NCBI RefSeq assembly: GCF_014656435.1 | Contig: NZ_BNCK01000001.1 | Span: 496,001-560,000, forward strand | Length of the DNA: 64,000 nt | Direction: 5' to 3' | From: Thalassotalea marina | Lineage (GTDB): Bacteria > Pseudomonadota > Gammaproteobacteria > Enterobacterales > Alteromonadaceae | Shown: positions 1 to 64,000 of the stretch, piece after piece | How the letters are laid out: each line of letters starts with the position of its first letter | How positions within the stretch are numbered: position 1 is the stretch's first letter | Program-made: the position numbers and the translations under genes | The notes under the pieces: generated by a model | Told to the model about the DNA's origin: nothing | What the model saw: only the letters and a program-made list of their open reading frames with translations | Database searches by the model: none

Positions 1-600
1 ATTTCATTATCGCAAACTGCTGAAGGTGCGTTAGATGAATATACAAACACTCTTCAACGTATGCGTACACTTGCGGTACAAGCGTCAAATGGTTCAAACA
101 ACGCGGGTGACAGAACTGCACTTCAGTCTGAATTCAGTGAGTTAAGTACAGAACTTACACGTATCTCAACTCAAACAGAGTTTGGTGGTGTAGCATTATT
201 AGATGGTTCATACAGTGAAGCTTTCCAAATTGGTGCAAACGCTGGACAAACTATCAGTGTAACCGTTAGCCAAAACTTTGATGCTGCAAGCATTGGTATA
301 AGTGCAAGTTTAGCAACTTTTGCCGGTGCTCAATCAGCTATCGGCCAAGTTGACGCTGCATTAACAACGGTTAACTCAACTCGTGCTGACCTGGGTGCTA
401 AGCAAAACCGTTTTGCATCAATTATTCGTAGTAATGACAACACGGCTGAAAACGTATCTGCATCTCGTTCACGTATCGAAGATACTGATTTCGCTGCTGA
501 AACAGCAAGACTTGCAAGAACGTCAGTATTGCAACAAGCGTCAAGCTCTATGTTAGCTCAAGCTAACCAACAGCCTCAAATAGCGTTATCGTTACTGTAA
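1..600 (+). CDS. fliC: Flagellin, C-terminal part (gene begins before the window)
   Basis: This is the filament subunit. The reading frame is open from base 1 in frame 1, so the gene starts upstream and only the last 199 codons are here. The visible part begins inside the D1 helix, with the conserved stretch RMRTLAVQASNG, then FQIGANAGQ, and ends with the D0 helix (SRIEDTDFAAETARLA, VLQQASSSMLAQANQ). The central part is short, typical of a flagellin without a large D2/D3 insertion. Ser and Thr residues are plentiful in the D1 part, where O-linked nonulosonates are attached in other bacteria, which fits the pseudaminate genes nearby. A strong terminator follows the stop codon. Which flagellin paralogue this is cannot be told from the fragment. 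Confidence 0.96.
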   Translation: MSLSQTAEGALDEYTNTLQRMRTLAVQASNGSNNAGDRTALQSEFSELSTELTRISTQTEFGGVALLDGSYSEAFQIGANAGQTISVTVSQNFDAASIGISASLATFAGAQSAIGQVDAALTTVNSTRADLGAKQNRFASIIRSNDNTAENVSASRSRIEDTDFAAETARLARTSVLQQASSSMLAQANQQPQIALSLL

Positions 601-630
601 TTGCCATTAGGGTTCAATTTCGGGTAATCT

Positions 631-659
631 AAATGGCACTCCACGAGTGCCATTTTGTT
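631..659 (+). terminator. Rho-independent terminator of flagellin gene
   Basis: An 11-bp perfect stem (AAATGGCACTC at 631-641, GAGTGCCATTT at 645-655) closes a 3-base loop and runs into a T-rich tail. It lies 30 bases after the flagellin stop codon and before flaG. Any flaG expression from the flagellin promoter would therefore be read-through. Confidence 0.9.
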
Positions 660-683
660 CTATACTAAGGTAGGAGGTTCGTC

Positions 684-1154
684 ATGGTTAGATCAGTATC
701 GGTTGATTTTGCTTTAAGTAACCAGGTATCTGAGCTTGCACAATCGTCTACTCAAAACGATATTAAGCAACAATCAGAGGCCAAGGTTGGTGAAGCTCAA
801 AATGCTACTCAGGTTAATTTTCCTCGAGGAGATCAGGCTGTCGCTAAAAAGGACAATGAGCAAGACGCACTAAGTATCGTTGAGAAACAACAAAAATCAC
901 AACAGGAAGAACAAGAGGAGCTTGAAAAAGCTGTTGAAACTGTTTCTGATTTTATGTCGATGTACAATCGTAATGTTAACTTCTCGTTAGATGAGAAGTC
1001 TGATAAAACTATTATCAAAGTGTTCGATGCTGATAGTAAAGAACTCATTAAACAATTCCCATCTGAAGATCTCATTAAAGTTGCTCAAAAAATCAATGGA
1101 TTGCGTCAAGATCTCGACTTGCAATCTGGTATATTTCTTGATGAGAAAGTTTAA
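684..1154 (+). CDS. flaG: FlaG family flagellar protein
   Basis: FlaG-family protein of 156 residues, found beside flagellin and fliD in polar flagellates and linked to filament length. The first 80 residues are polar, Gln/Glu/Lys-rich and probably disordered. The conserved FlaG domain covers about residues 85-150, with the typical VNFSLDEKSDKTIIKVFDAD segment followed by KELIKQFPSEDLIKVAQKI. A strong AGGAGG ribosome site lies 7 bases before the ATG. It is the first gene of a co-directional set flaG-fliD-fliS-fliT-like with short gaps. No convincing promoter of its own was seen between the flagellin terminator and the start. Confidence 0.93.
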   Translation: MVRSVSVDFALSNQVSELAQSSTQNDIKQQSEAKVGEAQNATQVNFPRGDQAVAKKDNEQDALSIVEKQQKSQQEEQEELEKAVETVSDFMSMYNRNVNFSLDEKSDKTIIKVFDADSKELIKQFPSEDLIKVAQKINGLRQDLDLQSGIFLDEKV

Positions 1155-1187
1155 GGTAAGTCAGTTTTTTCTGACATAGGAGGCGAA

Positions 1188-2552
1188 ATGAATATTACTC
1201 AAGCAGGCATTGGTTCAAAATTAGACCTAGAAGGGATAATTGAGGCCTATATAAATGCTGAAGCTATTCCTAGAGAAATTCGCCTTCAGAGAAAAGAAGA
1301 GCGTCTTAACACGGAGCTGTCTGGTGTTGGCCAATTTAAGTCTGCTCTATCTTCTTTTGAATCTATCCTTAAAAAGTTGTCAGATACTAGTGATTTCAAT
1401 AAACAAAATGTTTCAGTAAGCAATGGTGATATTACTGCTGAAACTAACGGTTTCGCCAGCAATGGTAATTTTGAAATCAATGTAGTGCAATTGGCAACTG
1501 GCAGCAAATACCAGTCTCAACTTGTAACATCTGACCCTACTACCGTAGGCTCTGGCACTTTGACGTTTGATGCCGGTGGTAATTCATTTAATGTCGCTAT
1601 TGATGCAACTGATGATTTAAAAGCTATTCGAGACAAAATTAATGAAGCGTCAGACAATATTGGTATTGTTGCCAACGTAATTAATGTGGATGGCGGCTCA
1701 TATCTTACTTACACGTCAGAGCTGACCGGTGCAACAAATAATTTAACTGTAAGCACTTCAGATGCCTCTTTGGCGGCAATTTCCACTTCGGCAACTCAAA
1801 CCCAAACAGCACAAGACGCGATAATTGAGGTTGATGGCAATAGCGTATCTCAAGCGTCAAACGTATTTAAAAACATCATTGAAGACGTCACTATTACCGC
1901 GGTTAAAGAAACGGCAGGTGATAAATCTCAGTTATCGGTAACTCAAGATAAAGAGAATGGTAAGAAGTTAATTGATGATTTTATTAAAAGTTATAATACA
2001 TTAATCGATAACCTTGATTTTTTATCAGAGCCTGAGAACGGTAAGTTAGCTTTTGATCCAAATATTCGGGCGATAAAAGGTCAGATGAGCACTATAGTAA
2101 TCGATGCTGTTTCTGGTTTATCTGGTTCAATAAGTTCATTAGGTGACATAGGGATAACTCTAAATAAAGATGGTCGCCTTGAAGCATCTAGCATTCCAAT
2201 TGGTACAATGCCGAGCGGTAGTGAAAAACTAGATTCCGCTTTAGAATCAAATCTTGATGAAATTGGCGAGCTTTTTGCTTCTAGTAATGGTGTTACTAGC
2301 CAATTGTTAACACTTGTAGAAAGTTATAATGGCAGTGATGGTAGTTTGACACTCCGAAAAACCTCTTTGAGCGCAGAAGTTAAAGGCTTGGAAGATGAGT
2401 GGCAGGCATTAGAAGACAGGCTGAGAGACTATGAAGATACGTTGCGTAAACGTTTTGCCTTTTTAGATCAAACGGTAGCTGTTTTTAATGCGACTGGAGA
2501 TTTTATTACCAACGCTTTGGCCAATAGCCCAACGAGTAGTAGCAAAAAATAA
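1188..2552 (+). CDS. fliD: Flagellar filament cap protein FliD
   Basis: FliD (HAP2) caps the filament tip and helps exported flagellin fold into place. At 454 residues it is a normal length. The N-terminal helical D0 part includes GIGSKLDLEGIIEAYI and a charged coiled coil (residues about 20-65). The middle is beta-rich and Thr/Ser-rich. The C-terminal part (about 375-450) is a predicted coiled coil containing LRDYEDTLRKRFAFLDQTV, followed by a segment typical of FliD ends. An AGGAGG ribosome site precedes the ATG. It lies between flaG and fliS, the usual order. Confidence 0.96.
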   Translation: MNITQAGIGSKLDLEGIIEAYINAEAIPREIRLQRKEERLNTELSGVGQFKSALSSFESILKKLSDTSDFNKQNVSVSNGDITAETNGFASNGNFEINVVQLATGSKYQSQLVTSDPTTVGSGTLTFDAGGNSFNVAIDATDDLKAIRDKINEASDNIGIVANVINVDGGSYLTYTSELTGATNNLTVSTSDASLAAISTSATQTQTAQDAIIEVDGNSVSQASNVFKNIIEDVTITAVKETAGDKSQLSVTQDKENGKKLIDDFIKSYNTLIDNLDFLSEPENGKLAFDPNIRAIKGQMSTIVIDAVSGLSGSISSLGDIGITLNKDGRLEASSIPIGTMPSGSEKLDSALESNLDEIGELFASSNGVTSQLLTLVESYNGSDGSLTLRKTSLSAEVKGLEDEWQALEDRLRDYEDTLRKRFAFLDQTVAVFNATGDFITNALANSPTSSSKK

Positions 2553-2579
2553 TGAGATCAGTTCTCACGGGAGTTACTT

Positions 2580-3017
2580 ATGAGACAGAACATTAAAGCT
2601 TACAAAAGTGTAAATATTGAAAGCTCAATTTTATCAGCAGATCCTCACCAAATCATCGTCATGATGTTTGATGGTGCGCTTGAAAGCGTTGTTATTGCCA
2701 AAGGTGCCATTGAGCGTAAAGAGCTTGCGCTTAAGAGCACTGCACTCACAAAGGCTGTCAATATATTGACCGCATTAAAAAATGCATTAGATCCAGAAGC
2801 TGCGCCTGCTATCGCAGAGAATTTTGGCTTTCTGTATGATTACTGTATTACCAAGCTAAATGATGCAAGTATTAGTCTAGATATTGCCGCGCTAGATGAA
2901 GTACATGGTTTGTTAAAACCACTAAGAGATGCTTGGAGAGAAATGCCAGAACAAAGTAAACAAGAAGGCTTGTCACTGCTTGATCAAAAGAATGCTAAAG
3001 CTAGTGCGTCAGCTTAA
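2580..3017 (+). CDS. fliS: Flagellar export chaperone FliS
   Basis: FliS binds the C-terminal D0 helix of flagellin in the cytoplasm, prevents early polymerisation and passes flagellin to the export gate. The 145-residue protein has the family's start (YKSVNIESSILSADPHQII) and the MMFDGALE segment, and is helical throughout with no membrane segment. A GGGAG ribosome site lies a few bases before the ATG. Position after fliD is canonical. Confidence 0.96.
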   Translation: MRQNIKAYKSVNIESSILSADPHQIIVMMFDGALESVVIAKGAIERKELALKSTALTKAVNILTALKNALDPEAAPAIAENFGFLYDYCITKLNDASISLDIAALDEVHGLLKPLRDAWREMPEQSKQEGLSLLDQKNAKASASA

Positions 3018-3025
3018 ATGAATTA

Positions 3026-3346
3026 ATGTTGACTTACGATGAAATTCAACAAGTTGATGCTTTATCAAAAGATATTGCATCAGCGATAGAAATTGAATCC
3101 TATGACTTGGCTAGTAATTTATTAACCAAGCGCTTGGCTATACTAAAGATAATAGATGTTAAGGTGAAGGAAGATAATCTTTCAGGGGATTCCTTGACGG
3201 CATATCACGACTTCTTAAGGTCTATTCAGGTATTTGATTTGCCACTGATGCAAGTGGCAACGAACGCTCGACAAAATCACTTAGAAAAATCATCAAAACA
3301 AGCTAAACGCAAAGTTGCGATAAACGCATACAAAAGTCATATTTAA
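3026..3346 (+). CDS. Small FliT/FlaI-like putative flagellar chaperone
   Basis: A 106-residue, mostly helical, charged protein with no membrane segment or signal peptide. Its length, its place just after fliS (8-base gap) and its Lys/Gln-rich C-terminal tail fit the poorly conserved FliT/FlaI group, which acts as chaperone for the FliD cap. I recognise this from context more than from motifs. It ends the flaG-fliD-fliS run and is followed directly by a terminator-like hairpin. Only a weak ribosome site is visible, so translation is probably coupled to fliS. Confidence 0.72.
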   Translation: MLTYDEIQQVDALSKDIASAIEIESYDLASNLLTKRLAILKIIDVKVKEDNLSGDSLTAYHDFLRSIQVFDLPLMQVATNARQNHLEKSSKQAKRKVAINAYKSHI

Positions 3347-3380
3347 ACCTCCGAGCATCAAAAGTCACGCAGAGGTTTTT
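3345..3380 (+). terminator. Terminator-like hairpin after fliS and FliT-like gene
   Basis: A 7-bp stem (AAACCTC at 3345-3351, GAGGTTT at 3372-3378) with a 20-base loop runs into TTTTT. It overlaps the stop codon of the FliT-like gene and separates it from the convergent maf gene. Confidence 0.6.
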
Positions 3381-3442
3381 ATGTGTTCTGATTATTATTT
3401 TCCTTAAAAAGTAATCTAAAACCTTTACTACAACACTAAAAG

Positions 3443-5899
3443 TTAGTGATCAATATTCAAAAAAATCTTCGCTTCACTATCATTTGGGTCAATTGATAAT
3501 ACCTGCTCAAATGCGATTTGAGTTCCTTCAAATATCTCTAAAGAATGATACAGTTTACCAATGCTTCTCCAAGCTTCTTTATCTGTAGGGTTGAGATCTA
3601 AATATTGGCTGTATATTTCAATTGCATCTTTGTTATTACCTTGAACTGAGAGTGCCTTAGCAAGTTGTGGCAAGTAGTTGATATCATGCTGACAGATTAA
3701 TTCAAGATATTTGACAACGAGTTCAATGTTACCCACTTTTGCAGCAACTCCAACAAGCTGCTTGTAGTCGAAAATAGAGAGATGTCGAGGCAGTATTTCT
3801 TGGAAAATACTTAATGCTTTGTTTAAATCGTTTTTTAGTATATTGAGATAAACTAACCCTAATTTATAGGTAGAAATTAAGTAAGGGAGTGGGTTTTGTA
3901 ACTCCTGTAAAGCGTATACTAGGTTTTCGATACCAAGCTTATTGCTCTGTCTAAAATACAGTTCAATTCTAGCTTTAACCAATTCGAATGGTGGATGAGC
4001 TGCTTGTGCTTTTTCTTTTTCTGTACGATGGTTAAATTGTTCCAAAAACGTTCTATTAATAGCTTTAACGCTAGTTTGTTCACTATCTTTTAGCAAGGAA
4101 AACTCTTCCTTTCGGGCCATGTAAATAGTTGAGCGCCCAGTTTCTTCACACTCTTGCCAATAATTAATTAGTTTGTTTGTTTCAATAGTATACGTATATT
4201 CTTCTATACGATTAGTCAGCCTAATTTGCAAAACAGTCAGTTGCTTTATCAATGAGTTGGTGCTTTCGACATAAGCTTGATAGTAAGTTTTTGCAGTTTG
4301 ATAAATTTTTTCATCACTCCATGCTTCAGTATCAGAAGGTTGAACGCATTGAACGAAGTATTTGATACCAAAGGTTTTAACTAATAAAGAGGTAATGGCA
4401 TACTTTCTATTTAAAGTCTGCTCTACTTTGTCCATTTTATTTTTATGCTTTATGCTATCTTGAGTAAAAATGCCTTTGTTGTGATTAAGTGCCTTTATAG
4501 CTAATGCTTTGATTTCTTTGCATTCTTTAATTAAAGAGATAACTTCTTGTCGAATAGTTTGACAATGTTTTATATGAATATCGGTACTATTTTTTTCACT
4601 TAAAGTCTTGAGTAACTTAGACATATTATCGCTAGACTGCGAGAGTGTTATATCATCGGTATTCCTATAAATAATACCACTTGATTTAGCGGCATTTGCT
4701 GACAAATTAAAGATTTTTACGTTATGTTTATTAGCGTGTAAAGCTTGTGTATTTAAAGCTTCTAAAGCGACGAGTAGCTGAATAGTGGTTTCAACATTAT
4801 CGCCAGCATAAGTTTCTACCTGCTTTCCTATACAATTAAAAAAGGAACATAAACTTTGTGCTTCAGCACTTCCGCTAGCGTGTGTATTTCCTTTTTTACT
4901 AAAACATAAATCAACTCCTGCAAGCAATATTTGCTTAAAGCCCATCTCAATAGCTATAGAAAGAGCAGTGTTTGCAACTGTCGGAGGTGTATTGTCAATA
5001 TTATCCTTATTAAATTTGCTGTTCCATGGTACTTTGTTACCCAAGTACATTTTAATATGAGGCCACTGTGCAACAATGGGGGCATAAGTTGTGTTCGCAT
5101 AAATCAGTACTGTAGTTTTAGGAAATAGTAGCATTTCACGACTATTAACAAAGTTTTCCTTTTGAGGGTCAACGGCAAAAACAAAATCAGGAGTTAGGTT
5201 TAGACTCAATAGCTTTTTAGACACTCTTGAAACCGCAAACACGACAAGATTTGCCCGATTTTGTATTACCCAATCTAGGTTGTGATCAAGAGAAGGGCCG
5301 CCGGCTAAAATAATACAAGTCTTGTCTTTAAAAGTATTTTTTAAATACGCGGCTTCTAAAACGTTTTCCCCTGCATTTTTTAAGTGTTGCAAAGCAAAAT
5401 CTTGGTTTGCTAATTCAGCATTGACCCTAAAAATATGAAGATCGAGTTCGTCATTTAATTTAGAGTTGATCAAGTAGTAAGTGCTATCGTGAAGTTCTTG
5501 AGCAGCAAAAGATTTAATCAATTTAACTTGTGATTTATACACGTAAGTAATGATTTGCATTTTATTAACAACATCAAGCCATTCATTTACAGGACAAATT
5601 TTTATTTGTTTACTGCACTGCTCAGGAATTGGCTCTAACATATTGATAATATGCTCTTGTTCTACAAAAAGTATTCGGCAGTCAGGATGAATATCTTTAT
5701 TTAAAACATAATCAACTAGTAGACCCGAGTCAGTACCCGAAAAAATCAAAAAGTGACTTTTTTCTAAAAGAGTCGTTTCTAATATTCGAGGGAATAGCTC
5801 TGATGATTGTTGCTTACTAAATTTATCACCATTAACTGAATAAAGGTAAGGTTCATTAAAGTCACTTATTTGAATCTGTTCTTGGTATAACTCAGTCAT
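3443..5899 (-). CDS. Maf-type flagellin glycosyltransferase with C-terminal TPR
   Basis: Maf proteins (DUF115/MptE-like family) move activated nonulosonate from CMP-sugar onto Ser/Thr of flagellin in the cytoplasm. With the chosen start the protein has 818 residues. The hallmark GGPSLDHN (about 200-207) and PDFVFAVDPQ (about 237-246) are present, then LLAGVDLCFS near 325. The last 150 residues look like tetratricopeptide helices, ending with a clear TPR pair (LDLNPTDKEAW, LSIDPNDSEAK), which may bind flagellin. An upstream in-frame start would give 873 residues but would overlap pseC by 106 bases; the internal ATG at 5899 leaves a 59-base gap and is preferred. The ribosome site is weak. It lies downstream of pseB and pseC on the same strand, which supports a flagellin-specific role. 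Confidence 0.88.
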   Translation of the reverse strand: MTELYQEQIQISDFNEPYLYSVNGDKFSKQQSSELFPRILETTLLEKSHFLIFSGTDSGLLVDYVLNKDIHPDCRILFVEQEHIINMLEPIPEQCSKQIKICPVNEWLDVVNKMQIITYVYKSQVKLIKSFAAQELHDSTYYLINSKLNDELDLHIFRVNAELANQDFALQHLKNAGENVLEAAYLKNTFKDKTCIILAGGPSLDHNLDWVIQNRANLVVFAVSRVSKKLLSLNLTPDFVFAVDPQKENFVNSREMLLFPKTTVLIYANTTYAPIVAQWPHIKMYLGNKVPWNSKFNKDNIDNTPPTVANTALSIAIEMGFKQILLAGVDLCFSKKGNTHASGSAEAQSLCSFFNCIGKQVETYAGDNVETTIQLLVALEALNTQALHANKHNVKIFNLSANAAKSSGIIYRNTDDITLSQSSDNMSKLLKTLSEKNSTDIHIKHCQTIRQEVISLIKECKEIKALAIKALNHNKGIFTQDSIKHKNKMDKVEQTLNRKYAITSLLVKTFGIKYFVQCVQPSDTEAWSDEKIYQTAKTYYQAYVESTNSLIKQLTVLQIRLTNRIEEYTYTIETNKLINYWQECEETGRSTIYMARKEEFSLLKDSEQTSVKAINRTFLEQFNHRTEKEKAQAAHPPFELVKARIELYFRQSNKLGIENLVYALQELQNPLPYLISTYKLGLVYLNILKNDLNKALSIFQEILPRHLSIFDYKQLVGVAAKVGNIELVVKYLELICQHDINYLPQLAKALSVQGNNKDAIEIYSQYLDLNPTDKEAWRSIGKLYHSLEIFEGTQIAFEQVLSIDPNDSEAKIFLNIDH

Positions 5900-5958
5900 G
5901 ATAATGTTTCGTTCTCGTGCTAAATTGTTTGTTAATAAGCAATATCTATTCCTATTTC

Positions 5959-7097
5959 TTAACCCAGCAGGGCACTGGTGACGATATTCAAGTCTTTGTC
6001 TGTTAGTGCAGGATGCATTGGAAGGGTCATTGATATCTGATAATAGTTTTCGGCCTTGGAGCAATAGTGAGAATTGAACCCCAATTGCTGATAAAATGGT
6101 TGCTTGTAAATAGGAATATAGTGTACGTGTGCTTGAATGCCTTGGCTACGTAGTTTAGAGACAATAATCTTTTTGTTAGCCAGAGACCAATCATGAAATT
6201 GCACAATATAAAGATGAAAGCTTGATATGGTGTTATGTTGACGTTTGAGAGGCGCATATTGAGAGCCTTTCAGCAGGGTATCGTATTGGCTAGCAAGTTG
6301 GTGACGTTTATCTATAAAGTTTTCAATCTGCTCAAGCTGAGAGGTACCAAGAGCTGCTTGTATATCGGTCATTCTGTAATTAAAGCCCAGCATACCTTGT
6401 TCATAGTACCATGGTCCATGCTCTGCTCTCATGGCCTCATTGCTATCAATTCCATGACTCCTGAGCTTTCTGAGTTTGTCATGTAATTGGCTTGAGTTAG
6501 TCAGTGCAGCACCGCCTTCTCCTGTCGTGATAATTTTAACTGGATGAAAGCTAAACACTGTAATATCTGAATATTGGCAAGCTCCTACCGGTATATTTTG
6601 GTATTTTCCGCCTATGGCATGACTAGCATCTTCTACAATGCTAAATCCAAAACACTTACTTAGTGCATGAATTTTTTCCATGTCACAGCTTTGTCCCGCT
6701 AAATGCACGGGAATTACCACTTTTGGTAATTTGCCAATCTTTTGGGCATGAATGAGCTTCTCTTCCAATGCATCGACTGACATATTGCCTGTTGCCAATT
6801 CTACATCGACAAAGTCAATTTCGGCACCACAATAAATAGCGCAGTTTGCAGAGGCTACAAAGGATATAGGACTTGTCCAAACGATATCTCCATTTGTAAC
6901 GCCAAGAGCTAAACAAGCGCTATGCAAGGCACTGGTGGCATTGGTAAAGCTAACGGAATATTTGGCACTGCAATAGTTGGCAAGCTTTTCTTCAAAGTGT
7001 TCAACCATTTTACCTTGGGTAAGATGAGAAGAAGATAAAACGTCTAATACTGCTTCTTTGTCTTGTTCTGAGATGATCTGTTGACCATATAAAATCA

Positions 7098-7098
<1 letters not shown>
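5959..7098 (-). CDS. pseC: PseC, UDP-4-amino-4,6-dideoxy-AltNAc transaminase
   Basis: PLP-dependent aminotransferase of the DegT/DnrJ/EryC1 family. In pseudaminic acid synthesis it aminates C4 of the 4-keto sugar made by PseB, using glutamate as donor. The 379-residue protein has the EDASHA motif (about 156-161) and the PLP-binding lysine in SFHPVKIITTGEGG (Lys188), then the conserved GFNYRMTDIQAALG. Its start overlaps the pseB stop by one base (TAATG), so the two are translationally coupled. Context (PseB directly upstream, PseG/H/I across the divergent promoter) makes the PseC assignment firm. Confidence 0.95.
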
Positions 7099-8093
<995 letters not shown>

Positions 8094-8305
8094 TTAAAAC
8101 CTTGTATTTGGTGATAAATCATATATTTCTTATCATATGCTTTAAATATACGTTAGCCCTGACTATTACGAAAGTTATTTTTAGATTTCATCTCCTGACA
8201 ACCTTTAACTTTCAAGGGCAAACGGTACAAGTTTAGGTAAATTACCCAAGTTGGTCTGTAATTTGTATAATTAAAACGTAATGCTTTAAGTTTTATGGAA
8301 ATTTT
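8094..8305. promoter_or_regulatory. Divergent promoter region between pseB and pseF units
   Basis: This 212-base A+T-rich gap separates the leftward pseB-pseC-maf unit from the rightward pseF unit, so it should carry promoters for both. For the rightward unit a perfect -10 hexamer TATAAT lies at 8266-8271, about 35 bases before the GTG start, but the -35 region is poor. For pseB a TATGAT-like -10 can be drawn on the complement, also without a good -35. No clear operator or riboswitch was found. Confidence 0.5.
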
Positions 8306-9919
8306 GTGTCCAAAATAGTTTGTATATTACAAGCGAGAACAAACTCAACCCGTTTACCTGCCAAGGTACTATTACCTGTCGCCGGAATTCCTTTGATTGT
8401 ACTGGCAGCCAAAAGAGCGGCAAATACTGGGCTAGAAGTGGTCGTTGCAACTTCTAATCAAGCCAGTGACGACATGTTGGCCAGTACCCTAAAGCTTGCT
8501 AATGTTAACGTTGTTCGTGGGTCCTTAGACAATACCCTGAAAAGGTTTGTATTAGCGACAGAGCAATATACTGATCAAACCATCATTGTCCGATTAACCG
8601 GCGACAATGTTTTTCCTGATGGTCAATTTATTGATGAGTTAGTTGATTATTATTTACAGTACTCACTTGATTATGTCGGTACAACAGGAGCAGGAAGTGG
8701 TCTGCCATATGGTGTTTCAGCTGAGGTTTTTAAGTTACACCATCTGCGAGAAGCTTATCACAAAGTTAAAGATGATTATTCGAAAGAGCATGTAACGCCT
8801 TTTATTTACGCTACCTATGAAAACCATTTGTGTAAAAAGTATCGTGAGTTAAACATGGAAAGTTTGTCTTGTACTGTGGATACGTTAGATGATTATTTAA
8901 AAATAGCGGCACTATTTGAAGATGTTAGCTCTCCTATTGATATATCCTGGCTTGAACTTAGCGAACGATTAAATAAACAAGCACAAGCACACAAAGCAAG
9001 TAAAATCATGCTTGGTGGCGCTCAGTTAGGGTTAGATTACGGCATTAACAATCAATCTGGAATGATGTCTGTTGATGAACTAAATTTATTTTTAAACACT
9101 GCATATGAAATGGGAATTAAATGCATTGATAGTGCACAAGCCTATGGAGAGAGTGAACAGCGTATTGGTCAGTGTATTCGTTTAATAGATAAACCATTTT
9201 CTATTAATACTAAACTAACGCCTAATTTGCTTCCTTTGACCGACATTAATAAACAGCCGCTTATTGAGCAGGTGAAAGAGTCACTGGCAGAGTCGGTATA
9301 CAACTTAAAAGAAAACCTAAGCTCTTTAATGCTACATAGATTAGAGCATGCCTATCTCGATGACGGGGTGGTTTGGCAATATTTAGTGAATTTAAAAGAG
9401 CAAAAAGAAGTTTTGCAGATTGGTATATCAGTCCAAACACCGGAAGAATTGGAAAGGGCTTTAACATTACCCCAAGTCGATATCATTCAAATGCCATTTA
9501 ATGTGTTAGACCATCGATGGGATGTTGCTATCAACAAAACAATAGAATTAAAAAAGCAGTCTGCTATTTCAATTCACGTGCGCAGTGTCTTCTTGCAAGG
9601 GCTATTAGTTTCTAGTGATCTCATGCATTGGCAAAAAGCTCACCTCAATCAACAAGAAGCCTTAGACGTTTTAACTTGGCTAGATAAAATGGCTCAACAC
9701 TGTCATTGTGACTCCAAGCAGCAGCTATGTTTGGCTTATGTTAATGCACAACCTTGGGTGGATAAGATTGTGTTAGGTATAGACTCTTTGCCACAACTTT
9801 TAAATAACTTGGAAACGTTTCACCAAATAAAATTATCCAAGATGCAGTTAAATGAGATAAGTAAAAACAAGCCTATGTTAGATGAAAAAACGCTGAACCC
9901 TGCACTATGGGAGAGTTAA
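8306..9919 (+). CDS. pseF: PseF-like cytidylyltransferase fused to aldo/keto reductase
   Basis: Two-domain protein of 537 residues. Residues 1 to about 210 are a SpsF/PseF-type CTP transferase: the CTP-binding start ILQARTNSTRLPAKVL (7-22) and RLTGDNVF (96-103). It should activate the nonulosonate as a CMP-sugar. Residues about 232-537 are an aldo/keto reductase with the full tetrad visible: Asp275 and Tyr280 in IDSAQAYGES, Lys303 in NTKLTP, His344 in LMLHRLE. In most pseudaminate loci these are separate proteins or the reductase is absent. The substrate of the reductase is unknown; the acyl-aldehyde genes further down are a possible link. The start is GTG (MSKIV); no in-frame ATG fits. No other pseF candidate is present. 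Confidence 0.86.
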   Translation: MSKIVCILQARTNSTRLPAKVLLPVAGIPLIVLAAKRAANTGLEVVVATSNQASDDMLASTLKLANVNVVRGSLDNTLKRFVLATEQYTDQTIIVRLTGDNVFPDGQFIDELVDYYLQYSLDYVGTTGAGSGLPYGVSAEVFKLHHLREAYHKVKDDYSKEHVTPFIYATYENHLCKKYRELNMESLSCTVDTLDDYLKIAALFEDVSSPIDISWLELSERLNKQAQAHKASKIMLGGAQLGLDYGINNQSGMMSVDELNLFLNTAYEMGIKCIDSAQAYGESEQRIGQCIRLIDKPFSINTKLTPNLLPLTDINKQPLIEQVKESLAESVYNLKENLSSLMLHRLEHAYLDDGVVWQYLVNLKEQKEVLQIGISVQTPEELERALTLPQVDIIQMPFNVLDHRWDVAINKTIELKKQSAISIHVRSVFLQGLLVSSDLMHWQKAHLNQQEALDVLTWLDKMAQHCHCDSKQQLCLAYVNAQPWVDKIVLGIDSLPQLLNNLETFHQIKLSKMQLNEISKNKPMLDEKTLNPALWES

Positions 9920-9920
9920 T

Positions 9921-10709
9921 GTGATAGATATGTTTTCACTTAAAGGGCAAGTTGCTCTAGTTACAGGTGCTTATGGGCATTTAGGCAAATCAATTACTTA
10001 CGCATTAGCAGAAGCTGGCGCTCAAGTTATTATACAAGGGCGAGATAAGGACAAAATTGCTTCATTAGCCGCTGAACTAAATTCCCTATCTTATGACGTT
10101 AAAGAGGCATGTTTTGATATCACTGATAAAGATGCAACTGCCCAATATTTTGAACAAGCAAATTTACATAAATTAAATGTATTAGTTAATAATGCTTATT
10201 CTGGGGTTGGTGGAACAATAAAAACATCTACTGAGCAACAATACCATGACGCCTATGACATTGGCTTGGTTAGTGTGCAACGATTGTTTAAACTCACGTT
10301 GCCACTGCTTGAACAAGGGGTGATTGAAGACAATAATGCTAGTTGCATCAATATCGCTTCTATGTACGGTCTAGTGTCACCTGATTTTGCTATTTACGAG
10401 TCAGAACAAGGCTCAAACCCACCATTTTATGGTGCAGTAAAAGCGGCACTATTGCAGTGGACACGGTACTGTGCTGTGCAATTTGCCAAACAAGGTATTC
10501 GAATAAATGCCATCGCACCAGGGCCATTTCCCAATAAAATTGTGCAACAAGACAAAGCGTTTATCAGTCGATTACAGGATAAATCTCCTATGGGGCGTAT
10601 TGGCAAACCTGATGAAATTAAAGGCGCTATTGTCTATTTGGCCTCTAAAGCGTCATCATATGTCACAGGAGAAAATATTTCAGTTGATGGTGGCTGGACA
10701 GCTTGGTGA
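9921..10709 (+). CDS. SDR-family NAD(P)-dependent oxidoreductase
   Basis: Classical short-chain dehydrogenase/reductase of 262 residues. It has the cofactor motif TGAYGHLG (15-22), a NNAYSG segment in place of the usual NNAG, and the catalytic Ser147, Tyr170 and Lys174 (FYGAVKAA). The ending (VTGENISVDGGWT) is typical of the family. The GTG at 9921 is chosen because a GGGAGAG site lies 5 bases before it; an ATG nine bases later is too far from that site. It follows pseF by one base and belongs to the nonulosonate operon. Substrate unknown; a keto-sugar or the side chain of the modified nonulosonate is plausible. Confidence 0.85.
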   Translation: MIDMFSLKGQVALVTGAYGHLGKSITYALAEAGAQVIIQGRDKDKIASLAAELNSLSYDVKEACFDITDKDATAQYFEQANLHKLNVLVNNAYSGVGGTIKTSTEQQYHDAYDIGLVSVQRLFKLTLPLLEQGVIEDNNASCINIASMYGLVSPDFAIYESEQGSNPPFYGAVKAALLQWTRYCAVQFAKQGIRINAIAPGPFPNKIVQQDKAFISRLQDKSPMGRIGKPDEIKGAIVYLASKASSYVTGENISVDGGWTAW

Positions 10710-10776
10710 GTTTAAATACTAAAGCCCAATACAGTTCTATTGTGCTAAAAGCGTAAAGAAGAAAACTGGAGAGTAA

Positions 10777-11505
10777 ATGCATTCATACGTATTTTTGTCA
10801 GAGCAAGGTAGGCATAGCGTAACTTATCAGCATTTGTGCCGTTTAATACCTGGTGATTGGCATTGGATTAAACATGAAGAGCAATTTACTGCGTCTGTGT
10901 TACAGGAACTAAGCCCCCAATTTGTTTTTGTTCCCCATTGGTCCTATAAAATCGCAAAAGAGATAACGGAACGTTTTCAATGTGTCATGTTTCATATGAC
11001 AGATTTACCTTATGGGCGAGGTGGTAGCCCTTTACAAAACTTAATTGTAAGAGGTAAAACAAGCACACAATTAACGGCGTTTAAGTGTATGGGCTCTATG
11101 GATGCAGGGCCTATTTACGCCAAGTTACCTTTATCATTGCAGGGTTCTGCCACTGAAATTTTTGCTCGGGCAGACGAATTAGTAATTTCTTTAATTGAAT
11201 TGATTATTAAACATAACATAACCCCTGAAGCACAAAGTGGTGAGTCAGAAATATTTGTCCGTCGAAATCAAGCGCAAAGTGATATTGCACCGTTATTTAT
11301 TGATGGCAGTAACTTGCATCCTGAATCCACTAAAGAAAAAGCCCCATTAATTCAAATATATGATCATATTCGAATGTTAGATGCTCAAGGCTACCCCAGG
11401 GCATATATGCAAGGGAAAAAAATTCGAGCGGAATTTTCTGATGCCAAGCAAACCGCGGAAGGAATAAAAGCCACTGTGCTTTTTAGAGAAATAAGTGATG
11501 AATGA
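10777..11505 (+). CDS. Formyltransferase-family protein (Fmt/ArnA-like)
   Basis: A 242-residue protein with a formyltransferase fold that uses N10-formyltetrahydrofolate. The core motif FHMTDLPYGRGGSP (72-85) aligns with the catalytic region of Fmt and ArnA, and MDAGPIY (108-114) supplies the conserved Asp109. His73 is kept, but the Asn that normally stands two residues before it is Met71. This is seen in the sequence and may mark a subfamily rather than loss of function. In a pseudaminate cluster it probably N-formylates an amino sugar, like PseJ-type enzymes. It has a GGAGAG ribosome site and ends overlapping pseI. Confidence 0.8.
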   Translation: MHSYVFLSEQGRHSVTYQHLCRLIPGDWHWIKHEEQFTASVLQELSPQFVFVPHWSYKIAKEITERFQCVMFHMTDLPYGRGGSPLQNLIVRGKTSTQLTAFKCMGSMDAGPIYAKLPLSLQGSATEIFARADELVISLIELIIKHNITPEAQSGESEIFVRRNQAQSDIAPLFIDGSNLHPESTKEKAPLIQIYDHIRMLDAQGYPRAYMQGKKIRAEFSDAKQTAEGIKATVLFREISDE

Positions 11506-12550
11506 AATATATATAGACGGCCGTAGTATTGGTCAACAACATGTTCCCTTTGTAATTGCAGAACTCTCTGGTAATCATGGCCAGTCTTTTGACTACGCAA
11601 AAAGCATGATTGATGCCGCTGCAGAAGCAGGTGCACATGCCATCAAATTACAAACTTATACTGCCGATACCATGACCTTAGCGTGTGAGTTGCCCGACTT
11701 TCAAATTGATGAACAAAATAACCTCTGGAAAGGTCAATCGTTGCATACACTTTATCAACAAGCTTACACTCCTTGGGAGTGGCATGAAGCGCTATTTGGC
11801 TATGCAAAAAGCAAAGGTTTAATTGCGTTTAGTTCACCGTTTGATATTTCAGCGGTAGACTTTTTAGAAACACTTGATGTGCCATGTTATAAAATAGCAT
11901 CCTTTGAAAATAACGACTTGCCGTTAATAAAACGGATTGCCCAAACAGGGAAACCCGTCATCATGTCGACCGGTATGGCCTCACTAACTGAGATATCAGA
12001 GGCGGTAGATACCCTGCGTACTAACGGTTGTAGTGATTTTGTCCTACTAAAATGTACTAGTGCTTACCCTGCCTTGGCTAGTGAGGCTAACTTGGCAACC
12101 ATTACCCATTTAGCCAATACCTTCAATTGTCCTGTTGGTTTGTCAGATCATACATTAGGACTGGGAGTCGCTTTGGCGAGTGTACCGCTGGGGGCTTGCG
12201 TTATCGAAAAGCATTTTGTGTTATCACGAGATCATGGTGGTGTTGACGCAGCCTTTTCACTGGAGCCCGAAGAATTAGCCATGTTGGTGAGAGAAAGTAA
12301 AAGAGCGTTTGAAGCTGTTGGTATGGTTACCTATGGCGGTACCGTTATTGAACAAGATTCTAAAAAATACCGACGCTCAATTTATATCAGTAAAGATGTC
12401 AAAAAAGGCGATATTTTATCTGCAGAAAACCTTCGAATTGTGCGTCCTGGTTTTGGTTTAGCACCTAAATATTGGCAACAGGTGTTAGGCTCAAGGGTAA
12501 CAAAAGACGCAACTCTCGGCACAGCCCTAACATGGGAGCATATCAAGTGA
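11498..12550 (+). CDS. pseI: PseI, pseudaminic acid synthase
   Basis: Condenses the 2,4-diacetamido-2,4,6-trideoxy-altrose with phosphoenolpyruvate to make the nine-carbon acid. The 350-residue protein has the NeuB barrel, beginning IAELSGNHGQSFDYAK with IKLQTYTADT and later GLSDHTLG and IEKHF, followed by a C-terminal SAF/antifreeze-like domain from about residue 290 (RRSIYISKDVKKGDILS). An ATG at 11498 directly after an in-frame GTG gives the usual start. It overlaps the formyltransferase stop by 8 bases. Assignment to Pse rather than sialic or legionaminic acid rests on pseB, pseC and pseG in the same locus. Confidence 0.94.
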   Translation: MNEIYIDGRSIGQQHVPFVIAELSGNHGQSFDYAKSMIDAAAEAGAHAIKLQTYTADTMTLACELPDFQIDEQNNLWKGQSLHTLYQQAYTPWEWHEALFGYAKSKGLIAFSSPFDISAVDFLETLDVPCYKIASFENNDLPLIKRIAQTGKPVIMSTGMASLTEISEAVDTLRTNGCSDFVLLKCTSAYPALASEANLATITHLANTFNCPVGLSDHTLGLGVALASVPLGACVIEKHFVLSRDHGGVDAAFSLEPEELAMLVRESKRAFEAVGMVTYGGTVIEQDSKKYRRSIYISKDVKKGDILSAENLRIVRPGFGLAPKYWQQVLGSRVTKDATLGTALTWEHIK

Positions 12551-13212
12551 AAACAGTATTAGTTGTAGCGGCTCACAGTGATGATGAAGTTTTAGGTTGT
12601 GGTGCCACTATTGCAAAACATGTAACTGAAGGTGATCAGGTTCATTTGTTAGTGTTAACTAATGGAGTTTCCGCCAGAGAGGGGGCGAATGATACCGATA
12701 TTGCATCACGAGAGCTGGCATTAAGTAATGCAGCTAAAACCCTAGGAATCCATAAGGTGGTTCAGTGTGATTTTCCTGATAACCAACTAGATAGTGTCGC
12801 GTTATTAGATATTGTGCAGTGTATTGAAAATAAAACCCAAGGTTTAAGCCCTGATATTATTTATACCCACAATGCCAGTGACTTAAACATTGACCATCAG
12901 CTTACCTGTAGAGCGGTACAAACGGCCTTTAGGCCACAACCTGATTGTTCGGTAAAAACTATTCTAACGTTTGAAGTGTTATCTAGTACAGAATGGCAAT
13001 TTACCGAGCAAAAATTTTCTGCCAATTGGTTTGTTGATGTTAGTGACTTTATAGAGCAAAAAATTACCGCAATGCAGTGTTATCAATACGAACTTCGAGC
13101 ATTTCCTCATCCTCGTTCTGTCGAAGGTATAAAAATACTCGCTAACTACCACGGCATGCGTATCGGGGTTTCATATGCTGAAGCATTTCAGGTATTGCGC
13201 CATTTAACATGA
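12547..13212 (+). CDS. PIG-L (LmbE) family N-deacetylase
   Basis: Zinc-dependent deacetylase of 221 residues. The metal site AHSDDE lies at 9-14 and the second part HNASDLNIDH follows near 107-116. The GTG start at 12547 is chosen because GGGAG lies 8 bases before it and it overlaps the pseI stop (GTGA). Family members remove N-acetyl groups from sugars. Here it would free an amine on the nonulosonate or its precursor, which the nearby formyltransferase or acyl module could then re-acylate. That order is inference. It is not part of the standard six-step pseudaminate route. Confidence 0.86.
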   Translation: MKTVLVVAAHSDDEVLGCGATIAKHVTEGDQVHLLVLTNGVSAREGANDTDIASRELALSNAAKTLGIHKVVQCDFPDNQLDSVALLDIVQCIENKTQGLSPDIIYTHNASDLNIDHQLTCRAVQTAFRPQPDCSVKTILTFEVLSSTEWQFTEQKFSANWFVDVSDFIEQKITAMQCYQYELRAFPHPRSVEGIKILANYHGMRIGVSYAEAFQVLRHLT

Positions 13213-14237
13213 TAAATAAACGGGTATTATTTAGGTTTGATGCTAATGCAGAAATGGGTACAGGCCACGCGATGCGCTGTTTTGCTTTGATACAAGCCTT
13301 ACAAAAAGCCAGTGTTGAGGTTTACGTTCTCGCCAAAGAATTGCCCTCATTTTTCATAGAAAAATTGACAAAGTCAGGTGTTACCTACCTTCTTTTAGCA
13401 GATAAGACCATTGATAGTGAACTTACTCAAATAGAAAAAACTATCGCTGTTTATCAAATTGACATTGTGTTACTTGATGGTTATCACTTCGACAGTGCCT
13501 ATCGGCAGCAACTGAGCAACTTTAAGGTAAAGCTGATTGCATTTGATGATACTAAATCACTTGAAGATCTTTATTGTCATGGTGTTATCAATGCACTTCC
13601 TAATGCTCATCAACTGATGTATCAGAATTCACCCTATCTGGAAAAAGCTTTTTTAGGATTATCTTTTGCACTTTTAAGAGAAGAATTTCATCACATTAAA
13701 GTAAAGCCATTGGCTGAAAAACAGAAAATATTAGTGTGTTTTGGTGGTAGTGATATTGGCGGCTTAACTTTTAATGTGTGCCAACAACTTGTTGCTAAAT
13801 TACCTAAGAAAATAGTTGAGCAAATTGAAGTGGTGGTCGGGCAGTTAGCACCAAACAAAAGCAGATTAAAGGCGCTAGCACAAACACACGGTTTCACTTA
13901 TACAGAGCAATGCAACAATATGGCTGAATTGCTTAATGATTGTTATTTTGCTGTTGCTGCACCTGGCAGTATAGTCTATGAACTAGCTTATTGTCGTGTA
14001 CCTAGTGTGTTTTTTACGGTCGCAGATAACCAAATCATGTCGGCGCAGCAGCACCAATTAAAAGGCTGGTGTAACGTAGTTAATGGATTGGATGACCAAC
14101 AAGTAAGGTTAGGAATAAGTATGGCAATTGAGCTTTTAAAAAATAAAGCGCAACTAAATAAAATGTATAGTGCCACACAAGGGCTCGTTGATCTTGATGG
14201 TGGGCAAAGAATTGCCACTGAAATCATACGTTGGTAG
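13209..14237 (+). CDS. pseG: PseG, UDP-sugar hydrolase
   Basis: Removes UDP from UDP-2,4-diacetamido-trideoxy-altropyranose, giving the free sugar for PseI. The 342-residue protein has the PseG N-terminal signature RFDANAEMGTGHAMRC, with the catalytic-type His20 after MGTG, and a GT-B-like C-terminal half (CFGGSDIGG, later AAPGSIVYELAYCRVP). It overlaps the deacetylase by four bases (ATGA). It is longer than the shortest PseG proteins but has no extra domain. Confidence 0.92.
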   Translation: MINKRVLFRFDANAEMGTGHAMRCFALIQALQKASVEVYVLAKELPSFFIEKLTKSGVTYLLLADKTIDSELTQIEKTIAVYQIDIVLLDGYHFDSAYRQQLSNFKVKLIAFDDTKSLEDLYCHGVINALPNAHQLMYQNSPYLEKAFLGLSFALLREEFHHIKVKPLAEKQKILVCFGGSDIGGLTFNVCQQLVAKLPKKIVEQIEVVVGQLAPNKSRLKALAQTHGFTYTEQCNNMAELLNDCYFAVAAPGSIVYELAYCRVPSVFFTVADNQIMSAQQHQLKGWCNVVNGLDDQQVRLGISMAIELLKNKAQLNKMYSATQGLVDLDGGQRIATEIIRW

Positions 14238-14250
14238 TACAGGAGCGAAT

Positions 14251-14805
14251 TTGTTTAGCACAATTAATAAGTATGGTGTTTCGTTAACACCAATTGCTGA
14301 AAAAGACATAGAAACTATTCGTTGCTGGCGAAACCACCCTGAGGTTTCAAGATTTATGTTTTCACAAGATTTTATTTCGCCAGAACAACAGCAAGCTTGG
14401 TTTTCATCAGTATCGCAAAAATTGAATGAATGCTACTACATGGTTACGTTTCGTGACCAAGAATTTGGTGTGGTTTATGCAAAGTCATTAGATAACCAAG
14501 CTCTTTATCAAGCTAAATTTATTGAACCAGGTTTATACCTAGACCCGGCCAGTCAGCTAAAAAGTAGCCTGTTAGCCTTTGCACCGTCGCTTGCTTTACT
14601 TGATGAGTTTTTTTCTCAAGGTCAATGTGAACAATTTACAGCGCAAGTGTTAACGGAGAATACCAGTGCGTTGAGGTATAACAAAAGTTTAGGTTATGTC
14701 ATTGACTCAACAAGATCGAGCGAAGAAATATTGACCATGCACCTTAGCGCACAGCAGTTTGAGCAAGCGACAAGTAAAATAGGTGGATTATTGTCCCGTT
14801 ACTAG
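14251..14805 (+). CDS. pseH: PseH-type GNAT N-acetyltransferase
   Basis: Acetyl-CoA-dependent N-acetyltransferase for C4 of the altrosamine intermediate. The start is decided by the ribosome site: AGGAG lies 5 bases before a TTG at 14251, giving 184 residues, while the longer in-frame form would run 68 bases into pseG. The protein opens with GVSLTPIAEKDIETIRCWRNHPEVSRFMF, a shape typical of PseH (short extract: CWRNHPEVSRFMF), and ends with the GNAT pattern VLTENTSALRYNKSLGY. It completes the set PseB-C-H-G-I-F. Confidence 0.88.
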   Translation: MFSTINKYGVSLTPIAEKDIETIRCWRNHPEVSRFMFSQDFISPEQQQAWFSSVSQKLNECYYMVTFRDQEFGVVYAKSLDNQALYQAKFIEPGLYLDPASQLKSSLLAFAPSLALLDEFFSQGQCEQFTAQVLTENTSALRYNKSLGYVIDSTRSSEEILTMHLSAQQFEQATSKIGGLLSRY

Positions 14806-14894
14806 GCAAATTTCATAAAACCGTTGATTGTCAAAGGCGTAGCGCTAATAATCTAGGATAACGCTCGTACATATTAAACAAGAAGAGAATATAC

Positions 14895-15146
14895 ATGCCA
14901 GCTCAGCAAACCTTAATTGAAGCATTTGCCGTCGCTTTAGAAATTGAACCGCAAGAGGTTGTTGATTCACTTACTTATAGCGAACATCCTAAGTGGGACT
15001 CAACGGCACATATGATACTTGTTGCACAACTGGAAGCTGACTTTGATGTTATGTTTGAAATTGATGACATTATCGATATGAGTTCAGTGAAAAAAGCAAA
15101 AGAAATATTGACCAAATATCAACCTTCATTATCGTTTGATGGTTAA
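14895..15146 (+). CDS. Acyl carrier protein
   Basis: An 83-residue acidic ACP. The phosphopantetheine attachment site is Ser36 in WDSTAHM, which fits the short DS motif of polysaccharide-cluster ACPs rather than the DSLD of fatty-acid AcpP. The rest is the four-helix pattern with ILVAQLEADF and the IDDIIDM recognition helix. It opens a five-gene module (ACP, SDR, ligase, LuxE, LuxC), 89 bases after pseH. That gap has no firm promoter, though weak -35/-10 pairs can be drawn. Its likely role is to carry a short or hydroxylated acyl group for glycan decoration. Confidence 0.88.
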   Translation: MPAQQTLIEAFAVALEIEPQEVVDSLTYSEHPKWDSTAHMILVAQLEADFDVMFEIDDIIDMSSVKKAKEILTKYQPSLSFDG

Positions 15147-15154
15147 GGGCTAAT

Positions 15155-15886
15155 ATGGATAATGTTCTGGTTACAGGCGCATACGGCGGTATTGGCACAG
15201 CTGTTTGCCGTGCATATGCTAAATTAGGTGCTCACTTGATTATTGTAGGGCGCGACCTTGATAAACTAAATACGCTAAAAAAATCACTTGAGAGTGAATT
15301 CAGCGCTAGTACTACGATGCAATGTATTGATCTTAATCAGCCAGAACAAATCAATGCTATGTGTAATACCCTGAGAAAACAAGTGGGTTCAATTGATGTA
15401 ATGGTGCATTGTGCGGGCATGATGCATGAAGCACCGCTTATGATGACACGACCAGAAGAAATTACTGATCTCGTTAGCACTAATATCATCAGCAGTATTC
15501 AAGTTACCCAAGCAATTAGCAAGTTAATGATCCGTCAGAAAAAAGGCGCTATTACCCTAATGAGCTCTATTGTTGCTAAACAGGGGGCAGCGGGACAATC
15601 AGTCTATTGTGCAAGTAAAGCGGCAATAGACGGCTTAGTTGTGTCATTAGCACAAGAGCTTGGCGCATTAAACATTCGTGTCAATGCAATTGCTCCAGGT
15701 TTTATCGAAACACCTTTAGTTGCTCATTACGATGACGAACAGCGAAAATCACTGACCAGCAAAGTAGCACTTAAACGTTTAGGTACGCCAAACGATATTG
15801 CCAAGGTGGCCTGCTTTTTATCATCACCAGCAGCAAGCTACATTACCGGGCAAATTATTTCGGTTGATGGTGGGCTTAGGCTTTAG
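15155..15886 (+). CDS. FabG-like short-chain dehydrogenase/reductase
   Basis: A 243-residue SDR with TGAYGGIG (7-14), HCAG at 85-88, catalytic Ser138, Tyr151 and Lys155 (YCASKAA), and the ISVDGG ending of FabG-type enzymes. It follows the ACP by 8 bases, so reduction of a 3-oxoacyl-ACP or similar carrier-bound group is the natural reading; a sugar substrate cannot be excluded. It lies in one run with the ligase, with only 4 bases to the next start. Confidence 0.86.
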   Translation: MDNVLVTGAYGGIGTAVCRAYAKLGAHLIIVGRDLDKLNTLKKSLESEFSASTTMQCIDLNQPEQINAMCNTLRKQVGSIDVMVHCAGMMHEAPLMMTRPEEITDLVSTNIISSIQVTQAISKLMIRQKKGAITLMSSIVAKQGAAGQSVYCASKAAIDGLVVSLAQELGALNIRVNAIAPGFIETPLVAHYDDEQRKSLTSKVALKRLGTPNDIAKVACFLSSPAASYITGQIISVDGGLRL

Positions 15887-15890
15887 CCCA

Positions 15891-17309
15891 ATGAATCAAT
15901 ACTTTTGGCAAACCGATGTTCTTGCAAACTGCTATGCTGACAACGTAGCGCTATCATGTGCCCAAACAGGCCGTCAGTTAAGTTATAAAGAACTTGAAGC
16001 GGCAATAAAACTTGCTCAACAGTCATTAGCCATTGATAAAAAGTTATTGGTATTAATTAAAGCTAAGCCAAGTATCGATTTTGTTGTTTATTACCTGGCA
16101 TGTTTACGTATAGGACATACAGCATGGTTAATTGATCCCGAAACGTCGCAACTCGTGTTAGATAATTGGTTTGAACGTTATCAATTTGATATGGTGATTG
16201 ATGACGGCAATTTATTTTGGCGGAAGACGAGCCAACCTATTGATACTCCTATAGCAGACAATCTTGCTTTGTTACTTTCGACCTCTGGCTCAACCGGGAG
16301 CGCCAAATTGGTCAAATTAAGTGTGGAAAACATAGCCAGCAATTGCCAGGCAATTTGTACCTATTTACCGATAAAAGGTACTGCCATTACCACCTTACCG
16401 TTTCACTATAGTTTTGGCTTATCCATTTTACATACCCATCTTGCTAGTGGTGCACAACTTGTGTTGAGTGCTAGTAGTATTGTCACTAAAGATTTTTGGC
16501 AGTTATTTGAACTGCATCAAGCCCATTGTTTTTATGGGGTTCCTCATCAATTTGCCATGTTAAGTCGTTTGGGCTTAGCTCGACTAAAATTGCATTGTCT
16601 TGAATACTTTGCGGTTGCTGGTGGTAAACTACCAGAAAAATATGCCGAGGAACTGGCGATTTGGTGTCATGATAATCACAAACAGTTGTTTATCATGTAT
16701 GGACAAACAGAGGCGACTGCGCGAATCAGTTATTTGCCGCCTAATAAAGCACTAGCTAAACCTAACTCGATTGGACAAGCAATTCCAAATGGTAAGTTGT
16801 GGTTATTAGATAATAAAGGTTGCTTAATTACGGAGCCAAAGAAGAAGGGGCAGCTATATTATCAGGGAAAAAACGTGATGTTAGGTTATGCACAACAACG
16901 TGATGATCTTGTCGTTACTGAATCATCTGAACAATTGGCGACAGGCGATCTTGCATATTTTGATGATGACGGTGATTTTTATATAACAGGACGAGAAAAA
17001 CGAATCGCGAAAGCCCAAGGTATTAGAATTAACCTAGACGAGATTGAACAATATATTGTTGAGCAAAATTCTCAAATTGAAAGTGTTGCTGTAATAGAAC
17101 TAGATGAAAAGTTGTTTGTGTTGCTTGTTTGGCCAGGAGCAACTGAATTGGATAGTAAAGCGCTAAAATCAGCGCTTGGTCAATTTCTAAAACTACATGG
17201 CAGTATGTTAGTTGTTAGATTACTGACAAGTTTGCCTCGATTGTCGTCAGGGAAAGTTGATTATGCAAGCATAACCGCACAATGTCTAAAAGGAGATTGT
17301 AGTGATTAA
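15891..17309 (+). CDS. AMP-dependent acyl ligase (ANL superfamily)
   Basis: Adenylate-forming enzyme of 472 residues, somewhat short for the family. The phosphate-binding loop is TSGSTGSAKLVK (131-142); MYGQTEATARISY and the GDLAYFDDDGDFYITGRE region (core motifs A5-A8, with the TGR Arg) are present, and the ending SGKVDYA supplies a Lys where the catalytic A10 lysine lies. It probably loads a carboxylic acid onto the neighbouring ACP. The ATG at 15891 is used; the longer frame would overlap the SDR gene by 89 bases. The last bases overlap the LuxE-like gene. Confidence 0.87.
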   Translation: MNQYFWQTDVLANCYADNVALSCAQTGRQLSYKELEAAIKLAQQSLAIDKKLLVLIKAKPSIDFVVYYLACLRIGHTAWLIDPETSQLVLDNWFERYQFDMVIDDGNLFWRKTSQPIDTPIADNLALLLSTSGSTGSAKLVKLSVENIASNCQAICTYLPIKGTAITTLPFHYSFGLSILHTHLASGAQLVLSASSIVTKDFWQLFELHQAHCFYGVPHQFAMLSRLGLARLKLHCLEYFAVAGGKLPEKYAEELAIWCHDNHKQLFIMYGQTEATARISYLPPNKALAKPNSIGQAIPNGKLWLLDNKGCLITEPKKKGQLYYQGKNVMLGYAQQRDDLVVTESSEQLATGDLAYFDDDGDFYITGREKRIAKAQGIRINLDEIEQYIVEQNSQIESVAVIELDEKLFVLLVWPGATELDSKALKSALGQFLKLHGSMLVVRLLTSLPRLSSGKVDYASITAQCLKGDCSD

Positions 17310-18372
17310 CTCTGCATGGCATAACTTAATCTCTCTAGCTCCTTATGCGCTATCGCACGAAGAAAAGGCGGCCATTTTTGCAAAATATGGTAATGAGCTC
17401 GTTAAGCATCATTATGAACATTGTCAGCCATATCAAAACATTCTCGATTTTTTTCATTTAACTGAGCAAACATTTGAGCAAGCGCCGCCCCTACATACCA
17501 GCATGTTTAAACTTCATGAACTGCGCTCTATACAACAAAACGATGTTTTTAAGGTCACCACTTCGTCAGGCACTACTGGCCAGCAAGTGTCGAAAATTTA
17601 TCTGGATAAAACAAATATCGCGCGTCAGCAAAAAATATTAAGCAGTATTGTTAAAGAATGGTTAGGGAATAAGCGATTACCTATGTTGATCATAGATCAT
17701 CCAAATGTGATCAAGGACCGGTTTTCATATTCTGCTCGAGGTGTTGGTATTCAAGGGTTATCTTTGTTTGGGCACCATCATACCTATGCATTAAATGAAG
17801 ACATGAGTATTAACTGGCCATGCGTTGAAGGTTTTATTGAACAATATAAAGATGAAAAAATTTTCATCTTTGGTTTTACTTTTATGGTGTGGCAATACTT
17901 GTTGCAGCTTTTGGATAAAAACCAAAAACGTTTTGAGCTCAGTAATGCGCTTTTATTACATAGCGGTGGTTGGAAGAAGCTTATTGACCAAGCGGTATCA
18001 AATGAGCAATTTAAAACAACGGCTCAACAATACCTTGGTGCGGTAAATGTCCACAATTTTTATGGCATGGTTGAGCAAACTGGCACCATTCATGTGGAAT
18101 GTGAACAAGGTCATTTGCATTGCCCTACGTGGAGCGATGTTCATGTAGTCTCACCTGATAACTTGATACCGTTACCGATAAAGAAAAGCGGTATCATTGA
18201 ATTACATTCCTTATTACCTACCAGTTACCCAGGACACAAAATTCTTACCGAAGATACCGGTTTTCTAGTTGGCATCGACGATTGTCCTTGTGGGCGAAAA
18301 GGGAAGTATTTTCAGGTGACGGGGCGCGTTAAACGCGCTGAAATTAGGGGGTGCAGTGATACACAATCTTAA
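17302..18372 (+). CDS. LuxE-like acyl-protein synthetase
   Basis: A 356-residue member of the LuxE family, which adenylates a fatty acid and moves it to an enzyme cysteine before reduction by LuxC. The ATP motif TSSGTTGQ lies at 87-94, with HNFYGMVEQTG near 250 and a Cys pair (CPCGRKG) near 329-335, in the region where LuxE carries its acyl-cysteine. GTG start with AGGAGA 6 bases upstream. No luciferase genes are present, so the aldehyde product must serve another purpose. It overlaps both neighbours, so it is made with them. Confidence 0.88.
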   Translation: MINSAWHNLISLAPYALSHEEKAAIFAKYGNELVKHHYEHCQPYQNILDFFHLTEQTFEQAPPLHTSMFKLHELRSIQQNDVFKVTTSSGTTGQQVSKIYLDKTNIARQQKILSSIVKEWLGNKRLPMLIIDHPNVIKDRFSYSARGVGIQGLSLFGHHHTYALNEDMSINWPCVEGFIEQYKDEKIFIFGFTFMVWQYLLQLLDKNQKRFELSNALLLHSGGWKKLIDQAVSNEQFKTTAQQYLGAVNVHNFYGMVEQTGTIHVECEQGHLHCPTWSDVHVVSPDNLIPLPIKKSGIIELHSLLPTSYPGHKILTEDTGFLVGIDDCPCGRKGKYFQVTGRVKRAEIRGCSDTQS

Positions 18373-19537
18373 TTTGGTCAATAATTTACAACTACTGTTT
18401 CCTATTAACCATGAATTTGAGCTTGAGCAATTTGTTCAACAAAAGCCCATAAATGCATTTTCTGATGAAGTACTCGATGTATTATCTGAGCTAGGGGCTT
18501 TTTTACGAGAACATGGTCGAGAGCTGCCAAATATTATTGCTGTTGGCTTTTGGCTGAGAAAGCAACATTTACTAATGCTTAAGTCGCAGTATCGAAGTTT
18601 ACATGGCCGAGGAATATCACTTCATTTTGCTCCAGGTAACGTTGATACCTTGTTTTTTTATTCAGCCATTATTTCCGTAGTGACAGGGAACTTAACTATG
18701 GTGCGAGTAAGTCATCAAAATCATCAAGCGGCAGCGCCTTTACTTGCCATGTTAAATGAATTTGTAAATTGTCATCCGCTAGGAAAAAAACTCGCTGAGC
18801 GCTTAGTCATTTTTACCTATGAAAAGTCCTCTGAAATTTCTGCGCTGTTGAGCAAGTTCGCAGATGTTCGAGTGATTTGGGGGGGTAACGAAGCCGTTAC
18901 GGCAATACAAAAACTGCCCATTAAAAATGGCGCTATTGATTGTAGTTTCCCTGATAGATATTCCATCTCGATATTAACGCTAAGCGATGTATCTGAAATT
19001 AATGCAGCGGCTACTGCATTTGCCGCTGATGTAAAACCATTTTTTCAACAAGCTTGTGCATCACCAAAAGTGGTTTATTGGGTAAATACGGCGCAAGAAT
19101 TGCAAAAAGTATTCTGGCAGCAAGTATCAGCGTTAATAACCAAAGCGAAACTAACCTTGTCTGCCGGCGACAGTTTGCGGCGCTATTTATTTTTGCAACA
19201 AGCGAGTTTGTTAACAGATAACAACTGCGCTATTGGATTTAATGACAATACTTTGACAGTAATAGAAGGTGATGATTTTAACGGTGAATTGTTAACCGCT
19301 CATCCCGGCTTATTTATTTTTCTAAGTCACAATGTTCTGTCTCTGGAACCGATAAATCTGCTGTCGCACTGTCAAACAATAGGTGTGTTTGACTTAAGCT
19401 GCAATGTGCAAAATGAAATAGAAAAACAAACGAAATGGCCACATAGACAAATAGTAAAGTTAGGTAGAGCGCTTGAGTTTACACCTGTGTGGGATGGCAT
19501 TGACTTAATTAAGCAACATTGTACTGAGCAAGTGTAA
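18356..19537 (+). CDS. LuxC-like acyl reductase
   Basis: A 393-residue aldehyde-dehydrogenase-fold protein of the LuxC family, which reduces an acyl thioester or acyl-enzyme to an aldehyde with NADPH. The signature FAPGNVDTLFFYS (91-103) is present, and the active-site cysteine is Cys234 in QQACASPK. GTG start overlapping the LuxE-like gene by 17 bases, after an AGGGGG site. Paired with the LuxE-like enzyme it should release or pass on an aldehyde. Use as a step in building a glycan acyl or alkyl group is inference. A hairpin follows the stop codon. Confidence 0.88.
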   Translation: MIHNLNLVNNLQLLFPINHEFELEQFVQQKPINAFSDEVLDVLSELGAFLREHGRELPNIIAVGFWLRKQHLLMLKSQYRSLHGRGISLHFAPGNVDTLFFYSAIISVVTGNLTMVRVSHQNHQAAAPLLAMLNEFVNCHPLGKKLAERLVIFTYEKSSEISALLSKFADVRVIWGGNEAVTAIQKLPIKNGAIDCSFPDRYSISILTLSDVSEINAAATAFAADVKPFFQQACASPKVVYWVNTAQELQKVFWQQVSALITKAKLTLSAGDSLRRYLFLQQASLLTDNNCAIGFNDNTLTVIEGDDFNGELLTAHPGLFIFLSHNVLSLEPINLLSHCQTIGVFDLSCNVQNEIEKQTKWPHRQIVKLGRALEFTPVWDGIDLIKQHCTEQV

Positions 19538-19593
19538 TTGCTACGAGGTTTAATAAAACGTGTTTTATGAATTAGCAACACCAACGTTTGGTG
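19538..19593 (+). repeat. Tandem hairpins after the acyl module
   Basis: Just after the luxC-like stop there is a nested inverted repeat: outer arms TTGCTA (19538-19543) and TAGCAA (19573-19578), inner arms ATAAAAC (19553-19559) and GTTTTAT (19562-19568). A second small hairpin follows, CACCAA (19579-19584) and TTGGTG (19588-19593). There is no T-run, so a clean terminator is not claimed. It marks the break between the acyl module and the next gene run and could be an attenuator or RNA-end structure. Confidence 0.45.
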
Positions 19594-19636
19594 AAGAAAA
19601 TTACGTTGATTAGTTATAGTTGGGTAGGGGAAGTAT

Positions 19637-21697
19637 TTGATATATTCAAACATTAGTGAGATACCTCAAGAAAAAATTGAAAAGTATCATTATGTTTCAC
19701 TCGATTTCTTCGATACATTAGTGATTCGAGAGGTAAGTGAGCACTCATTAATATTGAAGGCTATTGCAGAGGAACTTCACGCTAATGGTTGTTTAATCGA
19801 TGAGGCAAGTTTTCTTTCTGCTATAGACAAGGCTGAAACATATTGTAGAAACCTAACAGCCAACCAAGGTGGAGATCAAGAAGCAACGATAGATGATATA
19901 TATCTGAAGGCTTTTGAACTAAGCAACATTGATAATAGATATTTCTCAAAATTTTTAGCTAAACGCAAACTGCTAGAAGCGAATAATCTACGCTTAATTA
20001 ATGGTGCTAAAAATTGGATGACATCTTTGTTTAATCGAGGTGTCAAACTATTGTTAACAAGTGATACTTATTACACTCGGCAAGATATGAGTGTTTTTCT
20101 CGAAAAGCTTGGTATTAAAGAACTGTTTCACCAAGTTTATATTTCTAGTGAGTTTTCAATAAATAAAGCAAGCGGAAAATTATTTCGAAAACTTTTAACT
20201 GATAAAAATGTTGAACCTGAATGTCTCTTACATATAGGGGATAATTCATATTCAGATGTTCATTTGGCCAAAACCCTTGGTATCAAAGCTCTTCAGGTTG
20301 ACGTTGATTCACATATAAGTGATTTAGAAAAAGATACTCAATTATACTTTTTTGGCTATCAAGTAATGGCCCCCGTGATTGGTGCTTTTACTCATTACCT
20401 AAAACAATACGCCGATGAAAATAACATTAAGTCTCTTAAGTTTTTAGCAAGAGACGGGCACTTGCTATATAGGGCAAGTAAGTTACTTTTAGACGAAAAA
20501 TGTGCAAAAGAGTATATCTATATAAACCGTATCATTCTCAACCAACTAACCACTAAAAAGCTTGATGAAAAAGTCCTTGGTGAAATTGTTAGTAATTATC
20601 CAAATCAAGGTGTTTTATCACTTGTCACCTTGTTTGGTTTAGAGAATACTTCTTTTGATAAACACTTGAAAACCTGGCTTAAAAAAGAAAACTACTCAAA
20701 AAAAAACTTGTTAACTAATGATGTAGTATCAAAGCTTTTATCTAACCGCCAATTAGTTAGTATTTTTGAGGGCGATATTAAAAGAAAGCAAACCAATGCA
20801 AACAATCATTTGCAGCTCAACAACAAAAAAGGTGAAATTACTTGTCTAGTAGATGTTGGTTGGCGTGGCTCAATATTCAAAAAATTAAACGCAGAAAATC
20901 AAAATGAACATTTGTTTGGTTATTTATTTACTTGCACTGATACTCTGATTAAAAATCTCGGCGCGTTTATTCATGGAGACAATGAGTTTAAAGACAAGAT
21001 TCATCAAGTTGCAGAGGTTAGAGAACTTATTGAGTATTGTTGTAGTGAAATCAGTCCCGCTTGTATTGGTTTTGATGATGATGGGCAGCCTATCTTTTTA
21101 TCAGAAGCTTCTCTTGTACAAAATGACAAACGGTTAACTGTACAACAAGGGGTAATGGATAAACTAAAACTTACCAAAGAAAGTGGGAAGACATGGGATG
21201 CAAAAGAGGCATTGAACAGATTAATCAGTGTTTGTGAGTATACGCCTGATACATTACTTTCAGTATTTCAATTGCAACAAGTTTCCACGTCAGTTCTTGA
21301 TGATATACATCAACCTCTTAGTAATTCGTTATTGAACGCTGAAGCTAAGGTCAATAGCCACTTAACAAACACTCAGAGCGGGATCTATCGCTTTCTATCA
21401 TTTATAAACCAAAGAAAACTTACAGAGAATACTATTTTTTTATATGGAGCAGGTAGTGGCACTAAATTGATATTGCCACACTTTAAAGGTCGTGAAGTTA
21501 TTATTTTTGATAGCAATGAAAAATTGAATGGGGAAAATTTGAATGGCTCAAAAATTATATCTATCAGCAGGTTGGCAGATTACACAAGTCAGATGAACGA
21601 ATTAATCATAACCGTTATAGGGCGAAAGCAGCAATTAGTAAAGAGTCTGTCTGAATATAATGTAAACACCGTATTTTTAGAGGACTATTTATGGTAG
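19637..21697 (+). CDS. HAD-superfamily protein with C-terminal Rossmann-like domain
   Basis: A 686-residue protein of the type seen in polysaccharide clusters. The N-terminal HAD part has SLDFFDTLVIR (21-31, nucleophile Asp23), LLTSDTYYT near 140 and HIGDNSYSDV near 196. The residue two after the nucleophile is Phe25, not the Asp that most HAD phosphatases need. A middle region (about 230-590, with SLKFLARDGHLLY) is shared with large HAD-like glycan proteins of unknown function. Residues about 597-686 form a short Rossmann-like domain (FLYGAGSG, VIIFDSNEK) repeated elsewhere in this island. The start is a TTG behind GGGGAAG. Function unknown; sugar-phosphate hydrolysis or transfer is possible. 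Confidence 0.72.
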   Translation: MIYSNISEIPQEKIEKYHYVSLDFFDTLVIREVSEHSLILKAIAEELHANGCLIDEASFLSAIDKAETYCRNLTANQGGDQEATIDDIYLKAFELSNIDNRYFSKFLAKRKLLEANNLRLINGAKNWMTSLFNRGVKLLLTSDTYYTRQDMSVFLEKLGIKELFHQVYISSEFSINKASGKLFRKLLTDKNVEPECLLHIGDNSYSDVHLAKTLGIKALQVDVDSHISDLEKDTQLYFFGYQVMAPVIGAFTHYLKQYADENNIKSLKFLARDGHLLYRASKLLLDEKCAKEYIYINRIILNQLTTKKLDEKVLGEIVSNYPNQGVLSLVTLFGLENTSFDKHLKTWLKKENYSKKNLLTNDVVSKLLSNRQLVSIFEGDIKRKQTNANNHLQLNNKKGEITCLVDVGWRGSIFKKLNAENQNEHLFGYLFTCTDTLIKNLGAFIHGDNEFKDKIHQVAEVRELIEYCCSEISPACIGFDDDGQPIFLSEASLVQNDKRLTVQQGVMDKLKLTKESGKTWDAKEALNRLISVCEYTPDTLLSVFQLQQVSTSVLDDIHQPLSNSLLNAEAKVNSHLTNTQSGIYRFLSFINQRKLTENTIFLYGAGSGTKLILPHFKGREVIIFDSNEKLNGENLNGSKIISISRLADYTSQMNELIITVIGRKQQLVKSLSEYNVNTVFLEDYLW

Positions 21698-22977
21698 GCG
21701 GAGTAGACCTTAAAACAATATCGCAGTTAGTCATATATGGGGCAGGTGCAGCTAGCCAGCAATTGGTAGAATACTTTCAGTTGCAAGCTGAGCAATATAG
21801 TATTTGCACTACACATGGTGGTGAGGGGTTTTTAAATAAAACCGCAGCTGCATTTTCAACATTACCAAGTGGTGAATATCATGTGGTGATTGCTTCACAG
21901 TACTTTTACGAGATCTATTGTGAAATTAAGCGTTCTACCATAAATGTTGCTCAAGTCTATTGTTATAACAACGTCAATAATACGGTACTGCCTGTAGAGT
22001 CATTGTTGAGACAAGTTAAACCAAACAAAACACTCTATGCAGTTTATGATTTGGAAATGAACCCAGCATCATTCGACGTTTGTGTATTTGCCAATGCAGC
22101 CGAATATTATCGACGTGAACAAGGCTTTGATAATATTCATTTTGTTGTAGTTCCTCCCATTTTAAAATATGGTCGCTTGTGTGACGCCAGTTTTTACAAT
22201 CAAGGCGCCGAGCAAAGCTTTCGAGAGCGAATAGAGAAATTACTCGTACCTATTTTATCGCTAATACCAAGTAAAATTGGTTGCAGTGTGTTAGCGCATC
22301 GAGAAGAAGCAGAGGCATTGTTACATGAAAAAGCACTTTTTCCTAAACTGGTTGATCTAAACAGACCTAAAGATACTCATAACCCTGTAGCTTTGTTGCC
22401 AAAGAATATACCTATTGGATATTTTACGGCTGATATTCGTTCATCCAAATTTGTTGAAGATATGTTTGGAGTCAATAATCAACCCCTGATTACGGTAACG
22501 CTTAGGGAGTACTTAGACCAACCTAAAAGAAACAACGATATTGATGAGCTCGTCAAGTTTCTGACCAAAGTAGAAAATTGTGGATTTGTGCCCGTTATTA
22601 TTCGAGACACGGCCAACTGTGGTAAGAAAGCGATAGAAAAACTTGCTAAATATCAAAGTTTTTCTAATGCGTCTTTAGATATTGGCATAAGAATGGCATT
22701 ATACGAGCGTGCAGCGATGAACTTTTTTGTCAATAACGGCCCAGTTGCATTAGCTAGTTTTAACCACAAGGTTAATTACATGGTCTTTAAGTTAGTGGAT
22801 GAATCTTTGTTATGTACAACACAAGAGTTTTTTAGACTTCGTTATGCTATCGACGAAAGAGATAGTCAATACTTCTGGGCACAGCACAAACAACAAAAAA
22901 TTTTCTGGCAACCCGATACTTGTGATTTTATGTGGGCAGCCTTTAAAACATATTTAGACAAGAAAAATGACTTATGA
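21691..22977 (+). CDS. Unrecognised protein with N-terminal Rossmann-like domain
   Basis: A 428-residue soluble protein that I do not recognise. Residues about 10-95 form a short nucleotide-binding-like fold (LVIYGAGAASQQLVEYF, then HVVIASQYFYEIY) matching the domain found in five neighbours. The remaining 330 residues have no motif that I can name; TLYAVYDLEMNPASFDVCVF and the C-terminal IRMALYERAAMNFFVNNGP could belong to a glycosyltransferase or a glycan-recognition fold. An AGAGGA site lies 6 bases before the ATG. It overlaps the previous gene by 7 bases and the next by 4. Confidence 0.6.
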   Translation: MVGGVDLKTISQLVIYGAGAASQQLVEYFQLQAEQYSICTTHGGEGFLNKTAAAFSTLPSGEYHVVIASQYFYEIYCEIKRSTINVAQVYCYNNVNNTVLPVESLLRQVKPNKTLYAVYDLEMNPASFDVCVFANAAEYYRREQGFDNIHFVVVPPILKYGRLCDASFYNQGAEQSFRERIEKLLVPILSLIPSKIGCSVLAHREEAEALLHEKALFPKLVDLNRPKDTHNPVALLPKNIPIGYFTADIRSSKFVEDMFGVNNQPLITVTLREYLDQPKRNNDIDELVKFLTKVENCGFVPVIIRDTANCGKKAIEKLAKYQSFSNASLDIGIRMALYERAAMNFFVNNGPVALASFNHKVNYMVFKLVDESLLCTTQEFFRLRYAIDERDSQYFWAQHKQQKIFWQPDTCDFMWAAFKTYLDKKNDL

Positions 22978-23915
22978 AAAAAATTTTAGTGACAGGCGCA
23001 ACGGGGTATAAGGGGAGTGTACTTGTACCTAAGCTACTTTCAGCTGGCTACCAAGTATTGGCATGGGATACACAATGGTTTGGTTGTGAAATAACCCCTC
23101 ACAAAAATTTGACGGTTGTTAAAAAAGATGTGCGAGACATTGAGCAAGGTGACCTTGAAGGTATAGATGGCATTGTTCATCTTGCATCAATTGCTAATGA
23201 TCCATGTGGCGATCTCAATCCCAAATTAACCTGGGAGGTAAGCGCCCTTGCCACTATGCAATTAGCAGATAAAGCCAAACGTGCAGGAATTAAACATTTT
23301 GTTTATGCGTCATCTGGCAGCGTTTATGGTGTAAAAGATGAAGAACAAGTAACAGAAGATTTAACTTTAGAGCCGATCTCAGAATACAACAAAACGAAGA
23401 TGGTCGCAGAACGGGTATTGTTGAGTTATCAAAATGATATGACAGTGCAAATCGTACGTCCTGCAACCGTATGTGGTTTGTCTCCTCGAATGAGATTGGA
23501 TGTTGCAGTTAATATGTTAACGATGCAAGCACTTAAAAATGGTGAAATTACAGTGTTTGGAGGTGAACAATCTAGACCTAATGTGCATATTGACGATATT
23601 ACAGACTTGTATTTATTTTTATTGAAAAGGCCTGATGTAACAGGCGTTTATAATGTTGGTTTTGAAAACTTAACCATTTTACAAATCGCTGAATACGTTG
23701 CTAAAAGAATAGGCGCTAAAATAACAGTAACGCCTTCAAATGACCCTCGCTCTTACCGCATTAACTCCGATAAATTACTCGCCACAGGATTTAAGCCTAA
23801 AAAAACGGTAGAAGATGCCGTTACAGAGATTATTGAAGCATATCAAAGTCAGCAGTTAATAGATGAAGATCGCTGGTACAACTTAAAGTGGATGCAATTG
23901 CATCAATTACATTAG
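22974..23915 (+). CDS. NAD-dependent sugar-nucleotide epimerase/dehydratase
   Basis: Extended SDR of 313 residues acting on a nucleotide sugar. The Rossmann motif is TGATGYKG (7-14). YASSGSVYG supplies the Ser, and YNKTK the catalytic Tyr and Lys. The end (RSYRINSDKLLATGFKPKKT) is typical of GalE/RmlB-like enzymes that modify NDP-sugars. The exact reaction cannot be read from motifs. ATGA overlap with the preceding gene. Together with the SIS isomerase and transketolase downstream it may act on an NDP-heptose or related sugar. Confidence 0.85.
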   Translation: MKKILVTGATGYKGSVLVPKLLSAGYQVLAWDTQWFGCEITPHKNLTVVKKDVRDIEQGDLEGIDGIVHLASIANDPCGDLNPKLTWEVSALATMQLADKAKRAGIKHFVYASSGSVYGVKDEEQVTEDLTLEPISEYNKTKMVAERVLLSYQNDMTVQIVRPATVCGLSPRMRLDVAVNMLTMQALKNGEITVFGGEQSRPNVHIDDITDLYLFLLKRPDVTGVYNVGFENLTILQIAEYVAKRIGAKITVTPSNDPRSYRINSDKLLATGFKPKKTVEDAVTEIIEAYQSQQLIDEDRWYNLKWMQLHQLH

Positions 23916-23923
23916 GACCTGAC

Positions 23924-24493
23924 GTGAGTTTTTATCAAATATATAGTGATCAGTTGTATCAACAACTACAACGCATTGATGAACAAAAAGTAGATGCTAT
24001 TGTAGCTTTATTAGTTGGTGTTTGGCGTGAACACAAGCGACTTTTTATTTGTGGAAATGGTGGGAGTGCTGGTAATGCACAACATCTTGCCAATGACTTT
24101 TCTTACGGTATTAACCCTAAAGGGAGAGCAATTGATGTAGAGGCACTTCCTGCTAACTCTTCAGTTATTACTTGTCTTGCAAATGATACAGGATACGACA
24201 ATATTTTTGCCTACCAACTTCTCACTAAAGCTCGAGCTGGCGACGTTTTATTAGTACTTTCTGGAAGTGGTAACTCTCGCAATATTATTAATGCTCTTGA
24301 ACAAGCGAAGGAGTTAGGGGTAATCAGCATTGCCTTAGTTGGTTATAATGGTGGGAAAGCCAAAGAGCTTGCAGATATTGTTATTCATAATGATATAAAT
24401 GACATGCAAATTGCCGAAGATATACAAGTAATCATCGGTCATTGGCTAATGCGTCAACTTAACGAACAACTTGAGAATCAACAACATGACTAA
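23924..24493 (+). CDS. SIS-domain phosphosugar isomerase, GmhA-like
   Basis: A 189-residue single SIS-domain protein. CGNGGSAGNAQHLANDF and LSGSGNS match GmhA, which turns sedoheptulose 7-phosphate into glycero-manno-heptose 7-phosphate. Two catalytic positions of GmhA look changed: the Glu after the QH helix appears as Asp, and the late catalytic His region reads IAEDIQVIIGH, with alignment uncertain by one residue. The GTG at 23924 is chosen because AGGA lies 6 bases before it; the GTG at 23888 would overlap the epimerase by 28 bases. A transketolase pair, a kinase and a nucleotidyltransferase downstream support a heptose role, but a different ketose phosphate is possible. Confidence 0.78.
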   Translation: MSFYQIYSDQLYQQLQRIDEQKVDAIVALLVGVWREHKRLFICGNGGSAGNAQHLANDFSYGINPKGRAIDVEALPANSSVITCLANDTGYDNIFAYQLLTKARAGDVLLVLSGSGNSRNIINALEQAKELGVISIALVGYNGGKAKELADIVIHNDINDMQIAEDIQVIIGHWLMRQLNEQLENQQHD

Positions 24494-25475
24494 ACCTGTT
24501 TTTGTCATTGGGAGTAACTCTTTTTCAGGCTCTGCTTTTTGTGAACACTTGTTGGCACAAGATATTGAAGTTATTGGAATTAGTCGCTCACAAGAACCAA
24601 TTAAAGAGCTTTTACCACATAAGTTGAACGGTAATAAGCCACTGCAATTTCACCAACTTGACCTAAACCATCATTTAGAAAGAATAGAAAGCTTAATTGA
24701 TAAATTTAAACCAAGTCACATTTATAATTTTGCAGCTCAAAGTATGGTGGGGCAAAGTTGGGATTTTCCTGAACACTGGTTTATGACTAACACTGTGTCA
24801 ACGATAAAGCTTCATAATATATTGAGACAGAAAGACTATTTAGAGCGTTATATTCATATTTCTACACCTGAGGTGTATGGCACTACCAATGGTGAACAAT
24901 TGGAAAGCAAAATTTATCAACCAAGCACACCGTATGCGACGTCTAGAGCTGCGGCTGATATGAGTTTGCACAACTTTTTTGATGTTTACCAGTTTCCCGT
25001 TATTTTTACTCGTGCAGCGAATGTTTATGGTGCAGGGCAGCAGCTATATAGGATTATTCCTAGAACAATTTTATATGCCCTAACTGGTAGGCAATTGGCT
25101 CTGCATGGGGGGGGCTTCTCTGAGCGTTCATTCATAGATATAAGCGATGTTTCAAAAGCGACGCAGCTTATTGGCGAAAATGGGCGTTTAGGGGATATAT
25201 ATCATATTTCTACAAATGAGCTTGTTAGTATTAGAGAGTTGGTATCGTTAATTTGTAAAAAATTAAACAAAAATTTTGACTTGGTAGTTAAAGAAACTGG
25301 CGATCGAAAAGGCAAAGACCACGCATATTGGTTAAATTCAGAGAAGCTTCGAAACGAACTTGGCTGGAGTGATGTTATAGATTTGGAATCAGGTATTGAT
25401 TCCTGTATTGATTGGATTACAAGAAATTTAGAAGTGTTAAATTTACAACCATTAGAATATATCCATAAGGCATAA
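24486..25475 (+). CDS. NAD-dependent epimerase/dehydratase family, YxxxR variant
   Basis: A 329-residue extended SDR resembling RmlB/GMD 4,6-dehydratases: GSNSFSGS (9-16), NFAAQSMVGQSW (81-92), ISTPEVYGT with Thr127-Pro-Glu129, and RAANVYG. The catalytic Tyr150 is present, but the usual Lys four residues later is Arg154 (YATSR; codon AGA at the DNA level). That change is uncommon and could alter or weaken dehydratase activity. Its ATG lies 8 bases inside the preceding stop. It probably forms a 4-keto sugar nucleotide in this island; the sugar is unknown. Confidence 0.82.
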   Translation: MTKPVFVIGSNSFSGSAFCEHLLAQDIEVIGISRSQEPIKELLPHKLNGNKPLQFHQLDLNHHLERIESLIDKFKPSHIYNFAAQSMVGQSWDFPEHWFMTNTVSTIKLHNILRQKDYLERYIHISTPEVYGTTNGEQLESKIYQPSTPYATSRAAADMSLHNFFDVYQFPVIFTRAANVYGAGQQLYRIIPRTILYALTGRQLALHGGGFSERSFIDISDVSKATQLIGENGRLGDIYHISTNELVSIRELVSLICKKLNKNFDLVVKETGDRKGKDHAYWLNSEKLRNELGWSDVIDLESGIDSCIDWITRNLEVLNLQPLEYIHKA

Positions 25476-25483
25476 AAGATAAT

Positions 25484-26143
25484 ATGGGCATAGAAATAGA
25501 TTTATTAAAAAACTATCCAAAAGCTAAGCGAAATACATCTGAAAGAGCAAACGTTATTACCGAAGCTGACCGTGAAATCGCAAGGGAGTATGGTGAGGCT
25601 TTTTTTGATGGTGATAGAACTCATGGTTATGGCGGCTTTCATTATGCCCCAAGATTTTGGCAGCCAGTAATACCAGATTTTATTGAACATTTTTCGTTAT
25701 CAGGAAATGAAAAAATATTAGATATAGGTTGCGCTAAGGGTTTTATGCTGTATGACTTGAAACAGGCATTACCCCAGACTCATTTAGTGGGGTTAGATAT
25801 TTCTGAATATGCGATTAGCAAAGCAAAAGAAGAAGTAAAACCCTATTTACAGATCGGCGATGCTAAAGCCCTCCCTTTTAAAGATAACGAATTTGATGTT
25901 GTTTTTAGCATTAATACAGTGCACAACTTAGAACGTGAAGAGTGCATTAATGCAATAAAAGAAATCGAAAGGGTTAGCAAAGGAAAAGCGTTTATCACGG
26001 TTGACGCATATCGCAACGAAGAAGAAAAAAAGAGAATGTTTCAGTGGGCATTAACGGCTAAAACTATTCTTCATGTTGATGAATGGGTCGCTTTATTCGA
26101 AGAAGCAGGATATAGCGGAGACTATTATTGGTTTATTCCATAG
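25484..26143 (+). CDS. Class I SAM-dependent methyltransferase
   Basis: A 219-residue protein with motif I ILDIGCAKG (about 75-83), GLDISEYAI as the acidic loop and FDVVFSINTVHN as motif IV. The N-terminal 60 residues carry a distinct segment (ERANVITEADREIARE) seen in cluster methyltransferases. Likely substrate is a sugar or glycan hydroxyl, by context. It is followed by a second, unrelated methyltransferase gene. Confidence 0.83.
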   Translation: MGIEIDLLKNYPKAKRNTSERANVITEADREIAREYGEAFFDGDRTHGYGGFHYAPRFWQPVIPDFIEHFSLSGNEKILDIGCAKGFMLYDLKQALPQTHLVGLDISEYAISKAKEEVKPYLQIGDAKALPFKDNEFDVVFSINTVHNLEREECINAIKEIERVSKGKAFITVDAYRNEEEKKRMFQWALTAKTILHVDEWVALFEEAGYSGDYYWFIP

Positions 26144-26151
26144 GAGCAGTT

Positions 26152-26808
26152 ATGAGTAAGTCGTTTTTTGAGCCTCAGTATGATTTTTTAAATGAGACGC
26201 CTGAGATAAAACTCGGTTTAATGAGTGCTGGTACTTGGTATAAAGATCCAAAACGTTTTGCCTTTGTTCTTGCTCGTTATAAGTTTGTTGCAAAAATGCT
26301 AGCTGGAAAATCTCATGTACTTGAAGTTGGTTGTGGTGATGCATTTGCCAGTCGAATAGTACAACAAGACGTTGAGCAGTTGACGGTTTTAGATGTAGAT
26401 GAAACATTTATACAAGACATTGAGCAGCGATCATGTGAACGTTGGCCATTAAAGGCTGTTTGTCACAACATTCTAGATGGGGCTCTGCCTGCAAATTATG
26501 ACGCTGCATATTCATTAGATGTCTTTGAGCATATAGACCCTGAACTTGAACATGTGTATTTACAAAACCTTGGAAGCTCTTTAACCGAGAATGGCGTTGC
26601 CATTATTGGAATTCCGTCATTGGAGTCGCAAAAGTACGCATCTCCTGAGAGTATCGAAGGTCATGTTAATTGCAAGTCAGGACTAGATTTTAAGAAGGTT
26701 TGTGAAAAGCATTTTAAGCATGTTTTTCTGTTTTCTATGAATGATGAAGTTGTGCACACTGGTTTCTATCCGATGGCACACTATTTATTAGCACTTTGCA
26801 TAAAGTAG
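26152..26808 (+). CDS. Class I SAM-dependent methyltransferase
   Basis: A 218-residue methyltransferase with VLEVGCGDAFASRIV (about 55-69), LTVLDVDE, and AAYSLDVFEHIDPE as motif IV. The ATG at 26152 is used because TAGGAG lies 5 bases upstream; a longer in-frame version would overlap the preceding gene. Two methyltransferases side by side suggest a doubly methylated sugar, which is inference. Confidence 0.83.
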   Translation: MSKSFFEPQYDFLNETPEIKLGLMSAGTWYKDPKRFAFVLARYKFVAKMLAGKSHVLEVGCGDAFASRIVQQDVEQLTVLDVDETFIQDIEQRSCERWPLKAVCHNILDGALPANYDAAYSLDVFEHIDPELEHVYLQNLGSSLTENGVAIIGIPSLESQKYASPESIEGHVNCKSGLDFKKVCEKHFKHVFLFSMNDEVVHTGFYPMAHYLLALCIK

Positions 26809-26819
26809 CGAGATATACC

Positions 26820-27632
26820 TTGGATAACCAATTAAAAAATCTTAGAAAAGAGATTAGATATAAGCTAGTTGAAGTCTCACATTTTACCAAAACTCCCCAT
26901 TTGGGAAGCTGTTTATCGTCTGTTGATCTGTTAATAACCTTGTATTGGCGCATATTAAATTTGTATCCAGATAATCCAAAACATGCGGAACGTGATTACT
27001 TCCTGCTTGGTAAAGGTCATGCAGCCTCAGCTCTTTATACCGTGCTTGCTTATAGAGGTTTTTTTAACATAGATAAACTGATGGAACATGGCAAAGATAA
27101 CTCTGCTTTTGAAGAGCATCCGGGGGTCAACGCGCCACCGGGTGTGGAAGCGGTATCTGGGTCTCTTGGTCACGCCCTTTCTTTAGCAACAGGGATGGCT
27201 AAAGCAGCTAAAATACAAGATTTGGGCAACACATTTTATGTACTGGTCGGTGATGGCGAACTAAATGAGGGTACTATTTGGGAAGCCGCCATGTTTGCCC
27301 CCGCGCATCAATTGTCTAACCTTGTTTTGGTTATTGATTTTAACAAGTTACAAGGTACAGGTGAAAGTTGTAATATTATGCAGCTTGAACCATTAGACGA
27401 AAAGTTTAAGTCGTTTGGTTGGTTTGTTAAAAGAGTAAATGGCCACTGTCTAACAGAATTAGAAGATGCTTTTAATCAGTGTAAATTACAGCAAAATAAA
27501 CCAAGTGTTGTCATAGCCGATACAATAAAAGGAGACGGGATTTCTTTTATGGAGGGAGACAACAACTGGCACTATCGAATTCCTTCACAAGAAGAACTAC
27601 CAATTATTGCTGACGAATTGGGGATTTCATGA
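26820..27632 (+). CDS. Transketolase, N-terminal (TPP-binding) subunit
   Basis: First half of a split transketolase, 270 residues from a TTG at 26820 (an earlier TTG at 26796 overlaps the previous gene; choice is uncertain). It carries TPHLGSCLSSVD, GKGHAASALYTVLA and the TPP/metal motif starting VGDGELNEGTIWEAAMFA. It should bind thiamine diphosphate and pair with the next gene product. A dedicated transketolase in a glycan cluster can supply sedoheptulose 7-phosphate or transfer a two-carbon unit to make a branched or longer sugar. Confidence 0.9.
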   Translation: MDNQLKNLRKEIRYKLVEVSHFTKTPHLGSCLSSVDLLITLYWRILNLYPDNPKHAERDYFLLGKGHAASALYTVLAYRGFFNIDKLMEHGKDNSAFEEHPGVNAPPGVEAVSGSLGHALSLATGMAKAAKIQDLGNTFYVLVGDGELNEGTIWEAAMFAPAHQLSNLVLVIDFNKLQGTGESCNIMQLEPLDEKFKSFGWFVKRVNGHCLTELEDAFNQCKLQQNKPSVVIADTIKGDGISFMEGDNNWHYRIPSQEELPIIADELGIS

Positions 27633-28552
27633 GAAATAAGTTTGCGGAAGTTTTGTTACAGCTAATGGAACAAGACGATAAAGTTGTTCTTCTATATGCC
27701 GATATTGGTAACCGTTTGTTTAACAAACACAAAGAGCTTGCTCCTGATCGGGTCATCAATGCAGGTATTGCCGAAGCAAATATGGCTTCCATGGCGGCAG
27801 GCATGGCAAAAATGGGGCTGAAACCGGTTATCTATACCATTACACCGTTTACGACTGCCCGTAATTTCGAACAAATCAAAATTGACATTGCTTATCAAAA
27901 CTTACCCGTTACGATCGTTGGAACAGGGTCTGGGCTTGCTTATGCAAATCTAGGTCCGACTCACCACTCTTTCGAAGATATAGCATTAATGCGTGTGCTG
28001 CCTAATATGCAAGTGGTTTGTCCATGTGACTCAAATGAGCTTTCTGCTCTATTACCCCAAGCGATTGCTAGTGGTAAACCCTGTTACTTGAGAATAGGCA
28101 AAAAAAATGAGCCTTTGATAAATGTACAAGAACCATCGGCAACAATAGGCAAGGTTAACATTATAAAGCGCGGTCTTGATGTATGTATTTTAGCGGTAGG
28201 AACCATTATTGATTTAGCGGTTGAATTACAACATAAGCTTGAAGAGCAAGGTAAAGACGTTCAGTTAGTTAGTTTTCATACTGTAAAGCCTCTCGATAGC
28301 GAGTTTTTGCTAAGTTTAGTCAATCAGTATCGGCAGGTGATCATATTGGAGGAACATAGTAAACACTGTGGTGCCGGAAGTGCGATATTTGAATGGCAAA
28401 TAGACAACAATGTCATGTTAAATATTAGTCATTTTGCCATTGATGACAAATTTATAGATCAAGTTGGCAGTACACAATCTGCCCGCATCAAAGCAAGGCT
28501 TTGCCTTGATTTTATATTGAATAAACTAAAAAATAAGGCACTAGTCGTTTGA
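27629..28552 (+). CDS. Transketolase, C-terminal (pyrimidine-binding) subunit
   Basis: Second half of the split transketolase, 307 residues. The catalytic glutamate is in NAGIAEANMASMAAG (Glu49), followed by the Pyr domain (FTTARNFEQIK, GPTHHSFEDIALMR) and the C-terminal transketolase domain (ILAVGTIIDLAVEL, VVSFHTVKPLD-like region). ATGA overlap with the first half ensures balanced synthesis. Confidence 0.9.
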   Translation: MRNKFAEVLLQLMEQDDKVVLLYADIGNRLFNKHKELAPDRVINAGIAEANMASMAAGMAKMGLKPVIYTITPFTTARNFEQIKIDIAYQNLPVTIVGTGSGLAYANLGPTHHSFEDIALMRVLPNMQVVCPCDSNELSALLPQAIASGKPCYLRIGKKNEPLINVQEPSATIGKVNIIKRGLDVCILAVGTIIDLAVELQHKLEEQGKDVQLVSFHTVKPLDSEFLLSLVNQYRQVIILEEHSKHCGAGSAIFEWQIDNNVMLNISHFAIDDKFIDQVGSTQSARIKARLCLDFILNKLKNKALVV

Positions 28553-29787
28553 AAAAAGCGCTAACTTCAGCTGATGCAAAGACATTAATCTTGTCAATTA
28601 TCAAAGATAAACAACATTTTTTGATAATAGGGCAAGGAGCTTTGTATAGAAAAATGAAAGCTTATTTATTTGGTCGTTATCGATTGGATGTAAGCTCTAT
28701 ACATAATTATAGTAGTTTTGATGCGCCAGTAAATAATCAGGTTTTATACATTGTCGCTGCATCACCTACGCCAGAAGTTTGTGAGATCTTAATTAATAAA
28801 GGAGTTAAAAAGGAAAGTATCATACCTTGGCTAAGTCTGTTGGATGCATTGGAAAGTGAGCAAGACGATTGGCTTATAAAGACTTATGGTTTATTACCTC
28901 TTGAAGATAGTGAGAAACCTTATATTCATAAGCAACAAGTAACATTCGATGCTGATGTTTTTTTACATATTAAAAAAGCATTACAAAAGTGGTTGTTGGT
29001 AAACGACACCTTTGCAAAATCAAATCAATCTAATCTTGTGCAAATTGAACAGCTTTCAAGTATCTACTTGAAACTTCGACTAGATTTGTTTCAACAAACA
29101 AGTATACCTGTTAAAAAGTTATTGTTTCCGTCAGCAGGCAGATGTGGCGGAACTTCAATCACATCGGCGCTGCAATCAATCGCGTTGAATTTACACGTTA
29201 GTCACGAAGGCTATTCAACAGAAATATATAATTTATTGAAATCTAAATATCAATTTGGGTATAGCGAGCAGGTTATGTTGGCTATAACCTCCATAATATT
29301 AGATGAAAGTGATTGTTTGGGCGGAAATCCAATCTGTTTTTTATTACCCTATGTCAGCTCTCTTCAATGGTTTGAATGCGCTGTAATTAAAGTAAACCGA
29401 ACTAAAAGCGATTTGATTAGCTCCATAGTAGATCGTAACTTTCATTATTCTGAAAGAGATTTTGCTCCTAATCGTTTAACAGCAGATACAGTGGGAGAGA
29501 TGTCTCATAAAGATTGGGTTAACCTTACAAGAATTGAAAAAGTTGATTGGTATATAGACCAAGTTGATCGAGCGATTTATCAAAATAAAACTGACTTTGC
29601 TTTTTTTTATGATGTTGAATTTTCGGAACTAGGGTCTGTCTTATCAGAGGTTTTAAACACATTTTCATGGAGTAACCAAGAAATTAATGTCTCTCATTTA
29701 AACTCACTGCCAAAAGATAAAATCTATAGCTTTGAAGAGAGAATAAAATTATTTGCGGAGAAAAATTTTGACTCCCACGAATCCTAA
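28549..29787 (+). CDS. Putative sulfotransferase-like P-loop protein with Rossmann-like N-terminus
   Basis: A 412-residue protein that I recognise only in part. Residues about 20-105 resemble the short Rossmann-like domain repeated in this island (FLIIGQGALYRKM, LYIVAASPTPEV), though this copy is the most diverged. From about 192 a P-loop-like stretch LLFPSAGRCGGTSI resembles the PAPS-binding loop of sulfotransferases, and VIKVNRTKSDLISSIVDRN resembles their second (RDP-type) region. The start is TTG, overlapping the transketolase stop (TTGA). Sulfation of a glycan is a reasonable guess, not shown. Confidence 0.55.
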   Translation: MKKALTSADAKTLILSIIKDKQHFLIIGQGALYRKMKAYLFGRYRLDVSSIHNYSSFDAPVNNQVLYIVAASPTPEVCEILINKGVKKESIIPWLSLLDALESEQDDWLIKTYGLLPLEDSEKPYIHKQQVTFDADVFLHIKKALQKWLLVNDTFAKSNQSNLVQIEQLSSIYLKLRLDLFQQTSIPVKKLLFPSAGRCGGTSITSALQSIALNLHVSHEGYSTEIYNLLKSKYQFGYSEQVMLAITSIILDESDCLGGNPICFLLPYVSSLQWFECAVIKVNRTKSDLISSIVDRNFHYSERDFAPNRLTADTVGEMSHKDWVNLTRIEKVDWYIDQVDRAIYQNKTDFAFFYDVEFSELGSVLSEVLNTFSWSNQEINVSHLNSLPKDKIYSFEERIKLFAEKNFDSHES

Positions 29788-30499
29788 ACGCGTACTAATT
29801 ACTGGGGCAAGTAGAGGAATCGGTCAAGCTTGTGCTTGTCTATTTGCGAAGCTTGGTTACAGCGTTGTTTTAGTAGCAAGAAATCGCAAAAAGCTTCAAG
29901 AAGTTTTAGGCGAGCTAGATGGTGCTGGCCATGAACTTATCGCTTGCGACCTTACGTCAAAATTAGGGCAAGATTTCTTAGTTAAGGAAGTTTTGCACAA
30001 GTTGCCGGACTTAATTATTCACTGTTTAGGTGGAAGAGTTTCTGTTGGTGAAGGGCAAGATCCTTGGCAAGATTCTTTGAACCTAAATTTTCTTTCGATA
30101 GTTCGAATGAATGAAAAATTTATTCCAAAGCTTGTCGAACGAAAAGTGGGAACTATTGTTCATTTGTCATCATCAGCGGCATTAAATGGTCAAGCTTTTA
30201 CCCCATACGCATGTGCAAAAGCGGCTCTAAATCGTTATGTTGTAGATAGCGGTCAAGTTTTGTTGGCAGATAATATATGCTTATTTGCCATAATGCCTCC
30301 AGCTGTTGAAGGTCATGGAAACTACTGGGCTGAAATTAAGAAAAGTGATCCAAATAAATATAGCAAAATGGTCACAGGACAAAAATTAGGAAGGCCACAA
30401 ACCACTGATGAAGTTTCAGAATTTATCTACTCGTTGGTAACGTCGCAGAGACGGATACTCGGTGGTTGTTTGGTATCTACTGACCCAACAATTTATTGA
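29768..30499 (+). CDS. SDR-family oxidoreductase
   Basis: A 243-residue classical SDR: TGASRGIG (12-19), HLSSSAALNG with the catalytic Ser, and TPYACAKAALNRY with Tyr and Lys. The TTG at 29768 is chosen because GGAG lies 7 bases before it; a longer in-frame start lacks a site. It overlaps the previous gene by 20 bases. Substrate unknown, presumably a keto-sugar. It ends a tight run of genes; a 7-bp inverted repeat (30500-30515) follows the stop. Confidence 0.82.
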   Translation: MTPTNPKRVLITGASRGIGQACACLFAKLGYSVVLVARNRKKLQEVLGELDGAGHELIACDLTSKLGQDFLVKEVLHKLPDLIIHCLGGRVSVGEGQDPWQDSLNLNFLSIVRMNEKFIPKLVERKVGTIVHLSSSAALNGQAFTPYACAKAALNRYVVDSGQVLLADNICLFAIMPPAVEGHGNYWAEIKKSDPNKYSKMVTGQKLGRPQTTDEVSEFIYSLVTSQRRILGGCLVSTDPTIY

Positions 30500-30515
30500 T
30501 TAACAATTTTGTTAA
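30500..30515. repeat. Short inverted repeat in a 75-base gap
   Basis: TTAACAA and TTGTTAA with a 2-base centre lie directly after the SDR stop. The gap to the next gene has a possible extended -10 (TGCTATTAG) but no good -35, so a new promoter here is only possible. Confidence 0.35.
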
Positions 30516-30574
30516 AGCTTCTTCTGGTACGAGCCTTGCTTGATTTAATAACTTACGTGCTATTAGGTATATAA

Positions 30575-32461
30575 ATGAAAAATGTAATTTTTTTTGGTGC
30601 AAGCCAATTAGGTGAAAAAGCATTTAGGGAAGCTCCTGAGGATATAAATATTGTTTGTTTTATTGACAATGATAGCGCCAAATCAGGTTCACTCTTTCAA
30701 GGGAAAGTTATACATACTCCAGACAAATTGCAGTCTCTTGAATATGATTTTATCTATATCACTAGTCAATATGTTGACGAAATATCTGAACAGCTTTCTC
30801 ACTTGGGTATTTGTGAAAGCAAAATAAAAGTTTATAACGTAGACTTTTTAGATAAATATCCTCCTGAATCAGAGGTAATCAAACCGTTATCTCATATTGA
30901 TTTAAACGTAATGAGTGCACTACTTGGCTCAGATTTGCCTGAAATGCCTAATTGGCATGGAATGCCAGCTGAAAAAGCGGTGCTCACATCAATTTTGAGA
31001 TCTTTAAATCCCAAATGTTCGATTGAAGTAGGAACGTATTTAGGCGATTCCCTTAGAGTTATTCATCACTTTTCTGATTTGTGTTATAGCTTAGATATTG
31101 ATCCTAGTTGTCAAGTTAATTTAGCTGATGAGTTGCCAAAAACAACCTTTATTGTTGGTTCGTCACAACGAACTTTACCAGAATTGTTAACTAAAATATC
31201 TAATGATATTGATCATCCTTCTCCTGAGTTTGTGTTAATCGATGGTTGCCATACTAAACTTGGCGTTGAGTCAGATATCAATGCTTTGTTAGATTTTACG
31301 CCTAAAAAGCCAATGGTAGTTTTGTTACACGACTCTGCTAACCCGGAATGTCGAGCAGGAATGCTAGCTGTTGATTGGTCAAGAAATCCACATGTTCATT
31401 TTGTCAATATTGATTTTGTTCCGGGTATTTTGCATTTTAATACAAGTTCATATCGAGAGATGTGGGGAGGGTTTGCGTTTGCTCTATTCCTGCCAGAAAA
31501 GCGCAAATCAGATTTGCAAGTCCAAACCCCGTTAGGGCAACAATTTGATGCCATGTTTAAGGGATCAAATCATCAACTCTACAGTGAAAATAAATTTGCT
31601 AATAGCTTTTTGCCATTTTCCAACGACAAGTCAATTAAGTTTAGTGCGTGTTTACCAAACTATAATGATGGGGACATTATAGAGCAGGCAGTAGTTGCTA
31701 TGGTGAATCAATCATGTCCTCCAGATGAACTGCTAATTTGCGATGATGCTTCAACTGATGATAGCTGGCAAAAACTAGAAGCACTTAGGGCTAGGTTTCC
31801 AATCATTAGGCTAATTCGAAACAAAAAAAATCTAGGGGTAGTTGGCACCTTAAATCGATTGTTAGAAGAAGCTGTTGGTCAATATATCTATTTTGGTGGC
31901 GCAGACGATTATGTGTTACCGCTTTTCTTTGAAAATGTATTGCAGCTATTAGAAAAGTACCCAAAGGCTAATTTGGGAATGGCAAGTTTTTATTCGGTTG
32001 ATGCGGATGGCAAAATAATATCACACAATAAGGTTGCTCGATGGCAATCACCAGGGTACTTTGACCAAGAATCTTGCTTAAAAGGCTACTTTAAAAGTGA
32101 AGACCCTCATCACTCACTCTCCTCTAGTACGATATACAAAAGATCAGCTCTACAAGCAATAGGAGGGTTTGAGGAGTCTTTAGGTCATTGGACTGATAGT
32201 TTTGCAATACGCGCTTTAGCACTTGATTCTGGAGCTGTTTATACACCTCATCCAGGCGCTATGTTTACCTGTCTTAATAACAGTTTTAGTGGAAGCCAGC
32301 ACAGAGACAAAGAGAAATCTTTCCAAATCATTGATAAAGCAGCTTCGATGATGCGCTCAGATCAATATCAAGCTTTGTTTCCTCAAGAATTTGTTCAACA
32401 ATGGCAAGAGAGTTTTAAGAAGCTAACTTTAGCCATGGTGGCTCAATCAAAAGCTGAGTGA
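30575..32461 (+). CDS. Three-domain protein: Rossmann-like, methyltransferase, GT2 glycosyltransferase
   Basis: A 628-residue fusion. Residues 1 to about 95: short Rossmann-like domain (VIFFGASQLGEKAF, FIDNDSAKSG, FIYITSQYVDEI). Residues about 145-290: class I methyltransferase-like fold of the cephalosporin-hydroxylase/MT24 type (SIEVGTYLGDSLRVI, VLIDGCHTKLGVESDI, LLHDSANPECR). Residues about 355-628: family 2 glycosyltransferase (SACLPNYNDGDIIEQAV, LLICDDASTDDSW, and GGADDYVLP as the DxD-like site). It may transfer a sugar and methylate the same glycan. No membrane segment, so it acts in the cytoplasm. Confidence 0.78.
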   Translation: MKNVIFFGASQLGEKAFREAPEDINIVCFIDNDSAKSGSLFQGKVIHTPDKLQSLEYDFIYITSQYVDEISEQLSHLGICESKIKVYNVDFLDKYPPESEVIKPLSHIDLNVMSALLGSDLPEMPNWHGMPAEKAVLTSILRSLNPKCSIEVGTYLGDSLRVIHHFSDLCYSLDIDPSCQVNLADELPKTTFIVGSSQRTLPELLTKISNDIDHPSPEFVLIDGCHTKLGVESDINALLDFTPKKPMVVLLHDSANPECRAGMLAVDWSRNPHVHFVNIDFVPGILHFNTSSYREMWGGFAFALFLPEKRKSDLQVQTPLGQQFDAMFKGSNHQLYSENKFANSFLPFSNDKSIKFSACLPNYNDGDIIEQAVVAMVNQSCPPDELLICDDASTDDSWQKLEALRARFPIIRLIRNKKNLGVVGTLNRLLEEAVGQYIYFGGADDYVLPLFFENVLQLLEKYPKANLGMASFYSVDADGKIISHNKVARWQSPGYFDQESCLKGYFKSEDPHHSLSSSTIYKRSALQAIGGFEESLGHWTDSFAIRALALDSGAVYTPHPGAMFTCLNNSFSGSQHRDKEKSFQIIDKAASMMRSDQYQALFPQEFVQQWQESFKKLTLAMVAQSKAE

Positions 32462-32465
32462 ATGA

Positions 32466-32831
32466 ATGAAAGCTAAAGTTATTTTTTTTGGTGCTAGTCT
32501 TGCTGGGCTCCAAGCGTTTGAATCACTAAAAGACAAAGTCGATATTTTAGCGTTTGCCGATAATGATCTTAAAAAACAAGGTAGTAATATTAAAGGTATT
32601 CCTATCATTTCTCCCGGAGCCATTAACGACATTGAGTATGACGGAATTTTCATCTCTAGTATGTATGTGGTTGAGATATACAATCAACTAATCGGGATGG
32701 GAGTACCAAAAGATAAAGTGGTAACGGAATGGAGTGCCTCTCTCACTCCAAAGCCTAAATTTCCTTGGGATGCTGTAATTACTTTATTTGTTATTGTTTT
32801 GGCTGTTATGTTTATTGTAGGACATTTTTAG
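32466..32831 (+). CDS. Small Rossmann-like protein with C-terminal membrane helix
   Basis: A 121-residue protein. Residues 1-92 are the same short Rossmann-like domain as the preceding gene's N-terminus (VIFFGASLAGLQAF, FADNDLKKQGS, IFISSMYVVEIYNQL), close enough to suggest tandem duplication. The last 20 residues (ITLFVIVLAVMFIVGHF region) form one strong hydrophobic helix. It is the only membrane protein I see in the 39-kb island. Its stop is followed at once by the start of the AsnB fusion (TAGATG). Function unknown; a membrane tether is possible. Confidence 0.65.
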   Translation: MKAKVIFFGASLAGLQAFESLKDKVDILAFADNDLKKQGSNIKGIPIISPGAINDIEYDGIFISSMYVVEIYNQLIGMGVPKDKVVTEWSASLTPKPKFPWDAVITLFVIVLAVMFIVGHF

Positions 32832-35800
32832 ATGTGTGGCATTGCAGGTGTCGTCAATGGACCTTACAACAAGCAGAAATTAGAAGAGCAGTTGACGCAA
32901 GTAAATGCTCAGCTAATTCACCGTGGGCCTGATGATGAAGGAATGTGGTTATCTTCAGATGGGTGCACAGGGTTTGCACATCGCCGTTTGTCTATTATTG
33001 AACTAACAGAAAAAGCTCATCAACCATATCGCAAAGAAGGTAAGTCCTTTGTTTTGGTGTTTAATGGTGAAATTTATAACTTTAAAGAGTTAAAAGAAGA
33101 GTTAGAAGATTTGGGGTGTGACATTGATGCTAATTCTGATACCGAAGTACTATATGCAGCTTTGATAACATGGGGGGTCAGTGCTTTACCTAAGTTAGAT
33201 GGTATGTTTGCGTTTGCCTTCTATGATGAGGTAAAGAAAGAGTTACTATTAGCAAGAGACAATTTTGGCGAAAAACCGCTTTATTACTGCTCCATTGGCA
33301 AGGGGATTGCGTTTGCCTCTGAACTGACTGCTTTAATTCGCTTAGATGGTTTCGATAACACAATAAATGAAAATTCGGTTGCGCAATATTTATTTCTACA
33401 ATACGTCGATGCACCATCAACAATATTTACAAACGCTAAAAAACTAGAACCTGGCACGTTTCTAGTAGTTAAGGATGGAACCATAGTCGAAAAAAGTACT
33501 TATTATGAGTTTTCACCAGAAGAAAATTTGATTAATAGGGATATTGAAACGCTAGCTGATGAATTAGAAGAAATACTTTTAGATAGTATACGAAAACGCC
33601 TTATTGCGGATGTTCCGATTGGAGCTTTTTTGTCCGGTGGAGTTGATTCTGCACTAGTTGTAGCTTTAATTAGGAAAAAACTAAAGTTACCTTTAAAAAC
33701 TTTTTCAATAGGATTTAGCGATACGGATGCTACTGAACATCAATTTGCACGCGAAATAGCTGAATTTTTGGGGTGCGAACATCATGAAAAGATTCTTTCG
33801 CCAAAAGAATTAGAAATTGCTACTGACATCATGAATGCGTTGGATGAGCCTAACGCAGATACTTCTTGCTTACCTTATTATTTATTGAGTCAGTTTGCTT
33901 CTAAACATATCAAAGTTGCTATTACTGGAGATGGGGCGGATGAGCTATTTGCTGGTTATTCTCGATTTTCAGAAACAGTTGCACTAAATAAGTCTGGTAT
34001 TCCAGTCAAAATAGGTCAGTCCTATTACGATAGCCATTTATGTGTTTGGCCCGAAGACGATATTACCTCTTCAATTAAAGGTAGAGTTTTTCAATTTCAA
34101 AGAGTAAAAGATGAGTTATATGCTGAAGTGGATAAACCAGAGGGAACTATCCTAAATAAGCTAAGATGTACTGATTTAAAACACTATTTACCAGGCTCAG
34201 TATTGTCGAAAGTAGATAGAATGAGTATGCAATTCGGTTTAGAAGTTAGGACGCCTTTTCTAAATAAAGCCATTGCTGGATTTGCACAAAAGCTTTCTGA
34301 GCAAGAACTGCTTGAAACTACCAGTGGTAAAAGAGTATTGAAAGTTCTTGCTAAACGTTATTTGCCAGCAGAATGGATTGATAGAAAAAAAATGGGCTTT
34401 AGCGTACCTTACGACAAAGCATGGGAAAACAAACTTAGAGAAAACATCAAATCTTTTTCCTCTCAATCACAAATTTCATATGACACTTGGTTTGTTAAAG
34501 GTTCAATAAATAAGCTCGTTGATAAGCAAAACTTATTTCAATTGTGGAGTGCTTTTGTTTTATTGAATTACTTAAAAAGGTATGGAAAGGGCTATAAACA
34601 GATACCTATAGAATATAGTGATTGGCTTGCGGCTAATGGAATTGAAGTAAGTGAAAAAAAGAGTGAAAAGTTAGCAGAGTCACTTCCTTTGATTTATGAT
34701 TCTGAACTGAAGTGCCTAGTCCCTTTCAATAAACAAGAGGCTTTCGATGATTTGAAGCAGCATGTTTTTTCAAGGCAAATCTCAAAAAGGCAGAAAGGTG
34801 GTACATTAACCTTAGCGCCAACACCTTTATTCAACAGGCATACCCCAAAACGTACTTGGCAATTATTTAAAGAAATAATCTTTTATGCAAAAGACATAGT
34901 TAACAATCAATTGCATTTTTCTATGATTGAAAAACTGATCAATGCAGATAACGGACTTATAGATTCTGATACGCCTATAAAGCATGTTGTTTTTTTAATG
35001 CACGATCTAGCATCTGCTGGCGCAGAAAGGCAGTTATGTTTGAATGCAATTGCTGCAAAAAATATAGGGTGTGAAGTATCTGTCGTCATTTTAAGGCGTT
35101 TAGTTGATAAAAATATTCACTATGTTAGTTTGCTAAAAGAACATGATATCGCAGTTTCAACATGCTTTTATCCCAACCTTAATTTAGATGAGTGCAAGAT
35201 AAACCGTGCTTTGAATCGAAATTCTATCGATATATTGGTAGGTTTACCGCTACCTATTCAGCGCCAAGTTTGGAACCTGATCACCATGCTATCTAGGATG
35301 AATGCTGATGCTCTTCATTGTTTTGTAGATGAATCTTGTATCGTTGGTGGGTTAGCAGCGCTTTTATTTGATATTAGAAAAGTGGTTTTTTCATTTCGAA
35401 ACAAAAACCCTACCCATTTTTCCTACTCTCAACCTTGGTTAAAACCGTATTATAATAAGTTAATTAAATCTAAACGCATCATACTAACTGGGAACTCTAT
35501 TGCTGGTAATAATGATTATGCCGATTGGCTAAAAGTACCTAAAAGCAAAATTTTATTGATTCGCAATGCTATTAATAAACGCGACTATTCATTTATTACA
35601 GATATTGAGCGCATTGAAGCTCGGCAAGCATTAAGTTTGAGTATAGATGTCAAATGTATTTCAGGAATTTTTCAACTGGAAAAATACAAAAGACCACATA
35701 CCTTTTTGAAGGTTATATCCCAGATAAAGCAAAGGTTTGGTGGCAACTTTAAGGTGCTTGTTGCAGGTGATGGACAACTACAACTTTCTTTTTTAACCAC

Positions 35801-36212
35801 GATAAAAAAGTTAGCTCTTGAAGAACAAGTTATTTACCTTGGAAGAGTAAAAAATGTGAGACGAATTCTCGCGGCGTCTGACTTTATGTTATTGACGTCT
35901 GGATTTGGTGAAGGAACCCCAAATGTACTAATAGAAGCCCAAGCGTCAGGTATTCCTGTGGTGTCAACCGAGGCAGGTGGAGGAGCTAGAGAAGCGGTAT
36001 CAGATGAAAAAAGTGGGTTTATATTAAAAGACGACGATATAGATGGTGTAGTTGAAAAAGTATTATTACTTCTGCGGGATGAAAGCAAGTTAAACAGAAT
36101 GAAAAAAGAAGCCCTTAATTTTATTGCTGAGAATTACTCTACAGCAGTTTTGGAACAACAGCTTTCTCAACTTTATCTTCGAGACGTGACTAAGGTGCAA
36201 AAACATGACTAA
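32832..36212 (+). CDS. Asparagine synthetase (AsnB-like) fused to GT4 glycosyltransferase
   Basis: An unusual 1126-residue fusion. Residues 1 to about 600 are a full class B asparagine synthetase: Cys2 glutaminase nucleophile (MCGIAGVVNG), FNGEIYNF, the PP-loop SGGVDS (268-273), and GDGADELFAGY. AsnB homologues in glycan clusters often amidate uronic acids. After a linker of about 110 residues, residues about 715-1126 are a GT-B glycosyltransferase: FLMHDLASAGAERQL and the C-terminal GFGEGTPNVLIEAQASG site with two Glu. The frame is open without a break, so the fusion is real in this sequence. Amidation and transfer of the same sugar by one protein is inference. Confidence 0.86.
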   Translation: MCGIAGVVNGPYNKQKLEEQLTQVNAQLIHRGPDDEGMWLSSDGCTGFAHRRLSIIELTEKAHQPYRKEGKSFVLVFNGEIYNFKELKEELEDLGCDIDANSDTEVLYAALITWGVSALPKLDGMFAFAFYDEVKKELLLARDNFGEKPLYYCSIGKGIAFASELTALIRLDGFDNTINENSVAQYLFLQYVDAPSTIFTNAKKLEPGTFLVVKDGTIVEKSTYYEFSPEENLINRDIETLADELEEILLDSIRKRLIADVPIGAFLSGGVDSALVVALIRKKLKLPLKTFSIGFSDTDATEHQFAREIAEFLGCEHHEKILSPKELEIATDIMNALDEPNADTSCLPYYLLSQFASKHIKVAITGDGADELFAGYSRFSETVALNKSGIPVKIGQSYYDSHLCVWPEDDITSSIKGRVFQFQRVKDELYAEVDKPEGTILNKLRCTDLKHYLPGSVLSKVDRMSMQFGLEVRTPFLNKAIAGFAQKLSEQELLETTSGKRVLKVLAKRYLPAEWIDRKKMGFSVPYDKAWENKLRENIKSFSSQSQISYDTWFVKGSINKLVDKQNLFQLWSAFVLLNYLKRYGKGYKQIPIEYSDWLAANGIEVSEKKSEKLAESLPLIYDSELKCLVPFNKQEAFDDLKQHVFSRQISKRQKGGTLTLAPTPLFNRHTPKRTWQLFKEIIFYAKDIVNNQLHFSMIEKLINADNGLIDSDTPIKHVVFLMHDLASAGAERQLCLNAIAAKNIGCEVSVVILRRLVDKNIHYVSLLKEHDIAVSTCFYPNLNLDECKINRALNRNSIDILVGLPLPIQRQVWNLITMLSRMNADALHCFVDESCIVGGLAALLFDIRKVVFSFRNKNPTHFSYSQPWLKPYYNKLIKSKRIILTGNSIAGNNDYADWLKVPKSKILLIRNAINKRDYSFITDIERIEARQALSLSIDVKCISGIFQLEKYKRPHTFLKVISQIKQRFGGNFKVLVAGDGQLQLSFLTTIKKLALEEQVIYLGRVKNVRRILAASDFMLLTSGFGEGTPNVLIEAQASGIPVVSTEAGGGAREAVSDEKSGFILKDDDIDGVVEKVLLLLRDESKLNRMKKEALNFIAENYSTAVLEQQLSQLYLRDVTKVQKHD

Positions 36213-36825
36213 AATCGTAGGAATTGACTTTGACAATACGATTGCAAACTACTCTTCTTCGTTTTATCAAATAGGACGAGAACTTGACTGGATCCCTAAA
36301 AACATAGAACCAACAAAAAATGCCGTAAAGCATTTTTTGCAAGATCATGTCAACCCTGAAAAATGGACAGAACTACAAGGTATTGTTTACGGCAAACATA
36401 TCGCTTTAGCGCACCCTTACGATGGCGTCAAACAGGCGATTACTTTGCTATTAGAAAAGGGTGTCACACTTTATATAGTTTCTCATAAGACGCTTTATCC
36501 TGTAATAGGTGAAAAAGTTTCGCTACACGATGCGGCATTAAATTGGTTGATAAATCGTGAGATTGTTGGAGAGGGGAGTAAACAAATCGCAAAGGACAAA
36601 GTGTTTTTTAATTTGACTCAGCAAGAAAAAGTAGAGCGAATCTCACAACTAGGTTGTGACTATTTTATTGACGATTTACCTGCGATTTTTCAGCGTTCTG
36701 ATTTCCCTTCAGCAACAAAGAAAATATTGTTTGATCCTTTATCACAAAGTAAAAACGAGCTCTTTTTCGATGATAGATTAACGGCTTGGTCCGAAATTGA
36801 ACAGGTGGTTAATGCTTCGAGTTGA
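36205..36825 (+). CDS. HAD-family phosphatase-like protein
   Basis: A 206-residue HAD protein with IDFDNTIA (Asp8 and Asp10, the standard DxD pair), SHKT as motif II, a Lys near KDKVFF, and CDYFIDDLPAIF as motif IV. Unlike the large HAD protein upstream, all four phosphatase motifs are present. It may remove a phosphate from a sugar bisphosphate, the GmhB-like step of a heptose route, though it is not a close GmhB. ATG overlaps the previous stop by 8 bases. Confidence 0.76.
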   Translation: MTKIVGIDFDNTIANYSSSFYQIGRELDWIPKNIEPTKNAVKHFLQDHVNPEKWTELQGIVYGKHIALAHPYDGVKQAITLLLEKGVTLYIVSHKTLYPVIGEKVSLHDAALNWLINREIVGEGSKQIAKDKVFFNLTQQEKVERISQLGCDYFIDDLPAIFQRSDFPSATKKILFDPLSQSKNELFFDDRLTAWSEIEQVVNASS

Positions 36826-37759
36826 TCCCACTTTTTTGCACAAAATGTTTGGTGAGCATAAGCTAACTCGACATAACAGTGGTGCAAACAGCCAAGGGTT
36901 TAAGTTAGAAACTAAGGAATCAATTTATTTTCTTAAACAATACCCTAATGATAGTCGCCAAATTATCCGAATGGAAAGAGAGCGTCAGTTTATCGAACAT
37001 TGCTGTGCACTGAACATAAAGTATGTGCCAAATATTCACTTTGTATTCGAGCAGTATGGCTGCATATTGTTTGACTGGATAGAACATGAACAAAGAATAA
37101 TAGAACAAAATGACTTTGTAGAAAGTGCTGTCGCATTCGTTAAAAACATTAATCAAAGTGATAATAATCGATTGCAGTATGCTTCTGAGCATGCTTATAC
37201 AATCATGGAGTTTGAGAAAATTGTTAACGTCAGACTAGATGCATTAAAGCCCCTAACTAAAAATTTCCGAATTGCTCAACAACTTATTTTCGATATAGAG
37301 TTTACTTATACTAAACTTTGCAAGCAAAAAAGTGTGCTAGAAGAATTAACTTACTTAGATTTTGTTTCACCATCGGATTTCGGTTTACACAATGCCTTAC
37401 TGTCCAATGGGCAGATTGTGTTTATCGACTTTGAGTATGCGGGTAAAGATAGTGCTTGGAAACTGGTTAGTGACTTTTTTTCACAGCCGGAAAACCTCAT
37501 TGAAGCCAAATATATTTCCCATTTTGTAGCCTTGCTTGGAAGAAATACTTTTAGACTTAATCAAAGGGCATTCGAACATGTATACCGTTTAACTTTATTA
37601 AAGTGGGCCTTGCTGATATTGAAGCACTCGTTTGTCGTGCAAGGTGAGACGATCGTTATAGACGAAGTTAAATTTTTTAAAGCAAAAGATTATTTTGATG
37701 CCATTCCTGGCCGATATGAGCAAGTTGGGAAAGCATTGGAGAAGGAATTAGCGCGATGA
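36812..37759 (+). CDS. Phosphotransferase of the APH/choline-kinase fold
   Basis: A 315-residue kinase-like protein. The catalytic loop SPSDFGLHNALLSNGQ (the family's HxDxxxxN with Ser in place of His) and IDFEYAG as the metal site are clear. The N-terminal half has the ATP-binding strand ending YFLKQYP. Members in sugar clusters phosphorylate sugars or small alcohols. The ATG at 36812 lies within the end of the HAD gene, after AGGTGG. Substrate unknown; a sugar 1-kinase or an aminoalcohol kinase fits. Confidence 0.74.
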   Translation: MLRVDPTFLHKMFGEHKLTRHNSGANSQGFKLETKESIYFLKQYPNDSRQIIRMERERQFIEHCCALNIKYVPNIHFVFEQYGCILFDWIEHEQRIIEQNDFVESAVAFVKNINQSDNNRLQYASEHAYTIMEFEKIVNVRLDALKPLTKNFRIAQQLIFDIEFTYTKLCKQKSVLEELTYLDFVSPSDFGLHNALLSNGQIVFIDFEYAGKDSAWKLVSDFFSQPENLIEAKYISHFVALLGRNTFRLNQRAFEHVYRLTLLKWALLILKHSFVVQGETIVIDEVKFFKAKDYFDAIPGRYEQVGKALEKELAR

Positions 37760-38817
37760 AAGCTGCTGTTTTATTTGAGTTAAATAAACCGTTGAGAATA
37801 ATTGATATCCCTAACTTACCCAACTTAAAAACTGGTCAGGTAAAAGTTGAAATGATTTATTCTGGTTTATGCCACTCTCAAGTGATGGAAGCGACAGGCG
37901 GTAGAGGGGAAGATAAATATTTACCGCATATGTTGGGCCATGAAGGTGTGGGTATTGTCAGAGAAGTGGGGGAAGGTGTAACTAAAGTTACGTCTGGCGA
38001 TGTTGTTATTTTAGGTTGGATTAGAGGCGAAGGTAAAGAAGCGCCAGGTGGACTATACGATTACCAAGGTCAAACCATTAACTCTGGTGGCGTAACAACA
38101 TTTTCCGAATTCACCATTGCTGCGGAAAACAGGTTAGTAAAAGTGCCTAAAAATTTACCGTTAGATATTGCGGTATTAATGGGATGTGCTTTACCCACTG
38201 GAGCGGGTATAGTGCTTAATGAGTTAAACCCTGAACAAGATAAAACTTTTGCCGTTTTTGGTTTGGGAGGCATAGGTTTAAGTGCGCTTATTGCATTACA
38301 GCTATATAAACCCAAAAAAATTATTGCACTAGATATTGAAAATGAAAAACTAGCGTTGGCAAAAGAGCTTGGTGCAACTGACATTGTTAATTTGAAAGAG
38401 CAAAACCCAGTTGATGCAATTAATGCTTTGGTAGAAGGAGGGGTAGACTACTCCATTGAAGCTAGCGGTAAAACAGATGTTATCGAGCAAGCATTTTTGT
38501 CTGTTCGTGATAGAGGTGGCCTGTGCGTTTTCGCCTCTCATCCTCCTGAGGGCGAATTAATTAAGATAGATCCTCTTACTATGCATCGAGGTAAAAACAT
38601 TCGTGGTAGCTGGGGGGGAGGTTCTTTACCCGACAGAGATATCCCAAAGCTGTCTGACCTGTACTTTAAACACCGTTTACCATTAGAAAAGATTTTATCT
38701 GCTCGGTATCCTTTAGTTGAAATTAATCAAGCATTGGGGGATTTAGCAGAGCGTAAAATAAATAGAGCATTGATTGATATAAATCCATCGTTAGTTAAAG
38801 AAGTGTCAGCTGAATGA
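37756..38817 (+). CDS. Zinc-type alcohol dehydrogenase (MDR family)
   Basis: A 353-residue medium-chain dehydrogenase. GLCHSQVME supplies the catalytic-zinc Cys, GHEGVGIVREVG the His-Glu, and FGLGGIGLSALIAL the NAD-binding loop. The four-Cys structural zinc loop is absent; a short segment with GGLYDYQGQ replaces it. Substrate in this cluster is unknown; a sugar alcohol or polyol phosphate is possible. ATGA overlaps at both ends. Confidence 0.82.
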   Translation: MKAAVLFELNKPLRIIDIPNLPNLKTGQVKVEMIYSGLCHSQVMEATGGRGEDKYLPHMLGHEGVGIVREVGEGVTKVTSGDVVILGWIRGEGKEAPGGLYDYQGQTINSGGVTTFSEFTIAAENRLVKVPKNLPLDIAVLMGCALPTGAGIVLNELNPEQDKTFAVFGLGGIGLSALIALQLYKPKKIIALDIENEKLALAKELGATDIVNLKEQNPVDAINALVEGGVDYSIEASGKTDVIEQAFLSVRDRGGLCVFASHPPEGELIKIDPLTMHRGKNIRGSWGGGSLPDRDIPKLSDLYFKHRLPLEKILSARYPLVEINQALGDLAERKINRALIDINPSLVKEVSAE

Positions 38818-40307
38818 ACGAATATCACCTCTATCTTGAAAAATTGAACGGAAATGATCGCATTGTATTGGTACATGGTGAATTTGATGTCTTACATCCA
38901 GGTCACATTCGCTTACTAAAATTCGCCAAAGAATGTGGTGATGTATTGATTGTAGGTGTTAATGATCATAAAGATTACAAAGGCGAACATAGGTTGAGTG
39001 CAAAACATCGCTTAGAAGTTGTTCAGTCTATTGATTGTGTTGATCACGCTTTTATTAATCAAGAGTCTATATTAGAAAATATTCGTCAAATTAAACCGTG
39101 GGCAGTGGTCAAAGGGCATGAGTTCGCTGATGCAAACAATATTGAATTAGAAGCGTTAAATGCATATGGTGGTAAACTAATTTTTGGCTCTGGTGAGCTT
39201 TTATCAACAAAGTCATCACTGTTCTCTTCTGTAGATCAAAAGTATTCGCATTTTGATTTTTCTGAATTGCCTCAGTATGCGCAGCGGCATGCTTTTGATC
39301 TCGATAGTGTGAATCAGTTGCTTGATAAATGCCAACAGATCAACGTTGTCGTTATAGGTGAAGTCATCGTTGACGAATATGTCAACGGCACTGCGGTAGG
39401 TATGTCTCAAGAAGATCCTACTATTGTTATGACACCAACAGAAAGTAAAAAGTACTTGGGCGGCGCTGCGATCACAGCAAGTCATATTAAAGCACTTGGT
39501 GCAAATAATGTTGAGTTTATTTCGGTTGTTGGTGAAGATGATGTTGCTGATTTTATAAAAACTAAATGTGATGAATATCAAGTTAATGCGACACTTTTTA
39601 GAGATTACAGCCGCCCATCACCGCTTAAAACCCGATATCGAGTTGGCAATAAAACCTTATTGCGTGTCAATCAACTACGTCAACATAAAATCTCTGCCGA
39701 TATTCAAGATTCAATTCTAAAAAAACTCACGAAAATAATCTCCAAAGCTGATTTATTTGTCTTCTCTGATTTTAACTATGGGATGTTACCACAAGCACTC
39801 GTCGATAAGATCTGCATACTATGTGATACACACAAAGTTTCAATGGTCGCGGATAGTCAGTCATCCTCTCAGCTAGGTGATATTTCTCGCTTTCACAACA
39901 TGTTGTTAGTTACGCCTACAGAGCGAGAAGTTAGGTTGGCACTTAATAACTACGATGATGGCTTAGTGATTTTAGCGGACAAACTGCATCGTAAATCTCG
40001 TGCTGCAAATATTGCGATTACATTAGGAGAGGAAGGGGTTTTTATTCATAAACCTTTTACTGAGAAGCTTAGCTGGGAAAACGACCAACTACCTGCTCTT
40101 AATACTAACGCACTTGATCCTGCTGGAGGAGGAGACTGTTTCCTCGCCGCCGCGTCATTAATGTTAGTTGCTGGGGCTGAACCGTGGGTAGCATTTTATG
40201 TGGCAAGCGTAGCGTCGGCATGCCAGGTAGGAAGAATAGGAAATCGCCCACTAGCACAACAAAAACTCATTGAAGTCCTTTCTTTGACTTTTAGGGAGTC
40301 TGTGTGA
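38814..40307 (+). CDS. Cytidylyltransferase-kinase fusion, HldE-like with reversed domains
   Basis: A 497-residue bifunctional protein. Residues 1 to about 150 form a nucleotidyltransferase with the HxGH motif (VHGEFDVLHPGHIRLL, 20-35). Residues about 172-497 form a PfkB/RfaE-type kinase (VVVIGEVIVDEYVNG, LGGAAITASHIKALG, DPAGGGDCF near 435 with the catalytic Asp). In HldE the kinase comes first; here the order is reversed. Likely jobs are phosphorylation and nucleotide activation of a heptose or related sugar. It joins the SIS isomerase and transketolase in suggesting a dedicated heptose branch. Confidence 0.82.
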   Translation: MNEYHLYLEKLNGNDRIVLVHGEFDVLHPGHIRLLKFAKECGDVLIVGVNDHKDYKGEHRLSAKHRLEVVQSIDCVDHAFINQESILENIRQIKPWAVVKGHEFADANNIELEALNAYGGKLIFGSGELLSTKSSLFSSVDQKYSHFDFSELPQYAQRHAFDLDSVNQLLDKCQQINVVVIGEVIVDEYVNGTAVGMSQEDPTIVMTPTESKKYLGGAAITASHIKALGANNVEFISVVGEDDVADFIKTKCDEYQVNATLFRDYSRPSPLKTRYRVGNKTLLRVNQLRQHKISADIQDSILKKLTKIISKADLFVFSDFNYGMLPQALVDKICILCDTHKVSMVADSQSSSQLGDISRFHNMLLVTPTEREVRLALNNYDDGLVILADKLHRKSRAANIAITLGEEGVFIHKPFTEKLSWENDQLPALNTNALDPAGGGDCFLAAASLMLVAGAEPWVAFYVASVASACQVGRIGNRPLAQQKLIEVLSLTFRESV

Positions 40308-41020
40308 GAGCAATATTACTTGCCGCAGGTTTAGGTACACGCCTCAAGCCCATTACTAATGATATTCCTAAATGTCTCGTACCAATAGCTGGTAAACCCT
40401 TGCTTGAGTACTGGTTGGAGTCATTAGTTGGTATTGGCGTGGACGAAATCCTAATAAATACCCATTATTTAGCTGATAAAGTTGAACAATATATACTTTC
40501 GTCTAACTACAGGGCGAATATTAGGATTAGTTATGAACCCGTATTATTAGGTACATTAAATACTTTAAGAGAAAGTAGTTCATTTATTAAAAATAACGAT
40601 TTTATTATTGTTCATGCGGATAATTTGTGTCTCTGTAATTGGCAGTCATTTATCTCCTCATTTAAGCAGCGTCCTGAAGATTGTTTAGGCACTATGATGT
40701 TATTTGAGACTGACTCGCCCCAATCTTGTGGAATTGTTGAATTGGACGAACGAGGTGTTTTACAGGCATTCCACGAAAAAGTCCAATCGCCGCCTTCGAA
40801 TTTAGCGAATGCAGCAATCTACATATTTGAAAGTAAGGTGCTCAGCTTAATAACAGAGTTGCAAGAAGGTACATGTGACATTAGTTTAGATTTGATACCA
40901 CATTTAATAGGGCGGTTAAATACATGGAGAAATGATGGTTATTTAAGGGACATTGGTACGGTTGAAAGCTTAATTAAAGCGAATAGTTATATAGAAAAAA
41001 TAGATAACAAGAGAGTTTAA
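40304..41020 (+). CDS. Sugar-1-phosphate nucleotidyltransferase
   Basis: A 238-residue NTP-transferase with LLAAGLGTRLKPIT (5-18), the substrate-side PKCLVPIAGKPLLEYW, VHADN as the metal Asp and LANAAIYIFES. Size and motifs fit HddC/RmlA-like enzymes that activate heptose or hexose 1-phosphates. It directly follows the kinase fusion with an overlap of four bases, which supports a shared pathway. Which nucleotide is used cannot be read. Confidence 0.84.
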   Translation: MRAILLAAGLGTRLKPITNDIPKCLVPIAGKPLLEYWLESLVGIGVDEILINTHYLADKVEQYILSSNYRANIRISYEPVLLGTLNTLRESSSFIKNNDFIIVHADNLCLCNWQSFISSFKQRPEDCLGTMMLFETDSPQSCGIVELDERGVLQAFHEKVQSPPSNLANAAIYIFESKVLSLITELQEGTCDISLDLIPHLIGRLNTWRNDGYLRDIGTVESLIKANSYIEKIDNKRV

Positions 41021-42124
41021 ATGGGCATTTCTATACAAACAGCAAACTTACTCATCAGAGAAGCAACGCGAAAACCATTTTCAGGCTCTGTACTCCAGCT
41101 CGGTCGACAAGATATTTATTTTGATGAATGCAAATTGCGTGAAAACGTCCATAAAGCAAATCAGCTAGGTGCAAGTTTGACTGTTGTTGATATGAATGCT
41201 GAAGTTAATGATACAGCCTTTTTTAAAACTCTGGGTTTTGATGAAGTTAGAAGTCTAGACTTTTGTGATTATGAACGTGCGGATATTATATTTGATTTAA
41301 ATCACCCCGTTCCTAAAGAGCTTCACAATCAGTTCGACGCGATATTTGACGGTGGAACCATGGAACATTGCTTTCATATTCCTCAGGTTTTAGAAAATAT
41401 TTTTAACATGTTAAAAGTGGGAGGGAGAGTGATACATGGCGCCCCTTCAAATAACCATGTAGACCATGGTTTTTACATGTTTTCACCAACGTTGTTTTGT
41501 GATTACTATTTGGCAAATAAATGGCACTTATCTACCTGTCAGATATTTACTTATGCTAAAGATCATATTAACACTGCATGGAGGGTTTATGATTATTCGC
41601 CAGGTTTTCTCGATCATTTGTCGTTTGGTGGGTTTGAAGAAGGAGAAATGCTCGGAATATGGTGTATTGCTGAGAAAAATCACGATACTGTATCAGACGT
41701 CATACCGCAGCAATCTTTCTATAAAAAGGCTTGGAACAATAAAAGTAAGCACTCAAAGGTCTATCCTGACTATGTAACATTTAAGCTAACAAATGGGATT
41801 ATTTTTGGTACAGGTCAACTTGGTATCGAAGCGTTCAACACCTTAGGAAAAAACGATAAGATTAATTATTTTGTTGATAACAATATCGAAAAGCAAGGCA
41901 CTAAAGTTAATGGTTGTTTGGTGATATCACCAGAAACGTTGATTAGCACAGATTTTGATTATATTGTTATTGCAAGTCAGGCCTATGAAGCAATATTTGA
42001 GCAATTAAAATCATTGAAGATAAGTAATAATAAAATTGCTCAATATGGTTTTTATGGAAGCTTGAGTAAAGAAATTAGGGGTTATGACAAACTTCCAGAG
42101 CCATTATTTGTTTTGCAAAGCTAG
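41021..42124 (+). CDS. Methyltransferase-like protein with C-terminal Rossmann-like domain
   Basis: A 367-residue protein. Residues about 20-200 form a methyltransferase-like fold (VLQLGRQDIYFDE, LTVVDMNAE, FDAIFDGGTMEHCFHIPQVL, MLKVGGRVIHGAP); motif I is atypical. Residues about 258-345 are the short Rossmann-like domain repeated in the island (IIFGTGQLGIEAF, YFVDNNIEKQGTKVNG, YIVIASQAYEAIF). It starts directly after the previous stop and ends the + strand run, just before a terminator. Confidence 0.72.
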   Translation: MGISIQTANLLIREATRKPFSGSVLQLGRQDIYFDECKLRENVHKANQLGASLTVVDMNAEVNDTAFFKTLGFDEVRSLDFCDYERADIIFDLNHPVPKELHNQFDAIFDGGTMEHCFHIPQVLENIFNMLKVGGRVIHGAPSNNHVDHGFYMFSPTLFCDYYLANKWHLSTCQIFTYAKDHINTAWRVYDYSPGFLDHLSFGGFEEGEMLGIWCIAEKNHDTVSDVIPQQSFYKKAWNNKSKHSKVYPDYVTFKLTNGIIFGTGQLGIEAFNTLGKNDKINYFVDNNIEKQGTKVNGCLVISPETLISTDFDYIVIASQAYEAIFEQLKSLKISNNKIAQYGFYGSLSKEIRGYDKLPEPLFVLQS

Positions 42125-42138
42125 CATTTTATGTTGTG

Positions 42139-42170
42139 AAGGAGCTAATTCTATGGTGTGGGCTCCTTTT
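42139..42170 (+). terminator. Terminator at the end of the glycan island
   Basis: A 7-bp stem (AAGGAGC at 42139-42145, GCTCCTT at 42162-42168) with a 16-base loop runs into TTATT. It lies between the ends of two convergent genes and closes the long + strand run. Confidence 0.65.
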
Positions 42171-42175
42171 ATTCT

Positions 42176-42850
42176 CTATGTGTGAACAATTATACTTTTG
42201 CCCTTCATGTTATAGATACCCAGATCGGTATAATTTAATCTGTTTTTAGCAGTAAAATCATTCCAAGCTTTTTGAGCTCCGAAGTTAGGGTTACCGCGGT
42301 TACATAACCAATCATCGAATAGCAATACACACCCGTCAGATAAACAGCTTTTTTTGTGAAGATATTCCAATACAGATGTAATCGATGAATATAGGTCACA
42401 ATCTATGTGTACAAGGCAAAATTTCTGATTGTCTTTAATGGATGCTAAAGATTCATCAAAAAAGCCGTTAACTGTATGGATCTTTGACTTATCTAGCCAT
42501 TGATTGCAATGATCAACCAATTGACGTTCATTGAGCCCTAAGCAAGTTCCCTTCTCCCAAACTCCTGCTTTAACATGTGGTGACGTTAGGTCTTCTTCAC
42601 TTGTTGCTATTGGTAAGCCCTCAAAACTATCAAACAAATATAGGTTTTTATTATCGACTCCATGCTTTTGCATGGCTTCTTTGAAAAATTCTCCATAGAA
42701 AGACAAGGCCTCAGATAAGTAACCTGCAGTTCGCCCAATTCCCGTTCCAAATTCTACGATATCGCCTTCGACAGCAGAGCCTAAAGCATAGCGTACAGTA
42801 GATGTTAGGTGTTGTTTGATATCTTCCCAATAACAATTTTCAACTGTCAT
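42176..42850 (-). CDS. TylF/MycF-type methyltransferase
   Basis: A 224-residue member of the macrocin O-methyltransferase family, which methylates sugar hydroxyls with a metal ion. Visible are VEFGTGIGRTAGYLSE, LFDSFEGLP (the family's DSF.GLP signature), VHIDCDLYSSITSVL with the metal Asp pair, and LLFDDW. It is the only gene of the right half read leftward and is convergent with the island run, so it has its own promoter in the gap before flrA. It is likely another glycan-methylating enzyme. Confidence 0.86.
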   Translation of the reverse strand: MTVENCYWEDIKQHLTSTVRYALGSAVEGDIVEFGTGIGRTAGYLSEALSFYGEFFKEAMQKHGVDNKNLYLFDSFEGLPIATSEEDLTSPHVKAGVWEKGTCLGLNERQLVDHCNQWLDKSKIHTVNGFFDESLASIKDNQKFCLVHIDCDLYSSITSVLEYLHKKSCLSDGCVLLFDDWLCNRGNPNFGAQKAWNDFTAKNRLNYTDLGIYNMKGKSIIVHT

Positions 42851-42986
42851 ACATAATACTCATTTTCAAATTTGTAAGACTCTAAGCTCAAAACGTGCCA
42901 ACTTCAAAAAATAACTATGTTAATTACGAGTCAACGAATTTTGGTAGATGATTAAAAAATTTAATATGATTAAAACTAAATAAACG

Positions 42987-43022
42987 GACAGGAAATTTAA
43001 CAATTTATTTGGATTTCCTGTC
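42987..43022. repeat. Perfect 10-bp inverted repeat upstream of flrA
   Basis: GACAGGAAAT (42987-42996) and ATTTCCTGTC (43013-43022) with a 16-base A+T-rich centre. It sits about 105 bases before the flrA start and about 140 bases upstream of the divergent TylF-type gene. There is no T-run typical of terminators on the + strand, so it could be a regulator site for either promoter or a weak terminator. Confidence 0.6.
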
Positions 43023-43061
43023 AATTAAATGACGAATATATTAAAAGCCGTCAAAATTTTG

Positions 43062-43103
43062 TTGAATAAACTGGATCAGCGGTTACAATCTTTTATGTAA
43101 CCG
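43062..43103 (+). promoter_or_regulatory. Candidate flrA promoter with overlapping palindrome
   Basis: A sigma-70-like pair, TTGAAT (43062-43067) and TACAAT (43084-43089) with 16-base spacing, lies 39 bases before flrA. An inverted repeat CGGTTAC (43080-43086), 10 bases, GTAACCG (43097-43103) overlaps the -10 and the expected start point. Such placement fits an operator or a 5' leader hairpin. This is a sequence reading only; no start site is known. Confidence 0.5.
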
Positions 43104-43128
43104 TTAATAACAGGATTATCAAAGAATT

Positions 43129-44607
43129 ATGCATGGTCAGAAACATATTCTTGTCGTAGATAATAATATTGCTCGTATTCAACAACTCGAAACAGTGTTG
43201 TCTTTTATTGGAGAACACTTTCAAGTATGTGGGCACGATGAAATTTCCCAGCGTTTTTCTCAGCAAGCGAATATTCTGACCGTCATCGTTTGTGGTGATG
43301 TATCCAAAGCTGTTTTAGATCTTGTTAGCAATAATCCTGCCTGTCCATTTTTGCTACATGATGTACTTGACCCAGCAGCACTTATTGAACATGTTAATGT
43401 TATTGGAGAGTTGTCTGCGCCGCTAAACTACGCTCAGTTAACTGAAATGGTGCATCACTGCCACCAATACCACAATAAAATACCTAAGCAATCACGAGGT
43501 GCTGGCAATAGCGCTTTGTTCCGTTCTTTGGTTGGCATTAGTGAACCGATGCAACATGTCAGGTTTTTAATTGAACAAGTGGCATCTACTCATGCAAATG
43601 TACTCATTCTAGGTGAGTCGGGAACAGGTAAAGAAGTTGTTGCGCGTAATATCCATAATTTGTCGGATAGAAGTAGTGCGCCATTTGTACCAGTTAACTG
43701 TGGTGCTATTCCGCCAGACTTGCTTGAGAGTGAATTATTTGGTCATGAAAAAGGGGCCTTCACTGGTGCTATTTCAACGCGTAAAGGTCGCTTTGAGTTG
43801 GCTGATGGCGGTACGTTGTTCTTAGATGAAATTGGTGATATGCCGCACCCTATGCAGGTTAAACTCTTGAGGGTATTGCAAGAGCGTACCTTTGAACGTG
43901 TTGGTGGTGCAAAAAGCATAAAAGCTAACGTGAGAGTTATTGCGGCGACTCACCAAAATTTAGAAGAGATGATCAAAACCAACGATTTTCGTGAAGACCT
44001 TTATTATCGTTTAAACGTTTTTCCAATTGAAACACCAGCGTTAAGAGACAGAAAGGAAGATATCCCTTTACTATTAAAAGAGTTAATGTCGCGTTTTGAA
44101 CATGACCAAGGTCACACGGTACGTTTTACTGAACGAGCAATCACATCTTTACAAGAGCATTCATGGTCAGGCAATGTTCGAGAATTATCAAACCTGATTG
44201 AACGTATGATCATCATGTATGGTGATCAAGTCGTTGACGTCAGTGAACTTCCGTCGAAGTATCGTCATATTGACGTTGAAGAATATATGCCGGAATATCC
44301 TGAGTCGTTGCAAGAGCGCGAGGCGATCAACGAGTTGTTTTCTGGATTTGATTATGGTGATGAAGAAGAGCTTGATGATTTCTCTGCTGGCTTTGAAGAA
44401 ACGCAGGCTAGTGGTGACAATGGTGTTCTTCCTGATGATGGGTTAAATCTTAAAGAGTATTTAGCCGATTTAGAGGTCTCCTTGATCACTCAGTCACTTG
44501 ATAAGAACGACTGGGTTGTTGCTCGCGCTGCAGAATTACTCGGTATGAGACGTACCACGCTAGTGGAAAAAATGCGTAAATATAACCTGCAAAAACAAGA
44601 AGACTAA
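43129..44607 (+). CDS. flrA: FlrA/FleQ, sigma-54 flagellar master activator
   Basis: Top regulator of the polar flagellar cascade, activating sigma-54 promoters of class II genes. The 492-residue protein has the FleQ N-terminal domain (HILVVDNN; the receiver phosphorylation site is not conserved as in classic response regulators), the AAA+ domain with Walker A GESGTGK (162-168) and the sigma-54 contact loop GAFTGA (209-214), and a Fis-type helix-turn-helix at the end ([19 protein letters not shown]). An acidic linker of about 60 residues ([13 protein letters not shown]) precedes the HTH. It is transcribed alone, followed by a sigma-54-like site before flrB. Confidence 0.95.
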
Positions 44608-44688
44608 ACACTGTTGTTTTAATAGACAAATAATTGACAGCGTTAATGTTTGCTCTTTAACCTACAGAAAAATATAGAAAAAATTCTT

Positions 44689-44703
44689 TGGCATAAATAA
44701 TGC
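44689..44703 (+). promoter_or_regulatory. Sigma-54 promoter candidate for flrBC
   Basis: TGGCAT, 5 bases, ATGC matches the -24/-12 pattern TGGCAC-N5-TTGC with GG and GC at the correct distance. It lies 37 bases before flrB. In Vibrio, flrBC is a FlrA- and sigma-54-dependent class II operon, which agrees. Confidence 0.72.
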
Positions 44704-44740
44704 TTTATTCGGAATGTAATGTTAATTCGAGTAAAGTATT

Positions 44741-45904
44741 ATGGTTGTTGCCGTTTCAAATCAATCTGTATCTGCACACTATCAACAAAAAGTATTTCCT
44801 TTTGTTGAGCAGCCGCTTGCAGTTAATCAAAACGCATTAGAAACTGAAGCTTACCCAGGTGAGCTCGCCTTGTTGAGGCAGCAATCAAGCCAATTAGAAA
44901 AGCTAATTGATGTTATGCCAACAGGCATGATCATGTTAGATGGTAACGGTATTGTGGTTAAAATTAATGCCATTGCCAGTAAACTTCTCGAAGAGCCTAT
45001 TTTAGGGCATCCGTGGTTTGATGTGATTCGCCGTTCATTTAAGCCCCGCGCTGATGACTGGCATGAAGTTTCATTAAAAGACGGACGTCGCGTTAAGCTA
45101 GAAATTACCGCGTTAGTTGATCAACCGGGTCAGTTGATCATGATCACTGATTTAACTGAAACGCGATTATTGCAAGATAAACTAAGTCAAATGCAGCGTT
45201 TATCCTCTTTAGGCCAAATGGTGTCAAAATTAGCACACCAAGTGCGTACACCCCTTTCAGCAGCGATGTTGTATGGCGCCAACTTAAAGAATAAACAGCT
45301 TAAAACCGAAGAGCGAAACAAGTTTCAAGAAAAGTTAATGTCTCGTTTAGCGGATTTAGAGCAAACAGTAAATGATATGTTGTTGTTTTCTAAAAGTGGG
45401 CAGCAACAAGTTGTCGCACCTTTGTCTATCAACGAGCTTGTCAACGAATCGGTACAGTTACTTGAACCCTTAGTTGAAAAAGCAAATGCCCAAATTGCAA
45501 TTCAACCATGTCCAGACGATTGCCATGTTTTAGGTAATAAAACGGCGCTAGCAGGTGCCATCCAAAACTTAGTACACAACAGTCTTGAGGTGATAAACAC
45601 AGCTGCGCATATAGAAATTGCCTGTTATTGCAGTGATCAGCGTGTTTATATCAGTGTTCAAGACAATGGGCCAGGCATAGCTGCTGAACAAGCGAGTAAA
45701 ATTTTTGAACCGTTTTATACTTCCAGATCACAAGGCACAGGTCTTGGCTTAGCGGTAGTAAAATCGGTTGCTAATGCGCATCAAGGCGAAGTTCACTTGA
45801 TCAGTAAACCAGGCGAAGGCGCACATTTTGTTATTTCATTACCTATGCTGCCTATGGATGCAACGGAGCAAGTAGCGCAAAAAAATGGGGGAGAACTGCA
45901 ATGA
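44741..45904 (+). CDS. flrB: FlrB/FleS sensor histidine kinase
   Basis: Cytoplasmic histidine kinase, 387 residues, with no membrane segment. A PAS-like sensor region covers about 50-140. The phospho-acceptor His166 is in LAHQVRTPLSAAM, and the ATPase boxes are NLVHNSLEV, DNGPGIAAE and GTGLGLAVVKS. It phosphorylates FlrC to switch on class III genes (hook, basal body, flagellin). ATGA overlap with flrC. Confidence 0.94.
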   Translation: MVVAVSNQSVSAHYQQKVFPFVEQPLAVNQNALETEAYPGELALLRQQSSQLEKLIDVMPTGMIMLDGNGIVVKINAIASKLLEEPILGHPWFDVIRRSFKPRADDWHEVSLKDGRRVKLEITALVDQPGQLIMITDLTETRLLQDKLSQMQRLSSLGQMVSKLAHQVRTPLSAAMLYGANLKNKQLKTEERNKFQEKLMSRLADLEQTVNDMLLFSKSGQQQVVAPLSINELVNESVQLLEPLVEKANAQIAIQPCPDDCHVLGNKTALAGAIQNLVHNSLEVINTAAHIEIACYCSDQRVYISVQDNGPGIAAEQASKIFEPFYTSRSQGTGLGLAVVKSVANAHQGEVHLISKPGEGAHFVISLPMLPMDATEQVAQKNGGELQ

Positions 45905-47241
45905 GCCAAAGTAAAATTTTAGTTGTTGAAGATGATGCGGGGTTACGTGAAGCACTCATCGATACTATTTCACTTGCAGGTTATCAGACGGTAGAAGCCG
46001 AATCAGGCGAACGTGCTTTATTACTGTTAAAAAATCATCAAATTGATCTTGTTGTCAGCGATGTTCATATGGATGGTATGAGTGGGTTAAATCTGCTAAA
46101 AAGCATCAAAAGCACACACCCTAACTTACCCGTTTTGATCATGACTGCCTATGGCACAATTGATGATGCGGTTCAAGCGATTAAAGACGGTGCCTGCAAC
46201 TATATGGCAAAGCCCTTTGCGCCAGAAGTGCTACTGAATATGGTTAATCAGTATGTGCCACAAAAACGTGAATCAAATTTTGAACCTGTGGTTGAAGACA
46301 GCCAAAGTATTGCGTTATTAAAGTTGGCGCGTAAAGTTGCCTCAACAGATGCCTCTGTGATGGTGTTAGGGCCAAGTGGCTCAGGTAAAGAAGTACTTGC
46401 GCAGTATGTACATAATCACTCGGCACGTGCAGATCAGCCTTTTGTCGCCATTAATTGCGCCGCTATTCCCGAAAATATGTTAGAAGCAACCTTGTTTGGT
46501 TATGAAAAAGGTGCGTTTACTGGGGCAATTCAGGCTTGCCCAGGCAAATTTGAGCAAGCCCAAGGTGGCACTATTTTATTGGATGAGATCACCGAAATGG
46601 ATCTTGGTTTACAAGCCAAGATATTGCGTGTTTTACAAGAGCGAGAAGTAGAACGTTTAGGTGGTAGAAAAACCATTAAACTTGATGTTCGCGTAATCGC
46701 AACCAGCAACCGTGATTTAAAAGAAGCGGTTTCAGAAGGTATCTTCCGTGAAGATTTATACTACCGCTTAAACGTATTTCCACTTAATTGGTTACCATTA
46801 GCACAGCGCAAAGATGACATAGTGCCCTTGGCTAAACATCTTGTTGCACGTATCTGTGATAAAGATGGACAAGCGATTCCTGAATTTACAGCCTCAGCTA
46901 GAAGTAAGCTTACTGCTTATCATTGGCCTGGCAATGTGCGAGAGCTTGATAATGTGGTGCAACGTGCTCTTATTCTGCATAGCGACGGTGTGATTGAATC
47001 ATCTGATTTATTGATTGACGACTTCAACACTTCGCCAATTAGTGAAGTTGCATCATCTAAACCTAGTGAAGATAAGTTGGGCAACGAGCTGAAAATGCAA
47101 GAACACCAAATTATTTTAGATACACTGCAAGCCTGTCAGGGCAGTAGAAAAGCTGTGGCAGAGCAATTAGGGATCAGCCCGAGAACATTAAGATATAAAA
47201 TCGCTCGTATGCGTGACTGTGGTATTCAAATACCAGCATAA
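45901..47241 (+). CDS. flrC: FlrC/FleR sigma-54 response regulator
   Basis: A 446-residue NtrC-type regulator. The receiver domain is complete (acidic pocket VVEDD, phospho-acceptor Asp54 in VVSDVHMDG, Lys104 in AKPF). The AAA+ domain has GPSGSGKEV and the GAFTGA loop, and a Fis-type HTH ends the protein (VAEQLGISPRTLRYKIA). It activates class III flagellar promoters when phosphorylated by FlrB. Confidence 0.95.
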   Translation: MSQSKILVVEDDAGLREALIDTISLAGYQTVEAESGERALLLLKNHQIDLVVSDVHMDGMSGLNLLKSIKSTHPNLPVLIMTAYGTIDDAVQAIKDGACNYMAKPFAPEVLLNMVNQYVPQKRESNFEPVVEDSQSIALLKLARKVASTDASVMVLGPSGSGKEVLAQYVHNHSARADQPFVAINCAAIPENMLEATLFGYEKGAFTGAIQACPGKFEQAQGGTILLDEITEMDLGLQAKILRVLQEREVERLGGRKTIKLDVRVIATSNRDLKEAVSEGIFREDLYYRLNVFPLNWLPLAQRKDDIVPLAKHLVARICDKDGQAIPEFTASARSKLTAYHWPGNVRELDNVVQRALILHSDGVIESSDLLIDDFNTSPISEVASSKPSEDKLGNELKMQEHQIILDTLQACQGSRKAVAEQLGISPRTLRYKIARMRDCGIQIPA

Positions 47242-47258
47242 TTTCCTTCCTAGTTCTT

Positions 47259-47296
47259 TAAATCTTCACCAAAGTCGTCGCTTTGGTGAAGATTTA
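47259..47296 (+). terminator. Strong hairpin after flrC
   Basis: A 16-bp perfect stem (arms 47259-47274 and 47281-47296, core CTTCACCAAAG/CTTTGGTGAAG) with a 6-base loop follows the flrC stop by 17 bases. The following bases are only moderately T-rich. It separates flrBC from the sigma-54 promoter of fliE. Confidence 0.75.
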
Positions 47297-47336
47297 TCTG
47301 TTTGAATAATATATACATTTCCTCTGCTTTTCTGGT

Positions 47337-47351
47337 TGGCATCAAGATTGC
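47337..47351 (+). promoter_or_regulatory. Sigma-54 promoter for the fliE operon
   Basis: TGGCAT, CAAGA, TTGC is a near-perfect -24/-12 promoter with correct spacing, 53 bases before fliE. It probably drives fliEFGHIJ under FlrA or FlrC control. Confidence 0.82.
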
Positions 47352-47404
47352 TTTAATCAGTGTTAGTTAACACTTTTTACAAAATTTTGACGCGAGAAAA
47401 CACT

Positions 47405-47749
47405 ATGGATATTAAAAGCAACTCCTTGTATGCCCAAATGCAAAGTATGCAGCTTGAAGCCATGGGTAATCGAATGACCACAAATAACAATGTAGAAGCT
47501 ATTAGTGAAACTGCGAATACCTCGGGTAGCGACTTCGGCACATTGTTAAAAAACGCGGTCAACACGGTCAACGATTTACAAAAAGAAACGGGTGAATTAC
47601 GTAACCGTTTTGAAATGGGCGATAGAAGTGTGTCGTTGTCAGATACTATGATTGCTTCTGCTAAATCGGGTATTGCTTTTGAAGCAACGGTGCAAGTACG
47701 AAACAAGTTTGTTGAAGCGTATAAAGAAATCATGAGTATGCCTGTTTAG
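47405..47749 (+). CDS. fliE: Flagellar hook-basal body protein FliE
   Basis: FliE joins the MS ring to the rod. The ATG at 47405 gives 114 residues, the usual family size; a longer frame would begin at or near the expected transcription start. The C-terminal part is typical (FGTLLKNAVNTVNDLQ, MIASAKSGIAFEATVQVRNKFVEAYKEIMSMPV in short pieces: SGIAFEATVQVRNK, EIMSMPV). First gene of the basal-body operon. Confidence 0.95.
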   Translation: MDIKSNSLYAQMQSMQLEAMGNRMTTNNNVEAISETANTSGSDFGTLLKNAVNTVNDLQKETGELRNRFEMGDRSVSLSDTMIASAKSGIAFEATVQVRNKFVEAYKEIMSMPV

Positions 47750-47799
47750 GCAATTGTTCAGTATTAAGTGTATTACAGTAGTTTAGCGGAGAGTTACAC

Positions 47800-49524
47800 G
47801 TGGCAGATTCATCAAATACAGCACTAGCAACTACCAATAGCGGCTCAGATCTAGTGGCGGCCGACGATAACTCGTCTGATATTGAAGAACAAAAATCTGG
47901 CTTTGCTGCGGCAATGGGTAATGTTGATGTCTTACGTCAAATTACTTTGATCATGGCATTAGCTATCTGTTTGGCGATAGCGGTGTTTGTTATTATGTGG
48001 GCAAACCAGCCTGAATATCGTTACTTAGCTAAACTTCCAACTGACCAACTTATTAAAACCATGGACTTTCTTGATGCCAATGGCGTTAAGGATTACAAAC
48101 AAGAAAACAACACAATTTCTGTTCCTGCCGACCAATATCAAGACATAAAGTTGATGTTAGCCCGTGAAGGCCTAACCGAAGAGCCTCAAGCTGGCGACGA
48201 AATCATTATGCAAGATATGGGGTTTGGCGTAAGCCAACGATTAGAGCGTGAACGTTTAAAACACTCTCGTGAGAAACAACTGGCGAGAACTATCGAAGAG
48301 TTACAAACTGTTAGCCGTGCACGTGTACTACTCGCTATTCCTCGTGACAATGTTTTTGCTAAACGTGAAAAAAATCCTTCAGCTACAGTAGTGCTAACGT
48401 TACGTAAAGGCCGATTGCTATCAGAGGAAGAAGTAGATTCTATCGTTGATATTGTTGCTTCTGCTGTTCAAAACTTAGATCCAAACCGTGTAACGGTGAC
48501 AGATCAAAATGGTCGACTGCTTAATTCTGGTTCACAAGATTCAATTTCTTCACGTTCACGCAAAGAATTTGAAATTGAACAAAAACGTGAAAAAGAATAC
48601 TTAGACAAAATCGACAGCATTTTGATCCCAGTTGTTGGTTTAGGTAACTACACTGCGCAAGTTGACGTTACCATGGACTTTACCAACAGCGAAGAAACGC
48701 AGCGTCGTTATAATCCAGATTTACCTGCACTTCGAAGTGAAATGAAGGTGGAAGAAACATCAATTGGTGGAAGTGCAGGTGGCATTCCTGGGGCACTTAC
48801 CAACCAACCGCCATTAGATTCTAACATTCCTGAAAATGCCACGGGTGCTAATGCGCAAAAATCGGTACCTAGTCGCAAACATTCAGAATCAACAAAGAAT
48901 TTTGAATTAGATGAGTCTATCAGCTATACCAAGCAGCAAACAGGTGTGATTCGTCGCATTAGTGTTTCGGTAGCATTAGATTATTTAAACAAACCTAATG
49001 CTGAAGGGAAGGTCGAGCCAAGTCCTCGCAGTGTGGCAGAACTGGCCAATATCCGCCGCCTATTGCAAGGCAGTATCGGTTTTGATTTACAGCGTGGTGA
49101 TGCGTTAGAAGTTGTTACTTTACCGTTTTCTCGCATGGAAATGGAAGAACCAGAAGCATTGCCATTTTACGAGCAAGCATGGTTTTTCAAAATGGCTAAA
49201 CTTGGCGGTGGTGTTTTCATTATCATCGTACTTATTTTTGCTGTTGTTCGTCCAATGCTGAACCGTCTAATTAATCCAAATCAATCGCCGAACGATTATG
49301 GTGATAAATCACTTGATAGTCATGTAGACTTAGGTGATGAAACAATGGATATGCTAACTGCAGATTTTGATGCAGGTGCAGTAGGCTTTGCCGCTGATGG
49401 TAGTCTACAATTACCAGACCTGCATCGTGATGAAGATATTCTTAAAGCGGTGCGTGCTTTGGTTGCTAATGAGCCAGAGTTATCCTCTCAAGTAGTGAAA
49501 AGTTGGTTGATTGAAGATGAGTGA
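47800..49524 (+). CDS. fliF: Flagellar MS-ring protein FliF
   Basis: FliF forms the MS ring in the inner membrane. The 574-residue protein has a first membrane helix at about 42-66 (LIMALAICLAIAVFVIMWA), the ring-building domains with YRYLAKLPTDQL and LAREGLTEE, and a second helix at about 467-487. The C-terminal tail (LVANEPELSSQVVKSWLIED) is the FliG-binding region. The start is GTG behind GCGGAGAG. Confidence 0.97.
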   Translation: MADSSNTALATTNSGSDLVAADDNSSDIEEQKSGFAAAMGNVDVLRQITLIMALAICLAIAVFVIMWANQPEYRYLAKLPTDQLIKTMDFLDANGVKDYKQENNTISVPADQYQDIKLMLAREGLTEEPQAGDEIIMQDMGFGVSQRLERERLKHSREKQLARTIEELQTVSRARVLLAIPRDNVFAKREKNPSATVVLTLRKGRLLSEEEVDSIVDIVASAVQNLDPNRVTVTDQNGRLLNSGSQDSISSRSRKEFEIEQKREKEYLDKIDSILIPVVGLGNYTAQVDVTMDFTNSEETQRRYNPDLPALRSEMKVEETSIGGSAGGIPGALTNQPPLDSNIPENATGANAQKSVPSRKHSESTKNFELDESISYTKQQTGVIRRISVSVALDYLNKPNAEGKVEPSPRSVAELANIRRLLQGSIGFDLQRGDALEVVTLPFSRMEMEEPEALPFYEQAWFFKMAKLGGGVFIIIVLIFAVVRPMLNRLINPNQSPNDYGDKSLDSHVDLGDETMDMLTADFDAGAVGFAADGSLQLPDLHRDEDILKAVRALVANEPELSSQVVKSWLIEDE

Positions 49525-50566
49525 TGAAACCCGAGAAATAGCACCTGTAAAAGGTGGATTTGACGTCGATAAACTTGAAGGCGCTGAAAAAGCGGCAATT
49601 TTGCTGCTAAGCCTTTCAGAAGAAGATGCCGCGCAAATATTAAAACATTTAGAGCCAAAACAAGTACAACAGGTAGGTACTGTGATGGCGGCAATGGAAG
49701 ATTTTACTCAAGAAAAAATTACTGCTGTTCACAAACTTTTTATCAATGAAATCCAAAATTTCAGTACCATTGGTTTCCAAAGCGAAGAATTTGTTCGTAA
49801 AGCCTTAACCGCTGCATTGGGTGAAGATAAAGCCGGAAACTTAATTGACCAAATCGTCATGGGCGGTGGTGCAAAAGGTCTAGACTCTTTGAAGTGGATG
49901 GATTCAAAACAAGTGGCGAATATCATTCGCAATGAACATCCTCAGATTCAAACCATTGTTTTGTCTTACTTAGAGCCTGAACAGTCAGCTGAAATATTAA
50001 GTCAATTTGCAGAAAAAACGCGCCTTGATCTTATGATGCGTATTGCCAACCTTGAAGAAGTTCAACCAGCAGCATTGCAAGAACTTAACGAGATCATGGA
50101 GAAACAGTTTGCTGGTCAAGCGGGTGCACAAGCGGCGAAAATGGGCGGCTTAAAAGCAGCTGCCGATATTATGAACTACCTAGACACTAACATTGAAGGC
50201 ATGTTGATGGATTCAATTCGTGAACATGACGAGGAAATGAGTCAACAAATTCAAGATCTTATGTTTGTGTTTGAAAACTTAGCTGACGTAGATGATCGTG
50301 GTATTCAAGCTATATTACGTGAAGTACAGCAAGACGCCTTAATGAAAGCCATCAAAGGTGCAGACGATGCACTGAAAGAGAAGATCATGTCGAATATGTC
50401 GAAACGTGCGGCAGAAATGATGGTTGATGATTTAGAAGCCATGGGACCTGTACGTATCAGTGAAGTTGAAGCGGCACAGAAAGAAATTCTTTCTATCGCT
50501 AGACGACTTTCTGACGCAGGCGAGATTATGCTTGGTGGCGCTGGTGGTGGCGACGAGTTCTTGTAA
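49517..50566 (+). CDS. fliG: Flagellar motor switch protein FliG
   Basis: FliG is the rotor part that interacts with the stator. The 349-residue protein has the expected three parts, with GAEKAAILLLSLSEEDAA at the N-terminus, the EHPQIQTIVLSYLEPEQSA middle (close to the EHPQ motif), and the charged C-terminal torque helix region (DDRGIQAILREVQQDAL). The ATG at 49517 overlaps the fliF stop by 8 bases. Confidence 0.97.
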   Translation: MSDETREIAPVKGGFDVDKLEGAEKAAILLLSLSEEDAAQILKHLEPKQVQQVGTVMAAMEDFTQEKITAVHKLFINEIQNFSTIGFQSEEFVRKALTAALGEDKAGNLIDQIVMGGGAKGLDSLKWMDSKQVANIIRNEHPQIQTIVLSYLEPEQSAEILSQFAEKTRLDLMMRIANLEEVQPAALQELNEIMEKQFAGQAGAQAAKMGGLKAAADIMNYLDTNIEGMLMDSIREHDEEMSQQIQDLMFVFENLADVDDRGIQAILREVQQDALMKAIKGADDALKEKIMSNMSKRAAEMMVDDLEAMGPVRISEVEAAQKEILSIARRLSDAGEIMLGGAGGGDEFL

Positions 50567-50575
50567 TGAGGCATA

Positions 50576-51391
50576 ATGCCCAGAAGTAACATCATGAAAA
50601 ACTACTCTAAAACACCAATTCATAAAAAAGTCATTAAATCAGATGATGCTGACTCTAATGTATGGGCTTTACCTTCTGTTGAGCAGGAGGTTAATGAGTC
50701 TGAACAAGTGACTAATGCACTCAATAAAAAACCGACGTGGCGATATGAACCTCCTGAAGAGGCAGAGGAAGAAGTTGCGCCGTTAACTGCTGAAGATATT
50801 GAACAAATACGACAAGCCGCCTATGAAGAAGGCTTTAACCAAGGTAAAGAAGAAGGTTTTGCCACTGGGTTTGAACAAGGTCAAAAAGCAGGTCACGAAG
50901 AAGGTGTTAAAACAGGTCATGAGGAAGGCATAAATCAAGGGTTAGCAGAAGGACAAACGCAAGTAACGGCGTTGGCTGAGCAGTGGCAACAATTAGTTGA
51001 TCAACTTCATCATCCATTAAAGGTGGTGGAAAACAATATTGAACAGCAGTTGATTCAACTAACGGTGCAATTAACTGAAGCCATTACGCATCATGAAGTT
51101 TCAGTAAATCATGATATTTTGTTATCAGCGATTAATGCTGGTATTAAGGCCTTGCCTAGCCAAGAAGCACAAACACATATTTTATTGCACCCTGACGATA
51201 TCAAAGTAGTTGAACAGCAATTTTCAGCCGACGATATTCAGCAACAGGGCTGGCGGTTATTACCTGCACCACATTTAACTCCGGGAAGTTGTCAAATCGA
51301 AAACAGCACATCCAACATAGATTTATCGATGAAAACCCGTATTAAAGAAGTATTGGAATCTTTTTTGCAAGAAGCATTACATCAAAAATAA
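50576..51391 (+). CDS. fliH: Flagellar export ATPase regulator FliH
   Basis: FliH holds and restrains the FliI ATPase at the export gate. The 271-residue protein has an acidic N-terminal half and a run of GxxxG repeats at about residues 85-125 (EEGFNQGKEEGFATGFEQG and following), a known feature of FliH that packs helices. The C-terminal half is the conserved HrpE/FliH domain. GAGG lies 4 bases before the ATG at 50576, so that start is preferred to an internal ATG. Confidence 0.94.
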   Translation: MPRSNIMKNYSKTPIHKKVIKSDDADSNVWALPSVEQEVNESEQVTNALNKKPTWRYEPPEEAEEEVAPLTAEDIEQIRQAAYEEGFNQGKEEGFATGFEQGQKAGHEEGVKTGHEEGINQGLAEGQTQVTALAEQWQQLVDQLHHPLKVVENNIEQQLIQLTVQLTEAITHHEVSVNHDILLSAINAGIKALPSQEAQTHILLHPDDIKVVEQQFSADDIQQQGWRLLPAPHLTPGSCQIENSTSNIDLSMKTRIKEVLESFLQEALHQK

Positions 51392-51414
51392 ACCTTTAAA
51401 GTGTCAATTATTTG

Positions 51415-52797
51415 ATGATTAATGTGCAGCGTCTCAATGAGCGGTTGTCTAACTGCCAACAATTTATTCATCGTCAGCCAATTTCTGTCGCCGGCCGTTT
51501 GGTTCGTGTGGTTGGCTTAACACTTGAAGCTGTTGGTGTAAAAGCACATGTAGGAAGCCAGTGTTTGGTTGAAACTGCTCAAGGCGATTTAATTGCCGAA
51601 GTGGTTGGCTTTTCCGGTGAAATAACATTCCTTATGCCAGAGCAAAGTTTACAGGGCGTTATGCCTGGTGCTCGAGTTGTGCCTTTGTCTACTAAAGTGC
51701 GTTTACCATTATCGATGGATTTGCTCGGCAGGGTTGTTGATGGCGTGGGTAAGCCACTCGATGGTAAAGGCCCGATCAAAGCCGACAAAGAACATACTTC
51801 AACAAACAAACCGATTAACCCACTTGCGCGACGAGCGATTACTGAACCATTAGATGTTGGTGTTCGCTCGATTAATAGCTTTTTAACTGTAGGCCAAGGC
51901 CAGCGGATGGGGCTTTTTGCTGGCTCTGGTGTTGGTAAAAGTGTATTGCTAGGCATGATGACACGAGGTACCACGGCTGACGTTATTGTCGTTGGTTTAG
52001 TTGGTGAACGTGGCCGAGAGGTTAAAGAATTTATTGAAGAGATCCTTGGTGAACAGGGGCGAGCGAGATCTGTCGTGGTTGCAGCTCCTGCCGATAATTC
52101 ACCACTAATGCGATTAAAGGGCTGTGAAACCGCCGTTCAAATTGCTGAGTACTTTCGAGATCAAGGGCTAAATGTTTTATTACTGATTGATTCGATAACC
52201 CGATATGCTCAAGCCCAGCGTGAAATCGCCTTAGCTGTTGGTGAACCGCCGGCAACTAAAGGTTATCCACCATCAGTATTTTCAAAGCTACCTCAGTTGG
52301 TTGAACGTGCGGGTAACGGCGGTGATGGTCAAGGCGCAATAACAGCGTTTTTTACCGTATTAACTGAAGGTGATGATTTGCAAGACCCTATTGCTGATTC
52401 GGCTCGTGCGATATTAGATGGTCATATTGTTTTGTCACGCCAATTAGCTGACAGCGGGCATTTTCCTGCTGTTGATATTGAAGCGTCAATTTCACGGGTG
52501 ATGCCAATGGTGACCAGTGAGGAACATCAAGACCTTGCACGTAATTTAAAGCAATTTTATTCACTTTATCAGCAAAACAAAGATCTTATCTCAATCGGTG
52601 CATACAGCAGAGGAACTGATCCTAGAATTGATCAGTCAATTCAATTATTACCAGTGATCAATTTCTTCTTACAGCAAAAAATGAATGAAGTCGTACCTTA
52701 TGATCAAAGTTTGGCACAGTTACAAGAAATTACTGCTGCTGCACAAGCGCATGCACAGTCTCAGTCACAAGCCGCCGCCGGTGCAAGACAGCAATAA
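51415..52797 (+). CDS. fliI: Flagellum-specific ATPase FliI
   Basis: The ATPase of the flagellar type III export apparatus, 460 residues. The Walker A motif is AGSGVGKS (169-176), Walker B is [16 protein letters not shown], and [16 protein letters not shown] is typical of FliI/SctN. The ATG at 51415 follows an in-frame TTG. The C-terminus is Ala/Gln-rich. Operon position after fliH is canonical. Confidence 0.97.
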
Positions 52798-52812
52798 TAG
52801 GAGTAAGTTGGC

Positions 52813-53262
52813 ATGTCGATGAATCAAATAAACACCCTGCTTAAAGTCGAAAATGATAAAGAGCAGCAAGCAATTAAGGCGTTGCAGTTGGCGGAAAAAG
52901 ACTACCAAGACAACCTGACACGTTTGGAAAGTGTTGGTCAGTTTCGCCTCGAATACATGAAGCGTTTATCACAACGTGCTCAATCAGGTATAGATAGCGC
53001 CACTTATCGTCATTTCCACGCATTTGTCGCCAAGCTCGATAATGCCGCAGAACAAGTGGAAATTGCTATTCGACAAGCAAAGTCCTTAGTTGAACAAAAA
53101 AAATTGCAATGGCAACAACAAAGGCAAAAAGTACAAGCGGTTGAAAAGCTGAAAGAAAAACAACTTGCTCTATTAGCGAGCAAAGCAGCTAAAGTTGAAC
53201 AAGCAATGTTTGATGAAATTGCCACGCAACAGTTTATCAGACGCAAGCAAGCGCACTTGTAA
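52813..53262 (+). CDS. fliJ: Flagellar export protein FliJ
   Basis: A 149-residue, almost fully helical, Gln- and Lys-rich coiled-coil protein. FliJ is the central stalk of the FliI ATPase and an escort for export chaperones. The sequence is weakly conserved, but RLEYMKRLSQRAQSG and the position after fliI are typical. A strong GGAG site precedes the ATG region. Confidence 0.92.
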   Translation: MSMNQINTLLKVENDKEQQAIKALQLAEKDYQDNLTRLESVGQFRLEYMKRLSQRAQSGIDSATYRHFHAFVAKLDNAAEQVEIAIRQAKSLVEQKKLQWQQQRQKVQAVEKLKEKQLALLASKAAKVEQAMFDEIATQQFIRRKQAHL

Positions 53263-53308
53263 ACAATCTATTCGCTTATAGCATGAACCACAGGACATGC
53301 CGTTTTAT

Positions 53309-53323
53309 TGGTACAACAATTGC
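53309..53323 (+). promoter_or_regulatory. Sigma-54 promoter candidate for fliK
   Basis: TGGTAC, AACAA, TTGC lies in the 103-base gap after fliJ, 42 bases before fliK, with correct GG/GC spacing. It would start the fliK-fliLMNOPQR-flhB unit. Confidence 0.72.
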
Positions 53324-53365
53324 TAACTTCTAAGGTTAGTTCAACTTTTAAGGCAAGGCTTAATC

Positions 53366-55270
53366 ATGGCATTGATAAATACGCTTTCGATAGATATTTC
53401 TCAACCTTCTGAAAATAAAGAAGTAATTTCAAGTGGTAAAGCAAATGAATCTACAGGTGAAGGTAGCCAATTCTCTAGTTACATGGCATATGAACAGGGG
53501 AAAAATCAAGCAGAAAAGCGGCAAGGCAGCGGCAATGAGCAACAGCCGAACAAAGATAAAGCCATAGATGCCAAGACATCACCAGATGCCAGCTCAGCAG
53601 TTGATAAACTAGATAAAGCTGCAGTGACTACTGAGCAAACAGAAAAAAATACTAACCAATCAACGCCAGATGAAGAGCAGCCAATCGAAAGTATTGAATT
53701 TGATACTAGCGCTGATAACTTTGGCAATAAACGAGCGGAAGTGGCGATAAAATTACTTGATTTTATTAACGCTTCAGAAAGTACTTCTACAGATAAAGTT
53801 AACGCAAAACCACAAGAGTTTGCTACTCCTAGTGCGGTAATCAATGGTGAGTCTAAGCAGTTGGTACAAGAAGATGCACCAATATCTGATGAAACCGAAG
53901 TACAAGAGGCTAATGATACCGAGTTACAAGCAACAAAGCCACAACTGAAATCACAGATAACATCGGAAACGATCGTTGATGTCAGTAAATCTGCGCAAAC
54001 TGTGAAAAGTGCAGCAGCAGAAGTCGCTGTAAATACACAATCAGAAGAACAACCATTAGATAATGTCGCCGCCGCTTCTACTGTTGAAGGTGAAGTGCAA
54101 ATCGATGAGTTATTAACTTCAGGTGGTGGTAAAACTAGTGAGTCAGCAAAAAATGCTTTAGCGGCGTCAGCAAATCAATCAACTCAAATAAATAATGAAA
54201 ATACCAACACAAGAGAAGCTGTACAATTAGAGCAAAATGCACCGGAAGATATCGCTTCGATTAGTTCGGTAGATAGTGAGTCAGTACTTACTGAAAACAA
54301 AAAGCAGCAAGACAGTATTTCTCCGGTTAAACCCAATATAGAACCTGTTATTACTGCAAAGCCAAACCCAAATGAACAAAGCTTACAAAATGAGACGGTA
54401 GAAGAGCAGGCACCTGATGCGGTGAACCAAGTGGTAAGCCCAGCTTCTGTAGTTAACGATAATACAGCAAAAGTGACTTCGGATAAGGCAGCAGAAGTCA
54501 GGGTGGTAAATCAGTCAACGAATTCAGTGGTTTCAACTGAACAACAAGGTAATCAACAGGCAAGCTCTGAACAAGAAAACACTGAACAGTCAATGAAACA
54601 GCAGCAAGATGTTTTAATAAAAGAACAAGTGCAAGTATCTGCTAAAACATCTTTTGCAGAACAAATTGTTGAAAGGAATACGCAAAATGCTCAACCTGTT
54701 ACTGGTAGTGCCAATGCAGAGTTAGACGCCAAACTGCAAACGGCGCATGAGCGCGAGTTAGCGAGCATTCAAGCTGCTGCCCACCGTCCGAGTCACGAAT
54801 CTTTGTCGACACAATCTGCTAAATCAGTACAAGCGATAATGCAGGAGACCATTGCAATTAATCGAAAAGATTTTAGTGTTGCTGTTAAAGAAAAGGTGAT
54901 GGTGGCAATTAATCAAAAACTGAGACAATTGGAAATCAGACTTGATCCACCTGAACTTGGCAGTATGCAAGTTAAGTTAAATCTTCAAAATGAACAAGCC
55001 GCAGTTAATTTTGTGGTGCAATCACAACAAGCAAAAGAAGCGCTAGAGCAACACATGGGCAAATTAAAAGATATGCTAGCGCAAAGTGGTGTTGATGTGG
55101 GTGATGCTAATATTGAACAACGAGATAATCAAAATTCAGAGCAAGCATCGGCTCAAGGACAAAGTCGTTACAACGGTTCTGAAACTGACGATGAAATGAG
55201 TCAAACATTAGAGCAGGTAAATCCAAATTTGTATAAAGCTTCATCAACTGGTATTGATTACTACGCGTAA
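53366..55270 (+). CDS. fliK: Flagellar hook-length control protein FliK
   Basis: FliK measures hook length and switches export to filament proteins. At 634 residues it is long for the family. Residues 1 to about 490 are low complexity, rich in Gln, Glu, Ser, Asn and Thr, with no clear domain, as expected of the ruler part. The conserved Flg_hook domain is at about 510-590 (LRQLEIRLDPPELGSMQVKL, VNFVVQSQQAKEAL). The end is polar and Gln/Ser-rich. Confidence 0.94.
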   Translation: MALINTLSIDISQPSENKEVISSGKANESTGEGSQFSSYMAYEQGKNQAEKRQGSGNEQQPNKDKAIDAKTSPDASSAVDKLDKAAVTTEQTEKNTNQSTPDEEQPIESIEFDTSADNFGNKRAEVAIKLLDFINASESTSTDKVNAKPQEFATPSAVINGESKQLVQEDAPISDETEVQEANDTELQATKPQLKSQITSETIVDVSKSAQTVKSAAAEVAVNTQSEEQPLDNVAAASTVEGEVQIDELLTSGGGKTSESAKNALAASANQSTQINNENTNTREAVQLEQNAPEDIASISSVDSESVLTENKKQQDSISPVKPNIEPVITAKPNPNEQSLQNETVEEQAPDAVNQVVSPASVVNDNTAKVTSDKAAEVRVVNQSTNSVVSTEQQGNQQASSEQENTEQSMKQQQDVLIKEQVQVSAKTSFAEQIVERNTQNAQPVTGSANAELDAKLQTAHERELASIQAAAHRPSHESLSTQSAKSVQAIMQETIAINRKDFSVAVKEKVMVAINQKLRQLEIRLDPPELGSMQVKLNLQNEQAAVNFVVQSQQAKEALEQHMGKLKDMLAQSGVDVGDANIEQRDNQNSEQASAQGQSRYNGSETDDEMSQTLEQVNPNLYKASSTGIDYYA

Positions 55271-55358
55271 TGTACAAAAGCAGTTGCGCATTCTGCAATC
55301 GAAGATATAGTTGCAGTATATAATTGGTATAACTGAAGTTATCGGATAAGGACCAGCC

Positions 55359-55913
55359 ATGGCTGAAGATAATGACAAAGAGCTAGAACTAGATAATTCT
55401 GGCAAAAAGAAAAAAATGATGGTGATTATCATCGCCGTAGTTGCTGTGTTGGCAATTGGTGGCGGTGCAGCTTTTTTCTTTATGGGCGGTAGTGATGAGC
55501 CAAGTGCAGAGCAACTTGAAGCCGCTCTTGATTCTGGCGAAGCTGTAGAGGGTGAAGAAGGGCAACCAGCGGCAGACGCTGGTGCTAGCATGGGCTCTGC
55601 GCTTTATGTGCCAATGCCTCGTCCGTTTAGGTTTAATGTACCTGGCGCAAGTCGTGACCGATTTGTTGAAATTCGAGTACAGCTGTTAGTCAGAGGATCT
55701 GACAACGAAGAAGCAGCAAAAAAACACGTGCCTTTAATTGAAAGTACATTGTTAGCCGTGTTTTCACAGTCAAATGCCGACGATTTAGCAACAAGTGCAG
55801 GCAAAACGTCACTTAAGCAACAGTCTCTGGCAGAAGTACACAAAATCATGACGGATATTGAAGGACAAAAAGTAGTAGAACAAGTATTGTTTACTGGTTT
55901 TGTTATGCAATAA
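55359..55913 (+). CDS. fliL: Flagellar basal body protein FliL
   Basis: FliL is an inner-membrane protein around the stator. The 184-residue protein has a Lys-rich stretch, then one membrane helix at about 24-46, an acidic linker (about 50-75), and the periplasmic FliL domain starting YVPMPRPFRFNV. It opens the fliLMNOPQR order; 88 bases separate it from fliK. Confidence 0.95.
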   Translation: MAEDNDKELELDNSGKKKKMMVIIIAVVAVLAIGGGAAFFFMGGSDEPSAEQLEAALDSGEAVEGEEGQPAADAGASMGSALYVPMPRPFRFNVPGASRDRFVEIRVQLLVRGSDNEEAAKKHVPLIESTLLAVFSQSNADDLATSAGKTSLKQQSLAEVHKIMTDIEGQKVVEQVLFTGFVMQ

Positions 55914-55937
55914 CACAGACGATAAAGAGTATCCAAG

Positions 55938-57005
55938 GTGAGTGATTTATTATCACAAGACGAAATTGACGCGCTACTCCATGGCGTAGATGAGGTCGAA
56001 GAAGACGAAGCGGTCGAAGAGTATAAAAAATCCGAAGGTCATAGTGACTACGATTTTTCATCTCAAGACAGAATTGTTCGTGGCCGAATGCCAACATTGG
56101 AAATGGTCAACGAACGCTTTGCTCGTCACATGCGTATTAGTTTATTTAACATGATGCGTCGAACGGCGGAAGTGTCAATTAACGGTATACAAATGATAAA
56201 GTTTGGTGAATATGTTCACACTTTATTTGTACCGACCAGTTTAAACATGGTGAGGTTTAGACCACTAAAAGGTACTGGCCTTATTACCATGGAAGCTAGG
56301 CTCGTCTTTATTTTGGTGGATAACTTTTTTGGTGGTGATGGTCGTTACCACGCAAAAATTGAAGGGCGCGAGTTCACGCCAACAGAACGCCGTATCATCC
56401 AAATGTTACTCAAGCTAATTTTTGAAGATTATAAAGAAGCTTGGTCACCAGTTATGGATGTTTCTTTTGAATACTTGGACTCAGAAGTAAACCCTTCAAT
56501 GGCAAACATTGTTAGCCCAACGGAAGTGGTTGTCATCAGTTCATTTCACATAGAACTTGATGGCGGTGGTGGCGATTTTCATGTTGCTTTACCGTATTCG
56601 ATGCTTGAGCCAATCCGTGAATTATTAGATGCCGGTGTGCAAAGTGATAAAGAAGACACCGACATGCGCTGGTCAAAAGCATTGCGCGATGAAATCATGG
56701 ATGTACCGGTTGAACTTTCAACCAAATTCTTAGAAGTGGATTTACCGCTATCAAAGATTATGGAGCTTGAAGCAGGCGATATTATTCCGATTGAAATGCC
56801 TGAGCACATCACCGTATTAATTGAAGACCTACCGACTTTTAGAGCGAAGTTAGGTAAGAGTAGGGACAACGTTGCCTTACAAATTGAAGAGAAGATTAAA
56901 CGACCTGAATCGGTTAAAAATGAACTGACCATTTTAACCAAAGGTGGTAAACGATTAGATAGTGATGCTGAATTGCACCTACTAGAAGATGATTTAGAGT
57001 ATTAA
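55938..57005 (+). CDS. fliM: Flagellar motor switch protein FliM
   Basis: FliM is the C-ring protein that binds phosphorylated CheY. The 355-residue protein begins with the CheY-binding peptide LLSQDEIDALLHG (4-16). The middle CheC-like part includes MVNERFARHMRISLFN and GGDGRYH, and a C-terminal SpoA domain contains LPLSKIMELEAGDIIP. GTG start. Confidence 0.97.
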   Translation: MSDLLSQDEIDALLHGVDEVEEDEAVEEYKKSEGHSDYDFSSQDRIVRGRMPTLEMVNERFARHMRISLFNMMRRTAEVSINGIQMIKFGEYVHTLFVPTSLNMVRFRPLKGTGLITMEARLVFILVDNFFGGDGRYHAKIEGREFTPTERRIIQMLLKLIFEDYKEAWSPVMDVSFEYLDSEVNPSMANIVSPTEVVVISSFHIELDGGGGDFHVALPYSMLEPIRELLDAGVQSDKEDTDMRWSKALRDEIMDVPVELSTKFLEVDLPLSKIMELEAGDIIPIEMPEHITVLIEDLPTFRAKLGKSRDNVALQIEEKIKRPESVKNELTILTKGGKRLDSDAELHLLEDDLEY

Positions 57006-57017
57006 TAAGGCGAAATC

Positions 57018-57419
57018 ATGAGTGATGATAATGAAGATCTGAGCATGTGGGACGAAGCGATGGATGAGCAGGCGGAAGCTGAAGCCAGCGATGCGCTTGA
57101 AGCTCAAGCTGTCGAACTCGATGAACTACAACAGGATGCGCCGTTAACTGGCGAAGAAAAGCGTAAATTAGACACCATTTTAGACATTCCTGTCACTATT
57201 TCCATGGAAGTAGGGCGTAGTCAAATCAGCATCAGAAACTTACTACAACTTAACCAAGGCTCTGTTGTGGAACTAGATCGTGTCGCAGGTGAAGCTTTGG
57301 ATGTGTTAGTTAATGGGACTTTAATAGCACATGGCGAAGTGGTTGTTGTTAATGATAAATTTGGTATCCGTTTAACTGATGTAATAAGCCAAGTTGAACG
57401 AATTAAAAAGCTTAAATAA
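57018..57419 (+). CDS. fliN: Flagellar motor switch protein FliN
   Basis: A 133-residue C-ring protein. The acidic N-terminal 50 residues precede the SpoA domain (LDIPVTISMEVGRSQISIR, LNQGSVVELDRVAGEALDV, HGEVVVVNDKFGIRLTD). It works with FliM in the switch. The fliO start follows its stop directly. Confidence 0.97.
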   Translation: MSDDNEDLSMWDEAMDEQAEAEASDALEAQAVELDELQQDAPLTGEEKRKLDTILDIPVTISMEVGRSQISIRNLLQLNQGSVVELDRVAGEALDVLVNGTLIAHGEVVVVNDKFGIRLTDVISQVERIKKLK

Positions 57420-57833
57420 ATGAATACTATAAATCGCATCGTATTTACAATGTTATTTAGCTTACCGTTGACTGTTGTTGCTGAGCAAACTTCGGTTGAA
57501 GTAGGAAAACATGCTAATGTAAACCTCGATGCGACAACCATGATACTATCGCTTTTACTCGTCTTGTTATTGATTGTTGCAAGTGCTTGGCTGTTAAAAA
57601 AGTTTAATATGGTCACAACACAAACTTCGAAGATGAAAGTTGTTGCAACTTTACCTTTGGGGACAAAGGAAAAGGTCATGGTTGTACAAGTTGGCGATGA
57701 GCAACTCTTATTAGGGGTGAGTGGCCAACAAGTAAATCTACTAAAAACTTTAGATAAACCAATTTCCCAAGTAAATGACGTCAACTTGTCATTTCAACCA
57801 ATATTTAAACAAAAACAACAAAAGTCCGAGTAA
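57420..57833 (+). CDS. fliO: Flagellar export protein FliO
   Basis: A 137-residue membrane protein needed to assemble the FliP ring. It has a signal-like N-terminus (residues 5-20, ending VVAEQ), one firm membrane helix at about 40-60 ([19 protein letters not shown]), and a cytoplasmic part with [19 protein letters not shown] typical of FliO. ATG directly after the fliN stop. Confidence 0.93.
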
Positions 57834-57837
57834 GGGT

Positions 57838-58647
57838 ATGCAACATAATCGAAGGTCAATACAGAAACAGTTTCAATGGCTTTTTAATGGTAAAATGCTG
57901 TGGTTAATGTTGCTAGCAAGTTTGTCGTTATTTACTGGCCATGCGTTTGCTGAACAAGAACTTTCATTACCTGCAGTCACTTTATCAACAAACCCTGATG
58001 GCAGTCAGGAATACTCTGTCACTCTACAAGTATTAATTTTTATGACGGCTCTGGGGTTTATCCCTGCGGCTATCATTATGATGACCTCATTCACCCGTAT
58101 TGTGGTGATTATGGCGATTTTACGACAAGCTTTTGGTTTGCAACAAACGCCGTCAAATCAAGTTATTATTGGTTTAACTTTGTTTTTAACCATGTTTATC
58201 ATGACGCCGGTATACCATCAGATTAACGATACAGCTATCCAACCTTATATCGCAGAACAAAAAACCTCTATGGAAGCGCTAGATGCAGCAAAAGTGCCTA
58301 TTCGTGCGTTTATGTTAGAGCAAACACGGTTAAAGGATTTAGATACGCTGGCACAAATGGCTGGTATTACTCAAGTCGATAAACCAACTGATTTACCTAT
58401 GACAGTTATTATTCCTGCATTTATTATCAGTGAGCTAAAAACAGCGTTTCAGATTGGCTTTATGCTTTTTATCCCATTTTTAATCATAGATCTTGTTGTC
58501 GCCAGTATTTTGATGGCAATGGGTATGATGATGTTGTCACCAATGATAGTGTCGTTGCCATTTAAATTGATGTTGTTTGTCTTAGTCGATGGCTGGAATT
58601 TAGTGATAGGAACAATTGCCACGAGTTATGGCATGGGAGTCACCTAA
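57838..58647 (+). CDS. fliP: Flagellar export gate protein FliP
   Basis: Core of the export gate. Starting at the ATG at 57838 gives 269 residues; a second ATG at 57895 would give 250 residues with a cleaner signal peptide ([19 protein letters not shown]), so the exact start is open. The membrane segments and motifs are typical: [45 protein letters not shown]. Confidence 0.95.
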
Positions 58648-58916
58648 TGAGTCCAGAGGTTTTTGTTGATATTCTAAGAGATGCACTTTTTCTGGTCATT
58701 CTTTTGGTCAGTGCGGTCATTGTGCCGAGCCTAATTGTGGGTTTAATTGTTGCAGTGTTTCAAGCCGCAACTTCTATCAATGAGCAAACTTTAAGTTTCT
58801 TACCTCGATTAATCGTTACATTATTAGCGCTAATTTTTGGTGCGCACTGGTTAGTACAAAAGTTGATGGATTACACCATTAGGCTTGTCAGTTCGATTCC
58901 TTCGGTTATTGCATAA
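58647..58916 (+). CDS. fliQ: Flagellar export gate protein FliQ
   Basis: An 89-residue protein of two membrane helices (about 15-40 and 50-75), the normal size for FliQ. FQAATSINEQTLSFLPR is the family motif. Its ATG overlaps the fliP stop by one base. Confidence 0.96.
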   Translation: MSPEVFVDILRDALFLVILLVSAVIVPSLIVGLIVAVFQAATSINEQTLSFLPRLIVTLLALIFGAHWLVQKLMDYTIRLVSSIPSVIA

Positions 58917-58925
58917 GAGCTTATC

Positions 58926-59708
58926 GTGGAATTTACAGAAACCGTCGTCAACCAATTTATGGCAGACTTTCTGTTGCCACTTTCTCGCGTTTCTGCACTT
59001 ATCATGTCAATGATTGCTCTTGGCGCAAAGTCAGTGCCTGGTCGTATCAAACTATTTTTATCACTCGCGATAACAGTTGCCATTATGCCTGCAATTCCAC
59101 CTGCGAAAGTTGATAGTTTATTTTCTCTTACTACAGTCTTATTAGTAGCAGAGCAAACAATTATCGGCGTAATGTTAGGCTTAGTGACCATGATGGTGGT
59201 TAATACCTTTACCATGGCTGGTCAGATAATCGCTATGCAAACAGGTCTTGGGTTTGCTTCAATGGTTGATCCCGCAACAGGAATGAATGTACCAGCAGTA
59301 GGACAATTTTTCTTAATTCTGTCTACGCTTTTATTTTGGGTGATGGATGGTCATCTTGCGTATCTACAATTTATTACAGCAAGTTTTCACACATTGCCCA
59401 TTCCTATGACTGACTTTGATGCAACCAAGTTCAAAGAGATTGTGGAATGGGCCAGTTGGATGTTTGCTACTGCTTTATCCCTTTCAATTGCACCACTGAC
59501 TGCGATGTTATTGATTAACTTTTCTTTTGGTATCATGACGCGTGCAGCCCCTCAGTTAAATATTTTTGCTATTGGCTTTCCTATTACCATGTGTGCAGGT
59601 TTACTTATAATGTGGCTTACCATGGGGAATTTTTTAACTCACTTTGAACTTCAATGGCAACGTGCCATCGACTTTAGCTGTTACCTTATTGATTGTGAGG
59701 TTCGTTAG
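58926..59708 (+). CDS. fliR: Flagellar export gate protein FliR
   Basis: A 260-residue multi-helix membrane protein completing the FliPQR gate. GQIIAMQTGLGFASMVDPATG is split across the conserved loop (short piece: GFASMVDPATG), with later hydrophobic helices. GTG start; the stop is followed immediately by flhB. Confidence 0.96.
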   Translation: MEFTETVVNQFMADFLLPLSRVSALIMSMIALGAKSVPGRIKLFLSLAITVAIMPAIPPAKVDSLFSLTTVLLVAEQTIIGVMLGLVTMMVVNTFTMAGQIIAMQTGLGFASMVDPATGMNVPAVGQFFLILSTLLFWVMDGHLAYLQFITASFHTLPIPMTDFDATKFKEIVEWASWMFATALSLSIAPLTAMLLINFSFGIMTRAAPQLNIFAIGFPITMCAGLLIMWLTMGNFLTHFELQWQRAIDFSCYLIDCEVR

Positions 59709-60839
59709 ATGGCTGAAAATGACACGGGTGAAAAAACCGAACAACCCACGGCCAAAAAGTTAGCTGATGCGAAAAAGAAAGGTCAAATTGCCCGTTCAAA
59801 AGATTTAGGCACCATGTTTGTTTTAGTCGGTAGTGCTGTTGCATTATTACTGACTGGTCATTCGCTTGTTGAACGGATGAGTTTGATGACAAAACGCATA
59901 TTTAGCTTAACACGCGAAGAGGCCATGGATGTACATTTGCTTTTTAAAATAGTGAGCGATTCCGCTTGGAATATTGCGGTACCATTAGGTTGGATGTTTG
60001 CCATTATCGTTTTAGCTGCATTTGTAGGTAACACCCTAATTGGTGGCATGAACTTTTCGTTGGAAGCTATGGCACCTAAAGCCAGTAAATTATCCCCTAT
60101 TGCAGGCTTTAAACGAATGTTTGGTGTCAAGGCTTGGGTAGAACTCCTTAAGTCGTTATTGAAATTCTTTGTGGTAGTTTTGAGTGCTTATCTTTTGTTG
60201 GTATTTTTATTTGACGAAATTATGGCGCTTAGCATTGAGGCAATACCTAAGAATTTTGGTCATTCGGTGGAAATGTTGCTTTGGATGTTTCTAGCATTAA
60301 GTATGTCTCTTGTAGTCATTGTTGCCGTTGATGCACCCTATCAAAAGTGGGATCACATCCGCCAATTAAAAATGACCAAACAGGAAGTTAAAGATGAGTT
60401 AAAAAACTCGGAAGGAAGCCCTGAAAACAAAGGCCGAATACGTCGCACGCAATATGAAATGTCGCAACGACGCATGATGTCAGAAGTGCCTAACTCAGAT
60501 GTGGTTATCACCAACCCAACACATTATTCTGTTGCGATTAAATATGATGCTGCTATTGGCGGTGCGCCGGTGGTAGTTGCCAAGGGCATAGATGAAATGG
60601 CAATACATATTCGTACTATTGCCAAAGAGCATGGGGTAGAAATCATCGCGTCGCCATCGCTGGCTCGCTCTTTGTATTATACCTCGGAAGTGGATGAGGA
60701 AATCCCAGAGGAGCTATTTGCTGCTGTTGCCCAAGTGCTGGCATTTATTTATCAACTTAATGAATTTAAAAAAGGAAAGGGTGGTAGACCAGTACCACTT
60801 GCTAAAAAACTTCCCATTCCAGACGACTTCAGGTACTAG
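59709..60839 (+). CDS. flhB: Flagellar export switch protein FlhB
   Basis: FlhB switches export specificity by cutting itself. The 376-residue protein begins with the conserved EKTEQPTAKKLADAKKKGQ, has four membrane helices between about 35 and 208, and the autocleavage site NPTH at 269-272. The cytoplasmic tail (PEELFAAVAQVLAFIYQL) is typical. Confidence 0.97.
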   Translation: MAENDTGEKTEQPTAKKLADAKKKGQIARSKDLGTMFVLVGSAVALLLTGHSLVERMSLMTKRIFSLTREEAMDVHLLFKIVSDSAWNIAVPLGWMFAIIVLAAFVGNTLIGGMNFSLEAMAPKASKLSPIAGFKRMFGVKAWVELLKSLLKFFVVVLSAYLLLVFLFDEIMALSIEAIPKNFGHSVEMLLWMFLALSMSLVVIVAVDAPYQKWDHIRQLKMTKQEVKDELKNSEGSPENKGRIRRTQYEMSQRRMMSEVPNSDVVITNPTHYSVAIKYDAAIGGAPVVVAKGIDEMAIHIRTIAKEHGVEIIASPSLARSLYYTSEVDEEIPEELFAAVAQVLAFIYQLNEFKKGKGGRPVPLAKKLPIPDDFRY

Positions 60840-60875
60840 AAAAATTTTACTCCTGGAAAAGCTAATAAACTAAAT

Positions 60876-60890
60876 TGGTCTATTTATTGC
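60876..60890 (+). promoter_or_regulatory. Possible sigma-54 promoter for flhA
   Basis: TGGTCT, ATTTA, TTGC (then A) has a perfect -12 part and a weaker -24 part at the correct spacing, 40 bases before flhA. flhA-flhF is a FlrA-dependent class II unit in related bacteria. Confidence 0.55.
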
Positions 60891-60930
60891 AAAATCGTGG
60901 TATGCGTCAAATTTTCAACGTGATGATTAA

Positions 60931-63033
60931 ATGCAATTTGCAGCACATTTCAATCAATTAAAACAGAAAAAATTCAGTAACCTTTCTGGGATCGGTACAC
61001 CATTACTGGTCATGGCAGCACTGGGTATGGTTATTTTACCTATGCCAGCTATGTTGCTCGATATCTTGTTTTCGTTCAATATCGCCTTATCGTTAGTTGT
61101 ACTTCTTATAACTGTTTATACGCTTAAGCCATTAGAGTTTGGCTCATTTCCCGCGGTATTGTTAATTGCGACAATTTTACGACTTGCGCTAAACGTTGCC
61201 AGTACACGTGTAGTACTGCTTGAAGGTCACGAAGGGCCAGACGCCGCAGGTAAAGTGATAGAAGCTTTTGGCTCTGTAGTTATCGGTGGTAACTACGCCG
61301 TTGGTCTTGTTGTTTTCCTCATTTTGATCATTATTAACTTTGTAGTTGTCACTAAAGGTGCGGGGCGCATCTCAGAAGTTACCGCACGTTTTACTCTTGA
61401 TGCGATGCCTGGTAAACAAATGGCGATTGATGCCGATTTAAATGCTGGATTTATCAATGCAGAAGAAGCACGTGAGCGTCGAAAAGAAGTTACCAGTGAA
61501 GCAGATTTTTATGGTTCGATGGACGGTGCCAGTAAATTTGTAAAAGGCGATGCTATTGCCGGTATTTTGATTTTATTTATCAATATTATTGGTGGTTTAG
61601 TCATTGGCATGGTGCAACATGACTTAGCTTTTAGTAATGCTGTTGAAATTTATACATTATTAACAATTGGTGATGGCTTAGTCGCTCAAATTCCAGGTCT
61701 ATTACTTTCAGTTGCGACCGCTATTGTGGTAACTCGCCAAAACACCAGTGAAGATATGGGTGCTCAAGTTAGCACTCAATTAGGTCAAGAAAAGTCCTTA
61801 TATATTGCCGCTGCTGTAATGTTCATCATGGGCATAGTCCCAGGTATGCCACACCTTGCATTTTTAAGCTTTGCAGTATTAATTGCTGGCAGTGCTTATA
61901 TGGGCAGTCGTTATAAAAAAGCAAAAGCGATAGAAGACGCTAAAAACCAAGAACAACAAAAAGTTGAAACGGCTCAGCGTACTGATGAAGTTAAAGAACT
62001 TGATTGGGACGACGTGAACCACGTAGATATCGTTGGTTTAGAAATTGGCTATCGTTTAATTCCGCTAGTGGATAAAGGCCAAGGCGGTGAACTGTTAAAC
62101 CGAATTAAAGGCGTTCGTAAAAAGTTATCGCAAGAATTTGGCTTTTTAGTACCAGCAGTTCATATTAGAGATAACTTAGATTTAGACCCTAATTCATATC
62201 AAATATCTTTAATGGGCGTTACTGTTGGCGAAGCGGAAATTCGTCATGATCATGACTTGGCAATTAACCCTGGCCAAGTTTATGGCAAACTTGACGGTGT
62301 TGCCACTAAAGACCCTGCCTTTGGATTAGACGCCGTTTGGATCAATCAATCACAACGCGAACAAGCACAATCGTTAGGTTATACCGTTGTTGATGCGGCG
62401 ACAGTGCTTGCAACACATCTAAGTCAAGTACTGACCAATAACGCTTCGCAGTTGTTAGGACATGAAGAAGTACAAAATCTATTAGATATTTTAGCGAAAA
62501 ATTATCCTAAGTTAGTTGAAGGGTTAATTCCTGAAACTTTAACACTAGGCACTGTGGTTAAAGTATTGCAAAACCTAATGAACGAAGGTGTTGCAGTACG
62601 TGATATGCGTAGCATTGTACAAACCTTGGTGGAATATGGACCTAAGAGCCAAGATGCTGAAATATTAACCGCCGCTGTACGTATCACTTTGAAGAAATTT
62701 ATCATTCAAGACCTTGTTGGTTCTAGCGCAGAAATACCCGTCATAACTTTGTCGCCAGAGTTGGAACAAATGTTGCACCAGTCAATGCAAATGGCCGGTG
62801 ATGATGGCGCAGGAATTGAACCAGGTTTAGCAGAAAGACTACAAACATCACTTAACGAAGGGGCTCAACAACAAGAAATGGCAGGCGAAACCCCCATATT
62901 GTTGACTTCAGGAATGTTAAGAACTGTACTTGCTAAATTTGTTAAATACACAATTCCAGGATTGAGAGTGATTTCCTATCAGGAAATTCCAGACGACAAA
63001 CAAATAAAAATCGTCAGCTCAATTGGACAGTAA
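60931..63033 (+). CDS. flhA: Flagellar export gate protein FlhA
   Basis: Large subunit of the export gate, 700 residues. The N-terminal half has about eight membrane helices and the FHIPEP-type conserved region (RISEVTARFTLDAMPGKQMAID). The C-terminal cytoplasmic half binds chaperones (LDAVWINQSQREQAQ, VDAATVLATHLSQVL). The ribosome site is weak. flhF follows in the same direction. Confidence 0.97.
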   Translation: MQFAAHFNQLKQKKFSNLSGIGTPLLVMAALGMVILPMPAMLLDILFSFNIALSLVVLLITVYTLKPLEFGSFPAVLLIATILRLALNVASTRVVLLEGHEGPDAAGKVIEAFGSVVIGGNYAVGLVVFLILIIINFVVVTKGAGRISEVTARFTLDAMPGKQMAIDADLNAGFINAEEARERRKEVTSEADFYGSMDGASKFVKGDAIAGILILFINIIGGLVIGMVQHDLAFSNAVEIYTLLTIGDGLVAQIPGLLLSVATAIVVTRQNTSEDMGAQVSTQLGQEKSLYIAAAVMFIMGIVPGMPHLAFLSFAVLIAGSAYMGSRYKKAKAIEDAKNQEQQKVETAQRTDEVKELDWDDVNHVDIVGLEIGYRLIPLVDKGQGGELLNRIKGVRKKLSQEFGFLVPAVHIRDNLDLDPNSYQISLMGVTVGEAEIRHDHDLAINPGQVYGKLDGVATKDPAFGLDAVWINQSQREQAQSLGYTVVDAATVLATHLSQVLTNNASQLLGHEEVQNLLDILAKNYPKLVEGLIPETLTLGTVVKVLQNLMNEGVAVRDMRSIVQTLVEYGPKSQDAEILTAAVRITLKKFIIQDLVGSSAEIPVITLSPELEQMLHQSMQMAGDDGAGIEPGLAERLQTSLNEGAQQQEMAGETPILLTSGMLRTVLAKFVKYTIPGLRVISYQEIPDDKQIKIVSSIGQ

Positions 63034-63097
63034 CACCATCACATCGTAGAAATAGATATTTGATTGACAGCCGTTATGCATTCGGTAAGGGGTTCAA

Positions 63098-64000
63098 GTG
63101 AAAATTAGACGATTTGTTGCAAAAGATATGAGAACTGCATTAGAACAGATTAAGCACGAGTTAGGTGCGGATGCCGTTATCATGTCGAACAAAAAAATCC
63201 CTGAAGGTGTCGAACTAATGGCGGCTGTAGACTATAACCAACAAGTACCAGAAGCAGCACCTGAAAACCCAACAGTATCAAACAAAGGTGAGCGAGAACT
63301 AGATAGTGATCGCGTAACTTTAGGGAGTTCAAGCGACTCTCCTCAGCTTAGTCCATCGATGAGGCAACAAACGGCGATACCTACTAGTGCGGCAGAGCCT
63401 GAAAACCTAGCAGCATTTTTACAGCAGCAAAAAATCAGACGTGAGCAAGGTAGCCAAAGCGCGCCAGTAGAAAAACCTTCAAATATCGAACAGCAGTTAA
63501 AAGATTTCACGGACCGCCTCGAACAAGGTATGCATAGTCAACAACCTGCTAATATTGAGACTGTTCCAACCCAAGTTGCAGATAATGAGCAAGAACAATT
63601 TGAGCACGCTGTTTCGCAACGACCTGCTTCAATGATGAGCAATAGTGAAGAAATGGAACAAATGCGCCGTGAAATGTCGTCAATCCGTCAATTACTTGAA
63701 CACCAAATTTCAGGTTTAATGTGGCAAGACATGGCGCAAAAAGACCCTGCCAAGGCATTAATGGTAAATCGTTTAATGAAAATGGGGTTAAACGAAGAAG
63801 TCGCTGACCAAGTGGCTAGCTATTTACCTCGTTACCAAAGTGAAGAAGAAGCATGGGATCAAGCCAAGAAATTAATTGCTAGCCAGCTTAATACCACCAA
63901 CAATGAAATTATTCATCGTGGTGGTGTCGTATCACTTGTCGGCCCTACAGGGGTTGGTAAAACAACTACAGTGGCTAAATTAGCAGCACGTTTTGCGCAA
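63098..64000 (+). CDS. flhF: Polar flagellar GTPase FlhF, N-terminal part (runs past the window)
   Basis: FlhF is an SRP-type GTPase that sets flagellum position at the pole. The GTG start at 63098 follows GTAAGGGG, and 301 codons are visible before the window ends. The protein begins MKIRRFVAKDMRTALEQIK with GADAVIMSNKK, then a Gln- and Pro-rich linker (about 60-200), the helical N domain, and the G1 loop GPTGVGKTTTVAKLAARF just before the cut. The presence of FlhF supports a polar flagellum. Confidence 0.96.
   Translation, partial: MKIRRFVAKDMRTALEQIKHELGADAVIMSNKKIPEGVELMAAVDYNQQVPEAAPENPTVSNKGERELDSDRVTLGSSSDSPQLSPSMRQQTAIPTSAAEPENLAAFLQQQKIRREQGSQSAPVEKPSNIEQQLKDFTDRLEQGMHSQQPANIETVPTQVADNEQEQFEHAVSQRPASMMSNSEEMEQMRREMSSIRQLLEHQISGLMWQDMAQKDPAKALMVNRLMKMGLNEEVADQVASYLPRYQSEEEAWDQAKKLIASQLNTTNNEIIHRGGVVSLVGPTGVGKTTTVAKLAARFAQ

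Follow-up and report, generated by a model that had tools for sequence, protein, structure and literature searches.

The window, a 64,000-nucleotide stretch of the Thalassotalea marina genome, carries five forward-strand genes immediately downstream of a gene for a PseH-type GNAT. In order, they encode an acyl carrier protein (ACP; positions 14895 to 15146), whose Ser36 lies in a DST motif and whose match to the PP-binding family (16.9 bits) is under the cut-off of 20.8; a FabG-like SDR (15155 to 15886; adh_short_C2, 200 bits), proposed to be an aldehyde reductase; an AMP-forming ligase (15891 to 17309; AMP-binding, 146 bits), proposed to load a hydroxy acid onto the ACP; a LuxE-like acyl-protein synthetase (17302 to 18372; PF04443, 163 bits against a cut-off of 24.9); and a LuxC-like acyl-protein reductase (18356 to 19537; PF05893, 102 bits against a cut-off of 21, with the Pfam alignment limited to residues 75 to 257). 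The SDR contains the motifs TGAYGGIG and YCASK, and the ligase contains TSGSTG, GQTE, and SGK; we assume the customary meanings for TGAYGGIG, YCASK, TSGSTG, and SGK. The initial annotation placed these genes directly after pseH at the same coordinates, and the Pfam families and retained active-site residues bear this out. Its description of one overlapping run applies to the ligase and LuxE genes (8 nt of overlap) and to the LuxE and LuxC genes (17 nt), but not to the upstream part: 89 nt separate PseH from the ACP gene, 8 nt separate the ACP and SDR genes, and the ligase probably starts at the ATG at 15891, just past the SDR stop, rather than at the less likely TTG at 15798 that marks the upstream extent of its open reading frame.

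Both Lux-like proteins are homologous to the LuxC-LuxE fatty acid reductase of structure 7xc6 (E-values of 6e-18 for LuxE and 3e-8 for LuxC). Cys351 of the LuxE-like protein, in RGCSDT, aligns with KGCS of the 7xc6 LuxE and is the same residue in all 22 aligned sequences, and Cys234 of the LuxC-like protein, in QQAC, aligns with QQAC of the 7xc6 LuxC. We take Cys351 to be the acyl-accepting residue and Cys234 to be the catalytic one. However, the system differs from that of luminescence, as Pfam finds neither luciferase nor LuxD among the five genes. Moreover, scores against the NCBIfam luminescence equivalogs are below cut-off (76.4 bits versus 550 for the LuxE-like protein and 50.5 versus 750 for the LuxC-like protein), so neither protein is an equivalog of its luminescence counterpart.

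The pathway context is provided by PseI, the pseudaminic acid synthase (11495 to 12550; TIGR03586, 491 bits), and PseG, the UDP-sugar hydrolase (13209 to 14237; TIGR03590, 205 bits), both above their cut-offs. The PseH-type GNAT, the proposed acyltransferase (14170 to 14805), scores 71.0 bits with TIGR03585, below the cut-off of 93.1. Three neighbors, on the same strand as these genes, are placed outside the module: a formyltransferase-like protein (10777 to 11505; PF21553 above cut-off, PF00551 at 20.2 bits and below its cut-off of 26.1), a PIG-L deacetylase (12472 to 13212; PF02585), and a cytidylyltransferase fused to an aldo/keto reductase (8306 to 9919; PF02348 and PF00248). Upstream in the window are flagellin, FlaG, FliD, and FliS, and a Maf-type protein with an MptE-like domain (3443 to 6064); downstream are FleQ, FliF, FliK, FliP, and FHIPEP family proteins, as well as a transketolase pair (26796 to 28552). 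By Pfam, the gene after LuxC encodes a HAD-type protein, and a GT2 domain appears only later, at 30575.

The five-gene order has been published for the Group II flagella glycosylation islands of Aeromonas, in which orf1-3, luxE, and luxC follow pseH in 98 strains, and the available part of that report guesses a 'liposugar' function (PMC7874193). The window has the same five gene types, but differs from Group II islands in that the HAD-type gene occupies the place downstream of luxC where Aeromonas carries the GT2 gene fgi-1, and in its extra PIG-L/formyltransferase pair. Islands for flagellin glycosylation in Enterobacteriaceae also contain FAS-type genes, with the Acp, LuxE, LuxC, CaiC, and FabG types each occurring in 71 to 80 strains; the likeness is by gene type, as the available part of the source does not state a placement of all five after pseH (PMC4875605). 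The gene order is therefore already in print; of the LuxE/LuxC chemistry, for which the initial annotation knew of no worked-out route, we found no published account.

Another related system is that of Vibrio cholerae O1, whose tetronate genes are given as VC0248-VC0252 in the accessible portion of one report (PMC3441752). RfbL is said, in the part of a second report that was available, to activate 2,4-dihydroxybutanoic acid and to attach it to CoA or to the carrier RfbK (PMC12208996). As far as the available text of these sources goes, the rfbKLMN (wbe) cassette, with its ACP, AMP ligase, alcohol dehydrogenase, and LuxE/LuxC enzymes, N-acylates an amino sugar with 2,4-dihydroxybutyrate, which is the same logic that we propose for the window. 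The ACP and the ligase are common to both (the ACP of the window being conserved even though it is below the Pfam cut-off), whereas the acceptor in V. cholerae O1 is perosamine of the O antigen and not pseudaminic acid. Presumably, RfbM is an iron-containing alcohol dehydrogenase and RfbN is a LuxE-LuxC fusion; the window instead has an SDR, and its LuxE and LuxC are two open reading frames. Two relatives (loci L039 and L040) encode an ACP, a ligase, an iron-containing alcohol dehydrogenase, and a LuxE-LuxC fusion of 830 amino acids in a different gene order, so that an SDR and an unrelated iron-containing enzyme seem to fill the same role. Two other systems were considered as models and set aside. 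The sfmABCDE genes of Shewanella oneidensis encode a NeuB-like protein, a TPP enzyme, an SDR, a methyltransferase, and an ATP-grasp protein, and the available part of the text does not contain 'lux'; the legionaminic flagella of Plesiomonas carry sugars of 316 and 358 Da, and 'luxC' is absent from the portion of that text at hand.

The PseH proteins that accompany the module form a distinct subfamily. In a phylogenetic tree, 52 of 55 module-linked rows fall in one clade (support 98/93) that contains none of the 57 module-less rows; the exceptions are L108, L148, and L161. Module rows were PseH proteins that scored above 100 bits with a profile derived from loci of this kind, plus two lower-scoring rows added deliberately, and they include two records that appear twice (L065/L098 and L058/L142) and L279, which was reassigned from the non-module set. 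The module-less set derives from 102 PseI genomes lacking the module, of which 75 were fetched, giving 58 PseH-like rows that were either backed by both profiles or C-termini of long PseG proteins, or 57 without L282 (branch length 5.07). Residue roles were taken from the available part of the PseH structure report (PMC4363471). The equivalent of Gly103, the CoA-pyrophosphate glycine, is retained in only one of the 52 clade rows versus 27 of 28 standard PseH rows, although most of a further 29 module-less rows that are less closely related, largely C-termini of PseG, lack it too. Glu126, which contacts the acetyl group, has an equivalent in 0/52 clade rows versus 20/28 standard rows. The general-acid column (Tyr138) contains Asn (44/52) or His (8/52) within the clade versus His or Tyr in 21/28 standard rows, the other 7 of which have neither. 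The window PseH carries Ala, Gln, and Asn at these three positions, and so differs from the PseH proteins of Helicobacter pylori and Campylobacter jejuni (4ri1 and 4xpk), with which it has fold and pathway place in common; its AlphaFold model (pLDDT 87.3) has H. pylori PseH 4ri1 as best PDB match, with chains of that entry taking the top three places. Given that the link between PseH type and module amounts to a single evolutionary event, the altered sites are not necessarily a consequence of the donor.

The converse association was also found: among 394 genomes of the order, the module is present in all 33 that have this PseH type at more than 130 bits. The model comprised 23 rows, a large share of which came from shared genomes, at most eight candidates were scored per genome, and the line was drawn once scores had been seen to drop from 131 to 117 bits. 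Seven of the 40 module genomes do not have this PseH type above that line.

From the gene content, the retained active sites, the pairing with one PseH subfamily that is altered at its CoA and acetyl contacts, and a mass match described later, we infer that the five genes constitute an acyl-donor cassette that converts a malate-type diacid into dihydroxybutyryl-ACP, from which PseH acylates the pseudaminic acid precursor; we assign this reading a probability of roughly 0.55. LuxE would adenylate a small dicarboxylic acid, for which malate is by reasoning the most likely candidate, at one of its carboxyls and would hold the thioester on Cys351. LuxC would then accept the acyl group on Cys234 and reduce it to the aldehyde, the SDR would reduce the aldehyde to the alcohol to yield 2,4- (or 3,4-) dihydroxybutyrate, and the ligase would activate the other carboxyl and load the ACP. 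Finally, the specialized PseH would transfer the acyl group from the ACP, as putative direct donor, to the UDP-4-amino sugar at N4, the nitrogen that is numbered N7 in pseudaminic acid. The substrate and the order of these steps are likewise proposals. In one respect the initial annotation is most likely right, namely that the module prepares, on its ACP, an acyl unit destined for the nonulosonate.

The mass match concerns Aeromonas piscicola AH-3, a module-bearing strain with a reported but unexplained sugar of 376.14; its island has five such open reading frames after pseH, according to the available part of the report (PMC7874193). Pse5Ac7(dihydroxybutyryl), in which one acetyl is replaced by dihydroxybutyryl, has a computed residue mass of 376.148. 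Two isomers share this mass, namely the O-methylglyceryl derivative and Pse5Fo carrying dihydroxypentanoyl. Comparing by sugar and not by island type, A. caviae Sch3 has Pse5Ac7Ac. In A. hydrophila AH-1, a 376 Da sugar is also marked, in a figure legend, beside the 403 Da glycan; this sugar, taken without regard to module status, counts against the assignment. For the window organism, the reading predicts a sugar residue of 376.15 Da with acetyl at N5 and of 362.13 Da with formyl there.

The same masses bear on other readings. With ACP loading and PseH transfer unchanged, the short acyl group made by the cassette might be another one, for instance hydroxybutyryl, a derivative of glyceryl, or a group derived from aspartate. 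This is an unlikely but serious alternative, as the identity of the acid is not dictated by LuxE/LuxC chemistry, extra TPP enzymes accompany many non-pse copies of the module, and O-methylglyceryl fits 376.148; against it, the five genes include no methyltransferase, and with an N5 acetyl the computed masses of hydroxybutyryl (360.15), trihydroxybutyryl (392.14), and homoserine-like (375.16) derivatives depart from 376.14. That fatty acids are channeled through the cassette and the glycan bears a lipid is suggested by the family names and by the Aeromonas and Enterobacteriaceae papers, in the parts available (PMC7874193, PMC4875605). We consider this highly improbable and rejected it because family scores and masses disagree with it: both Lux-like proteins are far under the luminescence cut-offs, and octanoyl and myristoyl Pse would be 400.22 and 484.31 rather than 376.14.

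Alternatively, the aldehyde could be the end product, destined for another glycan sugar through transketolase or NeuB-like partners, with PseH remaining an ordinary acetyltransferase. A transketolase pair does occur in the window, transketolase pairs (24 and 28 loci) or TPP enzymes (10) lie close to many other, mainly non-pse, copies of the module, and some cassettes have NeuB and a TPP enzyme within them; for this reason, the acid may differ at those copies. However, an aldehyde product would leave both the ligase and ACP and the PseH subfamily with altered CoA contacts unexplained, and we regard it as improbable.

Building on the dihydroxybutyryl-ACP reading, a broader scenario can be put forward tentatively, at somewhat less than even odds: the PseH subfamily switched from acetyl-CoA to a dedicated acyl-ACP, Lux-type malate reduction provides dihydroxybutyryl-ACP, the product is the 376 Da Pse of Aeromonas-type flagella, and the genes form a portable N-acyl cassette used with GNAT or PglD-type transferases. 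If true, a defined route would take the place of the published guess for the gene set of 98 Aeromonas strains, the 376 Da flagellar sugar would be explained, the flagellar and cholera O1 tetronate pathways would be connected, and PseH type would serve as a sequence test predicting bacteria with dihydroxybutyryl nonulosonates.

Recurrence of the five genes exceeds chance. PF04443 matches were used to fetch 52 regions from the order and six from the class (58 LuxE stretches), leaving out 13 short partial rows (approximately profile positions 276 to 375); L288 was fetched but left out of the analysis. Of the 39 module loci obtained from the order, 31 have the complete set and 38 have an ACP above 60 bits; five lack the SDR (L048, L056, L057, L075, and L076), which counts against the proposed pathway. 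The initial annotation counted co-occurrence with non-flagellar genes in most genomes against its reading. A pse context, which is what was measured rather than flagellar genes, is present for 54 of 121 module loci (a total including the same-record pairs L065/L098 and L058/L142, plus L069/L112), and so addresses that point in part. This context applies to 17 of 20 named gammaproteobacterial loci versus 4 of 60 others; beyond Gammaproteobacteria, the module mostly sits away from pse loci. In 14 loci, all of them outside pse context, PglD-type hexapeptide transferases lie close to the module. One genome (G417; L279 and L289) has a module-type PseH and ligase with LuxE/LuxC not adjacent, and a full module approximately 63 kb away. 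We rejected it as a natural split of functions, because an apparent SDR end in the intervening stretch makes a decayed copy as likely.

The initial annotation also gave roles to the PIG-L deacetylase, in freeing an amine, and to the fused aldo/keto reductase, in finishing the group. Neither belongs to the module by our counts. The reductase is the best hit of no open reading frame in the 58 LuxE stretches, and an Aeromonas figure legend, in the part of the report available, lists an alpha/keto reductase and a deacetylase under Group I and lux-type genes under Group II (PMC7874193). PIG-L exceeds 150 bits in only 9 of 121 module loci (L065 and L098 being one record), eight of which also have the formyltransferase. 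PIG-L is found without it in L122 and L212, and both occur together in the module-less Pse loci L223, L228, and L232. The two genes therefore look like a separate deacetylate-and-formylate pair, which in the window genome may also alter N5.

In the window, the five module genes (ACP, SDR, AMP ligase, LuxE-like and LuxC-like; 14895-19537) are preceded by PseI, PIG-L, PseG and PseH, and flagellar genes flank the region on both sides; the genome is 4.87 Mb. Reanalysis agrees with the family assignments and active sites proposed in the initial annotation. The overlapping run that it described holds for the last three genes (ligase, LuxE and LuxC) only, and its ligase is correctly identified with a start now corrected to 15891. 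The module is real and conserved, and its genes are already catalogued in print with their chemistry unexplained. Most probably it supplies the donor for an N-acylation and works with a PseH adapted to that donor: the module would make dihydroxybutyryl-ACP, starting from malate as deduced from carbon count, and PseH would transfer the acyl group to the pseudaminic acid (Pse) precursor. We give this full statement, acid included, a probability of roughly 0.55; that the module provides PseH with acyl-ACP, irrespective of which acid it is, we regard with distinctly greater confidence. In the open-licence literature, we recognised no publication tying module, PseH and dihydroxybutyryl together, which is not proof of absence.

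PF04443 was matched in 61 of 394 genomes from the host's order and 8 of 369 from its class. Among 52 fetched order regions, 39 loci carry a module-type LuxE, defined as scoring above 480 bits on a profile built from these loci. All five genes are present in 31 of these, and a PseH above 55 bits lies within the same stretch in 32. Apparent ligase absence at two loci from other genomes reflects natural ligase-LuxE fusions of 880 aa (L053, 9441-12080) and 939 aa (L062, 7658-10474). PseI exceeds its cut-off in 39/40 module genomes, the window's included, versus 102/354 without the module, although species are not independent.

The initial annotation called for a search for the module beside pse genes elsewhere. 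Such context was found at 32 of 39 order loci, at one of two class loci and, among the best 80 of 570 named relatives, at 17/20 gammaproteobacterial loci, but at only 4/60 others (class taken from record titles, which span Pseudomonadota to Bacillota, Bacteroidales and Spirochaetales). Outside pse loci, a PglD-type hexapeptide transferase cluster lies near the module at 14 loci (by Pfam, its representative and three singles were checked, two of the singles falling below the PglD_N cut-off). DegT aminotransferases occur near the module at 52 loci; 29 of these are in pse context, a figure that includes PseC itself. Both are the neighbours one would expect if the module supplied acyl groups to amino sugars in general.

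The PseH phylogeny largely follows module carriage. A tree of 112 rows places 52 of 55 module-linked PseH sequences in one clade (support 98/93) and all 57 module-less rows outside it; the three module-linked sequences left out come from two Bacillota (L108, L148) and Pseudovibrio (L161). Members of one genus (g319, family f205; probably Aeromonas) split between the two groups according to module carriage. Conversely, 33 of the same 394 genomes score above 130 bits for module-type PseH, and all 33 carry the module; the two that follow, at 117 and 102 bits, lack it. No PseH above 130 bits occurs in seven of the 40 module genomes; in one of the seven, G492, the PseH is short (91 aa) and lies on a 4.4-kb contig. 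In the module-less genome scoring 117 bits (G614), PseH adjoins KAS-III, ACP-like, ligase-like and two SDR proteins, which is another ACP cassette.

Residues binding CoA and the acetyl group in Helicobacter pylori PseH, with roles as described in PMC4363471, were mapped onto other rows by alignment. Gly103 is kept in 1/52 module-clade sequences (A in 39, P in 9, S in 3) versus 27/28 standard PseH, and Glu126 in 0/52 versus 20/28. The His49 column holds Q in 49/52 of the clade and H in 21/28 standard sequences; at Tyr138, the clade has N (44) or H (8), and standard PseH has H (15), Y (6), Q (4) or R (3). Asn131, a pantetheine contact, is invariant in both groups (52/52 and 28/28). A retained pantetheine contact with a changed pyrophosphate contact would be predicted for an acyl-ACP donor. 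These changes may represent one ancestral change. Moreover, a more distantly related set of 29 further module-less rows, chiefly PseG C-termini, mostly lacks Gly103 and mostly has Phe at the Tyr138 column, so losing these residues is not in itself a mark of the module. Module-less genomes also hold apparent PseG-PseH fusions, in which a PseG ORF some 500 aa long ends in a PseH-like part (L208, L212, L214-L218, L224, L225 and others). The AlphaFold model of the window PseH (14170..14805, + strand; pLDDT 87.3) best matches PseH 4ri1; the same list holds 5ktc, an FdhC with products 3-hydroxybutanoylamino sugar and CoA.

Flagellin masses bear on the acid. Aeromonas piscicola AH-3 has five ORFs of the module kind after pseH (PMC7874193), and its flagellin reportedly carries a 376.14-Da Pse derivative plus a 102-Da moiety; fgi-1 deletion leaves the 376.14-Da sugar alone. 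Replacing one acetyl of a Pse5Ac7Ac residue (316.127) with dihydroxybutyryl gives a computed 376.148. Among acyl groups tried with an N5 acetyl, only the isomeric O-methylglyceryl otherwise falls within 0.9 Da, and N5 formyl with dihydroxypentanoyl has the same mass. By nominal mass, the 102-Da moiety equals a dihydroxybutyryl acyl group. Pse5Ac7Ac itself is reported on A. caviae Sch3, and A. hydrophila AH-1 has a 403-Da glycan, with a figure legend also marking a 376-Da sugar.

The Vibrio cholerae O1 antigen provides a precedent: its perosamine is acylated with tetronate (VC0248-VC0252; PMC3441752), and 2,4-dihydroxybutanoic acid is reported to be activated by RfbL for attachment to CoA or to the carrier RfbK (PMC12208996). 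At two related loci (L039, L040), a tetronate-type cassette contains an Fe-ADH, and its LuxE and LuxC are fused. By analogy with these systems, the SDR would reduce the aldehyde produced by LuxC and would not be a fatty-acid reductase, its annotation in the Aeromonas paper. The SDR is absent from the fetched stretch at 5 of 39 loci; at four of these the ACP gene directly adjoins that of the ligase, so the reduction would need a different dehydrogenase.

Variant arrangements were also observed. One Pse locus (L258, 10454-15225, G713) has a LuxC-like protein (179 bits), an SDR, a distant ligase and a standard-type PseH, with no LuxE seen within the stretch. Elsewhere (L105, 402-12230; L109, L117, L118), a NeuB-type protein lies near ligase, LuxE and LuxC, and this NeuB may use the aldehyde; L105 additionally encodes KAS-III, FabA-like, TPP-enzyme and metallo-beta-lactamase-fold proteins. 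A split transketolase pair lies downstream in the window (26796-28552), and its N- and C-part clusters occur near the module at 24 and 28 other loci (for example, L164, 7159-8175, and L170, 6496-7326), of which two and four are pse loci. The window's formyltransferase (10777-11505) and PIG-L (12472-13212) form a pair that recurs in Pse loci whether or not these carry the module, and probably swap one N-acetyl for N-formyl. Downstream of the module, a methyltransferase-domain/GT2 protein (30575-32461) and a 1126-aa asparagine synthase-GT1 protein (32832-36212) suggest a longer flagellar glycan.
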